Shown here: positions 1 to 64,000 of the stretch, in pieces
How the letters are laid out: each line of letters opens with the position of its first letter
Position numbering within the stretch: the stretch's first letter is position 1
Assembly: GCF_023015805.1 (NCBI RefSeq)
Contig: NZ_JALKBA010000014.1
Coordinates: 1-64,000 of the forward strand
Direction of reading: 5' to 3'
DNA: 64,000 nucleotides
Origin: Cellulophaga sp. F20128
GTDB taxonomy: Bacteria; Bacteroidota; Bacteroidia; Flavobacteriales; Flavobacteriaceae
Notes under the pieces: model-generated
The model's input: only the letters and a program-made list of their open reading frames with translations
Told to the model about the DNA's origin: nothing
Databases searched by the model: none
Position numbers and translations under genes: made by a program

Positions 1-413
1 AGCATTGGTTTTGTCAGTCTAGATTTTTTGTTTCTTTTTCATCGATGGAAAAAGATAGAGAAAAGACATTTTTGGTTCAATTGGTTCTCGATACAATTTT
101 TTCGTGCCTCAAAATCACTCGAACTGACAGCTATAGGTTACAATAAGTATTTTCTCCAAAACTATGAAGGCAAATACCTATCAACGATCAACCGTCAACC
201 AACAACTAACAATATCAGTCTAGATTTTTTGTTTCTTTTTCATCGATGGAAAAAGAAAAGAGAAGACCTTTTCGTTTCAATTGGTTCTCGATACATTTTT
301 TGTTCCATTCTATTCCACAAAAAACACTCGAACTGACCGCTTTAGGTTACATCAAATTTTATGTCAAAAATTATCAGGCCTAAAAACCATCAACAATCAA
401 CCGTCAACCAACA
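1..413. repeat. Left block of composite dispersed repeats
   Basis: This non-coding stretch is built from two kinds of unit that recur at 5.4-5.9 kb. Unit C begins GTCAGTCTAGATTTTTTG and runs through TTTCATCGATGGAAAAAG; it starts near 13 and again near 214. Unit B begins GGTTCTCGATACA, contains CACTCGAACTGAC and TATAGGTTACA, and ends in ATCAACCGTCAACC-type sequence; it starts near 83 and, more degenerate, near 282. The block stops about ten bases before the 3' end of the LytTR gene. Short open frames across it are repeat artefacts, because they follow the repeat and have no recognisable protein features. The left end is cut by the window edge. Confidence 0.85.
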
Positions 414-424
414 ACTATCAATTA

Positions 425-1189
425 CTAAACCCCCATCCAACTTTTTACAGCTTCATTATAACTTCTTCCGGTTGTTATGGCCGACTTTTTTCCGTTATTT
501 AACGTAATACTATACCTGCTATTAAAGTATTTCTGAACTTCCTTAACTCCATCCGTATTTATAATTATGGCTCTGTGCACTCGTAAAAAATTTGCAGGTA
601 ATTTCACCTCTAAACTAGCCAAAGACTCTTCAATGAGGTGCGTACCTTCATCTGTATATATGGTAGTATAATTTTTATCCGCTTCAAAATGAGAAATGTC
701 CTCTAGCTTAACAAAAACCAATTTGTCGCGCTTTTTAACGGTGATAGATGTCATAAGTTTGGCCTCCTTTTGCTTGGAGATTTCCTGTAGCGCTTTTAAC
801 ACGGCTTCGGGAACCACATCACTTTTTTTAAATAATTTTAGTTTGTTTACCGTCTGTTGCAATCGCTCTAACTGTATGGGTTTTACCAAATAATCTACAC
901 AATTGGTGTCAAATGCTTGTAAGCTGTATTGGTCATAGGCCGTACAAAAAATTACAATGGGAATGGTTTCTAACTGTTCCAAGAGTTCAAAACCGGATAG
1001 GCCCGGCATTTCAATATCCAAAAAGATTACATCTGGCTTTAGTTTTGTGATCTTCTCCTTGGCGTCTGTTCCGTTTTCGGCCAGATCCAGGACTTGAAAG
1101 GTTTCTGGAAAATGACTCAATAAATTAAGCAAGCCTTTTCTTGCTGGCGGCTCATCATCTATAATTAGGGTTAAATACGGTTTGCTCAT
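425..1189 (-). CDS. LytTR-family response regulator
   Basis: This is a DNA-binding response regulator of the LytR/AlgR type, 254 residues. The N-terminal receiver domain shows the acidic pair D11-D12, the phospho-acceptor D58 in FLDIEMPG, and a CTAYDQYSLQAF segment with the conserved Thr/Tyr region. The C-terminal part, from about residue 150, is a LytTR domain with the typical 'FEADKNYTTIYT' and 'RVHRAIIIN' motifs. The ATG directly follows the TAG stop of the upstream histidine kinase with no spacer, so the two are translationally coupled. LytTR proteins bind paired direct repeats about two helical turns apart; the target genes are unknown here. The 3' end abuts the left repeat block. Confidence 0.93.
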   Translation of the reverse strand: MSKPYLTLIIDDEPPARKGLLNLLSHFPETFQVLDLAENGTDAKEKITKLKPDVIFLDIEMPGLSGFELLEQLETIPIVIFCTAYDQYSLQAFDTNCVDYLVKPIQLERLQQTVNKLKLFKKSDVVPEAVLKALQEISKQKEAKLMTSITVKKRDKLVFVKLEDISHFEADKNYTTIYTDEGTHLIEESLASLEVKLPANFLRVHRAIIINTDGVKEVQKYFNSRYSITLNNGKKSAITTGRSYNEAVKSWMGV

Positions 1190-3085
1190 CTATATATGGG
1201 TTTCAGGAATGGTTATGGTAATTGTTTTTGTGGGCGAATTTTTCCAGTTTAAGCTTGCCTTATCCCCATAACTTAGGCGTAATAAATCATGTACGGTTTG
1301 TAAGCCATGTCCACTGACTAATCCTTCGGGGAAATCAGGGCCATTGTCTGTAACGTCAATTGTAATTCCGCTTGTTCCTTTTTCAATTTGTAGCGAAATG
1401 ATTCCTTGCCCTTCTATTTTAGACAAGCCGTGCTTAATGGCATTCTCTATTAAAGGCTGAATTAAAAACAAGGGGATTTCTACTTCTTCAAGTGCTTTAG
1501 CCACAGTAACCGAAAAGTTTAAGCGTTCTCCAAAGCGTATTTTCTCTATTTCTAAATAGTTTTCTACCATAGCAATTTCATCCCCAATGGTATTCATTTT
1601 TTTATCTTTTCTGTTGATGCTGTATTTAAACAGATTAGAGAGGGAATACGCCATTTGCTGAGTTTTATCGGGATCTATGGGCGCCAAACTAGCAATAGAA
1701 TTCAGGGAATTGTATAAGAAGTGTGGGTTAATCTGCGATTGTAGAGATTTTAATTCTGCCTTTGTTTTTAACTCTCTTAGTGTTGAGAGTTTCATTTCAT
1801 TTTCTACAATTAAGTTACGCTCTTTAAAAATAAAATAGCTAATAAAGGGGCGTATTAAAGCAAATGCCATTAAATATATAAACACTAGAGATATAAAATA
1901 GTATCTACGATTACCATCGATACTACCAGTAAAATACATAAACATAAAGAATATAATGAATGGCAAAAAACCTGATGATAAGAATATTAAACTAGTTTTT
2001 GTGAAAAGTTTCTGAGAACTCTGACTTATTTTTAATTCTATAAAACGAAGTAAAAATAAAAAGGGAAATACGATGACTAAAAGTAAAAGTGACGTTGATA
2101 TTAATGTGTCATTTCTAAAGACCCCCATTGTTTGATATTTGTCAGGTATCGTTAAAAAATCATCAAAGGAAATGCATAGGATTATTAAAATATCTGCAAA
2201 TAACAATGTAATAAAAGATATAACACCAAAACGAAACCAATCATTTTTAATTTTGGAAGATAATGCTTGATTAATTTTCTTAAGAAGAAAAACGAAAATT
2301 AAAAGTAAAACAAGTATAGGTAATATAAGAATTGCCCAGGGGTTTTTTACCCACCAAATTGTTCTATCTCGATTGGGGATTTTTTCACTTCGGAGGTTCT
2401 TTAAAACTATATCAAATTGCTTTTCAGCAACATCTAGTTTTTTTTGAAAATCGTTTGCATAAACAGTCTTAATAATGGCAATATCTTCCTGATTCAACAG
2501 AATAGTATCGTTATTAAATCCTACTACAGGGTTAAAAATACTGTTTCTTTTTCCTTCTTTTATTGGTCGAATAAATGTTCCATTAACAATTGCTTTAGCT
2601 AGTCTTGATTCCAACGTATTTTGAACTTCTACGTCTGTTTTGTCTATTTTATACACATAAATTTCTCCACTGATATAACCTCCTTGTTGGCTTGTAAATC
2701 GACTATTGACAATACTATTAATTTTACCGTCTTCAAGTAATCGACTATTGACAATACTATTAATTTTACCGTCTTCAAGTATTGGACTGTCTAAAAAAAG
2801 GATTTTTAAATTTGGGACTTCCCTATTCGTAAATTTAATTGAAATGGTTTCAGTTAATGAATCTAACTTCTTTACAATTTTTGCTACTACTAAAGCATCT
2901 GCATTCGTATAAACACCTTCTAACACTACATTTATATCTGTTACCCACTTCGTAATTGGAGTATGTTCATGACTATTCATTTCAATAATATCGGTCCAAG
3001 GTTGTTTAGGTAATTTTTCTTGTTCTTGAGAAAAACAGTTACTAACTATTAGAAGTGGCAATAAAAAAAACATTATTCTTTTCAT
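1190..3085 (-). CDS. LytS-type sensor histidine kinase
   Basis: This is a membrane histidine kinase of the His_kinase (PF06580) family, 631 residues, and the partner of the LytTR regulator that follows it. It has a signal peptide ending in SNCFSQ, an extracytoplasmic domain to about residue 245, then several hydrophobic segments (about 248-425), a short coiled coil, and the phospho-acceptor motif INPHFLYNSLN with H455. The ATPase domain shows LIQPLIENAIKHG (N box) and DNGPDFPEG. The sensor domain contains a 14-residue tandem duplication (about residues 102-129). The signal sensed cannot be read from the sequence. Phosphorelay to the adjacent regulator is inferred from the zero-base gene spacing. 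Confidence 0.92.
   Translation of the reverse strand: MKRIMFFLLPLLIVSNCFSQEQEKLPKQPWTDIIEMNSHEHTPITKWVTDINVVLEGVYTNADALVVAKIVKKLDSLTETISIKFTNREVPNLKILFLDSPILEDGKINSIVNSRLLEDGKINSIVNSRFTSQQGGYISGEIYVYKIDKTDVEVQNTLESRLAKAIVNGTFIRPIKEGKRNSIFNPVVGFNNDTILLNQEDIAIIKTVYANDFQKKLDVAEKQFDIVLKNLRSEKIPNRDRTIWWVKNPWAILILPILVLLLIFVFLLKKINQALSSKIKNDWFRFGVISFITLLFADILIILCISFDDFLTIPDKYQTMGVFRNDTLISTSLLLLVIVFPFLFLLRFIELKISQSSQKLFTKTSLIFLSSGFLPFIIFFMFMYFTGSIDGNRRYYFISLVFIYLMAFALIRPFISYFIFKERNLIVENEMKLSTLRELKTKAELKSLQSQINPHFLYNSLNSIASLAPIDPDKTQQMAYSLSNLFKYSINRKDKKMNTIGDEIAMVENYLEIEKIRFGERLNFSVTVAKALEEVEIPLFLIQPLIENAIKHGLSKIEGQGIISLQIEKGTSGITIDVTDNGPDFPEGLVSGHGLQTVHDLLRLSYGDKASLNWKNSPTKTITITIPETHI
2699..2782 (-). 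repeat. 42-bp in-frame tandem duplication in the kinase gene
   Basis: Two copies of a 42-bp unit stand head to tail, 2699-2740 and 2741-2782, and differ only at the last base. Each unit encodes LEDGKINSIVNSR plus one residue, so the reading frame is kept. The near-identity shows that the duplication is recent, or is kept identical by slippage. Confidence 0.95.
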
Positions 3086-3347
3086 AACGGTAAATTTAAT
3101 TATTTATACCACAAATGAACTTCAAACGCTGTCTGTCTCCAACAGCTTTCTTGCAAACTGCAAAATTGGCTGGTCAACTGCAAGGCAATCCCAAACCAAA
3201 GCTTCCCTTTACTTTTATGAGCAGTGTTCTCTTGCCGCTATAGGCTTAGGCAACCGCAATAGGCTAAACCCGAAGTGTACAGCTTAAAAAACAATAGCCT
3301 TTTACAGTTAAAAAACAACTATATTTGCAGTTAGTTTACGAAGAGAA
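3086..3347. other. Intergenic region between divergent kinase and lepA genes
   Basis: This 262-bp region separates divergent genes and must hold both promoters. It contains a loose direct repeat, CCGCTATAGGCTTA at about 3235 and CCGCAATAGGCTAA at about 3254, 19 bp apart. A -7 element for lepA lies at 3320-3327. I see no RNA gene. Confidence 0.5.
3320..3327 (+). promoter_or_regulatory. Candidate lepA promoter, -7 element
   Basis: TATATTTG matches the Bacteroidota -7 consensus TAnnTTTG exactly. It lies 20 bases before the lepA ATG, which gives a leader of roughly 13-15 nt. No clear TTG is present at -33, so the match rests on the -7 element and its position. Confidence 0.5.
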
Positions 3348-5144
3348 ATGAAGAACATTAGAAACTTTTGCATAATTGCACATATAGATCACGGAAAAAG
3401 CACCTTAGCCGATAGGCTTTTAGATTTTACTGGCTCTGTTACAGATCGCGAAAAACAAGACCAACTTTTAGATAGTATGGACTTGGAACGCGAGCGTGGT
3501 ATTACCATTAAATCGCACGCCATACAAATGGACTACGAATTTGAAGGAGAAAAATATGTATTGAATTTAATTGATACTCCCGGTCACGTAGATTTCTCTT
3601 ATGAGGTTTCTAGGTCTATTGCTGCTTGTGAAGGTGCCTTGCTTATTGTAGATGCTGCACAAAGCATACAGGCACAAACAATTTCTAACCTGTATTTGGC
3701 TTTAGAGAACGACTTAGAGATTATTCCCGTACTAAACAAAATAGATTTACCCAGCGCAAACCCAGAAGAGGTTACTGATGATATTGTAGAGCTTTTAGGA
3801 TGCAAACCTGAGGATATTATTCACGCTAGTGGTAAAACTGGTTTTGGAGTAGATAAAATATTAGAGGCTGTAATACACCGTATTCCGGCACCAAAAGGAA
3901 ATGTAGATGAACCTTTACAAGCCTTGGTTTTTGACTCGGTTTACAACCCGTTCCGTGGTGTAGAGACGTATTTTAGAGTTATCAATGGTGAAATTAAAAA
4001 AGGTCAGAAAATAAAATTTGTGGCTACTGATAAAAGCTATTTTGCTGATGAAGTAGGGACCCTAAAATTAAGTCAGGTTGTAAAACAAAGCGTTAAAGCG
4101 GGTGATGTTGGTTACCTTATAACGGGTATTAAAGATGCGCGTGAAGTAAAAGTTGGGGATACCATTACCGATTCTGTAAACCCTACAAAAAATCCTATCA
4201 GTGGTTTTGAAGATGTAAAACCTATGGTTTTTGCCGGTATTTATCCTGTAGATACGGATGAGTTTGAAGAATTGCGTGCTTCCATGGAAAAATTGCAATT
4301 AAATGACGCCTCTTTGGTTTTTGCTCCAGAGAGTAGTGCTGCCCTTGGTTTTGGTTTCCGTTGTGGATTCTTAGGAATGCTGCACATGGAGATTATACAA
4401 GAACGTTTAGAGCGAGAGTTTAACATGACGGTTATTACGACTGTACCAAACGTTAGCTACCACGCCTTTACACGTAAGGATCCAGAAACGCCACTTATTG
4501 TAAACAACCCTACAGATTTACCAGATCCGTCTAGTGTAGACCGTGTAGAAGAACCTTATATTAAAGCAACCATTATTACAAAATCTGATTTTGTGGGTAA
4601 CGTTATGTCTTTGTGTATTGAAAAAAGAGGACAAATTACAAATCAGAACTATTTAACACCAGAGCGTGTTGAGTTGTCTTTTGACATGCCTTTGGCAGAA
4701 ATTGTTTTCGATTTTTATGATCGATTAAAAACGGTTTCTAAAGGATATGCTTCTTTTGATTATACGCCTATTGGTATGCGTGTTTCTAAATTGGTGCGTG
4801 TAGATATCTTACTTAACGCACAACCTGTTGATGCTTTATCGGCCTTAATACATGCAGACAATGCCGTATACATTGGCAAGAAAATGTGCGAAAAGTTAAA
4901 AGAATTAATACCGAGACAGCAGTTTGATATTCCAATTCAAGCAGCCATTGGTGCTAAAATAATCTCTAGAGAAACTACAAAAGCCTTGCGTAAAGATGTA
5001 ACGGCTAAATGTTATGGTGGTGATATTTCTAGAAAACGAAAATTGTTAGAGAAACAGAAAAAAGGTAAAAAACGAATGCGACAAGTGGGTAACGTAGAAG
5101 TGCCACAAGAGGCTTTTATGGCTGTTCTTAAACTAAACGATTAA
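3348..5144 (+). CDS. lepA: Elongation factor 4 (LepA) GTPase
   Basis: This is the ribosome-associated translational GTPase LepA/EF4, which acts during initiation or back-translocation. Its 598 residues match the usual bacterial length. Visible motifs are G1 AHIDHGKST (about 10-18), G2 ERGITIKS, G3 DTPGHVDF, and G4 NKIDLP. The LepA-specific basic C-terminal domain runs from [18 protein letters not shown] to the end. The start follows a good -7 element, and the first residues [18 protein letters not shown] fit the family. It is monocistronic: it lies divergent from the kinase gene and is followed at once by a strong terminator. Confidence 0.98.
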
Positions 5145-5146
5145 TT

Positions 5147-5176
5147 AAAAAGGCTTCCAAATTTGGAAGCCTTTTT
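5147..5176 (+). terminator. lepA intrinsic terminator
   Basis: A perfect inverted repeat, AAAAAGGCTTCC and its complement around a short AAATTT-centred loop, ends in a T tract. It begins three bases after the lepA stop codon. Confidence 0.93.
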
Positions 5177-5234
5177 AATTTAAATTCTTTATGCGCCAAA
5201 CCCTTTGGGAGCGCGTAAATTGTTCATTTTAATG

Positions 5235-5910
5235 GTTCTCGATACACTTCTTCCTACGGTCGAAGCACTCGCCCCGAATGGTCGAGGGACATCTAGTTAC
5301 CCTCAACATTTTAGCTGCAATGTCCCTTCGAGTGAATTATTTTGTAGCCTTAACGTAGAAATAATTAGTACTTCGACAAGCTCAGCAGAACTATCGAGAA
5401 GCCTTTGAGTTATTATGGTTCTCGATACAATTTTTTCGTACCTCAAAATCACTCGAACTGACAGCTATAGGTTACAATAAGTATTATCTCCAAAACTATG
5501 AAGACAAATACCTATCAACGATCAACCGTCAACAAACCACTAACAGTGTCAGTCTAGATTATTTGTTTCTTTTTCATCAATGGAAAAAGAAAGAGAAGAC
5601 CATTTCGTTTCAATTAGTTGTCGATACACTTCTCCCTACGGTCGAAGCACTCGCCCCGAATAGTCGAGGGACATCTAGTTACCCTCAACATTTTAGCTGC
5701 AATGTCCCTTCGAGTGAATTATTTTGTAGCCATAGCGTAGAAATAATTAGTACTTCGACAAGCTCAGCAGAACTATCGAGAAGCATTAGGATTATCATTG
5801 TTCTCGATACAATTTTTTCGTACCTCAAAATCACTCGAACTGACAGCTATAGGTTACAATAAGTATTATGTCCAAAACTATGAAGGCAAATACCTATCAA
5901 CCATCAAAAA
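5235..5910. repeat. Right block of composite dispersed repeats
   Basis: This gene-free stretch is a mosaic of three repeat types in the order A-B-C-A-B. Unit A (5235-5402 and 5617-5784, about 168 bp each) begins GGTTCTCGATACACTTC or a variant and ends ACTATCGAGAAGC, so its ends are inverted. It contains an internal stem of CGAGGGACAT with ATGTCCCTTCG. Unit B starts near 5417 and 5799, and unit C near 5548; both match the units at 1-413. The two A copies differ at only a few bases. Words such as CTTCGACAAGCTCAG occur in widespread Bacteroidota intergenic repeats as I remember them. No protein-coding potential is evident. The rest of the 5177-5968 gap is plain AT-rich sequence. Confidence 0.88.
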
Positions 5911-5968
5911 GCAAATTGCTACACTTATTCTCCCAGTACCAATTATTTTAAAAATTTTATTTTTTCAA

Positions 5969-7846
5969 CTACGAAGGACCTATTTTAGATGATGATTTTA
6001 CCTCCTCATTAGCCACTTTCTCCACATCTAAAGGTTTCCCTAAATAAACCAATTTATAGTTTTGCCCTATCTCTTCTACTTTTGTATCGTAAACTGAAAT
6101 AATATGTAACTCTCCTTCATCATCTTTTAAAAATAAGGGAATCATAAACTTTTCCTTACTCGCCATTTCTATTAGGCTAGTATAATGAGCTGCATCATCG
6201 ATATCTATTTCTTGTATTGCAGGGTACCGCCGCGTAACTTCGGTTAAATTAATATAATCATCGGTAGGAGAAAATAAGCCTTCTTTGGGGCTTTTTTCCG
6301 GGAAATTCATTTCGTCAGAGGTCACTAACCTGTACGAACCATTTTCACCAAAATCCTTGCTAAATTTTTCAATAACAAACGCATTAATGTCAGAATTTCC
6401 AGTCATGGCCATGATATAGCCTACATCATTTAATTCAATATTATCAGAAAGAGTATCTGAATAAATATTATTTATAAACGCTTCCAGATTTAATTCTTTT
6501 GCCTTATCTATATTATTTTGATTGCTGTCAATTAGCACCACATGCCTTCCATTAGTTACCAAATAATGCCCTAATAATCGTGGTAATTTAGAAGCTCCAA
6601 CAATTAAAATACCTTCAGATTTTGTTAAAAACACACCAATTAACCGCGCAAATAAACGGGCTGTTGTGGCGTTTAACAACACTGTTCCTAATACAATCAT
6701 AAAAACCAAGGGTGTAATATATTCTGCTCCTTCTACCCCTTGTCGCATTAATTTACTTCCAAACAATGAAGCAATACCTGCTGCAACAATACCACGTGGC
6801 CCTACCCAACTTATAAATAGTTTTTCATTAAGGTTTAGTTTAGAGCCATAGGTGCTTACAAAAACAGCCAATGGTCTAATTACAAAGACTACAATCGCAA
6901 AAAGCACTGCAGTTTTCCAAGTATAAAGCAACATTAAATCCGCAATATCAATATTTGCCGCCAAAAGAATAAATAGTATGGAAATCAATAATACACTTAA
7001 AGATTCTTTAAAGTAGAGCAATTCTTTAAGGTTATCAATCTTACTATTTCCCAATACCATTCCCATGACAACCACAGCTAATAAACCAGACTCGTGGGCA
7101 AATAATTCAGATTCTACAAATACCAATAATACGGTAGAAAGTGATACTACGTTTAACAAATAATGCGGAATAAAGCCTTTATTAATAGCAAATGCTAGGG
7201 CATGCGCAAAAGTAAATCCGAAAGTTGTTCCAAAAAGCACAATTTTTCCAAACTCGGTAAACGCTGTTTTTGTAAAGCCACTATCGCCACCAACGCTTAT
7301 AAACTCAAACACCAAAACGGCAACCAATGCCCCTATTGGATCAATTAAAATACCCTCCCATTTTAATACAGCAGAGACATCTTTCTTCAGCGGAATATTT
7401 CGTAAAATTGGGGTAATTACAGTGGGTCCGGTAACAATGATTAACCCTGCAAATAAGAACGATAAATCCCAACTTAGGTTAAAAACATAATGAGCTACAA
7501 TCCCAGATCCAAAAAAAGTAATGGCAGAACCAATGGTAATTAATTTGGTAATTACTGGTCCTACATTTTTAATTTCAGAACGCTTTAAGGTTAATCCACC
7601 TTCAAAAAGAATAATACTAATAGCAAGTGAGACAAAATAATATAAGCTATCTCCTGGGAATAACCCTTTTTCTCCATTCCAAATAGGTTCTATCCATTTG
7701 CTTCCGTCTTCATTGATAAATTCTGCAGCAATAGGACCAACCAATAATCCTATTAAAATTAATGGTAAAATAGCTGGAATTTTAAATTTCCAAGCTACCC
7801 ACTGTGCTAATATTCCAAGAATAATAATTCCTGCTAATTCTAACAT
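5969..7846 (-). CDS. Cation/proton antiporter with C-terminal TrkA-N-like domain
   Basis: This is an inner-membrane monovalent cation:proton antiporter of the CPA (NhaP/Kef) superfamily, 625 residues. About twelve hydrophobic segments fill residues 1-405, including PLILIGLLVGPIAAEF near the N-terminus, GLIIVTGPTVITPIL (the conserved TGPT region) and WVGPRGIVAAGIASLFGS (the GPRG motif of NhaP-type exchangers). From about residue 418 a Rossmann-like domain follows (GILIVGASKLPRLLG, then VVLIDSNQNNIDKAK), which resembles an RCK/TrkA-N nucleotide-sensing domain. The glycine pattern is degenerate, so NAD binding is uncertain. It probably exports Na+ or K+ for pH and ion homeostasis. It is transcribed alone towards the repeat block. 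Confidence 0.9.
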   Translation of the reverse strand: MLELAGIIILGILAQWVAWKFKIPAILPLILIGLLVGPIAAEFINEDGSKWIEPIWNGEKGLFPGDSLYYFVSLAISIILFEGGLTLKRSEIKNVGPVITKLITIGSAITFFGSGIVAHYVFNLSWDLSFLFAGLIIVTGPTVITPILRNIPLKKDVSAVLKWEGILIDPIGALVAVLVFEFISVGGDSGFTKTAFTEFGKIVLFGTTFGFTFAHALAFAINKGFIPHYLLNVVSLSTVLLVFVESELFAHESGLLAVVVMGMVLGNSKIDNLKELLYFKESLSVLLISILFILLAANIDIADLMLLYTWKTAVLFAIVVFVIRPLAVFVSTYGSKLNLNEKLFISWVGPRGIVAAGIASLFGSKLMRQGVEGAEYITPLVFMIVLGTVLLNATTARLFARLIGVFLTKSEGILIVGASKLPRLLGHYLVTNGRHVVLIDSNQNNIDKAKELNLEAFINNIYSDTLSDNIELNDVGYIMAMTGNSDINAFVIEKFSKDFGENGSYRLVTSDEMNFPEKSPKEGLFSPTDDYINLTEVTRRYPAIQEIDIDDAAHYTSLIEMASKEKFMIPLFLKDDEGELHIISVYDTKVEEIGQNYKLVYLGKPLDVEKVANEEVKSSSKIGPS

Positions 7847-8105
7847 CTATATATATTTTTTCGAAATTTAATGTTTTAATTTTAAAAACTCATTTCCAGA
7901 GTGCATTACTTTTCTTGTATTAGTGTGTTTTTTTGAATTTAAAATAATTTAAAGCAACTAAAACCCTTATTTCTTAATGAATTCTTACGCTTTTTTGTTA
8001 TTTGATGTACAAAAGTCAAAGACTTCGGGTGTTCCGCCGATGCAGAAATATATAACTTGTTTTAGCCAATTAAATTTTACAATAAAGTTAACATAGCATA
8101 ATATC

Positions 8106-8134
8106 TTGGAAACTCTCCGCTTTTCCTACTTTTG
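8106..8134 (+). promoter_or_regulatory. Bacteroidota-type promoter of the MBL hydrolase gene
   Basis: A TTG at 8106-8108 and TACTTTTG at 8127-8134 match the -33 and -7 consensus, 18 bp apart. The -7 box ends only five bases before the ATG at 8140. Transcription would therefore start at or very near the start codon, giving a leaderless or nearly leaderless mRNA. The rest of the 7847-8139 gap is AT-rich without other clear features. Confidence 0.65.
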
Positions 8135-8139
8135 TAATT

Positions 8140-9000
8140 ATGAAAATTTACCCAATAGAAACTGGCAATTTTAAATTAGATGGCGGCGCTATGTTTGGCG
8201 TTGTACCAAAATCTCTTTGGAACAGGACCAATCCTGCAGATGCTAATAATATGATCGATATGGCAGCCCGTTGCCTATTAATTGAAGATGGCCAAAGGCT
8301 TATTTTAATTGACACAGGAATGGGAAACAAACAATCTGATAAATTTTTTGGGTATTATTACCAATTCGGAGATCATACCTTAGACAAATCATTACAGCAA
8401 TTGGGGTTTAACAAAGAAGATATTACCGACGTTTTTTTAACCCATCTGCATTTTGATCATTGTGGTGGATGTGCTGTTTGGAACAAAGACAAAACAGGGT
8501 ATGAAACTGCTTTTAAAAATGCTACTTTTTGGACCAACGAAAATCATTGGAACTGGGCCATTAATCCAAATGCTCGCGAAAAAGCATCCTTTTTAAAAGA
8601 AAACTTAATGCCTATGCAAGAAAGTGGACAGTTGCAATTTTTAAAGCCAAACGCCACAACCTTTGTCACAGAATCTGAGCTTGGTTTCGATATTTTATAT
8701 GTAGATGGTCATACTGAAAAGCAAATGATTCCGCATATTAGATACAAGGGTAAGACCTTGGTTTTTATGGCAGACCTATTGCCAACTGTTGGGCATTTGC
8801 CCATACCTTACGTTATGGGTTTTGATACAAGACCTTTACTTACCTTATCGGAAAAAGAGGTATTTTTAAATACCGCCGCTGACAATAACTTTCATTTAAT
8901 TTTAGAACATGATGCGCACCACCAAATCTGTACAGTGAAACATACAGAAAAAGGAGTTCGTGCAGCTGAACTTTTTACCTTCGATTCACTTTTTGGATAA
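8140..9000 (+). CDS. MBL-fold metallo-hydrolase
   Basis: This is a metallo-beta-lactamase-fold hydrolase, 286 residues, with no signal peptide and so probably cytoplasmic. The zinc-binding motif HLHFDH is at residues 102-107. Further ligands are expected at VDGHTEKQ, MADLLPT and the C-terminal LEHDAHH. The layout (an N-terminal 'IDTGMGNK' strand, a long insertion, and a TEKQMIPHIRYKGKTLVF segment) is like the lactonase/quorum-quenching and related cd16281-type MBL proteins. The substrate cannot be decided from sequence. The start is supported by the promoter just upstream. The next gene starts 80 bp downstream. Confidence 0.88.
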   Translation: MKIYPIETGNFKLDGGAMFGVVPKSLWNRTNPADANNMIDMAARCLLIEDGQRLILIDTGMGNKQSDKFFGYYYQFGDHTLDKSLQQLGFNKEDITDVFLTHLHFDHCGGCAVWNKDKTGYETAFKNATFWTNENHWNWAINPNAREKASFLKENLMPMQESGQLQFLKPNATTFVTESELGFDILYVDGHTEKQMIPHIRYKGKTLVFMADLLPTVGHLPIPYVMGFDTRPLLTLSEKEVFLNTAADNNFHLILEHDAHHQICTVKHTEKGVRAAELFTFDSLFG

Positions 9001-9080
9001 CAACGACCATTTCTTGCTGTCAATAAAGAATTTCGTAAATTGAGCCCCATTTAAAAACACAAAATCTAAATTAACTTTAT

Positions 9081-10721
9081 ATGAATATCAGAATTACAAA
9101 ATCTGTTTTAGGCTTTACCGCTGCTGCCTTATTTATGGCAGGCTGTGGATCTGCACCCGTATTGGTATCAACTCCTGTTGAAAATATAGATGCTTTACCC
9201 TTAAAAATAACCGATCTTACCGATCAACAAAAAAAGACATGGGGCCATGCTGATCTTGCCTCAGACACCATTCCTGGAATGAGTATAGATAAAGCCTATA
9301 CTGAACTTATTGGCAACAAAAAAGGAAGCACCGTAATTGTTGCGGTAATGGATTCTGGAATGGATTTGAACCATGAGGATTTAAAAAATGTTTTGTGGAC
9401 TAATAAAAAGGAGATTCCAGGAAACAATAAAGATGATGATAAAAACGGATTTGTAGATGATGTTCACGGATATAACTTTCTAGCAGAATCTTATAACGAA
9501 CAATTGGAGTCTGCACGTATCTTGCGATTAGGTCTGGGTGATGCTGCTTTACAAGCTAAAGCACAAGCTAAAATAGATGAAGATTACCCTGCTGCACTTG
9601 CAAACAAACAACAATACGAGCAAATTTTACAAGCTGTAAAAGGTGCGGATGCAGCAATGCAAAAAGAATTAGGGAAAGAAATCTATACTCAGAAAGAGGT
9701 GTCAGCTGTTAAACCTACAGACGAAGCTATGCAACGTAATGTTAGTATACTTCTTCAAATGTTTACCATAAAGGACACTATTGCCGAAGTAATAAAAGAA
9801 TTAAACGGCGGTATAACTCATTTTGCAGATCAAGCAAATTACAACCTCAATAAAGATTTTGATGGTAGAAAGCTTGTAGGTGACAACCCATATGATATTA
9901 CCGATACCAATTACGGTAACGGAAACCCTGTAAATAGAGTAGAAAGTGAAAGTCACGGAACGCACGTAGCGGGGATCATTGCTGCAGAACGCAACAATGG
10001 AAAAGGGGTAAACGGGGTTGCCAACAATGTAGAATTAATGAGTATTAGAGCAGTGCCAAATGGTGATGAGTACGATAAGGATATTGCCTTAGGAATTCGT
10101 TATGCCGTAGACAATGGCGCCAAAGTGATTAATGCAAGTTTTGGAAAGGCCTTTTCTCCAAAAGCAGAATGGGTCTATGAAGCATTAAAGTATGCAGCAG
10201 AAAATGATGTATTATTTATTCATGCTGCTGGAAATGACGGTGCAGATTTGGACGATTATTCAAAAAACCCGAATTACCCAAACGACCAAGTAAACAATGG
10301 TCCTGAATTTGCAGATAACGTAATTACTGTGGGTGCATTGTCTAATAAATATGGTTCTTCTATGCTTGCAAGTTTTTCAAACTACGGAAAAATAAATGTT
10401 GATGTCTTTGCTCCTGGTGATGCTATTTATTCTACCATGCCTGGAAATGAGTATGAATTTCAAGGAGGAACATCAATGGCTGCTCCAGCAGTTGCGGGTG
10501 TTGCTGCATTGATCCGTTCACAATATCCAAAACTTACTGCAGCTCAGGTTAAAGCCATCATCTTGCAATCTGGGATTGCAACAAAGACTAAAGTTGTTAT
10601 AGGTGGTGACCCATCTAAAAGCAATACACTTGCTAACATTTCTAAATCGGGTAAAATGGTGAATGCTTACAACGCACTATTATTAGCCGAAAGTGTTTCT
10701 AAAGGACAAACAAAATTATAA
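9081..10721 (+). CDS. Subtilisin-like serine protease lipoprotein (S8 family)
   Basis: This is a secreted or envelope-anchored S8 peptidase, 546 residues. The signal peptide carries a lipobox, LFMAGC, with Cys at about 22. The catalytic triad is visible: D91 in VMDSGMDLNHED, H292 in ESHGTHVAGI, and S465 in GGTSMAAPAVAG, with the oxyanion Asn in HAAGNDG. The roughly 200-residue gap between Asp and His is far longer than in subtilisin and holds an Ala/Gln/Lys-rich helical insertion. There is no T9SS C-terminal domain, so a lipoprotein route is more likely. The stop is followed five bases later by an M1 peptidase gene, so the two probably form an operon for peptide breakdown outside the inner membrane. 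Confidence 0.93.
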   Translation: MNIRITKSVLGFTAAALFMAGCGSAPVLVSTPVENIDALPLKITDLTDQQKKTWGHADLASDTIPGMSIDKAYTELIGNKKGSTVIVAVMDSGMDLNHEDLKNVLWTNKKEIPGNNKDDDKNGFVDDVHGYNFLAESYNEQLESARILRLGLGDAALQAKAQAKIDEDYPAALANKQQYEQILQAVKGADAAMQKELGKEIYTQKEVSAVKPTDEAMQRNVSILLQMFTIKDTIAEVIKELNGGITHFADQANYNLNKDFDGRKLVGDNPYDITDTNYGNGNPVNRVESESHGTHVAGIIAAERNNGKGVNGVANNVELMSIRAVPNGDEYDKDIALGIRYAVDNGAKVINASFGKAFSPKAEWVYEALKYAAENDVLFIHAAGNDGADLDDYSKNPNYPNDQVNNGPEFADNVITVGALSNKYGSSMLASFSNYGKINVDVFAPGDAIYSTMPGNEYEFQGGTSMAAPAVAGVAALIRSQYPKLTAAQVKAIILQSGIATKTKVVIGGDPSKSNTLANISKSGKMVNAYNALLLAESVSKGQTKL

Positions 10722-10726
10722 TTGAT

Positions 10727-12583
10727 ATGAAAAAATTATTAGGTACCCTCTTAGTAGTGTTTACAACACTATTTTCACCGCTCTCGGCACAAAATACGTC
10801 GTATTGGCAACAACACGTAGATTATACGATGGAGGTGGATATGAACGTGGAAAATTTTAAATACAGCGGGACACAGAAGCTAGTGTACACCAACAATTCT
10901 CCTGATGAATTAGACAGAGTGTATTACCATTTGTACTTTAATGCTTTTCAACCAGGGAGTGAAATGGATGCGCGTTTGCATAGTATTGCTGATCCTGACG
11001 GAAGAATGACTGATAAGGACAAAAACAGTAGAATAGAGAAGTTGACGGAAGATGAAATAGGCTATTTAAAAGTATCCTCTTTAAAGCAAGATGGTAAGAA
11101 TGTAAGCTATAGCCTAGAAGGTACTGTTTTAGTAGTAGCATTGGCTTCACCAATTGCTCCGGGTGCTAAAACTACTTTTGATATGGTTTTTACTGGGCAG
11201 GTACCAGTTCAGGTTCGTAGAGCTGGCCGTAACAGTAAAGAAGGTGTAGCGCTTTCTATGAGCCAATGGTATCCTAAATTAGCGGAATACGATTTTGAAG
11301 GTTGGCATGCAGACCCCTATATCGGAAGAGAATTTCATGGTGTTTGGGGAGATTTTGATGTAAAACTAACCCTAGATAAGGATTATACTGTTGGTGGAAC
11401 TGGTTATTTACAAAACCCGAATGAAATTGGACATGGCTATGAAACTCCGGGAACCAAAGTAAAAAAACAACGTGGAAAAACACTTACTTGGCATTTTAAG
11501 GCGCCTATGGTACATGATTTTATGTGGGCAGCAGATCCCGACTATATCCACGATACACTACAAGTTGAAGATGGACCAATGCTTCACTTTTTATATAAAA
11601 ACAACCCAGAAATCATTGAAAACTGGAAAAATTTACAGCCAAAAACAGCTGAAATGATGCAGTTTTTCAGCAAAAACATTGGTAAATATCCATACGATCA
11701 GTATTCTGTAATCCATGGTGGTGATGGTGGTATGGAGTACGCAATGAGTACCTTAATTACAGGGGAACGTAAATTTGGAAGTCTTGTTGGAGTAACTGCT
11801 CATGAAATGGCCCACTCTTGGTTTCAACACATATTGGCAACCAATGAAGCAAAACATGAGTGGATGGATGAAGGTTTTACTTCTTTTATTTCTGCTTTGT
11901 GTATGAATGAGGTGATGGATCAGAAAAAAGATAACCCGTTTGAAGGTTCTTATGGAGGATACTATTATGTAGTAAAATCTGGTAAAGAGCAGCCGCAAAC
12001 TACACACGCAGATCGTTATGATTCTAATATGCCTTATAGTATTGCGGCCTATAGTAAAGGGGCTGTGTTTTTAGCACAATTAGGGTATGTTATTGGACAA
12101 GAAAATTTAATGAAGACCATTAAAAAGTATTATGCCGATTTTAAATTTAAACACCCAACACCAAACGATATCAAAAGAACTGCAGAAAAGGTATCTGGGA
12201 TGGAGTTAGATTGGTATTTAACCGATTGGACACAAACTACAAATACAATTGATTACGGTATTAAAGATGTAGCTGCAGAAGAGAATAAAACAACAATATC
12301 TTTAGAACGCATCGGTTTAATGCCTATGCCTTTAGATATTTTGGTTGTTTATACAGACGATACCACTGAAACTTTCTATGCCCCTTTACGTATGATGCGT
12401 GGCGAAAAAGAAAATCCTTACCCAAGTTTAAAAAGAACGGTTTTACCAGACTGGCCTTGGGCACATTCTAATTATAGTTTTAGTATTGACAAACCACGAA
12501 GTGAAATTAAAGCGATAGTTATAGATCCTTCTGGTTTAATGGCAGATGTAAACCAAGAAAATAATACCTATCAAGCAGAGTAA
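10727..12583 (+). CDS. M1-family zinc metallopeptidase
   Basis: This is a gluzincin aminopeptidase-like enzyme, 618 residues, with a signal peptide ending PLSAQ. The zinc site is H359-E-M-A-H363, then 18 residues, then E382 (WMDEGF). The upstream substrate-anchoring motif is GGMEYAMS, a variant of the usual GxMEN. An N-terminal beta-domain (residues 25-280) precedes the catalytic domain, and the C-terminal part is short, as in many Bacteroidota M1 proteins. It shares a transcript with the S8 protease, five bases upstream, and ends in a terminator. It probably trims peptides in the periplasm or at the surface. Confidence 0.93.
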   Translation: MKKLLGTLLVVFTTLFSPLSAQNTSYWQQHVDYTMEVDMNVENFKYSGTQKLVYTNNSPDELDRVYYHLYFNAFQPGSEMDARLHSIADPDGRMTDKDKNSRIEKLTEDEIGYLKVSSLKQDGKNVSYSLEGTVLVVALASPIAPGAKTTFDMVFTGQVPVQVRRAGRNSKEGVALSMSQWYPKLAEYDFEGWHADPYIGREFHGVWGDFDVKLTLDKDYTVGGTGYLQNPNEIGHGYETPGTKVKKQRGKTLTWHFKAPMVHDFMWAADPDYIHDTLQVEDGPMLHFLYKNNPEIIENWKNLQPKTAEMMQFFSKNIGKYPYDQYSVIHGGDGGMEYAMSTLITGERKFGSLVGVTAHEMAHSWFQHILATNEAKHEWMDEGFTSFISALCMNEVMDQKKDNPFEGSYGGYYYVVKSGKEQPQTTHADRYDSNMPYSIAAYSKGAVFLAQLGYVIGQENLMKTIKKYYADFKFKHPTPNDIKRTAEKVSGMELDWYLTDWTQTTNTIDYGIKDVAAEENKTTISLERIGLMPMPLDILVVYTDDTTETFYAPLRMMRGEKENPYPSLKRTVLPDWPWAHSNYSFSIDKPRSEIKAIVIDPSGLMADVNQENNTYQAE

Positions 12584-12600
12584 TTTTGCTTTATAGTATG

Positions 12601-12639
12601 AAAATCCGTTTAAGGTTCGCCACCTTAAACGGATTTTTT
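12601..12639 (+). terminator. Terminator of the S8-M1 operon
   Basis: The stem AAAATCCGTTTAAGGT pairs with ACCTTAAACGGATTTT around a short TCGCC loop, and the right arm runs into a T tract. It lies 18 bases after the M1 stop codon. Confidence 0.93.
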
Positions 12640-12823
12640 ATTTTGTCTTTTTCCAAAAATAAAGCGTATTAAAATCTTAGTAGTATCTTTAGCAGCACGT
12701 ATTCCACGCTAACAGTATTTTGGTTGCGTAGAAACTATCAATTCTATTTCCAAACCACTTTAAGTAAGGTTAGAATTGGTATTTTATACCTAATTTTTGT
12801 TTCGTTAAGATCACAGTATACCC

Positions 12824-13216
12824 ATGACCCAATTAAACTTTACCTTTCCTAAAAAAGAAAAGCTAAAAAGTAAAAAATTAATAGAACAGCTTTTTACAGA
12901 AGGCAAGACGGTTACTAATTTTCCTATAAAATTAATATACCTTCCTTGCACCTTAGAAAACACCCCCCTAAAAGTTGGTGTCACGGTAGCCAAACGCAAT
13001 TTTAAAAGTGCGGTAGATCGCAATAGAATAAAACGCCTGTTGAGAGAAGCATATCGAAGCAATAAACACATTGTTTACAACAACATAGAAGGAGATTATG
13101 CGTTACTATTTTTATACATTGGGAAACAAATGCCCGAATCCGAGACCATAGAAAAGTCAACGATAGCAGTACTTACCAAATTACAAAAGAAACTCAGCGA
13201 TGAAAAAAGTTCTTAA
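12824..13216 (+). CDS. rnpA: Ribonuclease P protein component
   Basis: This is the basic protein subunit of RNase P, which matures tRNA 5' ends; 130 residues, near the normal length. It opens with FPKKEKLKSKKLIEQLF (the usual 'RLxxxxxFxxLF' region). The signature K(V)GVTVAKRNFKSAVDRNRIKRLLRE contains the RNR motif. The gene overlaps the following S41 protease gene by 17 bases, so translation is probably coupled. In many bacteria rnpA sits with rpmH and dnaA; neither is present here, as is common in Bacteroidota. Confidence 0.97.
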   Translation: MTQLNFTFPKKEKLKSKKLIEQLFTEGKTVTNFPIKLIYLPCTLENTPLKVGVTVAKRNFKSAVDRNRIKRLLREAYRSNKHIVYNNIEGDYALLFLYIGKQMPESETIEKSTIAVLTKLQKKLSDEKSS

Positions 13217-14828
13217 AAAACATATCATTATCCCCGTTTTAGCGGTCTTTCTACTGGTTGGAGCTAGTAGTTTTAAAAGTGATTTTTTTGAAATAGCAAA
13301 ACAGATAGAAATATTCACTACGCTCTTTAAAGAGTTAAATATGAACTATGTAGACGAAACCAATCCGGGTGAATTAATGGACAATGCCATTAAACACATG
13401 CTCAATGGTTTAGATCCGTACACCACCTTTTTAAACGAACAAGACGTAGAGGCTTTTAAAATTAACAATGCCGGAAAATATTCGGGTATTGGTGCCGTTG
13501 TGCGTACCTACAAAGAAAAAATGCTCATTATAGAGCCTTATAAAGATTCTCCTGCAGATAAAGCGGGACTAAAAGCAGGAGATGAAATAATTAAAATTGG
13601 CGATATCGCGATAGCCGATTTTAAAGAGGATGCAACAGAACTTTTAAAAGGCGCTAGTAACACATCGGTTACTGTAGTCTACAAAAGGCAAAATAATACC
13701 CATACCACCACAATAAACAGAGCAGAAATAGATGTAGATGCGGTGCCATTTTACAAAATGGTAGATGCTAAAACAGGCTATATTGTACTTTCTAAATTTA
13801 ATCAAAAGGCATCTGCACAAACCATAGAAGCCTTAGAAAACCTTAAAAACCAAGGTGCAGAAAAAATTATTCTCGATTTAAGAGGAAACCCCGGTGGCTT
13901 ACTGTCCGAGGCTATAAATGTGACCAATATTTTTGTTCCAAAGGGAGAATTAATTGTAACCACAAAATCGAAGGTTCAGAAGTTTAACCGAACTTATAAA
14001 ACCAAAAACAAACCTATTGATACTGAAATTCCTTTGGTGGTTTTGGTAAACGGAAGCAGTGCCTCTGCAAGTGAAATTGTATCGGGTAGCTTGCAAGATT
14101 TAGATAGAGCAGTGATTATGGGGGCACGTAGTTTTGGGAAAGGACTAGTACAACGACCGTTAAAGCTTACCTATGGCACCCAACTTAAGGTCACTATATC
14201 CAGATATTATACTCCTTCTGGTAGGTGTATTCAATCACTGGACTATTGGCATAGAGACGAGGATGGAAAGGCTATAAAAAATACCACTTTTAACGAATTT
14301 AAAACCAAAAATGGAAGAAAAGTGCAAGATGGGGGCGGTGTATTACCAGAGGTATTAATTAATACCACCAAAACCAATGCCCTAACCAATGCGCTACTCA
14401 CTAACAATGTAATTTTTGACTTTGCAACCAATTACTATTACAACAACAAACTAGCATCTCCATCTAATTTTACGTTTACAGATGCAGATTTTACAGCTTT
14501 TAAAAATCATGTTCAGTCCACTAACTTTTCATTTGAAACCGAAACAGAGAAAGCTCTAACGGCGGCCATTCACAGCAAAGATGCTGTACTCTTTGGTGCT
14601 GAAATAGAAGAAAAGTACAAAAGTTTATTGGTAGACATTAACAAAAGTAAACTGAAGGCCCTAGATACCTATAAGGCAGAAATTGTAAAGAATTTGGAAG
14701 ACGAAATTGTAAAGCGCTATTTTTACCGCGATGGTTTGTATGACTATTACCTCACCCAAGATGATGCCATATTAACAGCAACGGAGTTGTTGAATAATAG
14801 AACAAGCTATGCGGACTATTTGAGGTAG
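13200..14828 (+). CDS. C-terminal processing protease (S41 family)
   Basis: This is a periplasmic CtpA/Prc-like serine protease, 542 residues. A signal or anchor segment (residues 9-22, HIIIPVLAVFLLVGA) is followed by an N-terminal helical region. A PDZ domain lies at about 92-170 (SGIGAVV, SPADKAGLKAGDEIIKI). The S41 catalytic core has DLRGNPGGLLSEA, NGSSASASEIVSGSLQD with the nucleophilic Ser, and GARSFGKGLVQ with the catalytic Lys. A 170-residue helical C-terminal tail follows. It starts inside the end of rnpA, a pairing I recall from other Bacteroidota. It is likely to process or degrade envelope proteins. Confidence 0.94.
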   Translation: MKKVLKKHIIIPVLAVFLLVGASSFKSDFFEIAKQIEIFTTLFKELNMNYVDETNPGELMDNAIKHMLNGLDPYTTFLNEQDVEAFKINNAGKYSGIGAVVRTYKEKMLIIEPYKDSPADKAGLKAGDEIIKIGDIAIADFKEDATELLKGASNTSVTVVYKRQNNTHTTTINRAEIDVDAVPFYKMVDAKTGYIVLSKFNQKASAQTIEALENLKNQGAEKIILDLRGNPGGLLSEAINVTNIFVPKGELIVTTKSKVQKFNRTYKTKNKPIDTEIPLVVLVNGSSASASEIVSGSLQDLDRAVIMGARSFGKGLVQRPLKLTYGTQLKVTISRYYTPSGRCIQSLDYWHRDEDGKAIKNTTFNEFKTKNGRKVQDGGGVLPEVLINTTKTNALTNALLTNNVIFDFATNYYYNNKLASPSNFTFTDADFTAFKNHVQSTNFSFETETEKALTAAIHSKDAVLFGAEIEEKYKSLLVDINKSKLKALDTYKAEIVKNLEDEIVKRYFYRDGLYDYYLTQDDAILTATELLNNRTSYADYLR

Positions 14829-14954
14829 GTCTGCATATCTACCCGTTGTGAATTATTTTCGCAAAATGAAAGTTTTTCAATAAAAAAGCAAAAATTAAAA
14901 TGGCTTTTCTTAATATTGGTTAGGTAGTAGTACAAATAATTAAACAAATTAACT

Positions 14955-15746
14955 ATGAGAAAAGGTCTTTTAATCTTTGTAGCAACAGTCCTTCTCACAT
15001 CTTGTTCTCTAATAAATAACCAGACACCAGAAAAGGTTTTTCAATTTTCCGAAAAAGCGATAGAAGCTTCTATTAACACGTATCCACTAAAGGATTTTTA
15101 TCAAACTTATTTCGACCATAAGGTACCACAAGAATACATTGACAAGTTAAATTCAAACTCAATTATTTGGAGAGGAATGGAACATAATACAGAGTTACGA
15201 GAAGCAAATTTGATACATCAAATTGGTGGAAATTCTGAATATCTTTTAAAATATTGGGTAACATTTAAAGATAGTAGAAAGTTTTCTTATTCTCTTAATG
15301 TATTAGAAAATGAAGGGAAATTGACATTGAAACGGTTTGAACCACTCAATGTAAATATTGCTAGCACGTTTTATTCTCCAGGCAACAAATTTGATATTCC
15401 TAATTTTGATTCCAACAGAACTACAATTTTTTACACTTATATAACAATATTCGTTACGCTCCTTATCATTATTGTAGTCGCAGTATGGAAACGCAAATAC
15501 GTACTATTACTTTCCATTCCTTTGCTTTTTATTTACAAACAAGGGATGTCAGTATACAGTTTTAAAGGCATTGATGTTTTAGCACCCAAAACAAATTTTG
15601 GATTGCCTATGTTCCAAAATATTGACCTTCATTTTACTAGTATTTCACTGACCACAACCGGAGTATATTATGTTTGGGTTATAATTGGACTGTTTATGAT
15701 TTTTTCAATTATAAAAAATAAAAATACGCAGCTTGCCAAAGTATAA
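14955..15746 (+). CDS. Hypothetical lipoprotein with C-terminal membrane segments
   Basis: I do not recognise the family. The 263-residue product starts with a lipoprotein signal, VLLTSC (Cys at about 17). A soluble domain follows to about residue 155 (with NSNSIIWRGMEHNTEL and EYLLKYWVTF segments), then three hydrophobic stretches near 158-177, 180-195 and 235-252. A lipid anchor combined with transmembrane helices suggests an inner-membrane protein whose N-terminal domain faces the periplasm. It has no tight operon partner: 126 bp separate it from the S41 gene and 130 bp from the next gene. The ATG is the first in frame after several stops. Confidence 0.75.
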   Translation: MRKGLLIFVATVLLTSCSLINNQTPEKVFQFSEKAIEASINTYPLKDFYQTYFDHKVPQEYIDKLNSNSIIWRGMEHNTELREANLIHQIGGNSEYLLKYWVTFKDSRKFSYSLNVLENEGKLTLKRFEPLNVNIASTFYSPGNKFDIPNFDSNRTTIFYTYITIFVTLLIIIVVAVWKRKYVLLLSIPLLFIYKQGMSVYSFKGIDVLAPKTNFGLPMFQNIDLHFTSISLTTTGVYYVWVIIGLFMIFSIIKNKNTQLAKV

Positions 15747-15876
15747 AATCAATTGCTAGTTAAATCCTATTTAGAAAAGTATTCGCGCTTTTTCTATCTG
15801 TGATTTATTTGTTAACTTTAGACAATAAACACGCCACTAATCTTATAAAGCAAGACCGGTATTTCAATTAAAATAG

Positions 15877-16503
15877 ATGAAAAAATTACTCTTTCTTTTC
15901 ATTATGGGTACTTTCTCAATTTCGCTTTGTGGCCAATACAAGCAAGCCAGTGGAAAAGAATTGGACACTTTAAAAACCAAACTCGAAACCCTATTTATGC
16001 ATGACCAACTTTTTAGAAGGTTATATCAGGATGCAGAAAAAAAATTTGGTCAAGATTCGGCAGAAATGGAATACTTCTGGAAAGTGGTAGAAGACCAAGA
16101 CAAACGGATTGAAAGCGAATTAATAAAAATCCTTGATAAGTATGGATGGCTCGGTATTAGTGATGTTGGTAGGTTGGCAAATGGCGCCATATGGAGTATA
16201 ATTCAACACAGTTCCCTGAAAACAAAAGAAAAGTATGCTGCTTTAATGAAAGCATCCGTTTTAAAAAAAGAATCGCAACCCCTACAGTACGCGAGATTAA
16301 TTGACAGAATGCTTGTCAATGCTCATAAACCTCAAATCTATGGTTCGCAAACCACCAAAGATAAAAACGAAAATGTTATTTTTTTTGAAATTGAAAAACC
16401 GGAATATGTAGATCTACGAAGAAGGGAAATTGGTCTTGAAGGTATTGAAGGCTTTGCCAAAGAAAAAGGAATTGATTGGACCATTTCGCAAAAGAAAAAA
16501 TAA
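15877..16503 (+). CDS. Secreted DUF6624-like protein
   Basis: This is a 208-residue exported protein of unknown function with a signal peptide (LFLFIMGTFSISLCGQ). The body resembles DUF6624 proteins: a DQxxR element (MHDQLFRRLYQ), a 'DKYGWLGISDVG' segment, 'AIWSIIQHSS' and the C-terminal 'YARLIDRMLVNAHKPQIYGSQ'. The family assignment is from memory of this pattern and needs a profile search. No catalytic residues are established for the family. The 227-bp gap before the sulfatases holds no gene that I can support. Confidence 0.75.
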   Translation: MKKLLFLFIMGTFSISLCGQYKQASGKELDTLKTKLETLFMHDQLFRRLYQDAEKKFGQDSAEMEYFWKVVEDQDKRIESELIKILDKYGWLGISDVGRLANGAIWSIIQHSSLKTKEKYAALMKASVLKKESQPLQYARLIDRMLVNAHKPQIYGSQTTKDKNENVIFFEIEKPEYVDLRRREIGLEGIEGFAKEKGIDWTISQKKK

Positions 16504-16730
16504 AAAGAACATCCTTTTCCTTGAGAAGAAAATGCGCTGTGGCAATTTATTTATTACTCAAAAAATTGCCATAATTTTAACTACAGGTTATCCTCCCTAT
16601 TTCTTTTTAAATCAAATTCAGGATATAAGTAATGAAGATTTTGGTTCTAAATATCACGTTTTCCGTATATTTATTCGCTCCACCTTTATTTCAAGATTTA
16701 CCATATAAAACTGATATAAAATAAACCAGA

Positions 16731-18059
16731 ATGAACCAATTCTTTAAACCCGTTAAACCGGTACTATTAGCCTGTTTTGCACTTGTCTTATTTTTAACGG
16801 CTTGTAACAACCATAAAGAAGAGCGACCTAACATCATCATCTTTTTTACAGATGATCAGGGTTATGCAGATCTAGGAACCTATGGAGCTGAAGGCTTTAC
16901 CACTCCCAACCTAGATACCTTAGCCACTACCGGAATTAAGTTTACCAACTTTTACGTACCAGCAACTGTTTGCACACCCTCTAGAGCTGCCCTATTAACA
17001 GGGAAATACCCTAAACGAACCAATTTACACCAAGCAGTGTTATTCCCTTTTTCAGAAGGTGGATTAGCGCCTGCGGAAGTAACAATGGCAGAAATACTAA
17101 AAGAAAGCGGTTATACCACTTCTTGCATTGGAAAATGGCATTTGGGACACAAAGCTGAGTTCATGCCAAACAATCAAGGATTTGATGAATTCTATGGCGT
17201 TCCCTACTCTAACGATATGGACAACCACTACTATCCGCATAAAGATTTTACCGCACCTCCTTTGCCTCTGTATAGAAATACAACGATAGTAGAAAATGGT
17301 CCTGACCAACGCTATCTGACTAAAAAATATACCGAAGAAGCCATCCGTATAATAAAAGCCAAAGGGGGAAAACCATTTTTTATGTACCTCGCCCATAACA
17401 TGCCCCATGTGCCTTTATATGCCTCTCCAAAATTTAAAGGAAAAAGTGAAAATGGTATTTATGGGGATGTAATTATGGAATTGGATTGGAGTGCAGGGGA
17501 GATTATAAAGGCTTTAAAAGAAGAAGGCCTTTATGACAACACCATTTTTGTATTTACCTCTGATAATGGTCCGCATAAGGGTTCAGCAAAACCTTTACGT
17601 GGAAAAAAGGCAGAAACATGGGAAGGCGGACAACGGGTGCCCGGTATTATTTCTTGGCCAGCAAAAATACCAGCGAATAAAATAGTTGATCAAGTAGTTA
17701 CAACATTGGATTTATACCCAACATTAGCCCATATTGCAACTGCTAAAATTCCAGAAACCAATGTTCAAGATGGTTTAGACATTACCCAGCTTTTACTAAA
17801 CCCTGATAGTACTAATTTACCAGAAAGACCTTTCTATTATTATGCAAGAAATGGGGAATTAGAAGCAGTTAGACTGGGAAAATGGAAGTTACACACTAAA
17901 AAATCAAATGGGTGGAATACAAAAATGGAAGGAGAATTTCAGGTTTCGCTCTATAACTTAGAAACAGATATTGCAGAAAAACTGAATGTTGTTTCGGATT
18001 TTCCCGAAGTTGCTCGTCAATTAAAAAAACTTATGATTACGTTTGATGATTCACTCTAA
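16731..18059 (+). CDS. Formylglycine sulfatase lipoprotein (S1 family), first of a pair
   Basis: This is an exported sulfatase of the alkaline-phosphatase superfamily, 442 residues, with a lipobox LFLTAC. The metal-binding start is IIFFTDDQGYADLG. The modified Cys81 lies in the CxPSR signature (CTPSRAALLTGKYP), which needs conversion to formylglycine. The invariant GKWHLG follows, and TSDNGPHKG supplies further calcium and substrate ligands. The target is a sulfate ester, probably on a glycan; the sugar cannot be told from sequence. It lies 24 bp upstream of a second sulfatase. No maturase and no SusC/SusD pair is present in the window. Confidence 0.94.
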   Translation: MNQFFKPVKPVLLACFALVLFLTACNNHKEERPNIIIFFTDDQGYADLGTYGAEGFTTPNLDTLATTGIKFTNFYVPATVCTPSRAALLTGKYPKRTNLHQAVLFPFSEGGLAPAEVTMAEILKESGYTTSCIGKWHLGHKAEFMPNNQGFDEFYGVPYSNDMDNHYYPHKDFTAPPLPLYRNTTIVENGPDQRYLTKKYTEEAIRIIKAKGGKPFFMYLAHNMPHVPLYASPKFKGKSENGIYGDVIMELDWSAGEIIKALKEEGLYDNTIFVFTSDNGPHKGSAKPLRGKKAETWEGGQRVPGIISWPAKIPANKIVDQVVTTLDLYPTLAHIATAKIPETNVQDGLDITQLLLNPDSTNLPERPFYYYARNGELEAVRLGKWKLHTKKSNGWNTKMEGEFQVSLYNLETDIAEKLNVVSDFPEVARQLKKLMITFDDSL

Positions 18060-18083
18060 TTCTTGTCTTTATCTACGATTCTT

Positions 18084-19502
18084 ATGAAGCTATTCAGTAT
18101 TAAAAATTTTGTTCTTTTCAGTTGTTGTATTGTACAAACTTTGGTGGGTGTTGCACAGAAAAACAGAGCTGCTCTAGATAAACCTAATTTTGTATTAATT
18201 GTTGCAGACGACTTGGGTTTTGCAGATTTGAGTATGAATGGTAGTTTACAAATAAAAACACCCTTTATAGACAAGCTTGCTGCAACCGGTGTTCATTTTA
18301 CAGAAGGTTATGTGTCTGCCCCTGTTTGCAGTCCGTCAAGAGCAGGTTTTATAACCGGCATACATCAAGTTCAGTTTGGGTACGACAATAATTTGGGGGG
18401 CAATCAGCCTGGTTTTGATCCGCAGTATTTGGGTCTTCCCATTAGCCAAAAAACAATTCCGAATCATTTAAAATCTTTGGGTTATGTTAGTGGATTGGTG
18501 GGGAAATGGCATTTGGGTTATGAACCACAATTTCATCCCTTACAACGCGGTTTTGATGAGTTTTGGGGGTATACTGGTGGGGGTCATGATTACTTTACAA
18601 GTTCTCCTGATGGTAATGGTTATAAATCACCCATAGAAAGTAACTACAAAGAGCCTCAAAAAATTTCGTACATCACAGATGATAAAGGAGATGAGTGCGT
18701 AGATTTTATACAAAGGCACGCCAAGGAACCTTTCTTCCTATTTGCGTCTTTTAACGCCCCGCATGCACCTATGCAGGCCACGGAAGAAGATTTGAAGTTG
18801 TTTGCTGGTATTAAGGACAAAAAAAGACGCACCTATGCTGCTATGGTACATCGATTAGACATCAATGTAGGTAAAATTATGGCCGCTGTTAAAAAAGAAG
18901 GACTCTCTAAAAATACAGTTATTGTTTTTATTAGTGACAATGGCGGGCCTGTGCATACCAACGGCTCTAACAACACACCTTATAGAGGCCAAAAAGGAAT
19001 TTTATTGGAAGGTGGAATACACATTCCCTTTATTTTAAATTGGCCTGGAACCATCCCCTCCGGTAAAACATATAAAAACCCAGTAACAGCCTTAGACCTT
19101 GCACCTACATTTTTTGCCTTAGCCGGAGGAAAAACGGAAGAACCAAACCCATTTACTGGGGTAAATTTAATGCCTTTTATTACGGATGAAATAATGACAG
19201 CTCCACACGATGAGTTATTGTGGCGATTTACCATCAGTGCTTCCATTAGACAGGGTCCTTGGAAATTAGTGCGATTGCCAGACCGTTTGCCCATGTTGTA
19301 CCATTTACCAACAGATGTATCTGAACAAAACGACCTTGCTCTTAAAAACCTTGAAAAAACAAGAGAACTCCTAAAAAAATTAGGGGATTGGGATGTACGC
19401 TTACCACACCCATTGTTCTTAGAAGGCCCTATATGGAGAAAAAATCAACTGAGTTTATACGATAGAAGCTACCCTTTGGAACAGCCCCAATTAGAAGATT
19501 AG
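18084..19502 (+). CDS. Formylglycine sulfatase (S1 family), second of a pair
   Basis: This is an exported sulfatase of 472 residues. The chosen ATG gives the signal peptide KLFSIKNFVLFSCCIVQTLV; an upstream TTG seven codons earlier is less likely. Motifs are FVLIVADDLGFADLS, Cys82 in CSPSRAGFITG, GKWHLGYEPQFHP, and FISDNGGPVHTNGSNN. The C-terminal part ends with a proline-rich tail without a sorting domain. It is clearly a different subfamily from its neighbour: the sequences align only at the motifs. Together the pair probably removes different sulfate groups from one polymer. It is convergent with the NlpC/P60 gene, one base apart. Confidence 0.94.
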   Translation: MKLFSIKNFVLFSCCIVQTLVGVAQKNRAALDKPNFVLIVADDLGFADLSMNGSLQIKTPFIDKLAATGVHFTEGYVSAPVCSPSRAGFITGIHQVQFGYDNNLGGNQPGFDPQYLGLPISQKTIPNHLKSLGYVSGLVGKWHLGYEPQFHPLQRGFDEFWGYTGGGHDYFTSSPDGNGYKSPIESNYKEPQKISYITDDKGDECVDFIQRHAKEPFFLFASFNAPHAPMQATEEDLKLFAGIKDKKRRTYAAMVHRLDINVGKIMAAVKKEGLSKNTVIVFISDNGGPVHTNGSNNTPYRGQKGILLEGGIHIPFILNWPGTIPSGKTYKNPVTALDLAPTFFALAGGKTEEPNPFTGVNLMPFITDEIMTAPHDELLWRFTISASIRQGPWKLVRLPDRLPMLYHLPTDVSEQNDLALKNLEKTRELLKKLGDWDVRLPHPLFLEGPIWRKNQLSLYDRSYPLEQPQLED

Positions 19503-19503
19503 T

Positions 19504-20709
19504 TTAATCCTTAAAAACGGGTAACTGTTGTAGGTTAATCCCTTCCTTATTTTGCTCACTTAAAACCCTATTGGTTTGTAAATATCTATTGTAATTATAG
19601 CTGTCAAAATTTGGTGATTCCTTGTCAAAACTACTTATGTGTACCCGGCCAGCAGAATGGATGAATTCATTATTACCAATCCACATACCCACGTGTATAA
19701 CGCGTTGTTTAGTAGAATCTGTAGCTTTCTTTCCAAAAAATAATAAATCACCAACCGCTACATCACTAAAATCTTTGTTGACATCGATCACTTTTCCCGT
19801 ATGTATCTGCTGTGATGCATCACGCGGTAACACCATTCCGTTTAAAAAATAAATAGTTTTGGTAAATCCACTACAATCTACCCCTTTGGTAGAAGTTCCT
19901 CCCCATAAATAAGGCAAGCCCATTAATTGTTTTGAGGTAGCCACTAAAGATTCACTAGTCTGTTCTAGTGCTACCAACCAATCATCATAATTCTGAGATT
20001 CTGATTTTAGCACAAAGGCTTTTCTGCCATCTGGATATTTTACCTCAAAAAAGAAACCGCTATCAGCTACTAATTCTAAAATACTACCCGCCACCAAATC
20101 AGATACAACTTGTGTACTTATTGGCGACTCATAGGAATAACCAGAAACCTCAGTATACACAATCTTTTTAGCTGCTTTCCAACCGTCAAAATCATCATTT
20201 TTTAAAATCTCAATTCCTCCGCCATCTACCCATGCTAAATAATTATCTGGAGTTTGTATTAAATACCAATCTTCTATTTTCTTATATAGTCTAACGGGAG
20301 TTCCTAAAGTTGCTTGCGTAGACAATTCTGAAGAATGTCCTGGTTTACTACGTAAATTTGCTACTGATATTTTAACTATTGCCCAATTGCTAGTTGCAAA
20401 TGTTGAAGTAGGCAACATTACAATACTGTCAGTATAGGTAATATTAGCCTTATTTAATTTCATTTTAAGGGCATTTACGGCTTCTGGAAGATTAGATTCC
20501 CCCTTAATAATATAGTGTTCATTACTTAACCTTGATGCAACATCAAAAATAGCTACTCGCTTGTCTGGTGCATAGTTTTGTTTTACACTATCAATATAAC
20601 TGCTTATGGGGTTGTTTTTTACTTCAAGGTTTTTTTTACAACCATAAAAGGTTATCAAACATACAACTAGAAAAAAAATAGGTGTTTTAAAAGGAAGAAA
20701 AAGTTTCAT
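19504..20709 (-). CDS. NlpC/P60 (C40) peptidoglycan endopeptidase lipoprotein
   Basis: This is a cell-wall gamma-D-glutamyl-diaminopimelate endopeptidase of the C40 family, 401 residues. The signal peptide has the lipobox ITFYGC. Two SH3-like domains follow (about 110-170, with NLRSKPGHSSELSTQ, and about 180-245). The catalytic domain has Cys279 in GVDCSGFTKT, the His in VIHVGMWIG, and a third polar residue expected in IHSAGRVH. The PRDASQQ segment after the Cys is typical. The role is wall turnover or peptide recycling. It is transcribed alone. Confidence 0.93.
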   Translation of the reverse strand: MKLFLPFKTPIFFLVVCLITFYGCKKNLEVKNNPISSYIDSVKQNYAPDKRVAIFDVASRLSNEHYIIKGESNLPEAVNALKMKLNKANITYTDSIVMLPTSTFATSNWAIVKISVANLRSKPGHSSELSTQATLGTPVRLYKKIEDWYLIQTPDNYLAWVDGGGIEILKNDDFDGWKAAKKIVYTEVSGYSYESPISTQVVSDLVAGSILELVADSGFFFEVKYPDGRKAFVLKSESQNYDDWLVALEQTSESLVATSKQLMGLPYLWGGTSTKGVDCSGFTKTIYFLNGMVLPRDASQQIHTGKVIDVNKDFSDVAVGDLLFFGKKATDSTKQRVIHVGMWIGNNEFIHSAGRVHISSFDKESPNFDSYNYNRYLQTNRVLSEQNKEGINLQQLPVFKD

Positions 20710-20860
20710 TGTAGTTCCATTTGAATTAAATGTAAAAGTATAACAATTTTAAATCATTATAAGTAATGGTGGTCTATTCTGATGGTTGATACGCTCTTAA
20801 ATAGCTGTTAATCAGGATTTAAATTAGGATTTGTCTATTATTTTTTGTATCTTATCCACT

Positions 20861-21235
20861 ATGTTACAAACAGAAAAAGTTGAAAATATTGCGTTTTTGG
20901 AAAAAACAATTGGGTACTTAGACTCTAGAGGATTTACAAATATTAAAGCAGATTTTAAGGATTGTGAAATGCCCAAATCCTATATTAGAAAAAGTACAGG
21001 GAATAAAATTACCCCAGACATTGTTGCGATGAAAAATGGGAAAAAATATTTTTTTGAAATTAGCTTAAAATCTGAAAAACCAAAATTACTCAAATCAAAG
21101 TGGTTGTTTTTGGATACCTTAAGCCGTATGCACTCTAATCGGTTTAGGATTATTACCACTAAAGGTCATTTTAAATTTACAGATGATATGTTAGAAGGTA
21201 TAAATTTAACAAACAAAACTCCGATAAGAATTTAA
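20861..21235 (+). CDS. Small orphan protein, possible PD-(D/E)XK nuclease-like fold
   Basis: The 124-residue product has no signal peptide and no family that I recognise. An upstream TTG at 20831 is in frame, but the ATG at 20861 is the better start. The centre reads ITPDIVAMKNGKKYFFEISLK: a Pro-Asp, a beta-hairpin, then Glu and Lys on the next strand, which is the layout of PD-(D/E)XK enzymes, although the Glu-Lys spacing is E-x3-K rather than E-x-K. The call is therefore structural guesswork. The stop overlaps the convergent GNAT gene by four bases. Confidence 0.6.
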   Translation: MLQTEKVENIAFLEKTIGYLDSRGFTNIKADFKDCEMPKSYIRKSTGNKITPDIVAMKNGKKYFFEISLKSEKPKLLKSKWLFLDTLSRMHSNRFRIITTKGHFKFTDDMLEGINLTNKTPIRI

Positions 21236-21672
21236 CTTTTTACCATCGCCGTATGGGGTATTCCGTCTTCCAAATAAAGATCACCTATTTTTTTAAATCC
21301 TAATTTCGTATAAAAACTGATAAGGTATTCTTGTGCTGATATTTTAATAGTGGTTTTCTTAAAAATCGTTTCTATAGCGTGTATCGATTTTTCCATTATG
21401 AGGTAGCCGTATTTGTATTTTCGTTCCGATTTTCTCACTACTACCCTACCAATACTAGCCTCTTCAAAATAATCTCCTGGTTTAAAAATACGCGTATAAG
21501 CTACTATACTATTGTTTTTATATCCAATAACATGTAGCGCCTTACTATCTTTACCATCAATATCTTGATATACACAGTCTTGCTCTACCACAAAAACCTC
21601 TGAACGCAATTGTAAAATTTGATACAAATCTTCTATAGATAATTCTGTAAATAACTGAACAGTTACCTTCAT
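21232..21672 (-). CDS. GNAT acetyltransferase (ElaA-like)
   Basis: This is an acyl-CoA N-acyltransferase of the GNAT fold, 146 residues. The segment LYQILQLRSEVFVVEQDCVYQD, followed by VIGYKNNSIVAYTRIF, is characteristic of the ElaA subgroup. The acetyl-CoA loop is GRVVVRKSERKYKYGYLIM, a degenerate R/QxxGxG/A. The first in-frame start is a TTG two codons upstream; I take the ATG at 21672. The substrate is unknown. It follows rpiB on the same strand with a 21-bp gap and may be co-transcribed with it. Confidence 0.87.
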   Translation of the reverse strand: MKVTVQLFTELSIEDLYQILQLRSEVFVVEQDCVYQDIDGKDSKALHVIGYKNNSIVAYTRIFKPGDYFEEASIGRVVVRKSERKYKYGYLIMEKSIHAIETIFKKTTIKISAQEYLISFYTKLGFKKIGDLYLEDGIPHTAMVKS

Positions 21673-21693
21673 ATACAATGAATTAATTCTGAA

Positions 21694-22125
21694 TTATTTA
21701 CATGCCATTTTTGCCACTCTTCTTTCGTGTCTACCGCCTTCAAATTCGGTTTCTAAAAAAGTAGTAACCATTTCTAAAGCCTGAGGTAAAGAAACAAAAC
21801 GCGCAGGTATACTCAATATGTTTGCATCATTATGTTCTCTAGAAAGAACAACTATTTCTTTGGTCCAACATAAAGCTGCTCTTACTTTTTGATACTTATT
21901 AGCAGTCATAGAAACCCCATTTCCACTGCCACAAATTAATATACCAAATTCAACTTTTTTTGAATCAACAGCTGTCGCTACAGGATGTACAAAATCTGGA
22001 TAATCCACACTATCCTTTCCATCAGTACCATAATTACTAACTTCAATACCTTTCGATTTTAACAATCCTATAATTGCTAATTTATATTCGGTTCCAGCGT
22101 GGTCATTTCCAATGGCTATATGCAT
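21694..22125 (-). CDS. rpiB: Ribose 5-phosphate isomerase B
   Basis: This enzyme of the pentose phosphate pathway interconverts ribose 5-phosphate and ribulose 5-phosphate; 143 residues. The N-terminus MHIAIGNDHAGTEYKL, YPDFVHPVA, the catalytic Cys in GILICGSGNGVSMTANK and REHNDANILSIPAR are diagnostic of RpiB/LacAB proteins. A longer frame begins at 22170, but its extra 15 residues overlap a -7 element and are not family-like, so 22125 is the start. Confidence 0.96.
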   Translation of the reverse strand: MHIAIGNDHAGTEYKLAIIGLLKSKGIEVSNYGTDGKDSVDYPDFVHPVATAVDSKKVEFGILICGSGNGVSMTANKYQKVRAALCWTKEIVVLSREHNDANILSIPARFVSLPQALEMVTTFLETEFEGGRHERRVAKMACK

Positions 22126-22152
22126 AACTTTATGTTTACGAGTATTATAAAA

Positions 22153-22160
22153 CAAAAATA
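22153..22160 (-). promoter_or_regulatory. Candidate rpiB promoter, -7 element
   Basis: On the minus strand this reads TATTTTTG, a perfect TAnnTTTG match, 27 bases before the rpiB ATG at 22125. It argues against the longer upstream start. A -33 TTG at good spacing is not clear. Confidence 0.45.
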
Positions 22161-22170
22161 CAAATACCAT

Positions 22171-22701
22171 TTTAAGAAAGTATTCTTAATTTTAAAATAA
22201 TAACACCACAATTAACAAGTTGTTCACAACACCTTTATAAATATAGGAAACAAAAATTTTGTAAATCCATTTATTTTTTGCTTTATGTATTAATGTTATG
22301 CTAACCTAAAATTGTTTTAAGAAATTAAAGTAAAGATATCAATACAAAATGTAAAACTATGAACAGTTTTAAACCAAATACTTATTAAAAATTGATTGTT
22401 AATAGTAGTTGTTAATAGTAGTTGATAAGCTACTTAATGAACTGATTTTTAAATACAATATAGGGTGTATAAAATGTACACAAAATTTTAATACTGTTCA
22501 CTACAATTAATATTGCATAAAATTATAGTAGATATTAACACACTATAATAACCACCATTTTTTTTAAAATTAATAAAAGAAAAATTAATAATATTATATA
22601 TATGTTTATAACCTTGTTTTCTTTAATTAAAAATTAAGAAACGGCTTAAAGTATATAGGAGTAGATAATAATTTGTACTTTTCCAAAAATAAATAAGATT
22701 A
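22171..22701. other. AT-rich intergenic region before rnr
   Basis: This gap of more than 0.5 kb separates divergent genes and is markedly richer in A and T than its surroundings. It holds a perfect 13-bp tandem repeat, TTGTTAATAGTAG twice at 22396-22421, and a small inverted repeat, GTGTA-TAAAATG-TACAC, near 22465. I find no tRNA, no terminator and no clear run of DnaA boxes (TTATCCACA); the nearest is TTGTTCACA near 22220. It may be a long regulatory region or an unwinding element. Confidence 0.5.
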
Positions 22702-24897
22702 ATGATTAAGAAGAATAAAGGGAACACTAATCAAGTAAGAAACCAAATTACAAAAGGTATTTTTACTGTTTTAGAGAAAGATCCTAACGCTAGTTACAAT
22801 TACAAGCAAATAGCCGCAAAGTTAAATATAACGGATGCTGGCGGAAGAAATATATTGATAAAAAGACTAGTAGAACTAAAAGAAAAAAAAAGAATTATAG
22901 AAGAGAGTAAAGGAAAATATAAGGCCGTTTCTAAAAGCAGTAAAACCTATCATACAGGTAAAGTTGATATAACTGGGCGAGGGAATGCCTATATAGTTGT
23001 AGACGGATTAGATGATGATGTTTTTATCTCTAGTAATAAATTAAAAAAAGCATTTCATAGGGATATCGTAGAGGTTTATATCTTCCCTAGAAGAAAAGGG
23101 CGTAAATTAGAAGGAGAAATCACTAAAATTATATCAAGAGATAAAACTAATTTTGTGGGTATTGTACAATTGCAGAAAAATTATGCCTTTGTTACTTCTT
23201 CGGATTTTAGGATGTACACGGATTTCTTTGTTCCTAGGGATAAAATTAATGATGCTCAGGATGGTGATAAGGTTGTTGTAAAAATGACCGATTGGCCAGA
23301 GGATGCTGATTCTCCCTATGGTGAAATTATAGAAGTGCTAGGAAAACCAGGAGAACACAATACAGAAATCCATTCTATATTGGCCGAATATGGCTTACCC
23401 TATCAATTTCCATTAGAAATAGAAAGTTATGCCAATAAAATTGATACATCCATAAAAGAGGACGAAATAGCGAAACGTAGGGATATGAGAGAAACCCTTA
23501 CGTTTACTATAGATCCTAAAGATGCTAAAGATTTTGATGATGCCCTATCTTTTGTAATATTGGAAAATGGAAATTATGAAATTGGAATTCATATTGCTGA
23601 TGTTTCTCATTATTTAGAACCAGATACTATTTTAGATGATGAAGCTTATCAAAGGGCAACTTCCGTTTATTTAGTAGATCGAGTGGTTCCTATGTTGCCA
23701 GAAGTATTATCTAATAATGCTTGTTCTTTACGACCCAATGAAGAAAAATATACATTTTCTGCCGTTTTTGAGATCGATGATAAAGCAAATTTAAGAAACC
23801 AATGGTTTGGTAGAACAGTAACAAATTCTAACGAACGGTTTTCGTATGAAGAAGCCCAGTATATTATAGAAACTAAAGAAAATACAATTCCTCAAGACAT
23901 TTCTATAAGAGAAAGTGGAGCGTATACGGTTAGTAAGGAAGTTGTTGAAGCTACATTAACACTAGATAAATTAGCTAAAATTATGCGAGAAAAACGTATG
24001 CAGGCTGGGGCAATATCTTTTGATAAGGTGGAAGTTAGATTTAGTTTGGATGAAAATAATGCACCTGAAGGTGTTTATTTTAAAGAATCTAAAGATGCCA
24101 ACAAACTCATTGAAGAGTTTATGTTATTAGCAAATAGAAAGGTAGCCGAATTTATTGGCAAACAAAAACCTGAAAAAACATTTATTTACCGGGTACATGA
24201 TGAACCAAACGAGGAAAAATTAGCCAATTTAAATGGTATAATTGCTAGGTTTGGTCACAAATTAGATTTTAAGAACAAACAATCAATAAGTGATTCTTTA
24301 AATAAATTATTGGAGGATGTTAAAGGTAAAAAAGAACAAAATTTAGTAGATACTTTGGCTATACGGAGCATGAGCAAAGCTATTTATACCACAGATAATA
24401 TTGGACATTACGGATTAGCTTTTGATTATTATACACATTTTACATCCCCAATAAGAAGGTATCCCGATGTAATGGTGCATCGTTTATTACAACATTATTT
24501 GGACGGTGGGGCTAGTGCAAAACAAGAAGTGTATGAAGAAAAATGCAAACATTCTTCAGATATGGAAGGCCTGGCAGCTAGTGCAGAAAGAGATTCTATA
24601 AAATACATGCAAATCAAATTTATGGAAGATCATAAAGATTCTGAATTTGTAGGTGTTATCTCTGGTGTAACAGAATGGGGTATTTATATAGAAATAATAG
24701 ACAATAAATGCGAAGGAATGGTACGCATAAGTGATATAAAGGATGACTATTATAGGTTTGATGAAAAGAATTATGCAATAGTAGGAGAGCGTACCAATAA
24801 AAGTTACCAATTGGGGGAAGAAGTAGTAGTAATGGTTAAAAGTACAGATTTAATAAAAAGACATTTGGACTTTTCTTTACTAAGGAAAGCTGAATAA
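22702..24897 (+). CDS. rnr: Ribonuclease R
   Basis: This is a 3'-to-5' exoribonuclease of the RNB (RNase II/R) family, 731 residues, acting on structured mRNA and rRNA in the cytoplasm. In order it has an N-terminal winged-helix region (about 10-70), cold-shock domains (about 75-230), the RNB catalytic core with FTIDPKDAKDFDDALSF (the four Asp metal ligands), HYGLAFDYYTHFTSPIRRYPD, and a C-terminal S1 domain (FVGVISGVTEWGIYIEI). The length matches Bacteroidota RNase R, which lacks the long basic tail of the enterobacterial enzyme. A weak -7-like TAATTTG lies just upstream. Confidence 0.97.
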   Translation: MIKKNKGNTNQVRNQITKGIFTVLEKDPNASYNYKQIAAKLNITDAGGRNILIKRLVELKEKKRIIEESKGKYKAVSKSSKTYHTGKVDITGRGNAYIVVDGLDDDVFISSNKLKKAFHRDIVEVYIFPRRKGRKLEGEITKIISRDKTNFVGIVQLQKNYAFVTSSDFRMYTDFFVPRDKINDAQDGDKVVVKMTDWPEDADSPYGEIIEVLGKPGEHNTEIHSILAEYGLPYQFPLEIESYANKIDTSIKEDEIAKRRDMRETLTFTIDPKDAKDFDDALSFVILENGNYEIGIHIADVSHYLEPDTILDDEAYQRATSVYLVDRVVPMLPEVLSNNACSLRPNEEKYTFSAVFEIDDKANLRNQWFGRTVTNSNERFSYEEAQYIIETKENTIPQDISIRESGAYTVSKEVVEATLTLDKLAKIMREKRMQAGAISFDKVEVRFSLDENNAPEGVYFKESKDANKLIEEFMLLANRKVAEFIGKQKPEKTFIYRVHDEPNEEKLANLNGIIARFGHKLDFKNKQSISDSLNKLLEDVKGKKEQNLVDTLAIRSMSKAIYTTDNIGHYGLAFDYYTHFTSPIRRYPDVMVHRLLQHYLDGGASAKQEVYEEKCKHSSDMEGLAASAERDSIKYMQIKFMEDHKDSEFVGVISGVTEWGIYIEIIDNKCEGMVRISDIKDDYYRFDEKNYAIVGERTNKSYQLGEEVVVMVKSTDLIKRHLDFSLLRKAE

Positions 24898-24955
24898 TTT
24901 CGGTTTGGAACGAATTTTGTAAATTAGATTAGGAATTATACCTAAAAACAACAAA

Positions 24956-25636
24956 ATGAATAAGTTAGCCTTATTTATGCTTTTATTTAGTATTACAATA
25001 ACGGTAAAAGCACAAGAAGAAAAAATAACCCAAAAACTACTAAGCTTTAAGGAAATTAAAGCTTTTGATGGTTTGTCAGTTAATTTAATTAAGTCTGATA
25101 AAAACGAAGCTGTAATTACTGGGGCTAATACCCAAAAAGTATCCATTGCAAATAATGATGGTGTTTTAAAATTACGAATGGAATTAGATAAAATTTTCAG
25201 TGGTTATCGGACATTTATAGATGTGTATTATACTGAAGTTTTAACCATAATTGATGTAAACGAAGATGCTAGAATAACATCTAAAGAGCTTATAGCGCAA
25301 AGTGTACTGGAATTAAAGGCACAAGAAGGGGGAGAATTAATAATTAATGCAAAAGTGTCTCAGCTCTTGGTAAAATCGGTTACTGGCGGTTTAATAACAA
25401 CTAATGGATCTTCTAAAAATCAAGATGTGAATATAAACACAGGCGGTATTTATAATGGAAAAGATTTTAATACTGAACTAACTACGATTACTGTAAATGC
25501 AGGAGGAAATGCAGAAATTAATGCCTCTAAATATGTACAGGCAACAGTAAAAGCTGGAGGTGAAGTATCCGTGTATGGGAACCCGGCAAGAATGGATGAA
25601 AAAACTGTTTTTGGAGGAAAAATAACTAGGAAATAG
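24956..25636 (+). CDS. DUF2807 (GIN-domain) secreted protein
   Basis: This is a 226-residue exported protein with a signal peptide (KLALFMLLFSITITVKAQ). The remainder is a right-handed beta-helix-like repeat domain of the DUF2807/'head GIN' type: FKEIKAFDGLSVNLIKSD at the start, then repeats such as ITSKELIAQSVLELKAQEGG and INTGGIYNGKDFN, ending with AGGEVSVYGNPARMDEKTVFGG. The family is common in Bacteroidota envelopes and has no settled function. It is nine bases upstream of the LysE gene and probably shares its transcript. Confidence 0.87.
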   Translation: MNKLALFMLLFSITITVKAQEEKITQKLLSFKEIKAFDGLSVNLIKSDKNEAVITGANTQKVSIANNDGVLKLRMELDKIFSGYRTFIDVYYTEVLTIIDVNEDARITSKELIAQSVLELKAQEGGELIINAKVSQLLVKSVTGGLITTNGSSKNQDVNINTGGIYNGKDFNTELTTITVNAGGNAEINASKYVQATVKAGGEVSVYGNPARMDEKTVFGGKITRK

Positions 25637-25645
25637 GCAAGGTAA

Positions 25646-26314
25646 ATGTTAGACGATATTCAGGCAGCAATACCATTGGGCTTTTTTTTAAGCTTTATGA
25701 TTGGTCCTGTTTTTTTTGTGCTGTTAGAAACAAGTGCGGTAAAGGGATTTAGGGCAGCTTTAACCTTTAATTTGGGTGTTTTTTTTGCCGATATATTGTT
25801 TTTAATCTTAGCTTATTTTAGTAGTTATCAATTGCTAGAAAATTTAAGTAATTTACCAGGCTTGTATGTTTTTGGCGGTGTAATTCTATTAGTATATGGG
25901 ATTATTATATTCATTAAAAAACCAAAAAAGGAAAAACTCAAAGATATACGAGTTACCAAAGGAGCCTATTTAAGTTTATTTGTAAAAGGCTTTTTGCTTA
26001 ATTTTATTAATATAGGAGTTTTGGTTTTTTGGTTGGGGATTATACTGGTAGTAGGGCCAAGTTTGGATAATGATGCAGACCGTATTTTGATCTTTTTTGC
26101 CACCATGTTGTCTACTTATTTTATAACAGATATTTTTAAAATATTACTAGCCAAGCAATTAAAAAGACATTTAACACTTCGCCGCATTTATTTGGTAAAA
26201 AAAGGGTTGGGAATTATCCTTATTATTTGTGGAATTGTACTTATTACCAAAGGTTTTTTACCAAAGGACAAACTCAATATCCAAGAAGGTATAGAACTCA
26301 TCAGAGAAAATTAA
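25646..26314 (+). CDS. LysE/RhtB-family amino-acid exporter
   Basis: This is an inner-membrane exporter of the LysE superfamily, 222 residues, with about six hydrophobic helices. The conserved first loop reads IPLGFFLSFMIGPVFFVLLETSAVKGFRAAL, with the GP and GFR elements of the family. Later segments are FLLNFINIGVLVFWLG and a C-terminal KKGLGIILIICGIVLITKG. The substrate, an amino acid or a small metabolite, is not deducible. It follows the DUF2807 gene closely. Confidence 0.88.
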   Translation: MLDDIQAAIPLGFFLSFMIGPVFFVLLETSAVKGFRAALTFNLGVFFADILFLILAYFSSYQLLENLSNLPGLYVFGGVILLVYGIIIFIKKPKKEKLKDIRVTKGAYLSLFVKGFLLNFINIGVLVFWLGIILVVGPSLDNDADRILIFFATMLSTYFITDIFKILLAKQLKRHLTLRRIYLVKKGLGIILIICGIVLITKGFLPKDKLNIQEGIELIREN

Positions 26315-26493
26315 TAGTCCAATTGTTTTAAAAACTATTCTAGGTGAAGTGAATGATTTTATGGCATTGAGTGGTTTGATACTTTATAAAAACTGCTGAA
26401 CGATAGCGTCATAAATTAAATCTTATATTTTTTTACTATGGGAGGTGTAGTATTTCTTTTGTGGGAATAAAATTATATTGAAGAAGTAGTAAA

Positions 26494-26525
26494 ACAAAAA
26501 AACCTCCACTAAAAAGTGAAGGTTA
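26494..26525 (-). terminator. Terminator of the tRNA transcript
   Basis: On the minus strand AACCT(T)CACT pairs with AGTG(G)AGGTT around a T4 loop and is followed by a T tract. It lies just after the 3' end of tRNA-Cys. Confidence 0.75.
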
Positions 26526-26526
26526 T

Positions 26527-26600
26527 TGGAGGCATCGAGCAGATTCGAACTGCTGTACAAGCTTTTGCAGAGCTCTGCCTAGCCACTCGGCCACGATGCC
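26527..26600 (-). tRNA. tRNA-Cys (GCA)
   Basis: The minus strand folds into a complete cloverleaf. The acceptor stem is GGCATCG/CGATGCC, the D arm holds GTGG, and the anticodon loop CTGCAAA reads GCA with U33 present. The T arm is AGCAG-TTCGAAT-CTGCT. Discriminator U and an encoded CCA complete the 3' end. A terminator follows, and a second tRNA-like gene lies 76 bp upstream on the same strand. Confidence 0.95.
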
Positions 26601-26676
26601 ATTTTTGGACTGCAAACTTACAAAAATAAATTCATAGAAAAATAAGTTTTTAGGAATCTATTTTGTAATTTTTTTG

Positions 26677-26748
26677 AGGCATCGAGTGGATTCGAACCAC
26701 TATAATAATCCTTGCGAGATTATGTCTATCCATTTCGACCACAATGCC
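26677..26748 (-). tRNA. Diverged tRNA-Cys-like gene (U33 lost, no CCA)
   Basis: This region folds as a full cloverleaf: acceptor GGCATTG/CGATGCC with one G-U pair, D stem GTC/GAC with a GG-containing loop, anticodon stem TAATC/GATTA, and T arm AGTGG-TTCGAAT-CCACT. The anticodon loop is TCGCAAG, so position 33 is C, not the invariant U, and the triplet at 34-36 is GCA (Cys). The gene carries no CCA; TCAA follows the acceptor stem. All three inner stems differ from the neighbouring tRNA-Cys but remain paired. It is either a tRNA under unusual constraint or a young pseudogene. It is probably co-transcribed with tRNA-Cys. Confidence 0.7.
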
Positions 26749-26816
26749 ATTAAATTTATAGGGGGGGTTCAAATGTACGTATATTAATAAGTATATAAAA
26801 CTTAAGGGATTGCCGT

Positions 26817-27173
26817 TTATCGAGTTAATTGTAAGGTTATCGAAACCCGATCAACATCGCCTCCAATAGGAGGATTAATTTTAGCAACGCTAACCTCTGC
26901 GGAATTGACAATACTAATTTCAGAAAATATTCGATCAATGATTCGTTTTGCAACATGTTCTAGTAATTTAGATCTGGTTGCCATTTCTTCTTGTACAATA
27001 TGATTGATATGAACATAATCTACAGTGTCTTTTAAAGCATCAGAAATAGCTGCTTTTTTTAGATCGGCAGAAACACTAACATTCACAAGATAATCACTTC
27101 CAATTTGTGCTTCTTCATACAAACATCCATGATATGCATAAACCTTAATATTGCCTACTACTATAGTTCCCAT
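26817..27173 (-). CDS. folB: Dihydroneopterin aldolase
   Basis: This enzyme of folate synthesis converts dihydroneopterin to 6-hydroxymethyl-dihydropterin and glycolaldehyde; 118 residues, the normal length. Signatures are VYAYHGCLYEEAQIGSDYLV (with the substrate-binding Tyr/Glu region), DTVDYVHINHIV, LLEHVAKRIIDRIF and the C-terminal AKINPPIGGDVDRVSI. It starts 37 bp downstream of the sprF stop on the same strand. It may be read through from the gliding operon, which would be a chance linkage. Confidence 0.96.
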   Translation of the reverse strand: MGTIVVGNIKVYAYHGCLYEEAQIGSDYLVNVSVSADLKKAAISDALKDTVDYVHINHIVQEEMATRSKLLEHVAKRIIDRIFSEISIVNSAEVSVAKINPPIGGDVDRVSITLQLTR

Positions 27174-27210
27174 TGCGTATTATTTAGAGATACAAAGTTA
27201 ACCTAAACAA

Positions 27211-28155
27211 TTAATACATACACCTACAATTACTAAGACCTTGAAATAAGTCTACACCAATGGTTATTACATGTGTTCCGGTACTATAATTTAAAATATC
27301 GTTTAAAATTATTTGATAAGAATAGCCAAAATAATAGTTGTTTTTCTTTAATCCAGCAAAGGGAGCTACGTATAAGGGCTTACCAATTTGATCATTGAGA
27401 AACCTATAATTTGCTCCGGCATAATAATAATCTTCATAATTATACCATCTAAATTTTAAATTTAAATCTGTTTCAGATCTTCCATCACTTTCAAACATTT
27501 TATACAGTACGGAAGGTTCAATTTCAAGATCGCTATTTTTACTTTTTTTGTAGCGATATCCAGTGTATAAATAATAGTTTCTCAACCTATTAGGTTCAAA
27601 TGTTGGATTAAAATTGGCAATATCTTTGTCTAATAAATTGGATGAATTTAAACTGGCATAAAACTTATTTATACGATACATTAGACCTACATCAAAATTG
27701 TGATTTGTTGTAGAACGGTCGTCTGTAACTGAAGGATCTACTTCATAATATTCACTGATATCTAAGCGAAACTGATTAAAGTTATACGAGATTCCAAAAG
27801 ATAGAAATTCGTCTTCATACCGGTCTAAGGTTAAATGGTGGGCAAAAGAGATTCGTGCACCTTGTTGTTTTGTATAGCCGTTTTTATCATTATATAAAAA
27901 GATACCCATACCAGATTTGTTGCCAATTCTTGCATCTGCAGCGATAGATTGGGTTCTTGGAGCATCTTTTATTCCTACCCATTGGGCTAATCCATTCATT
28001 CTAATTTTTACATGATCCCCAATACCAGCATAGGTGGGTGATAATACAAAGGGGTTATCGGCAAGGTATTGCGATAATTGAGGGGAGTTGAGCTCTTGTG
28101 CCCTTACAAGCATTGTGCTTGTAAGTAGTAGTAAGATTAATAATTTGTATCGCAT
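27211..28155 (-). CDS. sprF: PorP/SprF-family outer-membrane protein, partner of SprB
   Basis: This is a T9SS-associated outer-membrane beta-barrel of the PorP/SprF family, 314 residues. The signal peptide ends STMLVRAQ. Family features are the opening QLSQYLADNPFVLSPTYAG, GNKSGMGIFLYNDKNGYTKQQG and repeated amphipathic strands such as FRLDISEYYEVDPS and YYFGYSYQIILNDI. In Flavobacterium johnsoniae SprF is needed to put SprB on the cell surface. Here the gene starts 25 bp after the giant sprB, as the last gene of the same order. The gene name rests on family plus synteny. Confidence 0.9.
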   Translation of the reverse strand: MRYKLLILLLLTSTMLVRAQELNSPQLSQYLADNPFVLSPTYAGIGDHVKIRMNGLAQWVGIKDAPRTQSIAADARIGNKSGMGIFLYNDKNGYTKQQGARISFAHHLTLDRYEDEFLSFGISYNFNQFRLDISEYYEVDPSVTDDRSTTNHNFDVGLMYRINKFYASLNSSNLLDKDIANFNPTFEPNRLRNYYLYTGYRYKKSKNSDLEIEPSVLYKMFESDGRSETDLNLKFRWYNYEDYYYAGANYRFLNDQIGKPLYVAPFAGLKKNNYYFGYSYQIILNDILNYSTGTHVITIGVDLFQGLSNCRCMY

Positions 28156-28180
28156 AATTTTAGGTTAAATTCTTTTGCTA

Positions 28181-31100
28181 TTATCTGTATAATGTAAAAT
28201 GACCAACAAATTCTCTATCATCATTTTCTCCGTTTAATTTTATGGTGTACCAATAATCACCTGATGGTAATTCTTTGCCGTCATAAAAGCCATCCCAACC
28301 GCTATCATTGATACCCATTCTATACAATTCTCTACCATATCTGTCATAAATAATGGTTAAGATATTCGGGAAACCTTCCATATTTTTAGGTATCCATGTG
28401 TTGTGAATAAGGTCACCATCTGGTGTAAAGAAATTAGGGACTTCAATATCAATAAACTCAATAAATATATCTTGGGTTACTTGACAACCATTTTCATCTT
28501 CAACAACAATAGTATAAGTGTTGGTCTCACGTATTCTGAACGTATTCTCTTCCCCATTATTGTTTCCTTGTATATAGAATGTATAGTTTGGGTTACCACC
28601 AGTTACAGTTGCCGTTATTTCATTAATATTACTGTTTGTTAACACTAATGTTAATGGATCAAAACCTTCTACCGTAAAGTTGATGGTTTCTGTACAACCA
28701 TTAGCATGCATAATAAATAAATAGTGATCTCCAGGAGCCATATTAGCAAAGTCTGATGTTAATTGCATTGCACTTGGATCTGTAGTATCCAAGCCATATA
28801 GTACATCTGAACCAGTTGTATTATCTTCAAAAACAACTTCTAAATAGTTTGTAGGAGTATCTGTGCTACACTCATAAATTGGGGTTGCGGTAGCCTTTAA
28901 GTTAACACCTGGTTCAATTTCTATAACCATATTAGTTTCACAATCATTGGCATCCTTTACTAATATTACATGAGTTCCAGATGACAAGCCAGAGAAATCT
29001 ACTCGGCCTAGTACATAATCTGCAGGATCGTTAGAATCTAGACTAGTTCTATAGGGAGCTGTACCGCCAGTGATAGTAACTGTGGCCATACCGTCTTCAT
29101 TACCCGTACAAGTTTCTCCTGTTGTAGTAGCACTTAATTGTATAGGTGTTGGCTCATTAATTGTAAAATTAAAGGTTATAAAACAACCATTTTCATCTTG
29201 AGCAATTACATCATAGGTTCCTGGTTCTAAATCTGTAAACACATTTTTAGTGTCGAATTGGTTCAAGTTAGGTGAAATAGCATATTTTATTTCTCCTGTT
29301 CCACCAGATACTTCAACCGTAATAGTTCCATCATTTTCACCGGCACAAGTTACATCAGTTGTATCTTGTAAGTCTATAATTAATGGGTCTGGTTCCGTTA
29401 TCATTATTGCGTTTGAAACTACTTCACATCCACCATCTGAGGTCACTTTAACATAATAGGTGCCAATTGCTAAGTTTCTAAACTCACCGTTTGTTTGCGG
29501 TCCTTGCAAAGCTGAAGTACTTGTTGGATTATCTAATAATTCGTATGAATAGTTGCCTAAGCCGCCTTTCCCTTTTGCAAGAATACTGGCAGTAGATTCA
29601 CCATTACAATTAATAACTGCAGCGCTTTCATCTAAAATTATTTCTAAAGTAGGTACAGCATCTATATTAACTTGGTTACTAATTACATCTCCACAACCAA
29701 AAGCATCTCTAACATAATATTGATAAATTCCTGCATTTACGGTAAATCTGTGGGTATCACCCCCAGACATAGCCGTATAGGTTACACCATCCACGCTATA
29801 TAGATAAGGAGCAGTACCCCCAGTGGCTATTAATTCTATTTCGGCAGGGTCTACACAACTTAACTCTGATAATTGTATTAGAGCCCCAGAAATATCTGTA
29901 GGTTCCGTAATAACGGCCTGTATAGTTTCTATATCACAGTTCCAACCGTCAGATACTGTTATGGTGTAAATACCAGCGCCTAAATTGTTGAAAGTATTAC
30001 TGGTTTGTCCACCACTTGTTGAAGTAATAGTTGTCCCAGTAGCATCATAAACATTAAGCTTATACTGATAGATGCCTTGCCCGCCAACAACATTTATTGC
30101 AGATACACTTCCATTGGAATCACCATAACAATCTAAAGTAGTTGTTGGTGGTGTAATATCTGCAGTTATTGGTGTAGCCGCGGCTAAAACTTCAGTATCG
30201 TTTAGGATACACCCACTTGTATCTGTAATAGACACTGTATAGTTTCCGGCACTTAAACCTTCAAAAGTAACTGTTAATACATCTGTAGCAGTAAAAACAA
30301 CAGAAGTGGTTGTATTTGTCAATACAATATCATAAGGAGCATAACCACCACTTGGGTCAACTACTATTTCTCCTCTATCATTATTACAAGTAACGGCTGC
30401 AGTTTGATTTACAACAGTAGAAAGCGGCATATCTGGAGAAACAATAGTAATTATATTAGAATCTTCAGTACACTCTGGTGCATTATCTTGTTTTACAGCA
30501 ACGTAATAACTACCACCCGTTAACCCGCTTATCGTAAAAGTATTTGTAGTAACTGTATTTGTTATGCTTGGACTTAATAAAGTACCATCAGCATTTAAAA
30601 CGGTATAAGTAAATGGACCTGTTGCATCTGTAACAGTTACTTCTAGGGCTCCATTAGTATCACCAAAACAAGTAACCGGAGTTATTGCTGTGGTCTGTAC
30701 CTTAATTAAGTCATATGGCGCAATAGTGTATGCATCAGTATCAACATAACAACCCGTAGCTGTATCTGTAACTCTAAACACATATCCACCAACTGCCGTT
30801 AAGTTGTAGGTAGCCGTATTGTAAGTTGGTGTAGCTGTTTGGGTACCATTGGTATTGCCAATTGGCAATACCTCATAGGTATATACATTGGTTGCAGCTC
30901 CATTGTCTGTTACTGTAATGGTAATTTCTTCTGGACCCACACAAGAGATAGCTGCATCTTGTGTAACTACAGCAGTAAATTTATTAATAGGCGCTATAGT
31001 TACTGTTGTAGTTTGTGGACAACTATTACCATCCTTAACAGAAACTGTAATTGTTTGTGCAACTCCTGTATCTATAACATTAAATGTATTGGTAGATTGG

Positions 31101-34100
31101 AAGTTAACACCATCTATACTATATAAAAATGGACTAGTTCCAGATGGTGTTCCTGGTGTTGTAACACCATCTTCAATAGTAACTGTAATAGTCGCTGTAT
31201 TTACGGTATTATTAGGAGCACAAGCAAATTCTGTTGCTACAGCACTAATTACTAAGGCTGTTGGTTGTGTAACCTCAATAGTTTCTCTTATAGAACATCC
31301 TTTGGCCGAAACGACTTCTATTTGATATACTGCCGCAGCTAATCCTGTAAATGTTGGACTTGTTTGATTTACTCCTATTTGAGTAGTTCCAATTGCATCG
31401 TATAAATTATACGTATATATAGGATCAACATTAGTTGCAGGATCTAAGTTGGCAGTAATGGTACCATCAGTCAAACCAAAACAACTCACATTGTCTACGG
31501 TTGAAGCTAATAGAATAGGATCTACTTTGTCTACCAAAGCTTGTGTAACCGGTTTTTCACAAATTGGTGTATTTGTATCTAAATCACGAATTACGAAACT
31601 ATAAGTACCTATTTGTGTTAAGCCGGTGAAAATGGCATTATTAGTTTGTGTTTGTATTGTTGTTAAATCTGGGAATGTTACTTCATATTCTAAGTTAGTA
31701 GAGCCACCAGTAACGTTTACAGTTATTTGTCCGCCTGGATCTACTGTACAATCTATTGGTTTAACAACAGTGGTAGATACGTTTATTTCTTCATACAATA
31801 GCGTTGCGGCAGTTGTATAATCACAACTCCACTGATCGTTAATTAATACGGTATACGAACCAGCACCTAACCCAGAGAATATTCTTGTAGGTTGTGGTGA
31901 ACCAACTGCAATACCATTTTTAATTAATTGGTAGGTATAGTTGCTTCCTTGCCCGCCAATAGTGCCTATAACTTCAATCTCACCTTCTAAGTTGGTACAA
32001 TTTTCTTGGTTTACCTGTATGGTTGCACTTATATCCGTTGGTTCTACTAAATTAACATTAGGTAATTGTACTATACAACCATTTTTATCTGCCACCCAAA
32101 CTTGGTAATCTGTACCAGCAGGAGCTGCAGCACCCGATAAACCTAGAAATTTAGGATTAGATACATAATCTGTTGGGAAAACGGGAGCAGGGTTACCTGC
32201 AACATCTACATAGTAAACATAGTCTCCCCAACCACCGGCAGGGTTTATAACTTCAATAATACCATCATTTCCTAAACAAGTTACGGCTGTTACTTCTGTA
32301 GCTGCTGTTATTGCAGCACTTGGCCCAGCAATAGTAAAGGCTTCAGTATAGGTACATTTAGGATCTGGAGTTTGTTTTACTTCTATATAATAGCTACCAG
32401 CTACTAAATTATTAATTACAAAGTTACCGTTTGGAGAACTACCAGGAGTCTGTACATCATCACCAGTATTTGCCGGAGTATTGTTTGTATCATGGTAAAG
32501 TATGTATTCTATTGGATTTGGGTAGGTTACATTTGCCGCATCATGTAAATCAAATTCTACGCTACCATCATTTCCTCCAAAACAAATTACATTACTTACA
32601 ATTGTGGCATCTAATTCTAATACATCTGGACTTGTTATGGTTGCTGATGTAGAAATGATACAATCCGTATCAGAATGTCTCACCAAGAAATTGTGTGTAC
32701 CAACTTCTAAACCAGTAAATATTTCTGGGTTCGTATGAGAAATTGTGGTTTGCCATGATAATCCATTGTCTATACTATACTCAAACTTACTAACATCATT
32801 GGTTGATGAGGTTACGGCAATTGTTATTTCCCCATCTGAACCTGGGTCACAAGTAATATCAGCTGTAACTGAAGCAGTAGCTGTTAATAACTCATCGTAA
32901 GGAGCTATATCTCTGTCTATAGATCCAACACAACCGTTATTGTCATATACATTAATGGTATACGAACCACCAGCAGTATTTGTTTCTATATAAACGTTAT
33001 TAGAACCAGATTGTACAATGACATCATCACCGGTTGCAACAGTGTTATTATCATTTATAAATTCGTAAATAACATATGTAGTGCTACCACCTGTAATATT
33101 AGCAGCAGTATTATCTACTGTAATACTAGCATAATTATTGGTGTTACCAGCTGTACAACCAAATTCTGTAACAACGGCATCTGCAATTACAATGGGATCT
33201 ACATCTGCAATTACAATATTTGGAATTGTTGCAGGACAACCATTGGTTCCTGTAGCTGTTACCGTATATGTATTAGGAGGTAAATTTGAGAATGTGCTTG
33301 TTGTAGCATCAAAAGTACCAACAGAAGGAGTTATTGTATAAGTTAATGGGTTAATACCATTATCTGTTTGGTATAAAGTTATAGTACCATCAGCTGCAGT
33401 ATTACACGTAATATCTGTTAAGGTATGTGTAAAAATTGGAGTTACGGCAGCCGGAACCTCTATTGTAAATACTCTGTTACATACGGCACTATTTGGAGTA
33501 TCCATATCGTAAACAGTTATTGTATAAACTCCTGCTGTTGTAGCTGGATAATCGAAAGGGCTGGTTAACGTTGTTGAAGCAACAGTAGCAGCACCAGAAA
33601 TGGAATACTCATAGTTACCTGAACCTGTTAGTGCTTCAATAGTAATTACTGCATCAGGAGCTGCTGTACAATCTAATAGTTTAGTAAGTTCTGCTTTTGC
33701 AGATAAAACTGGGTTTACAACAAATGTAGTTAGTATATCTGTACATCCATTACCGTCTATTATATGAACATCATAAGAACCAGGGGAAACATTATTAAAC
33801 AAACCTCCATTCGTCAAATAGTATGTGGGTACAGGATTTCCTGCAGGAACTAGGGCATAACGTATGTTTCCAGCCAAAGATGATGCTGCAACTGTTACGC
33901 TTATTGGGGCACTACAATTATCTTGAGTAACATTATCAATAGTTGGGTTAGCTGTTAATGTTAATGGAACTGAATTTAATGCTACTGTGTTAGAACAACC
34001 ATATTGGTCAATTATCGTTACAGTATAATTACCAGCTGGAGAATTAACAGGTATTTGAATTGGATTGCTTGTTAAGCCTGTTAAAGCCGTAAATCCGACA

Positions 34101-37100
34101 GGACCAGTAACATCAAAAGTGTAAGGGGCTCCACCACCACCAGTTATTCCGGTAATAGAAATTAAACCTGGTAAATTACAAGAGATATCTCTCGTAGCAA
34201 CTGCTGTAGCTTCTAATTCTTTTAGTTGGTCAACCAAAGCATTTTCACTACCACCTCTACAAGAATCAGTAGAATTATCAGATTGAACTATCTCAATATA
34301 ATATTCTCCTTGCGCAAGTCCAGTAAAAGAAATTTCATTATCATATAGAACATTTTGTGCAGGAGCTGGGGCCAAAGCACCACTTACTGCCATTGGAATT
34401 GGGTTGCCTAATTCATAGAATTCCCATCTCATATGAGAGTTTGGTGTAATGGGGTTTAATGTATATGTAATAGTACCCGTTGTACCACCAAAACAACTAG
34501 GTGTAATTTCACTAGTAATGTCTATTGGTAAAGGCGCTACTAAATCATTTACATTTTCAAGACTTTGGCGCACACAACCTGTTGCATCTTTTACATAAAA
34601 AACATAAGTTCTACCTGGAGTTAATCCTAACCATGTATAGTTTCCATGACCCGCGGGTACGGTTGCAGGTACATTATTTATAGTTCCTCCCGGAACCCAT
34701 GTTGCAGTTAAAGGATTGAAGGTTGCAGGATCTTCAGCATAAGCATATTCGTATGGAGCTACACCTGCTGTTCCTTGAACAGTAACTTCTAAGTCAGTAC
34801 AATCTACTACAATTGCGCTAATACTAATATCTAAATTATCTAAAGGATAAGGGATAATATATCTTGGAAAATCTGTTTGACAAATAGTACCACTAGCTAA
34901 TGTAACTCTAATTGATGGGTATACTTCTGTTCCAGATGGAATTCCTCTTTGTTCTATACCATTAGTATTCCAGGTAGTACCATTATCATAACTATATTCA
35001 ATTAGCGTAGCTGCTGGGGTAGTAAGGTTAGCAAATTCAAAACCATAATCTGTTGGTACAGAACTGGCACAATCATTAGGTAAAATAGGCTCAATATCAG
35101 CAGTAATTTCTACGGCATTATTTATTGTTGTTGTAATTGAAGTAACAGAACATCCATCAGCATCCGTAATTGTTATTTCATAATCTCCAACTCCAACTCC
35201 AGCAAATTCGTTTGTTGTAACGCCAATGTTTGTATAGGTTACCCCATAGTCAATACCATCGGCAGCAGTTAAATCTGTTAAGGTATAGGTATATGGTGCA
35301 TTTCCACCAGCAACAGTTGCAACAATAGAACCTAGTCCATCATAACATTCTGGATCATTTGCTGTTCCAGTTACTGTTAATGGTGCAGCAGTATTTACTA
35401 TGATATCTTCTTCTGAATACGAACATAAATAGCTTATGCCATTATTATCTTGCACGTAGACATCGTAACCAGCAGGGTTTGCAGTGGCCATTGCGTTTGT
35501 AACTACTAAATTATTGGTTGTTGTAAATAATCCTGTTGGGTCACCGTTTGCAGGAACAATAGCATATACTAAAGTACCATTACCTCCTGTTGCATTTACG
35601 GTTATACTACCATCTGCACAAGAACTTACGTGTACTGTTTCAACACTAACAACCAATTGTGGACTTAAAATAACAGTCTGTTGTGCTGCTGTACAACCAA
35701 AGCCATCTTTAACATCAATGGTATAAGATGCGTTTGCCAGACCTGTAAAAGTATGGCTAGTAGCGGTATTGTTTGGGTTCACCCATGGTCCGCCATTGAT
35801 ACTTAACTGAAAGTTTCCATTGCCAGGAATAGAAGTGATATCTACCTGTATTGTACCGTCATTTGCACCAGAGTAACATGCAGTTGGGGTTGTTGTAAAT
35901 GTTGGTACTTCAGGAGCAGTAACAGTAATTGCAGGAGTCACAACATTTGTACATGAATTGCTGTCTTGTACTCTTACTATATAGTTTTCTCCCGATGCAT
36001 TAGCTGGTACATCTGTAAATATTGCAGAAGGTTGATATCCTACAACTACTGCACCTCCATCAATTTCTAATTGATAGCTATACGTTGGTGTACCACCACT
36101 TGCAACAGCAGTAATTGTTGCACCAGTATTGTTACAAGTAAAGTCATCTGTTATGGATGCCGTTGCTGTAACTTCTGTAGGCTGTGTTAACTCTTGTGTC
36201 AATGTTATACTACATCCATTATCATCCACATCCCTAACCTCAATAGTATAGGTTTGTGCCGATAAACCAGTAACTGTTTGGGATGTTGTAAAAGCGGCCG
36301 AAAAAGCACCACCGTTTATAGAGTATTCAAATCCGCCAGCACCAAAATTACTTGCATTAATCACAAATTCTCCATCAGTACTTCCAAAACAAGAATTGTT
36401 TTTTGGGTTAGTAACAGTTGCACCAAAAGCTTTCCCGGCTTCAATTACTACATCAAAAGTAGCAGTTGTAGCACAAACTTCTGGCACTTGAAATGCTTGT
36501 ATATCATCTATAGCAATATCATTTCCTCCAGTTACCGCAGAATTTGTACGAATAACAATATCTAAATTAGTGTTTGCACCAGGGTTAAGTGTTACACTAT
36601 AATTATGCCAATCATCAGCATTATTATTTTTAGGAATGTTACCTGTTGCAGTACTGGCAATTACTGTACCACCACCATCAACTAATTGTATTTCTATGGT
36701 AGGATCGCCACCACTAGTACCTGATCTTAATAAATTATAGGCCCAAGTAGATATAGTAATATCTCTGTTTGGGATAACTTCTATTGCTCTTTTAGCATAG
36801 ATAATACCTCCAACACCAGCTACACCACCAACGTTAATTGCTAGGAATCTTCCGTTAGGGTTTCCGGTATGGTCATTAGGATTTCTCCAAGAACCAAAAG
36901 GCGAAGCAATTGCTTGTGTTACCGAATATTCACCATCATTAATAGCTGTATTTACAGAATTACAAATAGCAATCGTACCATTTTGTGGTTCATAACAATA
37001 GGCAGGATCTATTTGTGAAATACTTGTATTTGCTCCCGAACCAAAGTTTTCGGATAATAAATTACTTGGTGCTGGTGCAATATTTGATATGTAATCTATA

Positions 37101-40100
37101 GTAATTGCATGATTTCCAGCGGAAACATCGCTAAATAGATTATTTGTATTCGGCGTATTTTCGGTGCCGTCTATAGAATAAATATAATCAAAATCAGTAC
37201 TACTTGACGTTATTGTGATTTCACCAAGTCCATCACAATCATAAGAAATACTAGGTGTAAATGTAGGAGCAGCTGGTGCAGGATCTACAGTTACAATCAT
37301 TTGAAACGTACATAAATTAGCATCTCTAATAAATAAAGTATGTGTACCAGGTAATAAATAGTTTATCGGATTTGTACTGTAAGAAGTACCACCATTAAAA
37401 CTATATTCATAACTAGGTGTACCTCCTTGAGCATTGGTAATTCTAACCTCAGCTCCGGTAATTGGGTTACATTCGTATAAGGCAGTAACTGCCGCAGAAG
37501 CCGACAAAGTAAACGGTTCTGTTATAGTGTGTGTATCTGTAACTTCACAGTTATTGGCATCTCTTACCCTAATACTGTAACTGCCAGCAGCTAAATTAGG
37601 GAAGGTGTTGGTAGTTTGATAATTGGTACCACCATTAATACTATACCTGTAAGGAGCTTCACCTCCAGTAGTTGTAATTGTTAAGGTAGATTGCGCCTCA
37701 CCACTACAAAGTATGTTGGTACTTGCGGTAGAAACGGTTAAAGCAGCATCTTTTTCAATAGTTAAGTCGATTTTAGCTTCACAGAAAGTTCCTGTTCCGT
37801 TAGCATCACGTACATAAACATCATAATCTCCTGCACCTGTTGTAACTGTTCTTGGATTGGTTGTTGTAAAGTTTCCTGCAGTTGGTGTAACTCCATTTGC
37901 TACAATGGCATACACATAGTTAGTACCATCGCCGCCAGCAGCAGTAATGGTAACATTTGTATCTGTAGCACAAGCAGTTATATTATCTGCAGCAGCCGTT
38001 ACCGTTAATTCTGGGTTTACGGTTATTGTTGCAGTTGCTGTACAATTTTTACCATCAATAACATCTATGGTGTATGTTCCTGGGTTTAATCCCGAAAATA
38101 TAGCGCTAGTACCATAAGCACCACCATTTAATCTGTATTGATAATTGCCATCTCCACCTGCAGTTACACTAGCTGTAAGTTCTAGTCCGGCACCTACTGT
38201 AAAACAAGTAGTATTAGGTGTTATTGCTAAGGTAGGAGCAACTGAGGCATCTAAAATAAAACTAGCCGTTGCAATACAACCGTTAGCATCTTCTACAGCA
38301 ACCGTATAAGTTCCTGCTTGGTTTAAGTTGTTAAAAGTACCAGTACCGTTTGTAAATGTAGTTGATGCATCTGGGTAAGTAATTGTAAAATCATTACTAC
38401 CCCAACCGCCATTGGCTGTTAGAATTACCCTACCATCTGCTGTACATGTAGGTTGTGTTTCATTGGCAGATAGGGTTAAGGCAGCTGTTGGTGATGCAAT
38501 AACAACATCGGCAGTGGCTGTACAATTCGTTGCTGTATCTGTTACTGTAATTGTATAGGTTCCATTATCTAAATTTGTTAATGGAATACTCGTAGAATTC
38601 ACTGCTGTACCAGCAGGAACTGTAGTAGGACCCGTAATTGTATAGTTATAGGTACTATTAAATCCAGATACTGTAAAAGTTGCTTCACCATCTGTATCAT
38701 CAAAGCAAGTGATATTACTTACCAAACTCCCAGATACATTAATTGGATCTACAGGACGTATAGTAAAGCTTTCTTCAAACGTACAACCTTTAGCATCTGT
38801 TACCATAAAGGTATAGGTATCTGGTACTAAATCAGCAAATGAGCCTGTATTACCCGTTATAGTGGTTGCAGTTATTGCCGTAGGAGCAATAATCGTAAAG
38901 TTAAAAGGTGCCGTTCCATTTGCAACGGTTACGGTTACGTCTGATGTTTGCGTTGGACAATTAGGAGCTGTAGCTGTAAAGTTTAAATCTGTTGGCTCGT
39001 TTAATGGAGCTATTGTTATTTCATTGGTGACAAACGTACACAAGTTCGCATCTCTAATGGTAATGCTGTAGGTTCCGTTGGTTAGGTTCGCAAAAGTTTC
39101 TGCACCTGCAGCGGGACCAACAAAATTTACACCGTCAATACTATAGCTATATGGGGCTTCACCGCCAATTACATTTTGTGCTTCTATGGTTGCCTCTTGC
39201 AGGCAAGTATAATCTTGGGTTAAAACAGCAGTACCACCTATACCACTTGTAGGGCCACCAATTGTAAAGGTTTCATCAAAATCACAAACGGCAGTACCAT
39301 TTGTTTGCGTAATAGTTAAGGTATAATTTCCTTGTGCTAAGTTTGTAAAATTACCAGAACCATTAACTGTATTAGAGCCATCTGGGTTTAGTAAATCATA
39401 AGTCATTGTATACCCATTACTAGCCGTAATATCTACAACATAACTACCATCATTAGCTCCAAAACAAGACTCATCTATTCCTGTTGTTGTATAGGTTATT
39501 GAAGGTGCAATGGTTATTGTTTCTTCATTCGTAATAGCATAACAATTATTACTATCAACAACAATGAATTCATAAGTTCCTTGTTCAGTTGCATCAAATG
39601 TAAAATCACTAGTAGCTTGAAACTCACTAGGAGGAATATCATTTAATGAAAATGGTGTTGGGTATAAGTCTGTGCCATCTTTACTCCAAATAGCATAAGA
39701 ATATCCAGGGTTCGCAAAACCTCCCGTACCTGTAACTGTTATTGTACCATCAGTACAGTCTATTGCTTTGGTTGTTAAAGCAGTAGCTGCAAGATCGGAA
39801 ACGTCATTAATTGTTATTTCTTCTGTATAAGTACAGCCATCATCAGTACTTACCGTTACATCATAAACACCATCGTTTAAGTTTTCAAAGGTATAATCGT
39901 TATCATCGGTAGGACCATAGGTATCTACGGTTGTTCCGCCTTGAGAAATCTCAAAATAGTATTGTGGCTCTACATCTTCAGCAGATATACGAATTTCGCC
40001 CAAACCACTACAATCTGTATCTTTTGTTGTAATATTTACTTCATAATCTCTAGTTCTTACGCCTAAATCTTCCAATCTAAATAGACATCCGTCTACAACA

Positions 40101-42556
40101 CCTTGTTGTCTAATTTCAACGGTATATGCTCCATTATTTGCTATAGAAAAGTTAGGGCCATTATTAGCACTAAAAGGTACGATTACAGCATCTGTTGCAG
40201 CGTTTAATAGTTGAAACTCATAGTTGGCAGGAATATTTGTAACTGATATATTACCAGGGGTTGCACAAATAATATCGCTAATTGTAGCCATAGGATCTAA
40301 TGGGTTTTTAAACACATTAAAATAAAAGCGACTAAAACAACCGTTTTGGTAGTTAACAATTACGCGGTACTGTCCGGGATCTGAAGCTAAAAGTGTACTT
40401 CCAGATTCTATTCTAGTCCATGTACAGGTACCATTTTTATTTGCACAATCTTCAACCGAAGCACCACAACTAGCTTCGTCTAATTTTTCCCAGTGTATGC
40501 TAGTTGCATCTGGAATGTTAATTGTTACGGGTTCAACATCGTTTAAACCACATAAGAAAATTTTTGGTAAGGGATCGCCATCTATAGGACAAATGGTTAT
40601 TTCACCTTCAACGGTATTTGAAGGGTCACTTATTAGGGTTGCGATTGGGTTTGTTTGTGTTTGTCCAAAACGTTCTACCGTAATAATTTCTTGAAAACCT
40701 TTACATGGATCTGCAACTATTTTGTCTACTATATAAGTACCAATATCATCTACTAAAAGGGTACTTAAATCATTGTCAGAATTCCCATCATTTAAAACGG
40801 TATCTGCACCATCTATTACTCCATTGTTATTTTCATCCTTATACCAGATATAATCATCAAAATTATCACCAGCATCTAAAAGGACTTCATCACCACAGAG
40901 TTGTACGGTTCTATTATAGTCACAGTCTTCCAAATCATCCAACAAGAAGTTAGTTGCCCCTGGAGTTGTAAATCCGCAATTATCAAAATCGGTTACACTT
41001 GGGTCATCTGTTATTATGTTGTCGTTTAATACTCCTTGGTAGGTAGAATACGCAAGGTTTTGAATTAAATCGGAACATGCGTTTATAAAATCGAAACAAT
41101 TTTCTGCAACTTTTACCCGCATACGAATGCTATAGGTAGACCCACCTTCTAGTACATAATTATTTGGAATAGAAAAAAGTACAGTTCTGGTACTTGGATC
41201 ATAGGTATAGCTTACACCTGAAGGGTACGTAATATGGGCTTCATCTAGGGTTACATTTAGAGGTAGAATATCTTTAATCGTATAATTATCAGCATCGTCA
41301 TTCCCTACATTTTGAAAGGATAATACATATTCTAAGGTTTGTCCTAAATTTACGCCTAGGCCAGTTATGTCATTTCCTCCAATATCCTCTACCCTTTTAG
41401 ATAAGTTTATGGTTGGTTCTATGATCTCTACGTCAAAAGAGGTAAAGAAAATATCGTATTTATCTCCCGTGGAAGTAGCTCTTAAGGTAGCCCCAGTTTC
41501 ATCGTTGGGTATAACTGACCTTGCGGGGTTAGGAATTGTAAAAAGATCGGCATCCCATCCTAAGGTATTTATACTGTTCGGGTTTCGGGTATTTATAACC
41601 GTGTTTTCAATGGTTATATTACTATTAAAAAAGTTATTGGTTGGGTTAACTGTGTTGCCCAAAGGAGTATAGGTGGCGTTACTATTTGCTCTAATGGATA
41701 GACCATCTCCCGTAATTCTATTATCACCCTCTAAGGTACTAACACCCAATCTAGCGTTCACTGGAAAAGGGTTGGGTAAGGTTGTAAATCCAGAAACTGG
41801 AATATCAACAGATTCTCCAGAGGCTATACCGGCATAACCATCAAAAGTTGTAATGTATTTTCCAGGATAGGTTGGGTTTTCATAAACAACAACCATAGTC
41901 CATCCACCAGAAACCCCGCCAGAAGGACTCTCACCAACACTTGCTCTTATATTGGCAACTGTATATTCCCCATTAGGATCTGCTAAACCTGTAATTATAG
42001 AAGTGATATCCTTATAACAAGCATACGGACTATAGTAATCAAAATCGGTATCTCCGTAGCCATCAAAAAGGACTTCATCTGCTGAAATATCCAAATATGA
42101 TCCTCCTGGAATCTTAAATTTAATATCACCAATATTACTTCTATCAGTCTCATTGGAGTATACTGCCGACCAATATAATCCTGCATACCGAACTAAGGAA
42201 CAGCTGGCATCAGGCACCGTTAATTCGGAACTACTAGAACTAAAAGTTGTATCGTCACTGTCAATATCAATGTATTGCATGTCCCAGCTATCATTACTGG
42301 TGGAACTATTTCCGGTTTGATTATACGAATCATTTGCATCCTTTGGAATGGAAACCCATGTATAACCAGACCACCAAGAACCAGTCCAATACCCTTCATC
42401 ACCTTCTCGGTTAACAATGTTGTTTGCTATAATAGTTAAATCACCACGCAAACTATTGTTATAACGCGGCTCAAAATCGTTTTTTACTTGACCATAGGTA
42501 TTTACGGTTGCAAAAAGGGTGAGGATAAATAATAAAAATCGTTTTAAAAAATTCAT
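28181..42556 (-). CDS. sprB: Giant SprB-like gliding adhesin with type B T9SS signal
   Basis: This is a cell-surface adhesin of about 4,791 residues, exported by the type IX secretion system. The ATG at 42556 gives a normal signal peptide (FLKRFLLFILTLFATVNTYGQ); an in-frame TTG 13 codons earlier is less likely. After an N-terminal domain (about 25-370) comes a DUF11-like domain (about 375-487, NLGQTLEYVLSFQNVGNDD). From roughly residue 880 there are about 40 SprB-type repeats by eye, each ending in a version of F-x2-L-x2-G-x-Y-x4-V-x-D-x3-C. One repeat is interrupted by a different beta-rich domain (about 1826-2031). The C-terminus (about 4705-4791, VPNFFTPDGD to VGHFTLYR) is the gliding type B sorting domain. 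The F. johnsoniae SprB is somewhat larger. Gene order sprC-sprD-sprB-sprF supports the name. Confidence 0.92.
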   Translation of the reverse strand: MNFLKRFLLFILTLFATVNTYGQVKNDFEPRYNNSLRGDLTIIANNIVNREGDEGYWTGSWWSGYTWVSIPKDANDSYNQTGNSSTSNDSWDMQYIDIDSDDTTFSSSSSELTVPDASCSLVRYAGLYWSAVYSNETDRSNIGDIKFKIPGGSYLDISADEVLFDGYGDTDFDYYSPYACYKDITSIITGLADPNGEYTVANIRASVGESPSGGVSGGWTMVVVYENPTYPGKYITTFDGYAGIASGESVDIPVSGFTTLPNPFPVNARLGVSTLEGDNRITGDGLSIRANSNATYTPLGNTVNPTNNFFNSNITIENTVINTRNPNSINTLGWDADLFTIPNPARSVIPNDETGATLRATSTGDKYDIFFTSFDVEIIEPTINLSKRVEDIGGNDITGLGVNLGQTLEYVLSFQNVGNDDADNYTIKDILPLNVTLDEAHITYPSGVSYTYDPSTRTVLFSIPNNYVLEGGSTYSIRMRVKVAENCFDFINACSDLIQNLAYSTYQGVLNDNIITDDPSVTDFDNCGFTTPGATNFLLDDLEDCDYNRTVQLCGDEVLLDAGDNFDDYIWYKDENNNGVIDGADTVLNDGNSDNDLSTLLVDDIGTYIVDKIVADPCKGFQEIITVERFGQTQTNPIATLISDPSNTVEGEITICPIDGDPLPKIFLCGLNDVEPVTINIPDATSIHWEKLDEASCGASVEDCANKNGTCTWTRIESGSTLLASDPGQYRVIVNYQNGCFSRFYFNVFKNPLDPMATISDIICATPGNISVTNIPANYEFQLLNAATDAVIVPFSANNGPNFSIANNGAYTVEIRQQGVVDGCLFRLEDLGVRTRDYEVNITTKDTDCSGLGEIRISAEDVEPQYYFEISQGGTTVDTYGPTDDNDYTFENLNDGVYDVTVSTDDGCTYTEEITINDVSDLAATALTTKAIDCTDGTITVTGTGGFANPGYSYAIWSKDGTDLYPTPFSLNDIPPSEFQATSDFTFDATEQGTYEFIVVDSNNCYAITNEETITIAPSITYTTTGIDESCFGANDGSYVVDITASNGYTMTYDLLNPDGSNTVNGSGNFTNLAQGNYTLTITQTNGTAVCDFDETFTIGGPTSGIGGTAVLTQDYTCLQEATIEAQNVIGGEAPYSYSIDGVNFVGPAAGAETFANLTNGTYSITIRDANLCTFVTNEITIAPLNEPTDLNFTATAPNCPTQTSDVTVTVANGTAPFNFTIIAPTAITATTITGNTGSFADLVPDTYTFMVTDAKGCTFEESFTIRPVDPINVSGSLVSNITCFDDTDGEATFTVSGFNSTYNYTITGPTTVPAGTAVNSTSIPLTNLDNGTYTITVTDTATNCTATADVVIASPTAALTLSANETQPTCTADGRVILTANGGWGSNDFTITYPDASTTFTNGTGTFNNLNQAGTYTVAVEDANGCIATASFILDASVAPTLAITPNTTCFTVGAGLELTASVTAGGDGNYQYRLNGGAYGTSAIFSGLNPGTYTIDVIDGKNCTATATITVNPELTVTAAADNITACATDTNVTITAAGGDGTNYVYAIVANGVTPTAGNFTTTNPRTVTTGAGDYDVYVRDANGTGTFCEAKIDLTIEKDAALTVSTASTNILCSGEAQSTLTITTTGGEAPYRYSINGGTNYQTTNTFPNLAAGSYSIRVRDANNCEVTDTHTITEPFTLSASAAVTALYECNPITGAEVRITNAQGGTPSYEYSFNGGTSYSTNPINYLLPGTHTLFIRDANLCTFQMIVTVDPAPAAPTFTPSISYDCDGLGEITITSSSTDFDYIYSIDGTENTPNTNNLFSDVSAGNHAITIDYISNIAPAPSNLLSENFGSGANTSISQIDPAYCYEPQNGTIAICNSVNTAINDGEYSVTQAIASPFGSWRNPNDHTGNPNGRFLAINVGGVAGVGGIIYAKRAIEVIPNRDITISTWAYNLLRSGTSGGDPTIEIQLVDGGGTVIASTATGNIPKNNNADDWHNYSVTLNPGANTNLDIVIRTNSAVTGGNDIAIDDIQAFQVPEVCATTATFDVVIEAGKAFGATVTNPKNNSCFGSTDGEFVINASNFGAGGFEYSINGGAFSAAFTTSQTVTGLSAQTYTIEVRDVDDNGCSITLTQELTQPTEVTATASITDDFTCNNTGATITAVASGGTPTYSYQLEIDGGAVVVGYQPSAIFTDVPANASGENYIVRVQDSNSCTNVVTPAITVTAPEVPTFTTTPTACYSGANDGTIQVDITSIPGNGNFQLSINGGPWVNPNNTATSHTFTGLANASYTIDVKDGFGCTAAQQTVILSPQLVVSVETVHVSSCADGSITVNATGGNGTLVYAIVPANGDPTGLFTTTNNLVVTNAMATANPAGYDVYVQDNNGISYLCSYSEEDIIVNTAAPLTVTGTANDPECYDGLGSIVATVAGGNAPYTYTLTDLTAADGIDYGVTYTNIGVTTNEFAGVGVGDYEITITDADGCSVTSITTTINNAVEITADIEPILPNDCASSVPTDYGFEFANLTTPAATLIEYSYDNGTTWNTNGIEQRGIPSGTEVYPSIRVTLASGTICQTDFPRYIIPYPLDNLDISISAIVVDCTDLEVTVQGTAGVAPYEYAYAEDPATFNPLTATWVPGGTINNVPATVPAGHGNYTWLGLTPGRTYVFYVKDATGCVRQSLENVNDLVAPLPIDITSEITPSCFGGTTGTITYTLNPITPNSHMRWEFYELGNPIPMAVSGALAPAPAQNVLYDNEISFTGLAQGEYYIEIVQSDNSTDSCRGGSENALVDQLKELEATAVATRDISCNLPGLISITGITGGGGAPYTFDVTGPVGFTALTGLTSNPIQIPVNSPAGNYTVTIIDQYGCSNTVALNSVPLTLTANPTIDNVTQDNCSAPISVTVAASSLAGNIRYALVPAGNPVPTYYLTNGGLFNNVSPGSYDVHIIDGNGCTDILTTFVVNPVLSAKAELTKLLDCTAAPDAVITIEALTGSGNYEYSISGAATVASTTLTSPFDYPATTAGVYTITVYDMDTPNSAVCNRVFTIEVPAAVTPIFTHTLTDITCNTAADGTITLYQTDNGINPLTYTITPSVGTFDATTSTFSNLPPNTYTVTATGTNGCPATIPNIVIADVDPIVIADAVVTEFGCTAGNTNNYASITVDNTAANITGGSTTYVIYEFINDNNTVATGDDVIVQSGSNNVYIETNTAGGSYTINVYDNNGCVGSIDRDIAPYDELLTATASVTADITCDPGSDGEITIAVTSSTNDVSKFEYSIDNGLSWQTTISHTNPEIFTGLEVGTHNFLVRHSDTDCIISTSATITSPDVLELDATIVSNVICFGGNDGSVEFDLHDAANVTYPNPIEYILYHDTNNTPANTGDDVQTPGSSPNGNFVINNLVAGSYYIEVKQTPDPKCTYTEAFTIAGPSAAITAATEVTAVTCLGNDGIIEVINPAGGWGDYVYYVDVAGNPAPVFPTDYVSNPKFLGLSGAAAPAGTDYQVWVADKNGCIVQLPNVNLVEPTDISATIQVNQENCTNLEGEIEVIGTIGGQGSNYTYQLIKNGIAVGSPQPTRIFSGLGAGSYTVLINDQWSCDYTTAATLLYEEINVSTTVVKPIDCTVDPGGQITVNVTGGSTNLEYEVTFPDLTTIQTQTNNAIFTGLTQIGTYSFVIRDLDTNTPICEKPVTQALVDKVDPILLASTVDNVSCFGLTDGTITANLDPATNVDPIYTYNLYDAIGTTQIGVNQTSPTFTGLAAAVYQIEVVSAKGCSIRETIEVTQPTALVISAVATEFACAPNNTVNTATITVTIEDGVTTPGTPSGTSPFLYSIDGVNFQSTNTFNVIDTGVAQTITVSVKDGNSCPQTTTVTIAPINKFTAVVTQDAAISCVGPEEITITVTDNGAATNVYTYEVLPIGNTNGTQTATPTYNTATYNLTAVGGYVFRVTDTATGCYVDTDAYTIAPYDLIKVQTTAITPVTCFGDTNGALEVTVTDATGPFTYTVLNADGTLLSPSITNTVTTNTFTISGLTGGSYYVAVKQDNAPECTEDSNIITIVSPDMPLSTVVNQTAAVTCNNDRGEIVVDPSGGYAPYDIVLTNTTTSVVFTATDVLTVTFEGLSAGNYTVSITDTSGCILNDTEVLAAATPITADITPPTTTLDCYGDSNGSVSAINVVGGQGIYQYKLNVYDATGTTITSTSGGQTSNTFNNLGAGIYTITVSDGWNCDIETIQAVITEPTDISGALIQLSELSCVDPAEIELIATGGTAPYLYSVDGVTYTAMSGGDTHRFTVNAGIYQYYVRDAFGCGDVISNQVNIDAVPTLEIILDESAAVINCNGESTASILAKGKGGLGNYSYELLDNPTSTSALQGPQTNGEFRNLAIGTYYVKVTSDGGCEVVSNAIMITEPDPLIIDLQDTTDVTCAGENDGTITVEVSGGTGEIKYAISPNLNQFDTKNVFTDLEPGTYDVIAQDENGCFITFNFTINEPTPIQLSATTTGETCTGNEDGMATVTITGGTAPYRTSLDSNDPADYVLGRVDFSGLSSGTHVILVKDANDCETNMVIEIEPGVNLKATATPIYECSTDTPTNYLEVVFEDNTTGSDVLYGLDTTDPSAMQLTSDFANMAPGDHYLFIMHANGCTETINFTVEGFDPLTLVLTNSNINEITATVTGGNPNYTFYIQGNNNGEENTFRIRETNTYTIVVEDENGCQVTQDIFIEFIDIEVPNFFTPDGDLIHNTWIPKNMEGFPNILTIIYDRYGRELYRMGINDSGWDGFYDGKELPSGDYWYTIKLNGENDDREFVGHFTLYR
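36465..37080 (-). other. Non-repeat beta-sandwich-like domain inserted in the SprB repeats
   Basis: Residues about 1826-2031 of SprB break the repeat pattern. The stretch contains NLLSENFGSG, AYCYEPQNGTIAIC, GRFLAINVGG, ISTWAYNLLRSG, GDPTIEIQLVDGGG, WHNYSVTLNPGANTNLDIVIRTN and GNDIAIDDIQAF. The closing 'D-I-A-I-D-D-I' strand and the WHxYxV strand are typical of MAM/lectin-like jelly-roll domains that bind calcium and ligands. The SprB-type pattern resumes right after it, which shows an insertion inside one repeat. Confidence 0.7.
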
Positions 42557-42569
42557 TTTATCTAATGGT

Positions 42570-42707
42570 TTAGGGACTGTTTTTATGAATTTCAATTGGG
42601 GCTATTGAAAATGAAATGGTTTGTTGAAAATCTTGAGCTTATGCTAATGCTATACAGGTAAGAAGTATGGCAAAAAAGAGGATTATTTTTGAAAATATTG
42701 GTTTCAT
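42570..42707 (-). CDS. Tiny signal-peptide ORF between sprD and sprB, with in-frame stop
   Basis: An ATG at 42707, six bases after the last base of the sprD stop region, opens a frame of 22 codons that ends in TAA at 42639-42641. The peptide is a perfect-looking signal sequence: MKPIFSKII, a hydrophobic core, then CIALA. If the TAA is read through, the same frame continues for 22 more codons (AQDFQQTISFSIAP and on) to a second TAA at 42570-42572, 13 bases before sprB. The stop thus falls just where signal peptidase would cut. It may be a small gene broken by a nonsense mutation, a genuine 22-residue membrane peptide, or a coupling leader. I do not know a homologue. Confidence 0.5.
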
Positions 42708-42712
42708 CTGTC

Positions 42713-44761
42713 TTAGGTTATATGGTTGTTTGATACTCTCATGATCCACATTTTATCTTGGTATGAGCTGTTTATTTTTGAATAATAGGAGGATAAAGCA
42801 TTGTTCCATGAACCGTGCTTTTTAAGATATACATACCTGTAGTTATTTTCTGGGTTAATAAAATAACTGGCATTAAGCCCTTGGCTATTCAGTAACTTTA
42901 CAAACTTTTTAGCATTATTTTCATTGGCAAACACATTTGCAATAATGTAAAAACCTGACGCTACAGCCTTAAATTTGATTGTTTTTGTTTTGGGTAAACG
43001 AGACACCACATTGTCCTTAGCAACAACATTGTTGGTTTTGTTGCTTTTTGGAAATTTGGGTGCTGGTGTATCCGTAGAGGCATATCTCTTGTCTGAATAA
43101 TTGCTATTATCCACATTCATAATCCACATCATACCTTTGTAGGTATCGTTCATGTTAGAATTATGAGCAGCAACTGCTTCTTCCCAAGTATTATACTTTT
43201 CCAAGTAAACATATTTTAAACCATTGTTTGGGTTTTCTACATAGTCTGCTTTTATCCCTTTTTTATCTAATTCTGCAATAAACTTGTTTAAGTAGCCCTT
43301 GCCTTTATATACATTGGCAACCACATAATATCCTTGAGCAACACCAGCTAAGTTTTTAAATTTTCTACTTTTTACTTTGGTTAGGTTACTCGGTTTTGAT
43401 GTAGCTTGAGTGGCATTGTTGGCTGTGGCGTCTTTAACTGTAATCGGTTTTTTAACAACAGCAGTTTGACTACTTTGCTTTTGAAAGGTATCTTCTATAC
43501 CAATTGGTTTTTTATTAGAGGTATCTACCAATGCTGTATTGTTATTGATAAAATACATTTTCTTAGCCTTTTTTTCTAAGTCGGGACGCTTCCCTTTGGT
43601 TTCACTACGAACCATACGCATAACCATTTCAAATCTTTTTTCTAAATCTTTTTGTCTGTTTACTTCTAATGAATCTTGTCTATACATTAGTTCTGCTAAT
43701 ATTGCATCATTTTCAGCTAATTTTCTTTTTAGCTCTTCAATCTTTTCGGCGGACACAACCTCATCGTTTTCTAATAACTTGTCTTGTTCTTCCACCAAAT
43801 CATCAGTGTCTTCTAACATTACTCTGTCTTCAGTTAAATTAGGAGTGAAAGCGTAGGCCAACGATATTTCATGAGTTAGACCAAAATTATCAAAATTTCC
43901 AGCAACACTTTTTTCCATAGTATACCCTAGAGACAAACGTTTGTTGAGGTTAAAACCAAGTCCGGCTGCAGCACCGTAATGATCGTCATATCCTGCTTGC
44001 AACCATCCCAATTTTGGTAAATCTAGAATAAGACTACCGCCAAGGACAATTTTATCTTCCCCAGCTTTACGAACTCTGGCCAATGGCATTAACCTACCTT
44101 CTTCTAGGATGCCAGCAGTAGTTTTAAACTGATGGGTATATTGCAAGTGTCCTGAAAATGTTTTCTCAGCAAATTCAGATACAGATTCACTAGTTTTAAG
44201 GTTGTAGTCAAATAAGTTTTCTGCGTATAAACCAACATCAAACTTACCATAAGAAAGGTTTACTCCAGGTTGAAATTGTAATAGATTATCTTTTTGACCA
44301 TTTAAAAATGGATCATCAGGGTCTGCAGCGTTTATTCTGTTCTGATCTAAACCACTTGCGTAATACGATAGGTTTGCACCAAAAGTAAAGTTGCTTTTAT
44401 CGCTTAACTTCACACCATAGGCGTAATTGGCTAAAACCCCATAATTGGTTAATGTACCAGCGGTTTGTTGGTAAACACTAATACCCAAACCAGTACGGTC
44501 ATTTACACGACCACTATAGCTTAAAAAGTAATTTTGATTGTTATCAGAAAATGCTACAGATTGATTTCTATGTAATAAGTTCACATAGGACTTGTCTTCC
44601 CGTACTGTAGAAAAAGTAGGGTTTATTAAAAACCTATTGTATTTTAATAAGTTTTGAGATGGTACATCATAAGAAAGATAAGGGTTTTCTTCCTGTGCGC
44701 TAACATTGGTCAGCACCATCGTTACTAATAAAAGAAAGTATATGTATTTAAACTTAAACAT
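42713..44761 (-). CDS. sprD: SprD-like PorP/SprF protein with coiled coil and SPOR-like repeats
   Basis: This is an envelope protein of the gliding operon, 682 residues. A signal peptide (KYIYFLLLVTMVLTNVSAQ) is followed by a PorP/SprF-type barrel domain (about 22-300: NLLKYNRFLINPTFS, RTGLGISVYQQTAGT). A charged coiled coil spans about 320-400 (KIEELKRKLAENDAILAELM). Two related SPOR-like repeats lie at about 468-555 and 598-682, each with GxYxxANVxxxxxxxxxF, then NPxNxxxYVYLxxxxxW and a closing MWIMxV. SPOR domains bind septal or denuded peptidoglycan. Position between sprC and sprB matches F. johnsoniae SprD, which assists SprB motility. It starts six bases after sprC. Confidence 0.85.
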   Translation of the reverse strand: MFKFKYIYFLLLVTMVLTNVSAQEENPYLSYDVPSQNLLKYNRFLINPTFSTVREDKSYVNLLHRNQSVAFSDNNQNYFLSYSGRVNDRTGLGISVYQQTAGTLTNYGVLANYAYGVKLSDKSNFTFGANLSYYASGLDQNRINAADPDDPFLNGQKDNLLQFQPGVNLSYGKFDVGLYAENLFDYNLKTSESVSEFAEKTFSGHLQYTHQFKTTAGILEEGRLMPLARVRKAGEDKIVLGGSLILDLPKLGWLQAGYDDHYGAAAGLGFNLNKRLSLGYTMEKSVAGNFDNFGLTHEISLAYAFTPNLTEDRVMLEDTDDLVEEQDKLLENDEVVSAEKIEELKRKLAENDAILAELMYRQDSLEVNRQKDLEKRFEMVMRMVRSETKGKRPDLEKKAKKMYFINNNTALVDTSNKKPIGIEDTFQKQSSQTAVVKKPITVKDATANNATQATSKPSNLTKVKSRKFKNLAGVAQGYYVVANVYKGKGYLNKFIAELDKKGIKADYVENPNNGLKYVYLEKYNTWEEAVAAHNSNMNDTYKGMMWIMNVDNSNYSDKRYASTDTPAPKFPKSNKTNNVVAKDNVVSRLPKTKTIKFKAVASGFYIIANVFANENNAKKFVKLLNSQGLNASYFINPENNYRYVYLKKHGSWNNALSSYYSKINSSYQDKMWIMRVSNNHIT

Positions 44762-44767
44762 TTTTAA

Positions 44768-47020
44768 TTATCTTATTATGGTTATAGTTCCCTGTTTTTG
44801 AGAATTCTGTGCATCAATTATCTTATAGAAAAACACCATATTCTGCTTTGGAAATGACATAGATGAATTGGGCCAATTGTTTTTATAATCTTTTTCGTTC
44901 AAGACTTCTTCTCCATTGCTGTTGTATATTATAACAGTAACATTGGCATTGTTTGAATAAGAAGTGGGCAATATCCAAAGGTCATTTTTTCCATCGCCAT
45001 TAGGCGTTACTACATTGGGAACATTAAAAGTATCTTTGTAAGACACGGTAAATTGTTTTACGATATCACAGGCATCAATTTTTGCCATAAGGGTATAGGT
45101 GCCTTCTGTAGATAGTTCTACTGAGTCGGTAGTGCTTAACTCTTCATTTGCTGCATTATACCAGGTATAAGACGTTCCACCACTTGCAGATATAGATTTA
45201 GTCTGACCTTCAACCAAGACAACAGGATCATCACTATTTAGAGTGATTAAGTCTTCATCTAAGGGAACTAGTACTACTTCATTTGAGCGTAAAGCACAAC
45301 CGTTTTTAATAACTTCAAGAACAAATGTTCCTGTTTCTATACTACTTAAGGTTTCATCGGTGCTATTAAAAGCATTGCCATCTTTATACCAAGTAAAGGT
45401 TTCACCATTTAAGTTCGTTGATGTACTTAAAAGCACAGGGTTACTAGGGCTGCAAAATGTGTTGCTACTAGCTGTAATACTTACCGTTTCAGAGGTTAAT
45501 AATTGAACAGGTATTGCATTGGAATCTATAGTACTGTAACCAGTAATTCCTCCATTTACTATATAGCTACCATTGGCACTTACATTATTTATCGTAATAT
45601 TTTTAGAATTCTCTCCCGTTATTGTAACACCATCCTTTTTCCATTGGAAAGAGAAGTCATCTACTAAATCTGCAGTCACGTTGGTTTTGGAATTATCGGC
45701 GGCAATGGCGTTTATAGTTTCAACGGCTATGATTGTCGTTGTGCTTTCACAAGCCGTATAAGGGGTCGTATAATTTACAGTGATTTCAAAGGCTACTGGG
45801 GCTACAACCGTTGTTTTTTCAGAATCAATCGAATAAGGACAGCTACCACTAGCATCAGAAACACGAGCAAAGTATTCTGCTGCCTCTGTAATAACCAAGG
45901 TATTTGCTGTTTGTCCTGCTACCTCAATACCATCTTTAAACCAAGTATATGCAGCTCCAGAATCACTACTTGTAACTTGTAAGGTTTTATTTTTACCAGG
46001 AAGAATAACCATATTGGCTTCATTGTCCCTACTTAATGTGATATTAGCTGCAGTTGCCATTGTAATTGCTGCAGAACGTTCTAAACAAACTCCAGCGCCA
46101 TTAATCTCTACAGTGTAGTCGCCTTCAAAACTAGGGGTAGCACCGTTAACAGTATAGGTATGGTCGTCTGTAGTAGGACTGGTAATTGCAACACCATCCT
46201 TATACCAAACATAGGTTAACCCTTGTCCGGATATGTTGGCCGTAAGTGTTTCTGTTTCACTAGAACATAAACTTGTTTTAGAAGGGGAGTTAAGTGCTAT
46301 CCCTAATTTAGTACCTGTGGTTACTTCAATAATGTTAGAATCTGTACTTGCAGAACCAGAGCAAATAGTACCGTAATCTATTTGAACAGAATACATTCCT
46401 GCTGCTGTGGTTGTTAATGATGCTCCTTTTTCACTTAATAAGGTTCCGCTCTTATACCAATTATATAGGTAGGTTTCCGCATTGGGAACATTGTGTGGTG
46501 CTATAGTAACAGCAGTGCCCTCACATACTTCTAATTTACCACCTGATGGAATGTTTCCACTGCCATCTCTACTCATTAAAATAGGTGAATTAAATTCTAT
46601 ATAGTACATTGAGTATGGACCAGAGGCTGGACTAACTTTTTCTGGACTCGTACTTTTTACTCGTATCTTATATTGTTCACCTCTAGTATCAGTAGGGATT
46701 GAAAAGTTGATGTTGAAATCGTAGGTTGCATTTTTATCATCAAAACTAGCAAGCTGCACAGGGCTACCAAAGTTGCCATTAGCATCGGATAATTCTAAAA
46801 TAAATTTGTTATCGCTTTTAACCGCGGGTGCATTAACCCAAGAAAAATTAACCCAGTAACTGTTAAATGAGGAAGAAGCGCAGGCTGCTGTCCATCCGCT
46901 AGTACCGCCTCCGTTTGGATCGGCAATAGGTTTGGGCGCATTCAAAATTTGCGCGCTCATTTTAAATGAAAATGTAGTAAACAATAATAGTACCAATAGA
47001 GATGTAGGTATGGTTCTCAT
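44768..47020 (-). CDS. sprC: SprC-like exported protein with type B T9SS signal
   Basis: This is a secreted protein of 750 residues from the ATG at 47020, which gives the signal peptide RTIPTSLLVLLLFTTFSFKM; an ATG 13 codons upstream is possible but would bury it. The body is a chain of Ig-like/beta-sandwich modules of about 80 residues with repeated 'YxWYKDGxxI' strands. The C-terminus (FNVPNVVTPNGDGKNDLW to GTITIIR) is a gliding type B sorting domain, so it travels by the T9SS. In F. johnsoniae the first of the four spr genes encodes SprC, needed for normal gliding; here nothing gliding-related lies upstream, and glnS is divergent. Confidence 0.85.
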   Translation of the reverse strand: MRTIPTSLLVLLLFTTFSFKMSAQILNAPKPIADPNGGGTSGWTAACASSSFNSYWVNFSWVNAPAVKSDNKFILELSDANGNFGSPVQLASFDDKNATYDFNINFSIPTDTRGEQYKIRVKSTSPEKVSPASGPYSMYYIEFNSPILMSRDGSGNIPSGGKLEVCEGTAVTIAPHNVPNAETYLYNWYKSGTLLSEKGASLTTTAAGMYSVQIDYGTICSGSASTDSNIIEVTTGTKLGIALNSPSKTSLCSSETETLTANISGQGLTYVWYKDGVAITSPTTDDHTYTVNGATPSFEGDYTVEINGAGVCLERSAAITMATAANITLSRDNEANMVILPGKNKTLQVTSSDSGAAYTWFKDGIEVAGQTANTLVITEAAEYFARVSDASGSCPYSIDSEKTTVVAPVAFEITVNYTTPYTACESTTTIIAVETINAIAADNSKTNVTADLVDDFSFQWKKDGVTITGENSKNITINNVSANGSYIVNGGITGYSTIDSNAIPVQLLTSETVSITASSNTFCSPSNPVLLSTSTNLNGETFTWYKDGNAFNSTDETLSSIETGTFVLEVIKNGCALRSNEVVLVPLDEDLITLNSDDPVVLVEGQTKSISASGGTSYTWYNAANEELSTTDSVELSTEGTYTLMAKIDACDIVKQFTVSYKDTFNVPNVVTPNGDGKNDLWILPTSYSNNANVTVIIYNSNGEEVLNEKDYKNNWPNSSMSFPKQNMVFFYKIIDAQNSQKQGTITIIR

Positions 47021-47059
47021 AGTAAAGTGTTTTGTAACTATTTTATTGTCTGGGGACAT

Positions 47060-47091
47060 AGTTCGTTAGATTAATCTTTAAGTTCGTTAGA
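47060..47091 (-). promoter_or_regulatory. 11-bp direct repeats upstream of sprC
   Basis: On the minus strand TCTAACGAACT occurs twice, at 47081-47091 and 47060-47070, separated by 10 bp, so the period is 21 bp. This spacing, two helical turns, is that of LytTR-type regulator sites such as those of ComE and AgrA. The proximal copy ends 39 bases before the sprC ATG. Whether it acts as an operator or in the mRNA leader is not known. Confidence 0.5.
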
Positions 47092-47240
47092 GTTTGGATA
47101 AGTGGGAGCTTATCTTTTTCTATAACAAATATGGTTGTTTATAAGTTGTTCATAAATTTATTGTTGTAGTACTGATTAAATATGTTGTGAAATTGCTTTT
47201 ATTGTATGCTGCCCTATATTTAAGGGTGCTAGAATTAATC

Positions 47241-47256
47241 TATTTTTGTACCTTTG
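47241..47256 (+). promoter_or_regulatory. Candidate glnS promoter, two adjacent -7 elements
   Basis: TATTTTTG (47241-47248) and TACCTTTG (47249-47256) both match TAnnTTTG and stand end to end, 18-33 bases before the glnS ATG. No clear TTG lies at -33 for either. Confidence 0.5.
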
Positions 47257-47273
47257 CCGTCTAATTTCACCCT

Positions 47274-48959
47274 ATGAACGACGGCTCAAAACCATTAAAT
47301 TTTATAGAACATATTATCGAAGAAGACCTGGCCAAAGGTTTTCCAAAAGAGGATTTACGTTTTCGATTTCCACCAGAGCCTAATGGGTATCTACACATTG
47401 GTCATGCGAGTTCCATTTGCTTAAATTTTGGACTGGGTTTGCGCTATGGTGCACCAGTAAATTTGCGTTTTGATGATACCAATCCGGCAAAAGAAGAACA
47501 AGAGTATGTAGACGCCATTAAAAAGGATGTTGCTTGGTTGGGTTTTGAATGGAATCACGAATGTTTTGCATCCGATTATTTCCAAAAACTGTACGATTGG
47601 GCAGTCACTTTAATAAAGAACGGAAAAGCCTATGTAGATAGTCAGTCTTCTGAAGCTATGGCGGTTCAAAAAGGAACTCCAACGGCTCCTGGAATTGCCA
47701 GTCCGTATAGAGAACGTTCTGTTCAAGAGAATTTGGACCTTTTTGAACGTATGAAAAAGGGAGAGTTTAAGGAGGGAGAACACGTTTTACGTGCCAAGAT
47801 TGATATGGGTTCATCCAATATGTTGATGCGTGACCCTATCATGTATCGTATTCTTCACAAAGCACATCACAGGACAAATACCGATTGGTGTATTTATCCT
47901 ATGTACGATTGGACACATGGAGAAAGTGATTACCTAGAACAGGTATCACACTCCTTCTGTACCTTGGAGTTTGCCATGCATAGAGAACTGTATGACTGGT
48001 TTTTAGACCAGGTTTATGATACTGAGAAAACAAGACCAAAACAACGGGAGTTTGCAAGACGTAACCTTAGTCATACTATAGTGAGCAAGCGTAAATTGTT
48101 GCGTTTGGTAGAAGAAGGAGTAGTAACGGGATGGGATGACCCTCGCATGCCAACCATTTCTGGTTTGCGTAGAAGAGGGTATACACCGGAATCAATTCGC
48201 AATTTTGCTGACACCATCGGAATTGCCAAAAGAGAGAATTTAATAGATGTTTCTTTGTTAGAATTTCATGTACGTGAACATTTAAATAAGATTGTTCCTC
48301 GAGTAATGGGTGTATTAGATCCTATTAAAGTGGTTATCACCAATTATCCTGAAGGGCAAGAAGAATGGTTAGAAATAGAAAATAACCCTGAAGATCCAGA
48401 ATCTGGTAGTAGACAACTGCCTTTTTCACGTGAAATTTATATAGAAAAGGCCGATTTTAAAGAGGAAGCCAATAAGAAGTTCTTTCGCTTAAAATTGGGC
48501 GGGGAAGTGCGTTTAAAAGCAGGTTATATTATTAAGGCCGAATCTTGTACAAAAGATACCGATGGGAATATTACTGAGATACAATGTACTTACGATCCAA
48601 AAAGTAAAAGTGGAAGTGGTACAGAAGAGAGCTTAAGAAAAGTTAAGGGCACCCTACACTGGGTTTCAGTGCAGCATGCACTTGCTGCAGAAGTTCGATT
48701 GTATGATCGTTTATTTACAGATGAAAGTCCAGATACGCATAAGGACAAAGATTTTCTGGAATTTATAAATCCAAATTCTTTAGAAGTAATCACCGGCTAT
48801 GTAGAACCTAGTTTAAAAGAGTCCAAAATTGAAGACCGTTTTCAATTTCAACGAATTGGTTATTTTAATATTGACAAAGATTCTACTCCTGAAAAATTAA
48901 TTTTTAATAGGACGGTTGGCTTACGAGATTCTTGGGCTAAAATTGAAGAAAAAAAGTAG
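47274..48959 (+). CDS. glnS: Glutaminyl-tRNA synthetase
   Basis: This class I synthetase charges tRNA-Gln directly; 561 residues, the usual bacterial length. The HIGH motif is PPEPNGYLHIGHASS, the GlnRS-type NLRFDDTNPAKEEQEYVDAI follows, and the KMSKS counterpart is TIVSKRKL. The C-terminal anticodon-binding beta-barrels cover about 345-561. Its presence together with gltX in the window suggests direct glutaminylation rather than a GatCAB-only route. It is divergent from sprC and ends in a terminator. Confidence 0.97.
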   Translation: MNDGSKPLNFIEHIIEEDLAKGFPKEDLRFRFPPEPNGYLHIGHASSICLNFGLGLRYGAPVNLRFDDTNPAKEEQEYVDAIKKDVAWLGFEWNHECFASDYFQKLYDWAVTLIKNGKAYVDSQSSEAMAVQKGTPTAPGIASPYRERSVQENLDLFERMKKGEFKEGEHVLRAKIDMGSSNMLMRDPIMYRILHKAHHRTNTDWCIYPMYDWTHGESDYLEQVSHSFCTLEFAMHRELYDWFLDQVYDTEKTRPKQREFARRNLSHTIVSKRKLLRLVEEGVVTGWDDPRMPTISGLRRRGYTPESIRNFADTIGIAKRENLIDVSLLEFHVREHLNKIVPRVMGVLDPIKVVITNYPEGQEEWLEIENNPEDPESGSRQLPFSREIYIEKADFKEEANKKFFRLKLGGEVRLKAGYIIKAESCTKDTDGNITEIQCTYDPKSKSGSGTEESLRKVKGTLHWVSVQHALAAEVRLYDRLFTDESPDTHKDKDFLEFINPNSLEVITGYVEPSLKESKIEDRFQFQRIGYFNIDKDSTPEKLIFNRTVGLRDSWAKIEEKK

Positions 48960-48984
48960 TATAGTATTTTCTTATAGAATATTT

Positions 48985-49022
48985 AAAACAATCGGTATTT
49001 TCTATTAAAAACCGATTGTTTT
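48985..49022 (+). terminator. glnS terminator
   Basis: AAAACAATCGGT pairs perfectly with ACCGATTGTTTT around a 14-base AT loop, 26 bases after the glnS stop. Confidence 0.85.
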
Positions 49023-49140
49023 AGTGTGTTTTAAGGGCGTTTTGTATAGCGGCAATATAATTCTATATCTTTTTTATTATTCTTTAATAGGGGTTGTTTA
49101 ACGAATAATTTACTGAAATATTCTGGTTTGGAATTAGAAA

Positions 49141-50172
49141 TTACATTTTAGGTTTAGGTTGTAAAATACGGTTATACCTTCCTGTATATTTTCCTGAAAT
49201 AGGTTCTTTTTCATTTACTTTAAATGTAAATACAATTGTCATTCCATTATTATCGTAATCTAATGTAAATTCTCCTCCCACAATTTCCATTTTATCGTTC
49301 TCTATTGTGATTGAACCAGAAAATGTCATAGAATTTCGTAGGGTGATAGCCTTGTTTGTAAAAATGTATTTTCCTTTTTTTAGTTTATTTAAGTCATCAG
49401 ATTTTATACTCAAATATAATAAGGTGGTAATTGATTTATTATTAGGATTATCATAGAAAGAGGATGTGCAACAATAAAGATCTATTTCCCATTTAGATAA
49501 TTCAATTGAAGATTCATTGGCCATATCGCAGTTTTCAAGTGTGTATTTTTTATCCCTAAACATAAACCCATTATCAATGTTAGTTTCAATTTCAGGAACT
49601 ACAATAGTCTCTTTCTGTGCCTGTTCCTTTTCTTGTTCTGCACCACTAACTTGTTTATTCTGTAATTTACTTGTTTGTATAGAAGTAGGGTTTAATTTGC
49701 CCTCTACTGGTTTAGTCCTAATTATTGATTTTTCAGATTTTACTCCGGCTACAGATACAGTATTTTCTATGATTACAACTTCTGTTTCTTTTGCTTGAAT
49801 TTCTGCCTGTTTAATATTTAGAGTAATTGTATCTTTTAAATAATTATCCTCCAAATTCTTATTTTCTTGTATTACTTCATTTTGTCGTGCTAAAAATAAA
49901 ATGCCTGCTACAACAATAATTAAAACAACAATAAAACTGTATCCAAATAATTTTAGTCCTTTTGTCATTTTATAGTTTTTACGGGCTTTTTTTATGTCTT
50001 GCTTTAAGTTAATTCGTTTTAGGCCTTCTAAGAATATGAGATGTTCCTTATAAATAGATTTTAGATCAGGATTAGTTTTTAATTGATTTTCAAAATTTTG
50101 AAACTCTTTTTCTGTTAGGGTTCTTCTTAGATAATTATTAATTAATTCTATATGTTGTATTGTATTTTCCAT
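49141..50172 (-). CDS. Membrane protein paired with ECF sigma, possible anti-sigma factor
   Basis: This is a 343-residue single-pass protein. A cytoplasmic N-terminal helical region (about 1-70, with LRRTLTEKEFQNFENQLKTNP, a common opening of Bacteroidota anti-sigma proteins) precedes one transmembrane helix (about 74-95, FGYSFIVVLIIVVAGILFLA). A Glu/Lys-rich linker and a C-terminal domain (about 205-343) follow, which ends SGKYTGRYNRI and is probably periplasmic. It lies 12 bp downstream of the ECF sigma gene, so an anti-sigma role is likely by context. It lacks an obvious ZAS (HxxxCxxC) motif, and I do not recognise the C-terminal domain. Confidence 0.75.
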   Translation of the reverse strand: MENTIQHIELINNYLRRTLTEKEFQNFENQLKTNPDLKSIYKEHLIFLEGLKRINLKQDIKKARKNYKMTKGLKLFGYSFIVVLIIVVAGILFLARQNEVIQENKNLEDNYLKDTITLNIKQAEIQAKETEVVIIENTVSVAGVKSEKSIIRTKPVEGKLNPTSIQTSKLQNKQVSGAEQEKEQAQKETIVVPEIETNIDNGFMFRDKKYTLENCDMANESSIELSKWEIDLYCCTSSFYDNPNNKSITTLLYLSIKSDDLNKLKKGKYIFTNKAITLRNSMTFSGSITIENDKMEIVGGEFTLDYDNNGMTIVFTFKVNEKEPISGKYTGRYNRILQPKPKM

Positions 50173-50184
50173 GATTTTCTTATG

Positions 50185-50724
50185 TTAAGATGTAACGGAT
50201 TTACTTGTTTGATAAATGTTTTTTGCTTTTTCTAAACATTTGTATTTTTGGTTTTTAGCTACCTTTTCAGATTTAAATTGCATTATGGAAGCAATTTCTT
50301 TAAAAGACAATGTTTTGTGATAAAACAATTGTAAAAGCTGTTGACACCGTTCTCCTAATTGTAGAAAAGCTCGCTCTGCTAGTTGATATTTTCGTTCATC
50401 TAGTACAGTTTGATAGTATTCTATATCACTTTCTTCCAAACTTTGCAGCTTTAGTTTTGAATTTTTCTTTTGAATGTCTTTCCAAACAAATCTAGAAACA
50501 GAATACAAATAGGTATAAAATGAAGATGTAAGCTTAAAATTGGATTTTTCTAGATTTCTATATAAAATGAGCAATGCTTCTTGAAAAACATCTGAAGCAT
50601 CTTGCTTTTTACCACCTTTTGATAGTATAAGGGTTTCAATCTTTGGATATATAGCATATAGTTTTACAAAGGCCTTTTCTTGTTCACTATTTTTAAATAA
50701 TACTAAGATTTTTTGATCATTCAT
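50185..50724 (-). CDS. ECF-type RNA polymerase sigma factor
   Basis: This is a sigma-70-family factor, 179 residues. Region 2 covers about 20-90 (GGKKQDASDVFQEALLILYRNLEKSNF, then FYTYLYSVSRFVWKDIQKK), and region 4 about 118-175 (LGERCQQLLQLFYHKTLSFKEIASIMQFKS, a helix-turn-helix). It is the first gene of a two-gene unit with the membrane protein that probably restrains it. The regulon is unknown; other ECF sigma factors of Bacteroidota control T9SS or envelope genes. Confidence 0.92.
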   Translation of the reverse strand: MNDQKILVLFKNSEQEKAFVKLYAIYPKIETLILSKGGKKQDASDVFQEALLILYRNLEKSNFKLTSSFYTYLYSVSRFVWKDIQKKNSKLKLQSLEESDIEYYQTVLDERKYQLAERAFLQLGERCQQLLQLFYHKTLSFKEIASIMQFKSEKVAKNQKYKCLEKAKNIYQTSKSVTS

Positions 50725-50795
50725 AGGGCTCCTTTATTACTTAATGGTCAATTTACTAAAAGGTCCCTTATTTTTTTTGAAAAAGGGGTTAAATG

Positions 50796-50832
50796 GAAAA
50801 ATCCGATAACGTTTTTTAACGCTATCGGATTT
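50796..50832 (-). terminator. Terminator of the SPFH gene
   Basis: On the minus strand AAATCCGATA(G)CGTT pairs with AACG(T)TATCGGATTT, followed by further T residues. It lies 24 bases past the SPFH stop codon. Confidence 0.85.
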
Positions 50833-50855
50833 CTTAAATAATAAAAATATCTAGC

Positions 50856-51785
50856 TTATTCCTTAGAAGGTAACTTTTTGTTCGTTTTCTTCATAGTTTC
50901 TCCTATCATATTACTGGCGGTAAAAGAAGCAACCATATCGTTTAACATGTTGCTTCCTGCCTGTGGCGAGTTAGGTAATAATATTAAGTTACTGTTTGTT
51001 TCGCTACCAATGGCTTGTAAGGTATCATAATGTTGCGTTACAACAATAAGAGCCGATGCTTCTTGAGAATTGATGCCAACTCTATTTAAAACATCAACAG
51101 ATTCTTCCAAACCACGTGCAATTTCACGTCTCTGATCTGCAATACCTTGACCTTGTAATCGCTTGCTTTCTGCCTCTGCTTTTGCCTTTTCTACAATTAG
51201 TATTCTAGCGGCATCCCCTTCATATTGTGCAGCAGTTTTTTCTCTATCTGCAGCATTAATACGGTTCATTGCTATTTTTACTTGAGGATCTGGGTCAATA
51301 TCTGTAACTAAAGTTCTAATAATATCAAAACCGTAATCGAGCATAGCATCATTTAATTCTGCTTTTACAGCAATTGCAATATCATCTTTTTTAACAAAAA
51401 CATCATCCAATTTCATTTTCGGAACTTCGGCACGGACTACATCAAATACATAAGATGTTATTTGATCGTGTGGATAATCTAGTTTGTAAAAAGCATCATA
51501 TACTTTTTCTCTTATCACTTTATATTGGACAGAAACTTTTAGTTTGACAAATACATCATCTAGAGTTTTAGTTTCTATAATTACATCTAACTGTTGAATT
51601 TTTAGACTTAATCTTCCTGCAACTCTTTGAATACCTGGTATTTTTAATTGAAAACCAGATTGACGGATACTTGTAAATTTACCAAAAGTTTCAATGATGG
51701 CTGCGGTTTGTTGTTTCACAATAAAAAAGGACGCAAAAAGTATAACAAGACATACTACTATAATAATGGGCACAAAAGTATTCAT
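50856..51785 (-). CDS. SPFH/prohibitin-domain membrane protein
   Basis: This is a membrane-scaffold protein of the SPFH (stomatin/prohibitin/HflK) superfamily, 309 residues from the ATG at 51785. One N-terminal transmembrane helix is visible (FVPIIIVVCLVILFASFFIV). The SPFH core runs to about 190 (DVFVKLKVSVQYKV, YDAFYKLDYPHDQITSYVFDVVR, VTDIDPDPQVKIAMNRINAADRE). A long Ala/Glu/Lys helix follows (AKAEAESKRLQGQGIADQRREIARGL). The pattern is closest to the plant hypersensitive-induced-reaction type. Upstream starts add a tail without sense. The role is probably lipid-domain or protease scaffolding. Confidence 0.92.
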   Translation of the reverse strand: MNTFVPIIIVVCLVILFASFFIVKQQTAAIIETFGKFTSIRQSGFQLKIPGIQRVAGRLSLKIQQLDVIIETKTLDDVFVKLKVSVQYKVIREKVYDAFYKLDYPHDQITSYVFDVVRAEVPKMKLDDVFVKKDDIAIAVKAELNDAMLDYGFDIIRTLVTDIDPDPQVKIAMNRINAADREKTAAQYEGDAARILIVEKAKAEAESKRLQGQGIADQRREIARGLEESVDVLNRVGINSQEASALIVVTQHYDTLQAIGSETNSNLILLPNSPQAGSNMLNDMVASFTASNMIGETMKKTNKKLPSKE

Positions 51786-51905
51786 ATTTAATTTTTTATT
51801 GGTTACTATTATAAATGTACAAATACTGTACATATATATGTAGCTATAAAGCATAATATGTTACAGGTTTCATGAAAAAAGATTGAATTTATACAGTAGG
51901 ATACA

Positions 51906-53417
51906 TTACCCTAGGAAAGCAATGGCATACTGAATTCGTTGTATGGTTTCTTTTTTTCCAATTAGCCCAATAATGTCAAAGACATGGACTCCTTTCATAT
52001 CACCTACTAAAACCAATCGCAAGGGAGGCATAACCTTTCCAAAAGACAATTCTTGGTCAGAAATCCATTGCTTCACTATGGCTTCTGTATTTTCTGATGT
52101 AAAATCAACAATGCCTTCTAAGACAATAACCAATTGGTTTAGTATTTCTGATGAACCATCTTTCCATTGTTTTTTTACGGCCTTTTCAGCATATTGGGTA
52201 GGTGCTTTAAAGAAGTAATCCCCTAAATCCCATAATTCATGCACAAAAGAAGCACGTTCCTTAATTAATGAAACTATTTTTGTAACAGTTTCAATAGTTG
52301 CTATTTCTGCTGTATTATCGGTATTTTTTTGTACAATGGGTAGAAATAATGCCGCAATATTAGCATCAGTTTTTGCTTGTAAATACTGGGTGTTATACCA
52401 TTTGGTTTTATCTGGATCAAATCGTGCCCCTGACTTGTTTACGCGTTCCAAAGAGAACTCCTTAATTAATTCATCAAGGCTAAAAATTTCTTGTTCTGTT
52501 CCTGGATTCCATCCCAACAACGCTAAAAAGTTTACGACAGCTTCCGGAAAATATCCTTCTTCTTTATAACCTACAGACTCTTTCCAGGAAAGCGGAAATA
52601 CGGGAAAACCAAGCTTTTCGCCATCGCGTTTGCTTAGTTTGCCTTTTCCAACGGGTTTCATAATTAAGGGTAGATGCGCAAATTCTGGTGTTTTCCAACC
52701 AAAGGCATCGTACAATTGTTGGTGTAGTGCTAAGGAAGGCAACCATTCTTCACCACGTATAACGTGTGTTATTTCCATTAAATGGTCGTCTACTATATTG
52801 GCCAAGTGATATGTAGGCATACCATCACTTTTAAATAGTACTTTGTCATCCAAGACATTTGTATCTATATGTATAGATCCACGTATGATGTCTGTTAACT
52901 TTAAATTTTCATTTTCTGGGGTCTTAAATCGGATAACATAGTCTTCATTGGTTGCTAACTTTGCATTGACTTCTTCAGTACTAAGTGCCAAAGAATTGTC
53001 TAGTTTTAGGCGGTTATGCCAATTGTAGATAAATGTTTTCCCTTCAGTTTCATGTTGCTTCCTGTGGGTATCTAAACTTTCTGAAGTATCAAAGGCGTAA
53101 TATGCATGCCCCTTTTCAATTAATAGATCTGCATATTTTCTATACAAATGTTTCCGTTCACTTTGTCTATAAGGTCCAAAGTCGCCTTCCTTTCCTGGTC
53201 CTTCATCATAAGAAATTCCACACCAATGTAGCGCTTCAATAATATAGTTTTCTGCTCCTTCTACATAACGGTTTTGGTCTGTATCTTCAATGCGTAGAAT
53301 AAAGTTACCCCCGTTTTTCTTTGCAAATAAGTAGTTAAACAATGCAGTGCGGACACCACCAATATGTAAAGGTCCGGTTGGACTAGGAGCAAAACGTACT
53401 CTAACTTTAGAACTCAT
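51906..53417 (-). CDS. gltX: Glutamyl-tRNA synthetase
   Basis: This class I synthetase charges tRNA-Glu; 503 residues. HIGH appears in FAPSPTGPLHIGGVRTALFNY, and the KMSKS counterpart is GKLSKRDGEKLGFPVF. The GluRS-specific 'RIEDTDQNRY' and 'YHLANIVDDHLMEITHVIRGEEW' are present, with an all-helical anticodon-binding C-terminus. A -7 element (TATCTTTG on the minus strand, 53438-53445) lies 21 bases before the ATG. It is divergent from the DUF4175 gene. Confidence 0.97.
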   Translation of the reverse strand: MSSKVRVRFAPSPTGPLHIGGVRTALFNYLFAKKNGGNFILRIEDTDQNRYVEGAENYIIEALHWCGISYDEGPGKEGDFGPYRQSERKHLYRKYADLLIEKGHAYYAFDTSESLDTHRKQHETEGKTFIYNWHNRLKLDNSLALSTEEVNAKLATNEDYVIRFKTPENENLKLTDIIRGSIHIDTNVLDDKVLFKSDGMPTYHLANIVDDHLMEITHVIRGEEWLPSLALHQQLYDAFGWKTPEFAHLPLIMKPVGKGKLSKRDGEKLGFPVFPLSWKESVGYKEEGYFPEAVVNFLALLGWNPGTEQEIFSLDELIKEFSLERVNKSGARFDPDKTKWYNTQYLQAKTDANIAALFLPIVQKNTDNTAEIATIETVTKIVSLIKERASFVHELWDLGDYFFKAPTQYAEKAVKKQWKDGSSEILNQLVIVLEGIVDFTSENTEAIVKQWISDQELSFGKVMPPLRLVLVGDMKGVHVFDIIGLIGKKETIQRIQYAIAFLG

Positions 53418-53437
53418 AACTTTTTGAATTAATGTTG

Positions 53438-53445
53438 CAAAGATA
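53438..53445 (-). promoter_or_regulatory. Candidate gltX promoter, -7 element
   Basis: The minus strand reads TATCTTTG, a perfect TAnnTTTG match, with the ATG 21 bases downstream. No clear -33 TTG is seen. Confidence 0.45.
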
Positions 53446-53549
53446 AGGTTAGTTATTTGTCCATTTTAATTGTAACACCCCCTTTTTTAACAATTTTTTT
53501 CTACCTATTTGTCAACTATCGGGTATCTTGGTATAAATTATACGAAATA

Positions 53550-56500
53550 GTGGATAGCCTAGATCACATATTGCGGAAGTTAAACGCTTTTAGTAGAAAG
53601 TATTACGCCAAAACACTGCTAAAGGGAGTACTTTTATTCCTCAGTTTTAGCTTATTATTTTTCTTGGTTGTTTTGGGTCTAGAATATTTCCTTTGGTTAA
53701 ATTCTACAGGACGCTTACTATTGTTACTTTCTTTTGTTTTGATTACTTTACTGTTGTTATATAATTTTATTTTAACTCCTTTGTTCTATTTGTTTCGATT
53801 AAAGAAAGGGATTTCAAATAAAGAAGCATCCTTGCTAATAGGAAGACATTTTCCAGAAGTAGGTGACAAATTGTATAACTTATTAGAGCTTGCCGAGGAC
53901 AAAACGAAGTCAGAATTGCTTTTAGCGAGTATAGCCCAACGTTCGGAAAATATGGATCCTATTCCTTTTGTTAAGGCAATTAACTTTAAGGATACCACCA
54001 AATATTTAAAATATACCCTAATACCAATTCTCCTTTTTGTGGCTATTTGGTTGTCTGGAAATTCAAGTAATTTTTTTGGATCCTATGCAAGGGTTGTTAA
54101 TTTTGAAACTGCTTTTGAACAACCAGCTCCATTTTTATTTCACCTTTCTAACTCTAGTTTATCCCTTTTAAAAGGGGAGAGTATTACCCTTCAAATTACT
54201 ACAAGTGGCGAGTATGTACCTCAGGATGTATATATCGTTATAAATAACCAAGAATTGCTTTTGGAATATGTAAACGGTTTCTATGAATATACCTTTTATG
54301 CTCCGGATAGTACCACATCCTTTTATTTTACAGCAAATGAAGTTCAATCCCAAGAATATACTTTAGAAGTTTTATCGGTACCCTTACTCAATGGTTTTGA
54401 AATGGAATTAGATTATCCAAACTATACCAGAAAAGAAACGGAGTTATTTAAAGGTACTGGAAATGCGACTATACCCGAAGGTACCCTTGTAAGTTGGACT
54501 ATCAATGGAGAAAATATAGATGAAATTTCCTTGGTGGTGAAGGATAGTTCTGTTTTCTTTTTAAATAACAGCCAGGGGTTTCAATTGTCAAAACAAATTT
54601 TTCAAGATACTGAATATCAAGTAAGTACCTCTAATGAAAATGTGCAGAACTATGAAAACCTTGCATATAAATTTACGGTAATTAGAGATGCAGATCCAAC
54701 TATAAATGTTGAACAGGTATTAGATTCTCTTAACCCAAATGTGTCTTACTATATTGGAAGTGCTTCCGATGACTATACGTTAAATAGGATTCATTTGGTA
54801 TGTTATCCATCAGATAGTATTCAAAATAAACAAGTTGTTGTTTTGGATGTACCTAAAACAAATGTTGCTCAATTTTATTATACTTTTCCTTCAGGCTTAT
54901 CTATTGTTGCTGGTAAGGTGTATAACTTTTACTTTGAGGCTATTGATAATGATACATTTCATGGAGGTAAAGGCGCTAAGAGTCAGGTATTTAGCACTTC
55001 TATTTTGGATGATAATCAACTGAAAAACAAGGAATTAGAACAGCAACATGAACTTTTAGGTAATTTTGATAAGTCGGTAGACAAGTTGAAACTTCAAAAA
55101 GAGAAATTAACCGAAATTAATACCAAACAAAAGGAAAAAAATAATCTTAGTTATAACGATCAAAATGAAATTAAGGATTTCCTTCGTAAGCAACAGAATC
55201 AGGAGCAATTGATGGAGAAGTTTAGTCAGGAATTAAAGGAAAATTTAAAAAAGAAAGAGGGGGATGACAAACAAAATTTGTTGTTACAAGAGCGATTGGA
55301 ACGTCAGGAATTAAAAGCAAAAAAGAACCAAGAGTTATTGGAAGAATTAAATAAAATTGCGGATAAAATAAATAAGGATGAATTAGGTAAACGATTGGAA
55401 GAATTAGCAAAAAGTCAAAAAAATAGTGAACGTAATTTGGAACAATTATTGGAACTTACAAAGAAATATTATGTCACTGAAAAATTAGGGCAATTAGCTA
55501 ATGAACTTGAAAAATTGGCAAGGGCTCAAGAAAAACTTTCTGAAGTAAAACTTAATTCAGATTATGTAAAAGAAGAACAGAAGAAATTGAATTTGGAATT
55601 TCAAGATTTTGGTGATGCATTAAAGGAATTACAAAAGGATAATGATAAATTACAAAAACCTTTAGATATTAAGGTAGACAAGTCCAAACAAGAAAGTATT
55701 ACTAGGGATCAAAAGGATGCGTTAGAGGAATTAAATAGTAATCCTGCTGAAAAAAAATCCTCGGATAGTGAATCAAATGATAATGAAAAACCGAATAGTG
55801 CTAATAAAAAACAAAAATCTGCTGCTGATAAAATGGAACAATTAAGCCAACAATTACAACGAGATTCGGCCAGTTGTAGTAGTGGTGAAAGCATATCGGA
55901 AGATGCAAATATGTTACGTCAAATTTTAGATAATCTAATTACGTTTTCCTTTAAACAAGAAAATTTGTACGAGGAAGTTGATTTAGGACAAACGGATTTG
56001 TCTCAATTTGCGGGTTCTATTAAAAAACAAAAGGAATTAAGAGGGCTGTTTGAACATGTAGACGATAGTTTGTTTGCGCTATCATTACGACAAATAAAAT
56101 TAGCCGAATTTGTTAACGAACAAATTACGGAGGTATATTATAATATAGACAAATCACTAGAGAATATAGCGGAAAATAGGATGTATCAAGGAATCTCTAA
56201 TCAGAAATATGTATTAAATGCTTCTAATAGTTTGGCAGATTTTTTGGCGGGTATGTTGGACAATTTGAATGAAGATATGAAATCTGGAAAAGGAAAGGGA
56301 CAAGGTGAAGGATTTCAATTACCCGATATTATTCAATCTCAATCAGAACTACAAAAAAAGATGGGAAAGGATGGAGAACAACCCGCGGTTGAGTCAGGAA
56401 AAAATCCTGGGGAAGGCAAGGAAGGCAAGGAAGGAAAATCTGGAAAAGAAGGTGAGTCTGGAAAAGAAGGTGAGTCTGGCAAGGGTGGCAATGGTCAAGG

Positions 56501-57014
56501 TGAAAAGCAGGAAAATGGAAAAGGTGGGTTAGGAGAAAACACAATCAAAGGTGAGGGTGGGCAAGGTTCTGGACAAAGCGGTGGACCTTCGGAAGAAGAA
56601 TTAAAAGAAATTTATGAAATTTATAAACAGCAACAAACTATTAGGCAGGAGTTAGAAAAACAACTGCAGGATATGATTTCAAATTCCGATATTGATTTGG
56701 CGAAAAAGGTGTTGCAACAAATGGAAGATTTTGAAAATGAACTTTTGGAAAACGGTATTACGGAAAGAACCAGAAATAAAGTGAATACCATTCAACATCA
56801 ATTATTAAAACTTGAAGGGGCGGCTATGAAGCAAGGTGAAAAAAGTGAACGTAAATCTGATCCTAATTTAGAACGCTTTAAAAATCCTATAACAACCAAG
56901 CCTGAGGCTCTAGAGAATTATCGGAATGAAATTGAAATTTTAAATAGACAAGCCCTACCTTTGCACCAAATTTTTCAAAGTAAAGTGCAACGTTATTTTA
57001 AGGTATATGATTAA
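53550..57014 (+). CDS. DUF4175-family large membrane protein
   Basis: This is a large inner-membrane protein of about 1,154 residues from a GTG at 53550; the reading frame is open further up to a TTG at 53457, but no ATG occurs before residue 137 of the chosen frame. The N-terminus, DSLDHILRKLNAFSRKYYAKTLLKGVLL, is like DUF4175 proteins of Flavobacteriia. Transmembrane helices lie near 28-48, 55-75 and 150-167. A beta-rich periplasmic region (about 175-510) and long coiled coils (about 520-800) follow. A Gly/Lys/Glu low-complexity stretch (about 951-1014) and a final helical part complete it. It overlaps ybeY by eight bases. The function is unknown; the shape suggests an envelope-spanning structural role. 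Confidence 0.85.
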   Translation: MDSLDHILRKLNAFSRKYYAKTLLKGVLLFLSFSLLFFLVVLGLEYFLWLNSTGRLLLLLSFVLITLLLLYNFILTPLFYLFRLKKGISNKEASLLIGRHFPEVGDKLYNLLELAEDKTKSELLLASIAQRSENMDPIPFVKAINFKDTTKYLKYTLIPILLFVAIWLSGNSSNFFGSYARVVNFETAFEQPAPFLFHLSNSSLSLLKGESITLQITTSGEYVPQDVYIVINNQELLLEYVNGFYEYTFYAPDSTTSFYFTANEVQSQEYTLEVLSVPLLNGFEMELDYPNYTRKETELFKGTGNATIPEGTLVSWTINGENIDEISLVVKDSSVFFLNNSQGFQLSKQIFQDTEYQVSTSNENVQNYENLAYKFTVIRDADPTINVEQVLDSLNPNVSYYIGSASDDYTLNRIHLVCYPSDSIQNKQVVVLDVPKTNVAQFYYTFPSGLSIVAGKVYNFYFEAIDNDTFHGGKGAKSQVFSTSILDDNQLKNKELEQQHELLGNFDKSVDKLKLQKEKLTEINTKQKEKNNLSYNDQNEIKDFLRKQQNQEQLMEKFSQELKENLKKKEGDDKQNLLLQERLERQELKAKKNQELLEELNKIADKINKDELGKRLEELAKSQKNSERNLEQLLELTKKYYVTEKLGQLANELEKLARAQEKLSEVKLNSDYVKEEQKKLNLEFQDFGDALKELQKDNDKLQKPLDIKVDKSKQESITRDQKDALEELNSNPAEKKSSDSESNDNEKPNSANKKQKSAADKMEQLSQQLQRDSASCSSGESISEDANMLRQILDNLITFSFKQENLYEEVDLGQTDLSQFAGSIKKQKELRGLFEHVDDSLFALSLRQIKLAEFVNEQITEVYYNIDKSLENIAENRMYQGISNQKYVLNASNSLADFLAGMLDNLNEDMKSGKGKGQGEGFQLPDIIQSQSELQKKMGKDGEQPAVESGKNPGEGKEGKEGKSGKEGESGKEGESGKGGNGQGEKQENGKGGLGENTIKGEGGQGSGQSGGPSEEELKEIYEIYKQQQTIRQELEKQLQDMISNSDIDLAKKVLQQMEDFENELLENGITERTRNKVNTIQHQLLKLEGAAMKQGEKSERKSDPNLERFKNPITTKPEALENYRNEIEILNRQALPLHQIFQSKVQRYFKVYD
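56400..56590 (+). repeat. Short tandem codon repeats, Gly/Lys/Glu-rich tract
   Basis: Within the DUF4175 gene, GGCAAGGAA-type 9-mers are followed by two copies of an 18-bp unit, GAAGGTGAGTCTGGAAAA and a variant. They encode GKEGKEGKSGKEGESGKEG and further glycine-rich sequence. The tract is a likely site of replication slippage in multiples of three. Confidence 0.8.
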
Positions 57015-57426
57015 CTTTCATTACGAATCAGAGTTCAGGTTAACGAAAGAAACCAAGTTTTCCGATTGGATTAATAGGATTATTATATCTGAAGGTTTTG
57101 TAACTGGAGATATCAATTATATTTTTTGTAATGATGAGTACTTGCTTGGAATCAATCAGAAATATTTAAACCACGATACCTATACTGATATTATTACTTT
57201 TGATTATAGAATGGGTAAATTGTTGAATTCAGATATTTATATTTCTGAAGAAAGGGTTTCCGATAATGCGGTTGAATTTAAAGTGGATTTTAGTGAGGAA
57301 TTGTTGCGGGTTATGGCACATGGTATATTGCATTTGTGTGATTATAAAGACAAATCGGTTAATGACAGTGTTTTAATGCGGGAAAAAGAAGAAGAAAAAA
57401 TTAAATTGTTCCACGTGGAACATTAA
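57007..57426 (+). CDS. ybeY: Endoribonuclease YbeY (rRNA maturation)
   Basis: This is a single-domain zinc endoribonuclease for 16S rRNA 3'-end processing and ribosome quality control; 139 residues. Key segments are INYIFCNDEYLLGINQKYLNHDTYTDIITF and the metal motif AHGILHLCDYKDKS. In the standard H-x3-H-x5-H motif the third His is replaced by Asp (HGILHLCDYKD), a change I recall in Bacteroidota YbeY. The start lies inside the DUF4175 gene (eight-base overlap). The last codons (LFHVEH) are written by the parS-like palindrome. The stop is four bases before mnmG. Confidence 0.94.
   Translation: MINFHYESEFRLTKETKFSDWINRIIISEGFVTGDINYIFCNDEYLLGINQKYLNHDTYTDIITFDYRMGKLLNSDIYISEERVSDNAVEFKVDFSEELLRVMAHGILHLCDYKDKSVNDSVLMREKEEEKIKLFHVEH
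57407..57422. other. parS-like ParB-binding palindrome, site 1
   Basis: TGTTCCACGTGGAACA is a perfect 16-bp palindrome that differs from the classical parS, TGTTTCACGTGAAACA, only at a symmetrical pair of bases. It overlaps the last codons of ybeY and lies eight bases before the mnmG ATG. ParB would load here for chromosome segregation if the site is real. Confidence 0.7.
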
Positions 57427-57430
57427 AGTT

Positions 57431-59299
57431 ATGTTTGATAAAGAATACGATGTTATTGTTGTAGGTGCCGGTCATGCTGGTGCCGAAGCTGCTGCTGCTG
57501 CTGCGAATTTAGGTTCCAAAACTTTGTTAGTTACAATGAACTTACAAACCATTGGCCAGATGTCGTGCAACCCAGCCATGGGGGGTATCGCAAAAGGACA
57601 AATTGTTCGGGAGATAGATGCTCTTGGTGGCTATAGTGGAATTATTTCTGATAAATCTGCCATTCAATTTAAGATGCTTAATAAATCCAAGGGACCTGCA
57701 ATGTGGAGTCCTCGGACCCAAAATGACCGCATGCGTTTTGCGGAGGAATGGCGTTTGGCTTTGGAGCGAACTCCAAATGTTGACTTTTATCAGGAAATGG
57801 TTTCAGGTTTAATTGTTGAGGATGGCAAGGTTTGTGGAGTAACTACTTCCTTGGGAATAGGTATTAGATCTAAGTCGGTTGTCCTTACTAATGGCACCTT
57901 TTTAAATGGATTAATTCATATTGGAGATCGGCAATTGGGTGGAGGAAGAGCAGGAGAAAAAGCGGCAACGGGGATTACAGAACAATTGCTTAGTTATGGT
58001 TTTGAAAGTGGAAGGATGAAAACTGGAACTCCGCCTAGAGTTGATGGACGTTCTTTGGATTATTCTAAAATGCTGGTGCAACCGGGAGACGCTATTCCAG
58101 AAAAATTTTCTTATTCCAATACAAAGGCACTGAATCATCAAAGAGATTGTCACATGACACATACAAGTGCCTTGGTGCATGATTTGTTGCGTGAAGGATT
58201 TGATAGGTCTCCTATGTTTAATGGCCGTATAAAAAGTATAGGCCCTAGGTACTGTCCTTCTATTGAGGACAAAATAAATAGGTTTGCGGATAAGGATAAA
58301 CATCAGTTGTTTGTGGAGCCTGAAGGATGGGATACTGTAGAGGTTTATGTTAACGGTTTTTCAACTTCATTACCAGAAGATGTTCAATTTAAGGCGCTGC
58401 GTTCTGTAGTAGGTTTTGAAAATGTTAAGTTTTTTAGACCAGGTTACGCTATTGAATATGATTATTTTCCACCGACACAATTGAAACATACTTTAGAAAC
58501 GAAGCTAATTGAGAATTTATATTTTGCGGGTCAGATTAATGGTACTACAGGATATGAGGAAGCGGCAAGCCAAGGGTTAATGGCGGGGATCAATGCCCAT
58601 TTAAAAGTAAAGGAAGAAAATCCATTAATCCTACAAAGGGACGAAGCGTATATTGGTGTTTTAATTGATGATCTAATTACGAAAGGTACGGAGGAGCCTT
58701 ATAGAATGTTTACTTCTAGGGCAGAATATAGAACCTTATTGCGTCAAGATAATGCTGATATGAGGCTTACACCTAAAGGGCATAAAATTGGGTTGGCATC
58801 TGATGATCGATTAAGGCGCATGGAAGAAAAGGAACGAAAGTCAGAATCTTTTGTAAATTTCTTTAGGGAGACAAGTGTACTTCCTGAAGATATAAATCCA
58901 ATTTTAGAATCAGTAGATTCTGCTTTGGTAAAACAATCTGATAAAATGTTTAAGGCTTTTTCAAGACCGCAAGTTACTATGGATCACATGAAAACTTTGG
59001 CGGTTGTTTCTGACTTTATTGCTAAGGAAGAATTGGATAGGGAGGTCTTGGAACAAACAGAAATTCAGATTAAATATTCTGGCTATATTGCCAAGGAAAA
59101 AAATAATGCAGATAAACTACAGCGTTTAGAAAACATAAAAATTCCAGACAATTTTGATTATCGAAAATTAAAATCCCTTTCTTATGAAGCGCGGGAAAAA
59201 CTGGAAGCAATACGCCCAGTAACGATTTCTCAGGCATCAAGAATTAGCGGAGTGTCTCCAAGTGATATTAGTGTTCTTTTGGTTTTTATGGGACGCTAA
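57431..59299 (+). CDS. mnmG: tRNA uridine-5-carboxymethylaminomethyl synthase MnmG (GidA)
   Basis: This FAD-dependent enzyme modifies the wobble uridine (U34) of several tRNAs together with MnmE; 622 residues, normal length. The FAD-binding motif is VIVVGAGHAGAEAAAAAANLG. Family signatures are SCNPAMGGIAKGQIVREIDALGG, GRMKTGTPPRVDGRS with the catalytic-Cys region nearby, GQINGTTGYEEAASQGLMAGIN, and PYRMFTSRAEYR. The C-terminal helical domain ends ISGVSPSDISVLLVFMGR. Two identical parS-like sites flank it. The gene is origin-proximal in many bacteria. Confidence 0.97.
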   Translation: MFDKEYDVIVVGAGHAGAEAAAAAANLGSKTLLVTMNLQTIGQMSCNPAMGGIAKGQIVREIDALGGYSGIISDKSAIQFKMLNKSKGPAMWSPRTQNDRMRFAEEWRLALERTPNVDFYQEMVSGLIVEDGKVCGVTTSLGIGIRSKSVVLTNGTFLNGLIHIGDRQLGGGRAGEKAATGITEQLLSYGFESGRMKTGTPPRVDGRSLDYSKMLVQPGDAIPEKFSYSNTKALNHQRDCHMTHTSALVHDLLREGFDRSPMFNGRIKSIGPRYCPSIEDKINRFADKDKHQLFVEPEGWDTVEVYVNGFSTSLPEDVQFKALRSVVGFENVKFFRPGYAIEYDYFPPTQLKHTLETKLIENLYFAGQINGTTGYEEAASQGLMAGINAHLKVKEENPLILQRDEAYIGVLIDDLITKGTEEPYRMFTSRAEYRTLLRQDNADMRLTPKGHKIGLASDDRLRRMEEKERKSESFVNFFRETSVLPEDINPILESVDSALVKQSDKMFKAFSRPQVTMDHMKTLAVVSDFIAKEELDREVLEQTEIQIKYSGYIAKEKNNADKLQRLENIKIPDNFDYRKLKSLSYEAREKLEAIRPVTISQASRISGVSPSDISVLLVFMGR

Positions 59300-59315
59300 G
59301 GGTTGTAATTTAACA

Positions 59316-59357
59316 ACAAGAGGTCAATTGTTCCACGTGGAACAATTGACCTCTTGT
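59316..59357. other. 42-bp perfect palindrome with parS-like core, site 2
   Basis: The second TGTTCCACGTGGAACA (59329-59344) sits at the centre of a perfect palindrome with 21-base arms, from ACAAGAGGTC at 59316 to GACCTCTTGT at 59357. It begins 17 bases after the mnmG stop. No T tract follows, so it is not a standard terminator, though a transcript could fold on itself here. Confidence 0.75.
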
Positions 59358-59484
59358 GAATTTTAAAACTATCGAAGGATTGGTTTTTATTGCTACTGCA
59401 GCCGATAGGTTTCTATGAATTGCCTTTGGTTTTGGTTGATTTTCGGCTTAATTTTTGATGACATTATTGAAAATACAATAAAAT

Positions 59485-59991
59485 ATGAAATACGTACTGT
59501 TGTTTTTTTGTTTGATTATTACAGGATCTTGTATTCCTGTAAAGTCGGCCCCAAGAATAGGAAACTACAAAATCGTAAAGGGAAAACAGTTTGAAAAGGG
59601 ATTGCCCGAACGCAATATTTTTGTTTTTGAAGACAAACAAGATGTGAATGCATTTTATCAGTTTATAGATGAAAAGTTTCAACTCGGAAATAAGCAAGTA
59701 ATGGACGACGTTCCTTTTACTGTAAATAAACATCAATATTTTTTTTCATTTTATGAGGTAGATAAAAAGAGTACAACTATAGATTTGTTTCCTTTTTTAG
59801 TAAGTAGGCTAACAAAAAGCGGGGAGGAAGATAGTCCTGAAATTCGTCAAGAGGATTTTTATTATATTGCCATAGAAGTATACAGCGATCTAGAAAACGA
59901 TTGTTTGGATATGGCAGCACTTTCCAGAACGCCGGTTTTAAATTATCTTCGCCAACTTAAAGATGAATATCAGAATTTACAAGAGCACTAA
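59485..59991 (+). CDS. Hypothetical lipoprotein upstream of a methyltransferase
   Basis: This is a 168-residue lipoprotein with the lipobox ITGSC (Cys16). No family is recognised. The mature part is mixed alpha/beta and has features such as GKQFEKGLPERNIFVFEDKQD, VPFTVNKHQYFFSFYEVDKK and a C-terminal DCLDMAALSRTPVLNYLRQLKDEY. It is three bases upstream of the methyltransferase gene and surely co-transcribed with it, although one product is in the envelope and the other in the cytoplasm. Confidence 0.8.
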   Translation: MKYVLLFFCLIITGSCIPVKSAPRIGNYKIVKGKQFEKGLPERNIFVFEDKQDVNAFYQFIDEKFQLGNKQVMDDVPFTVNKHQYFFSFYEVDKKSTTIDLFPFLVSRLTKSGEEDSPEIRQEDFYYIAIEVYSDLENDCLDMAALSRTPVLNYLRQLKDEYQNLQEH

Positions 59992-59994
59992 TTA

Positions 59995-60822
59995 ATGAAA
60001 GAGTTTTTAAAGACTAAGGATTATTCGGTTTCAAAAGAAGAATTTACATTACGATACAATACGGAATTGGATCTTTTGGTAACGGAGCCACAACCTAAAG
60101 ATTTGGCTAGGTATTACGAAAGTGAGGATTATATATCACACACTGATGCAAAAAAAACGATTGTAGATCAATTGTACCAAACTGTAAAAAACTACAGCTT
60201 GCAAAAGAAAGTGAAATTAATAACACAGCTGGTTTCAGGGAATAAATCGCTCTTGGATGTGGGAGCAGGAACTGGTGATTTTTTAATGGCTGCGAAACAA
60301 AAGAATTGGAAAATTGAAGGAGTAGAGCCAAATGCTAAAGCAAGAAAAAAAGCCTTAGCTAAAGGAGTAGCTTTAAAGGAGTCTTTAGAGAACTTGCCAA
60401 ATAATAAATATGGGGTTATAACCTTATGGCATGTTTTAGAACATTTACCAAATTTAGAAGAACACATACAATTATTAAAATCGAAACTAGAAACTGAAGG
60501 TACCTTGATTATTGCGGTACCTAATTTTAAATCCTATGATGCTGTTTATTACAAACAATTTTGGGCGGCATTTGATGTGCCTAGACATTTGTGGCATTTT
60601 TCTAGAACTGGGATGGCTAGAATTTTTGCGAAACACCAAATGACGGTTGTTAAAACGAAACCCATGCTTTTTGATGCCTTCTATGTATCCCTATTGTCAG
60701 AAAAATATAAGACAGGTCAGCAAAACTTAATAGCTGCTTTTTACCGAGGACTGTGGTCCAATCTTTCAGCTTTGCGATCAAAGGAGTATTCGTCCATCAT
60801 ATACATCATAAAAAAGGATTAA
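59995..60822 (+). CDS. Class I SAM-dependent methyltransferase
   Basis: This is a Methyltransf_23-type methyltransferase, 275 residues. Motif I is SLLDVGAGTGDFLMAAKQ (about 82-99), the acidic strand-2 end is GVEPNAKARKKA, and the post-motif region reads YGVITLWHVLEHLPNLEEHI, typical of UbiE/Methyltransf_23 enzymes. NFKSYDAVYYKQFWAAFDVPRHLWHF is a family signature seen in Bacteroidota. The substrate is not known; similar proteins act on glycan or lipid precursors. It is translated directly after the lipoprotein gene. Confidence 0.9.
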   Translation: MKEFLKTKDYSVSKEEFTLRYNTELDLLVTEPQPKDLARYYESEDYISHTDAKKTIVDQLYQTVKNYSLQKKVKLITQLVSGNKSLLDVGAGTGDFLMAAKQKNWKIEGVEPNAKARKKALAKGVALKESLENLPNNKYGVITLWHVLEHLPNLEEHIQLLKSKLETEGTLIIAVPNFKSYDAVYYKQFWAAFDVPRHLWHFSRTGMARIFAKHQMTVVKTKPMLFDAFYVSLLSEKYKTGQQNLIAAFYRGLWSNLSALRSKEYSSIIYIIKKD

Positions 60823-61182
60823 AATCAATTTTAAAGCGATTTCTGAACCCTTTACCTCCTTAGACGTCCAATTAGTGTGTTGTTCGTTTTTCAAGGCTTA
60901 AAAAGGTGTTTACGGCGGTTATTTACAATAGATAAAACCTATAGGAATTTGGATGTATAATAGATTTTGGTTATTACTTAATAAAACTATTTATTTGATC
61001 TTCGAACTGCTTTATTATTTTAAAAAGGGATAAAATTATAATCCTGCTTGTACTTTATTTCACAACCCTTATAAAAATCTAACAAATGAATCTGTTGCGC
61101 ATTCAAAAAGCTTTTCTATTTTTGCGCAACTTTAAATTTAAACTTTCCGTCGGTTCGGAAGTTTTATATCAAATACTTAGAA
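60823..61182. other. 360-bp intergenic region before the Skp-like gene
   Basis: The region has no coding frame of note. It holds the promoter of the Skp-like gene at 61095-61124 and, just after it, an imperfect hairpin in the leader (AAACTTTCCG with CGGAAGTTT, about 61139-61164). The upstream 270 bases are AT-rich and show nothing that I can name. Confidence 0.5.
61095..61124 (+). promoter_or_regulatory. Promoter of the Skp-like gene, with repeated TTGCGCA
   Basis: TTG at 61095-61097 and TATTTTTG at 61117-61124 match the Bacteroidota consensus with 19-bp spacing. The word TTGCGCA overlaps both elements (61095-61101 and 61122-61128), so a protein bound there would block the polymerase. The mRNA leader would be about 50 nt. 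Confidence 0.6.
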
Positions 61183-61689
61183 ATGAAAAAAATAATTTTA
61201 GCACTAGCATGTATTGGTTTAGTGGGTTGCCAACAAGGCAAAATGGGTTACGTAGATAACGTAAAGTTGATGAATGAGTATCAAGAGAAAATTGACTTAG
61301 AAGCTCAATTCAATTCAAAAGTGGAAGCTTTTGGAAAAAAAAGAGATAGTATTCAACAAGCTTTTCAGGTTAAAGCTCAGGCTTTTCAAACTAAAGCTCA
61401 AAAAATGGCGCAAAGTAAGGCCCAAGAAGAATATGCTCAATTGCAACAAGAGAGTCAGAGTATTGGTCAGCTATTGCAACAAGAGGAACAACAATTGCAA
61501 ATTGCTAGTCAAACTCAAATGGATGAGTTAGTGAACAAAGTAAAAGAAGAAATTAAAGCCTTTGGGGAAGCTAATAGTTTTAACTATATCCTTGGTGGTG
61601 GTGAAGGCGGTAGTGTCTTGTATGGTACTGATGCGGATAATTTAACGGATGAAATTATCAAAATTTTAAACGACAGTTATAAGAAATAA
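61183..61689 (+). CDS. OmpH/Skp-like chaperone lipoprotein
   Basis: This is a 168-residue OmpH (Skp)-family protein, a chaperone type that holds unfolded outer-membrane proteins. The start is lipoprotein-like (LALACIGLVGC, Cys16), whereas classical Skp is soluble. The signature GYVDNVKLMNEYQEKIDLEAQF opens the domain, a long Gln-rich coiled coil follows (about 45-115), and the closing strand is FNYILGGGEGGSVLYGTDADNLTDEIIKILN. It ends in a strong terminator shared with the convergent kinase. Confidence 0.9.
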   Translation: MKKIILALACIGLVGCQQGKMGYVDNVKLMNEYQEKIDLEAQFNSKVEAFGKKRDSIQQAFQVKAQAFQTKAQKMAQSKAQEEYAQLQQESQSIGQLLQQEEQQLQIASQTQMDELVNKVKEEIKAFGEANSFNYILGGGEGGSVLYGTDADNLTDEIIKILNDSYKK

Positions 61690-61710
61690 CTGCTTACAAT
61701 TACTTTTCAT

Positions 61711-61745
61711 AAAAAAAGCCTCAGCATATTGCTGAGGCTTTTTTT
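61711..61745. terminator. Bidirectional terminator between Skp-like gene and kinase
   Basis: AAAAAAAGCCTCAGCA pairs with TGCTGAGGCTTTTTTT around a TAT loop. With A and T tracts on both sides it can end transcription from either strand. Confidence 0.95.
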
Positions 61746-61758
61746 ATGAAATTGTATT

Positions 61759-63132
61759 TTATAATTGTGTCCGTATTGAAAATGTAAAGGTAGTTCCCAT
61801 TTTATTATTTTTTTTCAGGCTGATAGTTCCTCCTAGCATTTCGGTATACGCCTTTGCTATAGCCAAACCTATACCAGAGCCGTGTAAGGCCTTTCTATGA
61901 TCGGTATCAACTTGGTAAAATGCTTCGAAAATAGCTTCATATTGATCTTTAGGGATGCCCATACCGCTATCTTCTATTTGAAACTCAATGGTGTTTTTAT
62001 TTGTAGCGTAACACTTTAAATCAACTCCTCCCTTTTGGGTATATTTAATGGCATTTTTCAAGAGATGCTTTAAAACCTCTGTTAGTTTTCCTTTATCAGA
62101 ATGAATCATAGCTTCATGTCTTGTAACGAGATTGTTTTTAGTAAAAGAAATCTGCTTTTGCGCCGCTTTAGGCAGTAAGCTAGAGTATGCTTCATCAATA
62201 ACCTCATTTACATTAAAAGCAGTGGTGGTCATTGCTGCTAAACCTGTTTCAACCTTTGAGATATTTACAATATCTGCTATGATTTCTAATAATGTTGTAC
62301 CATTCTCTTCCACGAGAGCTACATATTCCTGGTATTCAACATCATCTGTATTGTATTCTTTTAAAAAATCCGTACACCCCAAAATCCCATACATGGGAGT
62401 ACCTATTTCATGACTAACATTAGCTAAAAAGGCAGATTTTAAACGATCAGACTTTTCAGCACTTTTCATTGCAGTAACGGCATTGTTGTGTTTTGCCAAG
62501 AGCTCTTGCTGCAATTTGTTTTCCTTTAATAAGGCATTGTGTAACTGATTGATTAGAAAAGAAACTGAAAACACAATCAGGAGGTTAAAAAGAATATTAT
62601 TGATAATGATGATCATCAATACTTGAGGTTCAAACTGCTCATAAATAGGCAAGTGAAATAAGTTGTAGTTAAAACTTAAAAGCAGAATAACATAAAAAAC
62701 GGCAGCTAATAGAACGGCTTTTAAACCTGCACTTCTACCATTATACAGCGTAATCATAATGGTAATCATATAAATTAAAACACTTCCATTTCCGCGAAAT
62801 CCTAAGAAAACTAGCAAACCAAAGGCCAATAAAATAAAATTAAGCGAGAAAATGAATTTCTTTATCTTATAATTGAGAGGTCTATAAAATATAGTAAATA
62901 ACAAGATCACCAATGCTGTTGTATTTATGTAAAATACATTATTTTCATTTCTAGAAAGGGCGGTATAAGTACTAGGAATGTAAGAGATCGCTCCCAGTAT
63001 AAGGGTTAGTAATTGTATGGAAATAAACAATTTATCTCTGAAATAGGGCAATCCTTCTTCTCTATTTCTCTTATTAAACCCGCTATAATTTGCATACCAA
63101 ACTATATACGATTTCCACCATTTTTGAATCAT
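61759..63132 (-). CDS. Membrane histidine kinase with altered H box
   Basis: This is a sensor kinase of 457 residues from the ATG at 63132; the frame extends to a TTG at 63213. Six or so hydrophobic segments occupy residues 30-185, a coiled coil follows, and then the HisKA dimerisation helix with H241. The H box reads SHEIGTPMYGILG where almost all kinases have SHEIRTPMNGI. The ATPase domain is intact: LLKNAIKYTQKG (N), IEDSGMGIPKDQ (G1) and GSGIGLAIAKAY (G2). There is no receiver domain and no adjacent regulator, so it is an orphan. The sensed signal is unknown. Confidence 0.9.
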   Translation of the reverse strand: MIQKWWKSYIVWYANYSGFNKRNREEGLPYFRDKLFISIQLLTLILGAISYIPSTYTALSRNENNVFYINTTALVILLFTIFYRPLNYKIKKFIFSLNFILLAFGLLVFLGFRGNGSVLIYMITIMITLYNGRSAGLKAVLLAAVFYVILLLSFNYNLFHLPIYEQFEPQVLMIIIINNILFNLLIVFSVSFLINQLHNALLKENKLQQELLAKHNNAVTAMKSAEKSDRLKSAFLANVSHEIGTPMYGILGCTDFLKEYNTDDVEYQEYVALVEENGTTLLEIIADIVNISKVETGLAAMTTTAFNVNEVIDEAYSSLLPKAAQKQISFTKNNLVTRHEAMIHSDKGKLTEVLKHLLKNAIKYTQKGGVDLKCYATNKNTIEFQIEDSGMGIPKDQYEAIFEAFYQVDTDHRKALHGSGIGLAIAKAYTEMLGGTISLKKNNKMGTTFTFSIRTQL

Positions 63133-63213
63133 TTTAAGAATATAAACACACCAACCATTTAAAGTGTATACTGGTGTTTTAGGGTTATAGATACATTGTA
63201 ATAAAGGTAGCAA

Positions 63214-63587
63214 TAATAAGACTATTCTATTTTAGTCCCTATTTTTTTTTGAAAAAACCCATTTGTTAGTAAAGGGATTTAAAACATTGGGCTTAGTATC
63301 TAAAGTGTCGCAAACATTTACTACAGTGGTTTTAAGGCAACTGCAATTCCTAATCCTTTGTTTGTCTCAGAAATAATATTGTATTTCAAATTAATTACCT
63401 ATTTGCATTGATTTCTCTTAATTTAAATTGTCCGGGTTATAAGGAGGAAGTCAACACTTATTCTGTTCGGTATTAAATCTCTTTTTAATGTGAAGTCCAA
63501 AAATAATATAAAACTGTCCCCAATTACTTTTTTGTATCGTTATAGAAGTATAATTCAATTAATTAGTAATTTTAAAACAAAAACAAG
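63214..63587. other. 374-bp intergenic region between divergent genes
   Basis: This must hold the promoters of the orphan kinase and the YCII gene. A near-consensus TACCTTTA lies on the minus strand around 63205, before the kinase. I see no RNA gene, repeat or terminator. Confidence 0.4.
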
Positions 63588-63938
63588 ATGAAAGATTTTA
63601 TGTTAATTTTTATTGGGACAGAATACGCTGATTTGGGACTTTCACCAGAGCAAGAACAAGAACGTATGGGTAAATGGTTCGTCTGGAATGCTAAGATGGA
63701 AGAACAAGGTATAGTAAAACATGGTGAAGCATTACACCCAGAAGTTAGGCGAATTACAGGGCCTAATAGGACGGTTACAGACAGAACAGCTACAGAATTG
63801 AAAGAAGTAGTGGGGGGGTATTATATGATAAAAGCCAAAGACCTTGATGCTGCCTGTGTTATAGCTCAAGATTTCCCAGATTATGATTTAGGTAGCACTG
63901 TAGAGGTGCGTGAAGTTTTGGTTTTTGAAAACAATTAA
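63588..63938 (+). CDS. YCII-related (YciI/DGPF) domain protein
   Basis: This is a small cytoplasmic protein of the YCII/DGPF superfamily, 116 residues. It opens with MKDFMLIFIGTEYADLGLSP and has EQGIVKHGEALHPEVRRIT, GGYYMIKAKDLDAACVIAQ and a closing VEVREVL strand, the ferredoxin-like layout of the family. Such genes often precede an ECF sigma factor of the SigJ/DUF6596 type, and the next gene looks like one. The family's function is unclear. Confidence 0.9.
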   Translation: MKDFMLIFIGTEYADLGLSPEQEQERMGKWFVWNAKMEEQGIVKHGEALHPEVRRITGPNRTVTDRTATELKEVVGGYYMIKAKDLDAACVIAQDFPDYDLGSTVEVREVLVFENN

Positions 63939-63941
63939 TTC

Positions 63942-64000
63942 GTGAAAAACCAACAATTAATAGACCATCTTTTTAGACAACAGTACGGAAAGATGGTTTC
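63942..64000 (+). CDS. Start of a probable ECF sigma factor gene, cut by window end
   Basis: A GTG start three bases after the YCII stop opens VKNQQLIDHLFRQQYGKMV, then the window ends. 'xxLIxHLFRxxYxKMV' is the usual opening of the sigma factors (DUF6596 type) encoded next to YCII proteins. With under 20 residues visible the call depends on that neighbour rule. Confidence 0.55.
   Translation, partial: MKNQQLIDHLFRQQYGKMV

Follow-up and report, generated by a model that had tools for sequence, protein, structure and literature searches.

In ParABS systems, ParB dimers load at parS sites and spread from them. To our knowledge, it is not settled how a parS site accommodates both transcription and ParB loading. 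In Pseudomonas aeruginosa, parS2 and parS3 consist of the 16-mer TGTTCCACGTGGAACA and are preferentially bound by ParB, as described in passages of PMC4368675, and passages of PMC9242446 report that DNA-bound roadblocks stop ParB sliding. A Hi-C study places parS clusters at origins, not always coinciding with dnaA (passages of PMC10197239). A literature search at the level of titles and the starts of abstracts gave no report, among the matches listed, of a parS fused to a transcription terminator; the word 'terminator' is absent from the passages seen of PMC7022226, and those of PMC5521831 mention vector terminators only.

The 64,000-nt stretch of Cellulophaga sp. F20128 DNA analysed here (the window; genome G000) carries ybeY (57007–57426, plus strand; 139 aa, ending in ...LFHVEH*; TIGR00043, 82.5 bits, cut-off 45), mnmG (also gidA; 57431–59299, plus strand; 622 aa; TIGR00136, 843.5 bits, cut-off 524.85) and a 168-aa ORF as the next gene (59485–59991, plus strand). 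In a profile search at E 0.001, the translation of this ORF matched neither NCBIfam nor Pfam models, and its start is lipoprotein-like by our reading; a mnmG terminator would set it apart from mnmG. The first base of a perfect 42 bp palindrome, ACAAGAGGTCAATTGTTCCACGTGGAACAATTGACCTCTTGT (59316–59357), is found 17 bp past the last base of the mnmG stop codon. As the original prediction described, its two arms of 21 bases match perfectly and meet without a loop. No other loop-free palindrome of the window is as long, and across 30 simulations of the window with a first-order Markov model the arms reached 11 at most, against 21 observed. Its RNA is predicted to form a hairpin of 19 pairs at −31.0 kcal/mol, i.e., a stable stem-loop 3′ of a gene, as terminators have. 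The centre of the palindrome (59329–59344) is TGTTCCACGTGGAACA, identical to P. aeruginosa parS2/parS3. It is the downstream member of a pair, the upstream member being an exact copy at 57407–57422 with an arm of 8, which covers the last codons of ybeY and lies 8 bases ahead of the mnmG start. The upstream site is thus written into the YbeY C-terminus (57407–57426), so that a centromere site dictates protein-coding sequence, and the surrounding DNA is similar among congeners. Elsewhere in the window, 28181–42595 (minus strand) is a single ORF of 4804 aa with many repeats, adhesin-like by our reading.

In the whole genome (4,170,921 bases in 114 contigs), TGTTNCACGTGNAACA with at most one mismatch occurs at two places, 1.9 kb apart and flanking mnmG. 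Within the window, the 16-mer core with up to three mismatches gave two matches, both exact, against a mean of 0.18 in shuffles, and two or more such loose matches arose in 3 of 100 window shuffles. The 14-mer core with one mismatch was found at four further places in the genome against five for the reversed control, which is chance level. A chance origin of the parS sequence was rejected on the window shuffles, the genome-wide pair of cores and the conservation around mnmG. A single protein of the genome matches the ParB partition family (TIGR00180, 179.9 bits, cut-off 58.45), and it has the three Pfam domains ParB_N, HTH_ParB and ParB_C. The Noc model gave it 236.8 bits, above the bits of the general ParB model though below its own cut-off of 315, and a structure search retrieved solved ParB and Spo0J chains at 3e-51 to 3e-46 and Noc chains from 7e-46. 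A Noc site in place of parS was rejected because the sequence is that of parS and the protein falls under the Noc cut-off. The gene is part of an operon, parA-parB-ORF-dapB-lepB (dapB and lepB are named from our reading of the translations), on contig C114, a different contig from that of the parS pair. Taken with its restriction to two genome copies, its retention on both sides of mnmG, the skew data given below and the parAB operon, the identity to parS2/parS3 indicates that the core at 59329–59344 is very probably an ordinary origin-type chromosomal parS. The parS assignment of the original prediction is thereby strongly supported at the level of sequence, by identity, a genome-unique pair, conservation around mnmG, a canonical ParB gene and a position near the switch in skew. 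Its description of the core as one change away from the classical parS was incomplete, as the core is also identical to the P. aeruginosa sites in the passages of PMC4368675.

Both the parS identity and its conservation emerge directly from computation. A search of the genome and its relatives for the 16-mer, proposed as a check in the original prediction, gave two copies in the own genome and an exact site in 108 of the 149 genomes searched, a set that includes the own genome and some drafts. All 17 congeners have at least one exact site, and 16 have it as a pair around mnmG; G007 has a single exact site, 839 bp past mnmG. Among 144 genomes with an MnmG match, mnmG was examined with its flanks in 98, own included, leaving out 46 (8 of the family and 38 other members of the order, many small or fragmented), 28 of which lack the exact 16-mer, so that the flank rates that follow are not order-wide. 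The 14-mer core GTTNCACGTGNAAC lies at most 400 bp before mnmG in 94 of the 98 and at most 600 bp after it in 94, occurring on both sides in 91 and on neither in G040. In a phylum sample that partly overlaps the earlier set (loci from 50 of 80 sampled genomes), at least one core was present within the fetched stretch in 26 of 30 nearer and 18 of 20 more distant loci. Two contigs, L153 (Moraniibacteriota) and L141 (Moranbacteria), carry 14 and 11 parS cores, respectively, within about 1.5 kb.

The parS pair probably lies near the replication origin, a position that we infer for this genome. GC skew in 20-kb samples changes sign around mnmG in two of the three complete congeners sampled. In G002, where mnmG is at 1.514 Mb, the skew is −0.046 at 1.45 Mb and +0.157 at 1.57 Mb, with an odd sample of +0.041 at 0.38 Mb. 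In G015 the samples at 0.87 and 0.93 Mb, on either side of mnmG (0.914 Mb), read −0.133 and +0.031; odd samples of this genome are those at 0.75 Mb (+0.022) and 2.4 Mb (−0.025). The 20-kb samples of G014 reveal no clear switch. In each of the seven complete congeners searched, dnaA and mnmG are at least 1.3 Mb apart, and in the window's genome they are on different contigs; in a group where dnaA lies so far off, the mnmG-flanking parS pair offers a convenient candidate marker of the origin. Within the window, the strands diverge between a gltX-like gene (51906–53417, minus strand; our reading) and a 1185-aa ORF (53457–57014, plus strand) that gave no Pfam match, and GC skew turns strongly positive with the 8-kb bin that starts at 56 kb. 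By this divergence and skew, the origin may lie a few kb to the left of the parS pair.

Arms of at least 14 bp surround the downstream core in 11 of the 18 genomes of the genus. Their lengths are 21 in the window, 20 in G008, G013 and G014, 19 in G009, 17 in G005, 15 in G002, G003, G006 and G011, and 14 in G015; G016 has 12, and G001, G004, G007, G010, G012 and G017 have 8–11. Outside the genus, such arms occur among 79 downstream sites in G073 (20), G055 (17) and G088 (15). Arms this long are found at 14 of 96 downstream sites (mean 0.58 and maximum 4 in 2000 flank permutations) and 2 of 101 upstream sites (permuted mean 0.29), but congeners are not independent, so these permutation figures, and the Fisher and permutation figures below, overstate the weight of the evidence. 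The upstream site is without arm extension throughout the genus. The letters of the arms vary between genomes while the symmetry is kept; the inner flank AATT beside the core is common in the genus, and the outer arm sequence is not conserved. In an alignment of 20 sequences (the 18 genus sites plus G073 and G055, chosen as extended), both sides had changed in 14 of 22 pairs, a count reached by 18 of 500 shuffles (mean 11.3). Covariation was 0.311 against 0.089–0.127 for slid partners and was reached by none of 500 shuffles; kinship alone can beat such shuffles without any structure, making the slid-partner control the firmer of the two. Symmetry with covarying arms is an observed property of the site. 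Absence of the arms from close relatives had been named as grounds for discarding the original prediction, and here the outcome is mixed: arms of at least 14 occur in 11 of 18 genomes with compensatory changes, but the arm sequences differ and are shorter in seven.

The flank CAATTG was also considered as a general extension of parS, and rejected. A scan of genome contigs for the extended 24-mer, which may omit records of the window's own genome, gave 38 stretches, four from Cellulophaga and the rest spread over many phyla; outside Cellulophaga their arms are 12–19, mostly 12–15, which argues against such a general extension. One Acidobacteriaceae MAG, palsa_418, has the extended 24-mer on eight contigs (L132, L144, L156, L158, L161, L163, L164 and L166), with similar flanks and, on five of the eight, a second core 73–76 bp away, possibly a parS-bearing repeat family.

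Sites were scored as terminators by stem stability and T-tail with a formula of the d'Aubenton-Carafa type. In the sense of mnmG, 12 of 96 downstream sites score above zero (permuted mean 1.15–1.26, maximum 4 in 300), against 4 of 96 in antisense; the upstream sites give 0 of 101 in sense and 1 of 101 in antisense. The positive sense scores belong to the congeners G002, G003, G006, G008, G011, G014 and G015, weakly to G004 (arm 10), and to four other genera (G047, G055, G073 and G088). In these relatives the site has the form of a terminator with parS at its apex, e.g., the stem CCCAATTGTTCCACGTGGAACAATTGGG followed by TTTTTTTG in G002, G006 and G011, GGATTGTTCCACGTGGAACAATCC followed by TTTTTTATTTTT in G073, and GGGTTCCACGTGGAACCC followed by TTTTTATTTTTT in G047. 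Sense T-tracts accompany 11 of 21 extended sites (arm at least 12) against 17 of 75 others (Fisher p 0.010), and antisense T-tracts 3 of 21 against 4 of 75 (p 0.17, not significant). Parsimony requires at least seven changes of the fused state on a quickly built MnmG tree of 94 genomes. A count of family genomes with a T-run behind GTTNCACGTGNAAC (119 of 397) was set aside as evidence of fusion because many matches are the upstream site, where ybeY lysine codons read antisense give T-runs.

Six unfused congeners (G005, G007, G009, G013, G016 and G017) and the weakly fused G004 carry, immediately downstream of mnmG, a separate hairpin that resembles a terminator, and in G018, G038 and G057, which belong to other genera, parS is followed by a separate hairpin. 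With the T-tail of at least 2.5 that this search required, no separate hairpin was found within 350 nt after mnmG in G000, G001, G010 and G012. A gene of about 155–158 aa lies between mnmG and the downstream parS in G001, G010, G012 and G007 (L033, L042, L044 and L039); G005, G009, G013 and G016 have no such ORF there, and their separate hairpin directly follows mnmG. The parS sites of these last four lie +247 to +438 after mnmG and have arms of 12–20 without a strong T-tract, indicating that arms can exist there without termination.

In sense, the window's copy has a tail of 2.44 and a score of −3.8, bearing out the earlier remark that it has no good T-tract; in antisense the tail is 3.02 and the score +6.6. 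The earlier view that this is unlikely to be a normal terminator stands for the window's copy but missed its history, as several relatives carry parS atop a terminator-like stem with a T-tract. The supposition that a perfect palindrome of this length is rarely kept also needs correcting, long hairpins with perfect stems being not uncommon in this genome: a survey of 210,555 bases (about 5% of the genome) yielded 17 perfect hairpins (arm at least 12, loop at most 8), including a loop-free 38 bp palindrome at 5143–5180 in the window. Fifteen of the other 16 score at least 6.9 on one strand or both (L206:605 reaches only 0.4), and the best-strand score of the window's parS palindrome is the second lowest of the 17.

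We consider it probable, if far from certain, that the palindrome is a chromosomal parS of the conserved mnmG-flanking pair, the arms of which are a stem merged with the intrinsic terminator of mnmG in this lineage, and that the T-tract has largely been lost here. ParB would load at both cores and spread, with ParA handling ParB for segregation. In the fused form, the self-complementary parS would provide the apex of the hairpin, the extra arm bases would strengthen the stem and the T-tract would complete the terminator, so that in the relatives transcription of mnmG probably stops at the parS hairpin. In the window's species, the stem would have been retained with altered letters and at its greatest length, whereas most of the T-tract apparently went. 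The longest arms joined to a weak T-tract are best read as a parS that once shared a terminator stem and later lost the T-tract; loss, as opposed to never having gained it, depends on a tree in which G000 groups with G008 with a support of only 89/83. At present the element may serve as parS and as a stable hairpin at the mRNA end, capping the 3′ end of mnmG or terminating weakly, perhaps, speculatively, with the aid of bound ParB. A bolder and rather doubtful extension is that some Flavobacteriaceae use a single functional element as both centromere site and mnmG terminator, in which RNA polymerase is stopped exactly at parS, sparing the loading site, and a ParB roadblock lets a hairpin with a weak T-tract terminate. 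If so, termination would depend on ParB. Sister species with the same parS inside or outside the terminator of the preceding gene offer a natural comparison.

The main rival concerns the origin of the arms. The site could be a plain parS whose core nucleates hairpins during replication, with template switching copying one arm to the other, so that the palindrome is extended and refreshed without selection. This is possible, though we think it unlikely; it accounts for arms that differ between close species yet remain perfect, for extension without a strong T-tract in the window, G005, G009, G013 and G016, and for the unextended upstream site in the end of ybeY. However, arms are under 12 at 75 of 96 downstream sites, congeners included, and template switching alone does not predict that extension goes with sense T-tracts, an association itself weakened by relatedness. 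A role of the arms in enhancing ParB loading, or in binding a second, cruciform-recognising protein, would suit the perfect symmetry and the common inner AATT, but appears very improbable given an outer arm sequence that is not conserved, a partner parS at 57407 that is unextended and the lack of extension in most relatives; the cruciform-binding protein suggested in the original prediction thus finds no support here. Least credible is an ordinary terminator with a parS-like apex by chance. Several relatives do score as terminators at the site, but this explanation is already contradicted by a core that 94 of 98 genomes retain downstream of mnmG, mostly unfused (12 of 96 sites score above zero), and that is present in exact form only twice in the whole genome.

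Among described systems, the merged parS–terminator stem that we favour resembles intrinsic terminators in its stable perfect stem 17 bp past the mnmG stop and, at the equivalent site of the relatives named above (the weak G004 apart), in a stem followed by a T-tract; it differs in the weak T-tract of the window's copy and in having a protein-binding site as apex. The bidirectional A-stem-T hairpins of the same genome (5143–5180 and 61705–61751) are likewise long and perfect, but they are flanked by A and T runs, and each strand scores between 17.9 and 43.1, against −3.8 and +6.6 for the parS palindrome. With the ParABS sites of P. aeruginosa (parS2/parS3) and the Spo0J sites it shares canonical ParA and ParB, a probably origin-proximal position and, for parS2/parS3, the identical 16-mer. 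Unlike these, the window's copy is set within a 42 bp palindrome with covarying arms, and the genome has two sites only, both flanking mnmG, with parAB on another contig.
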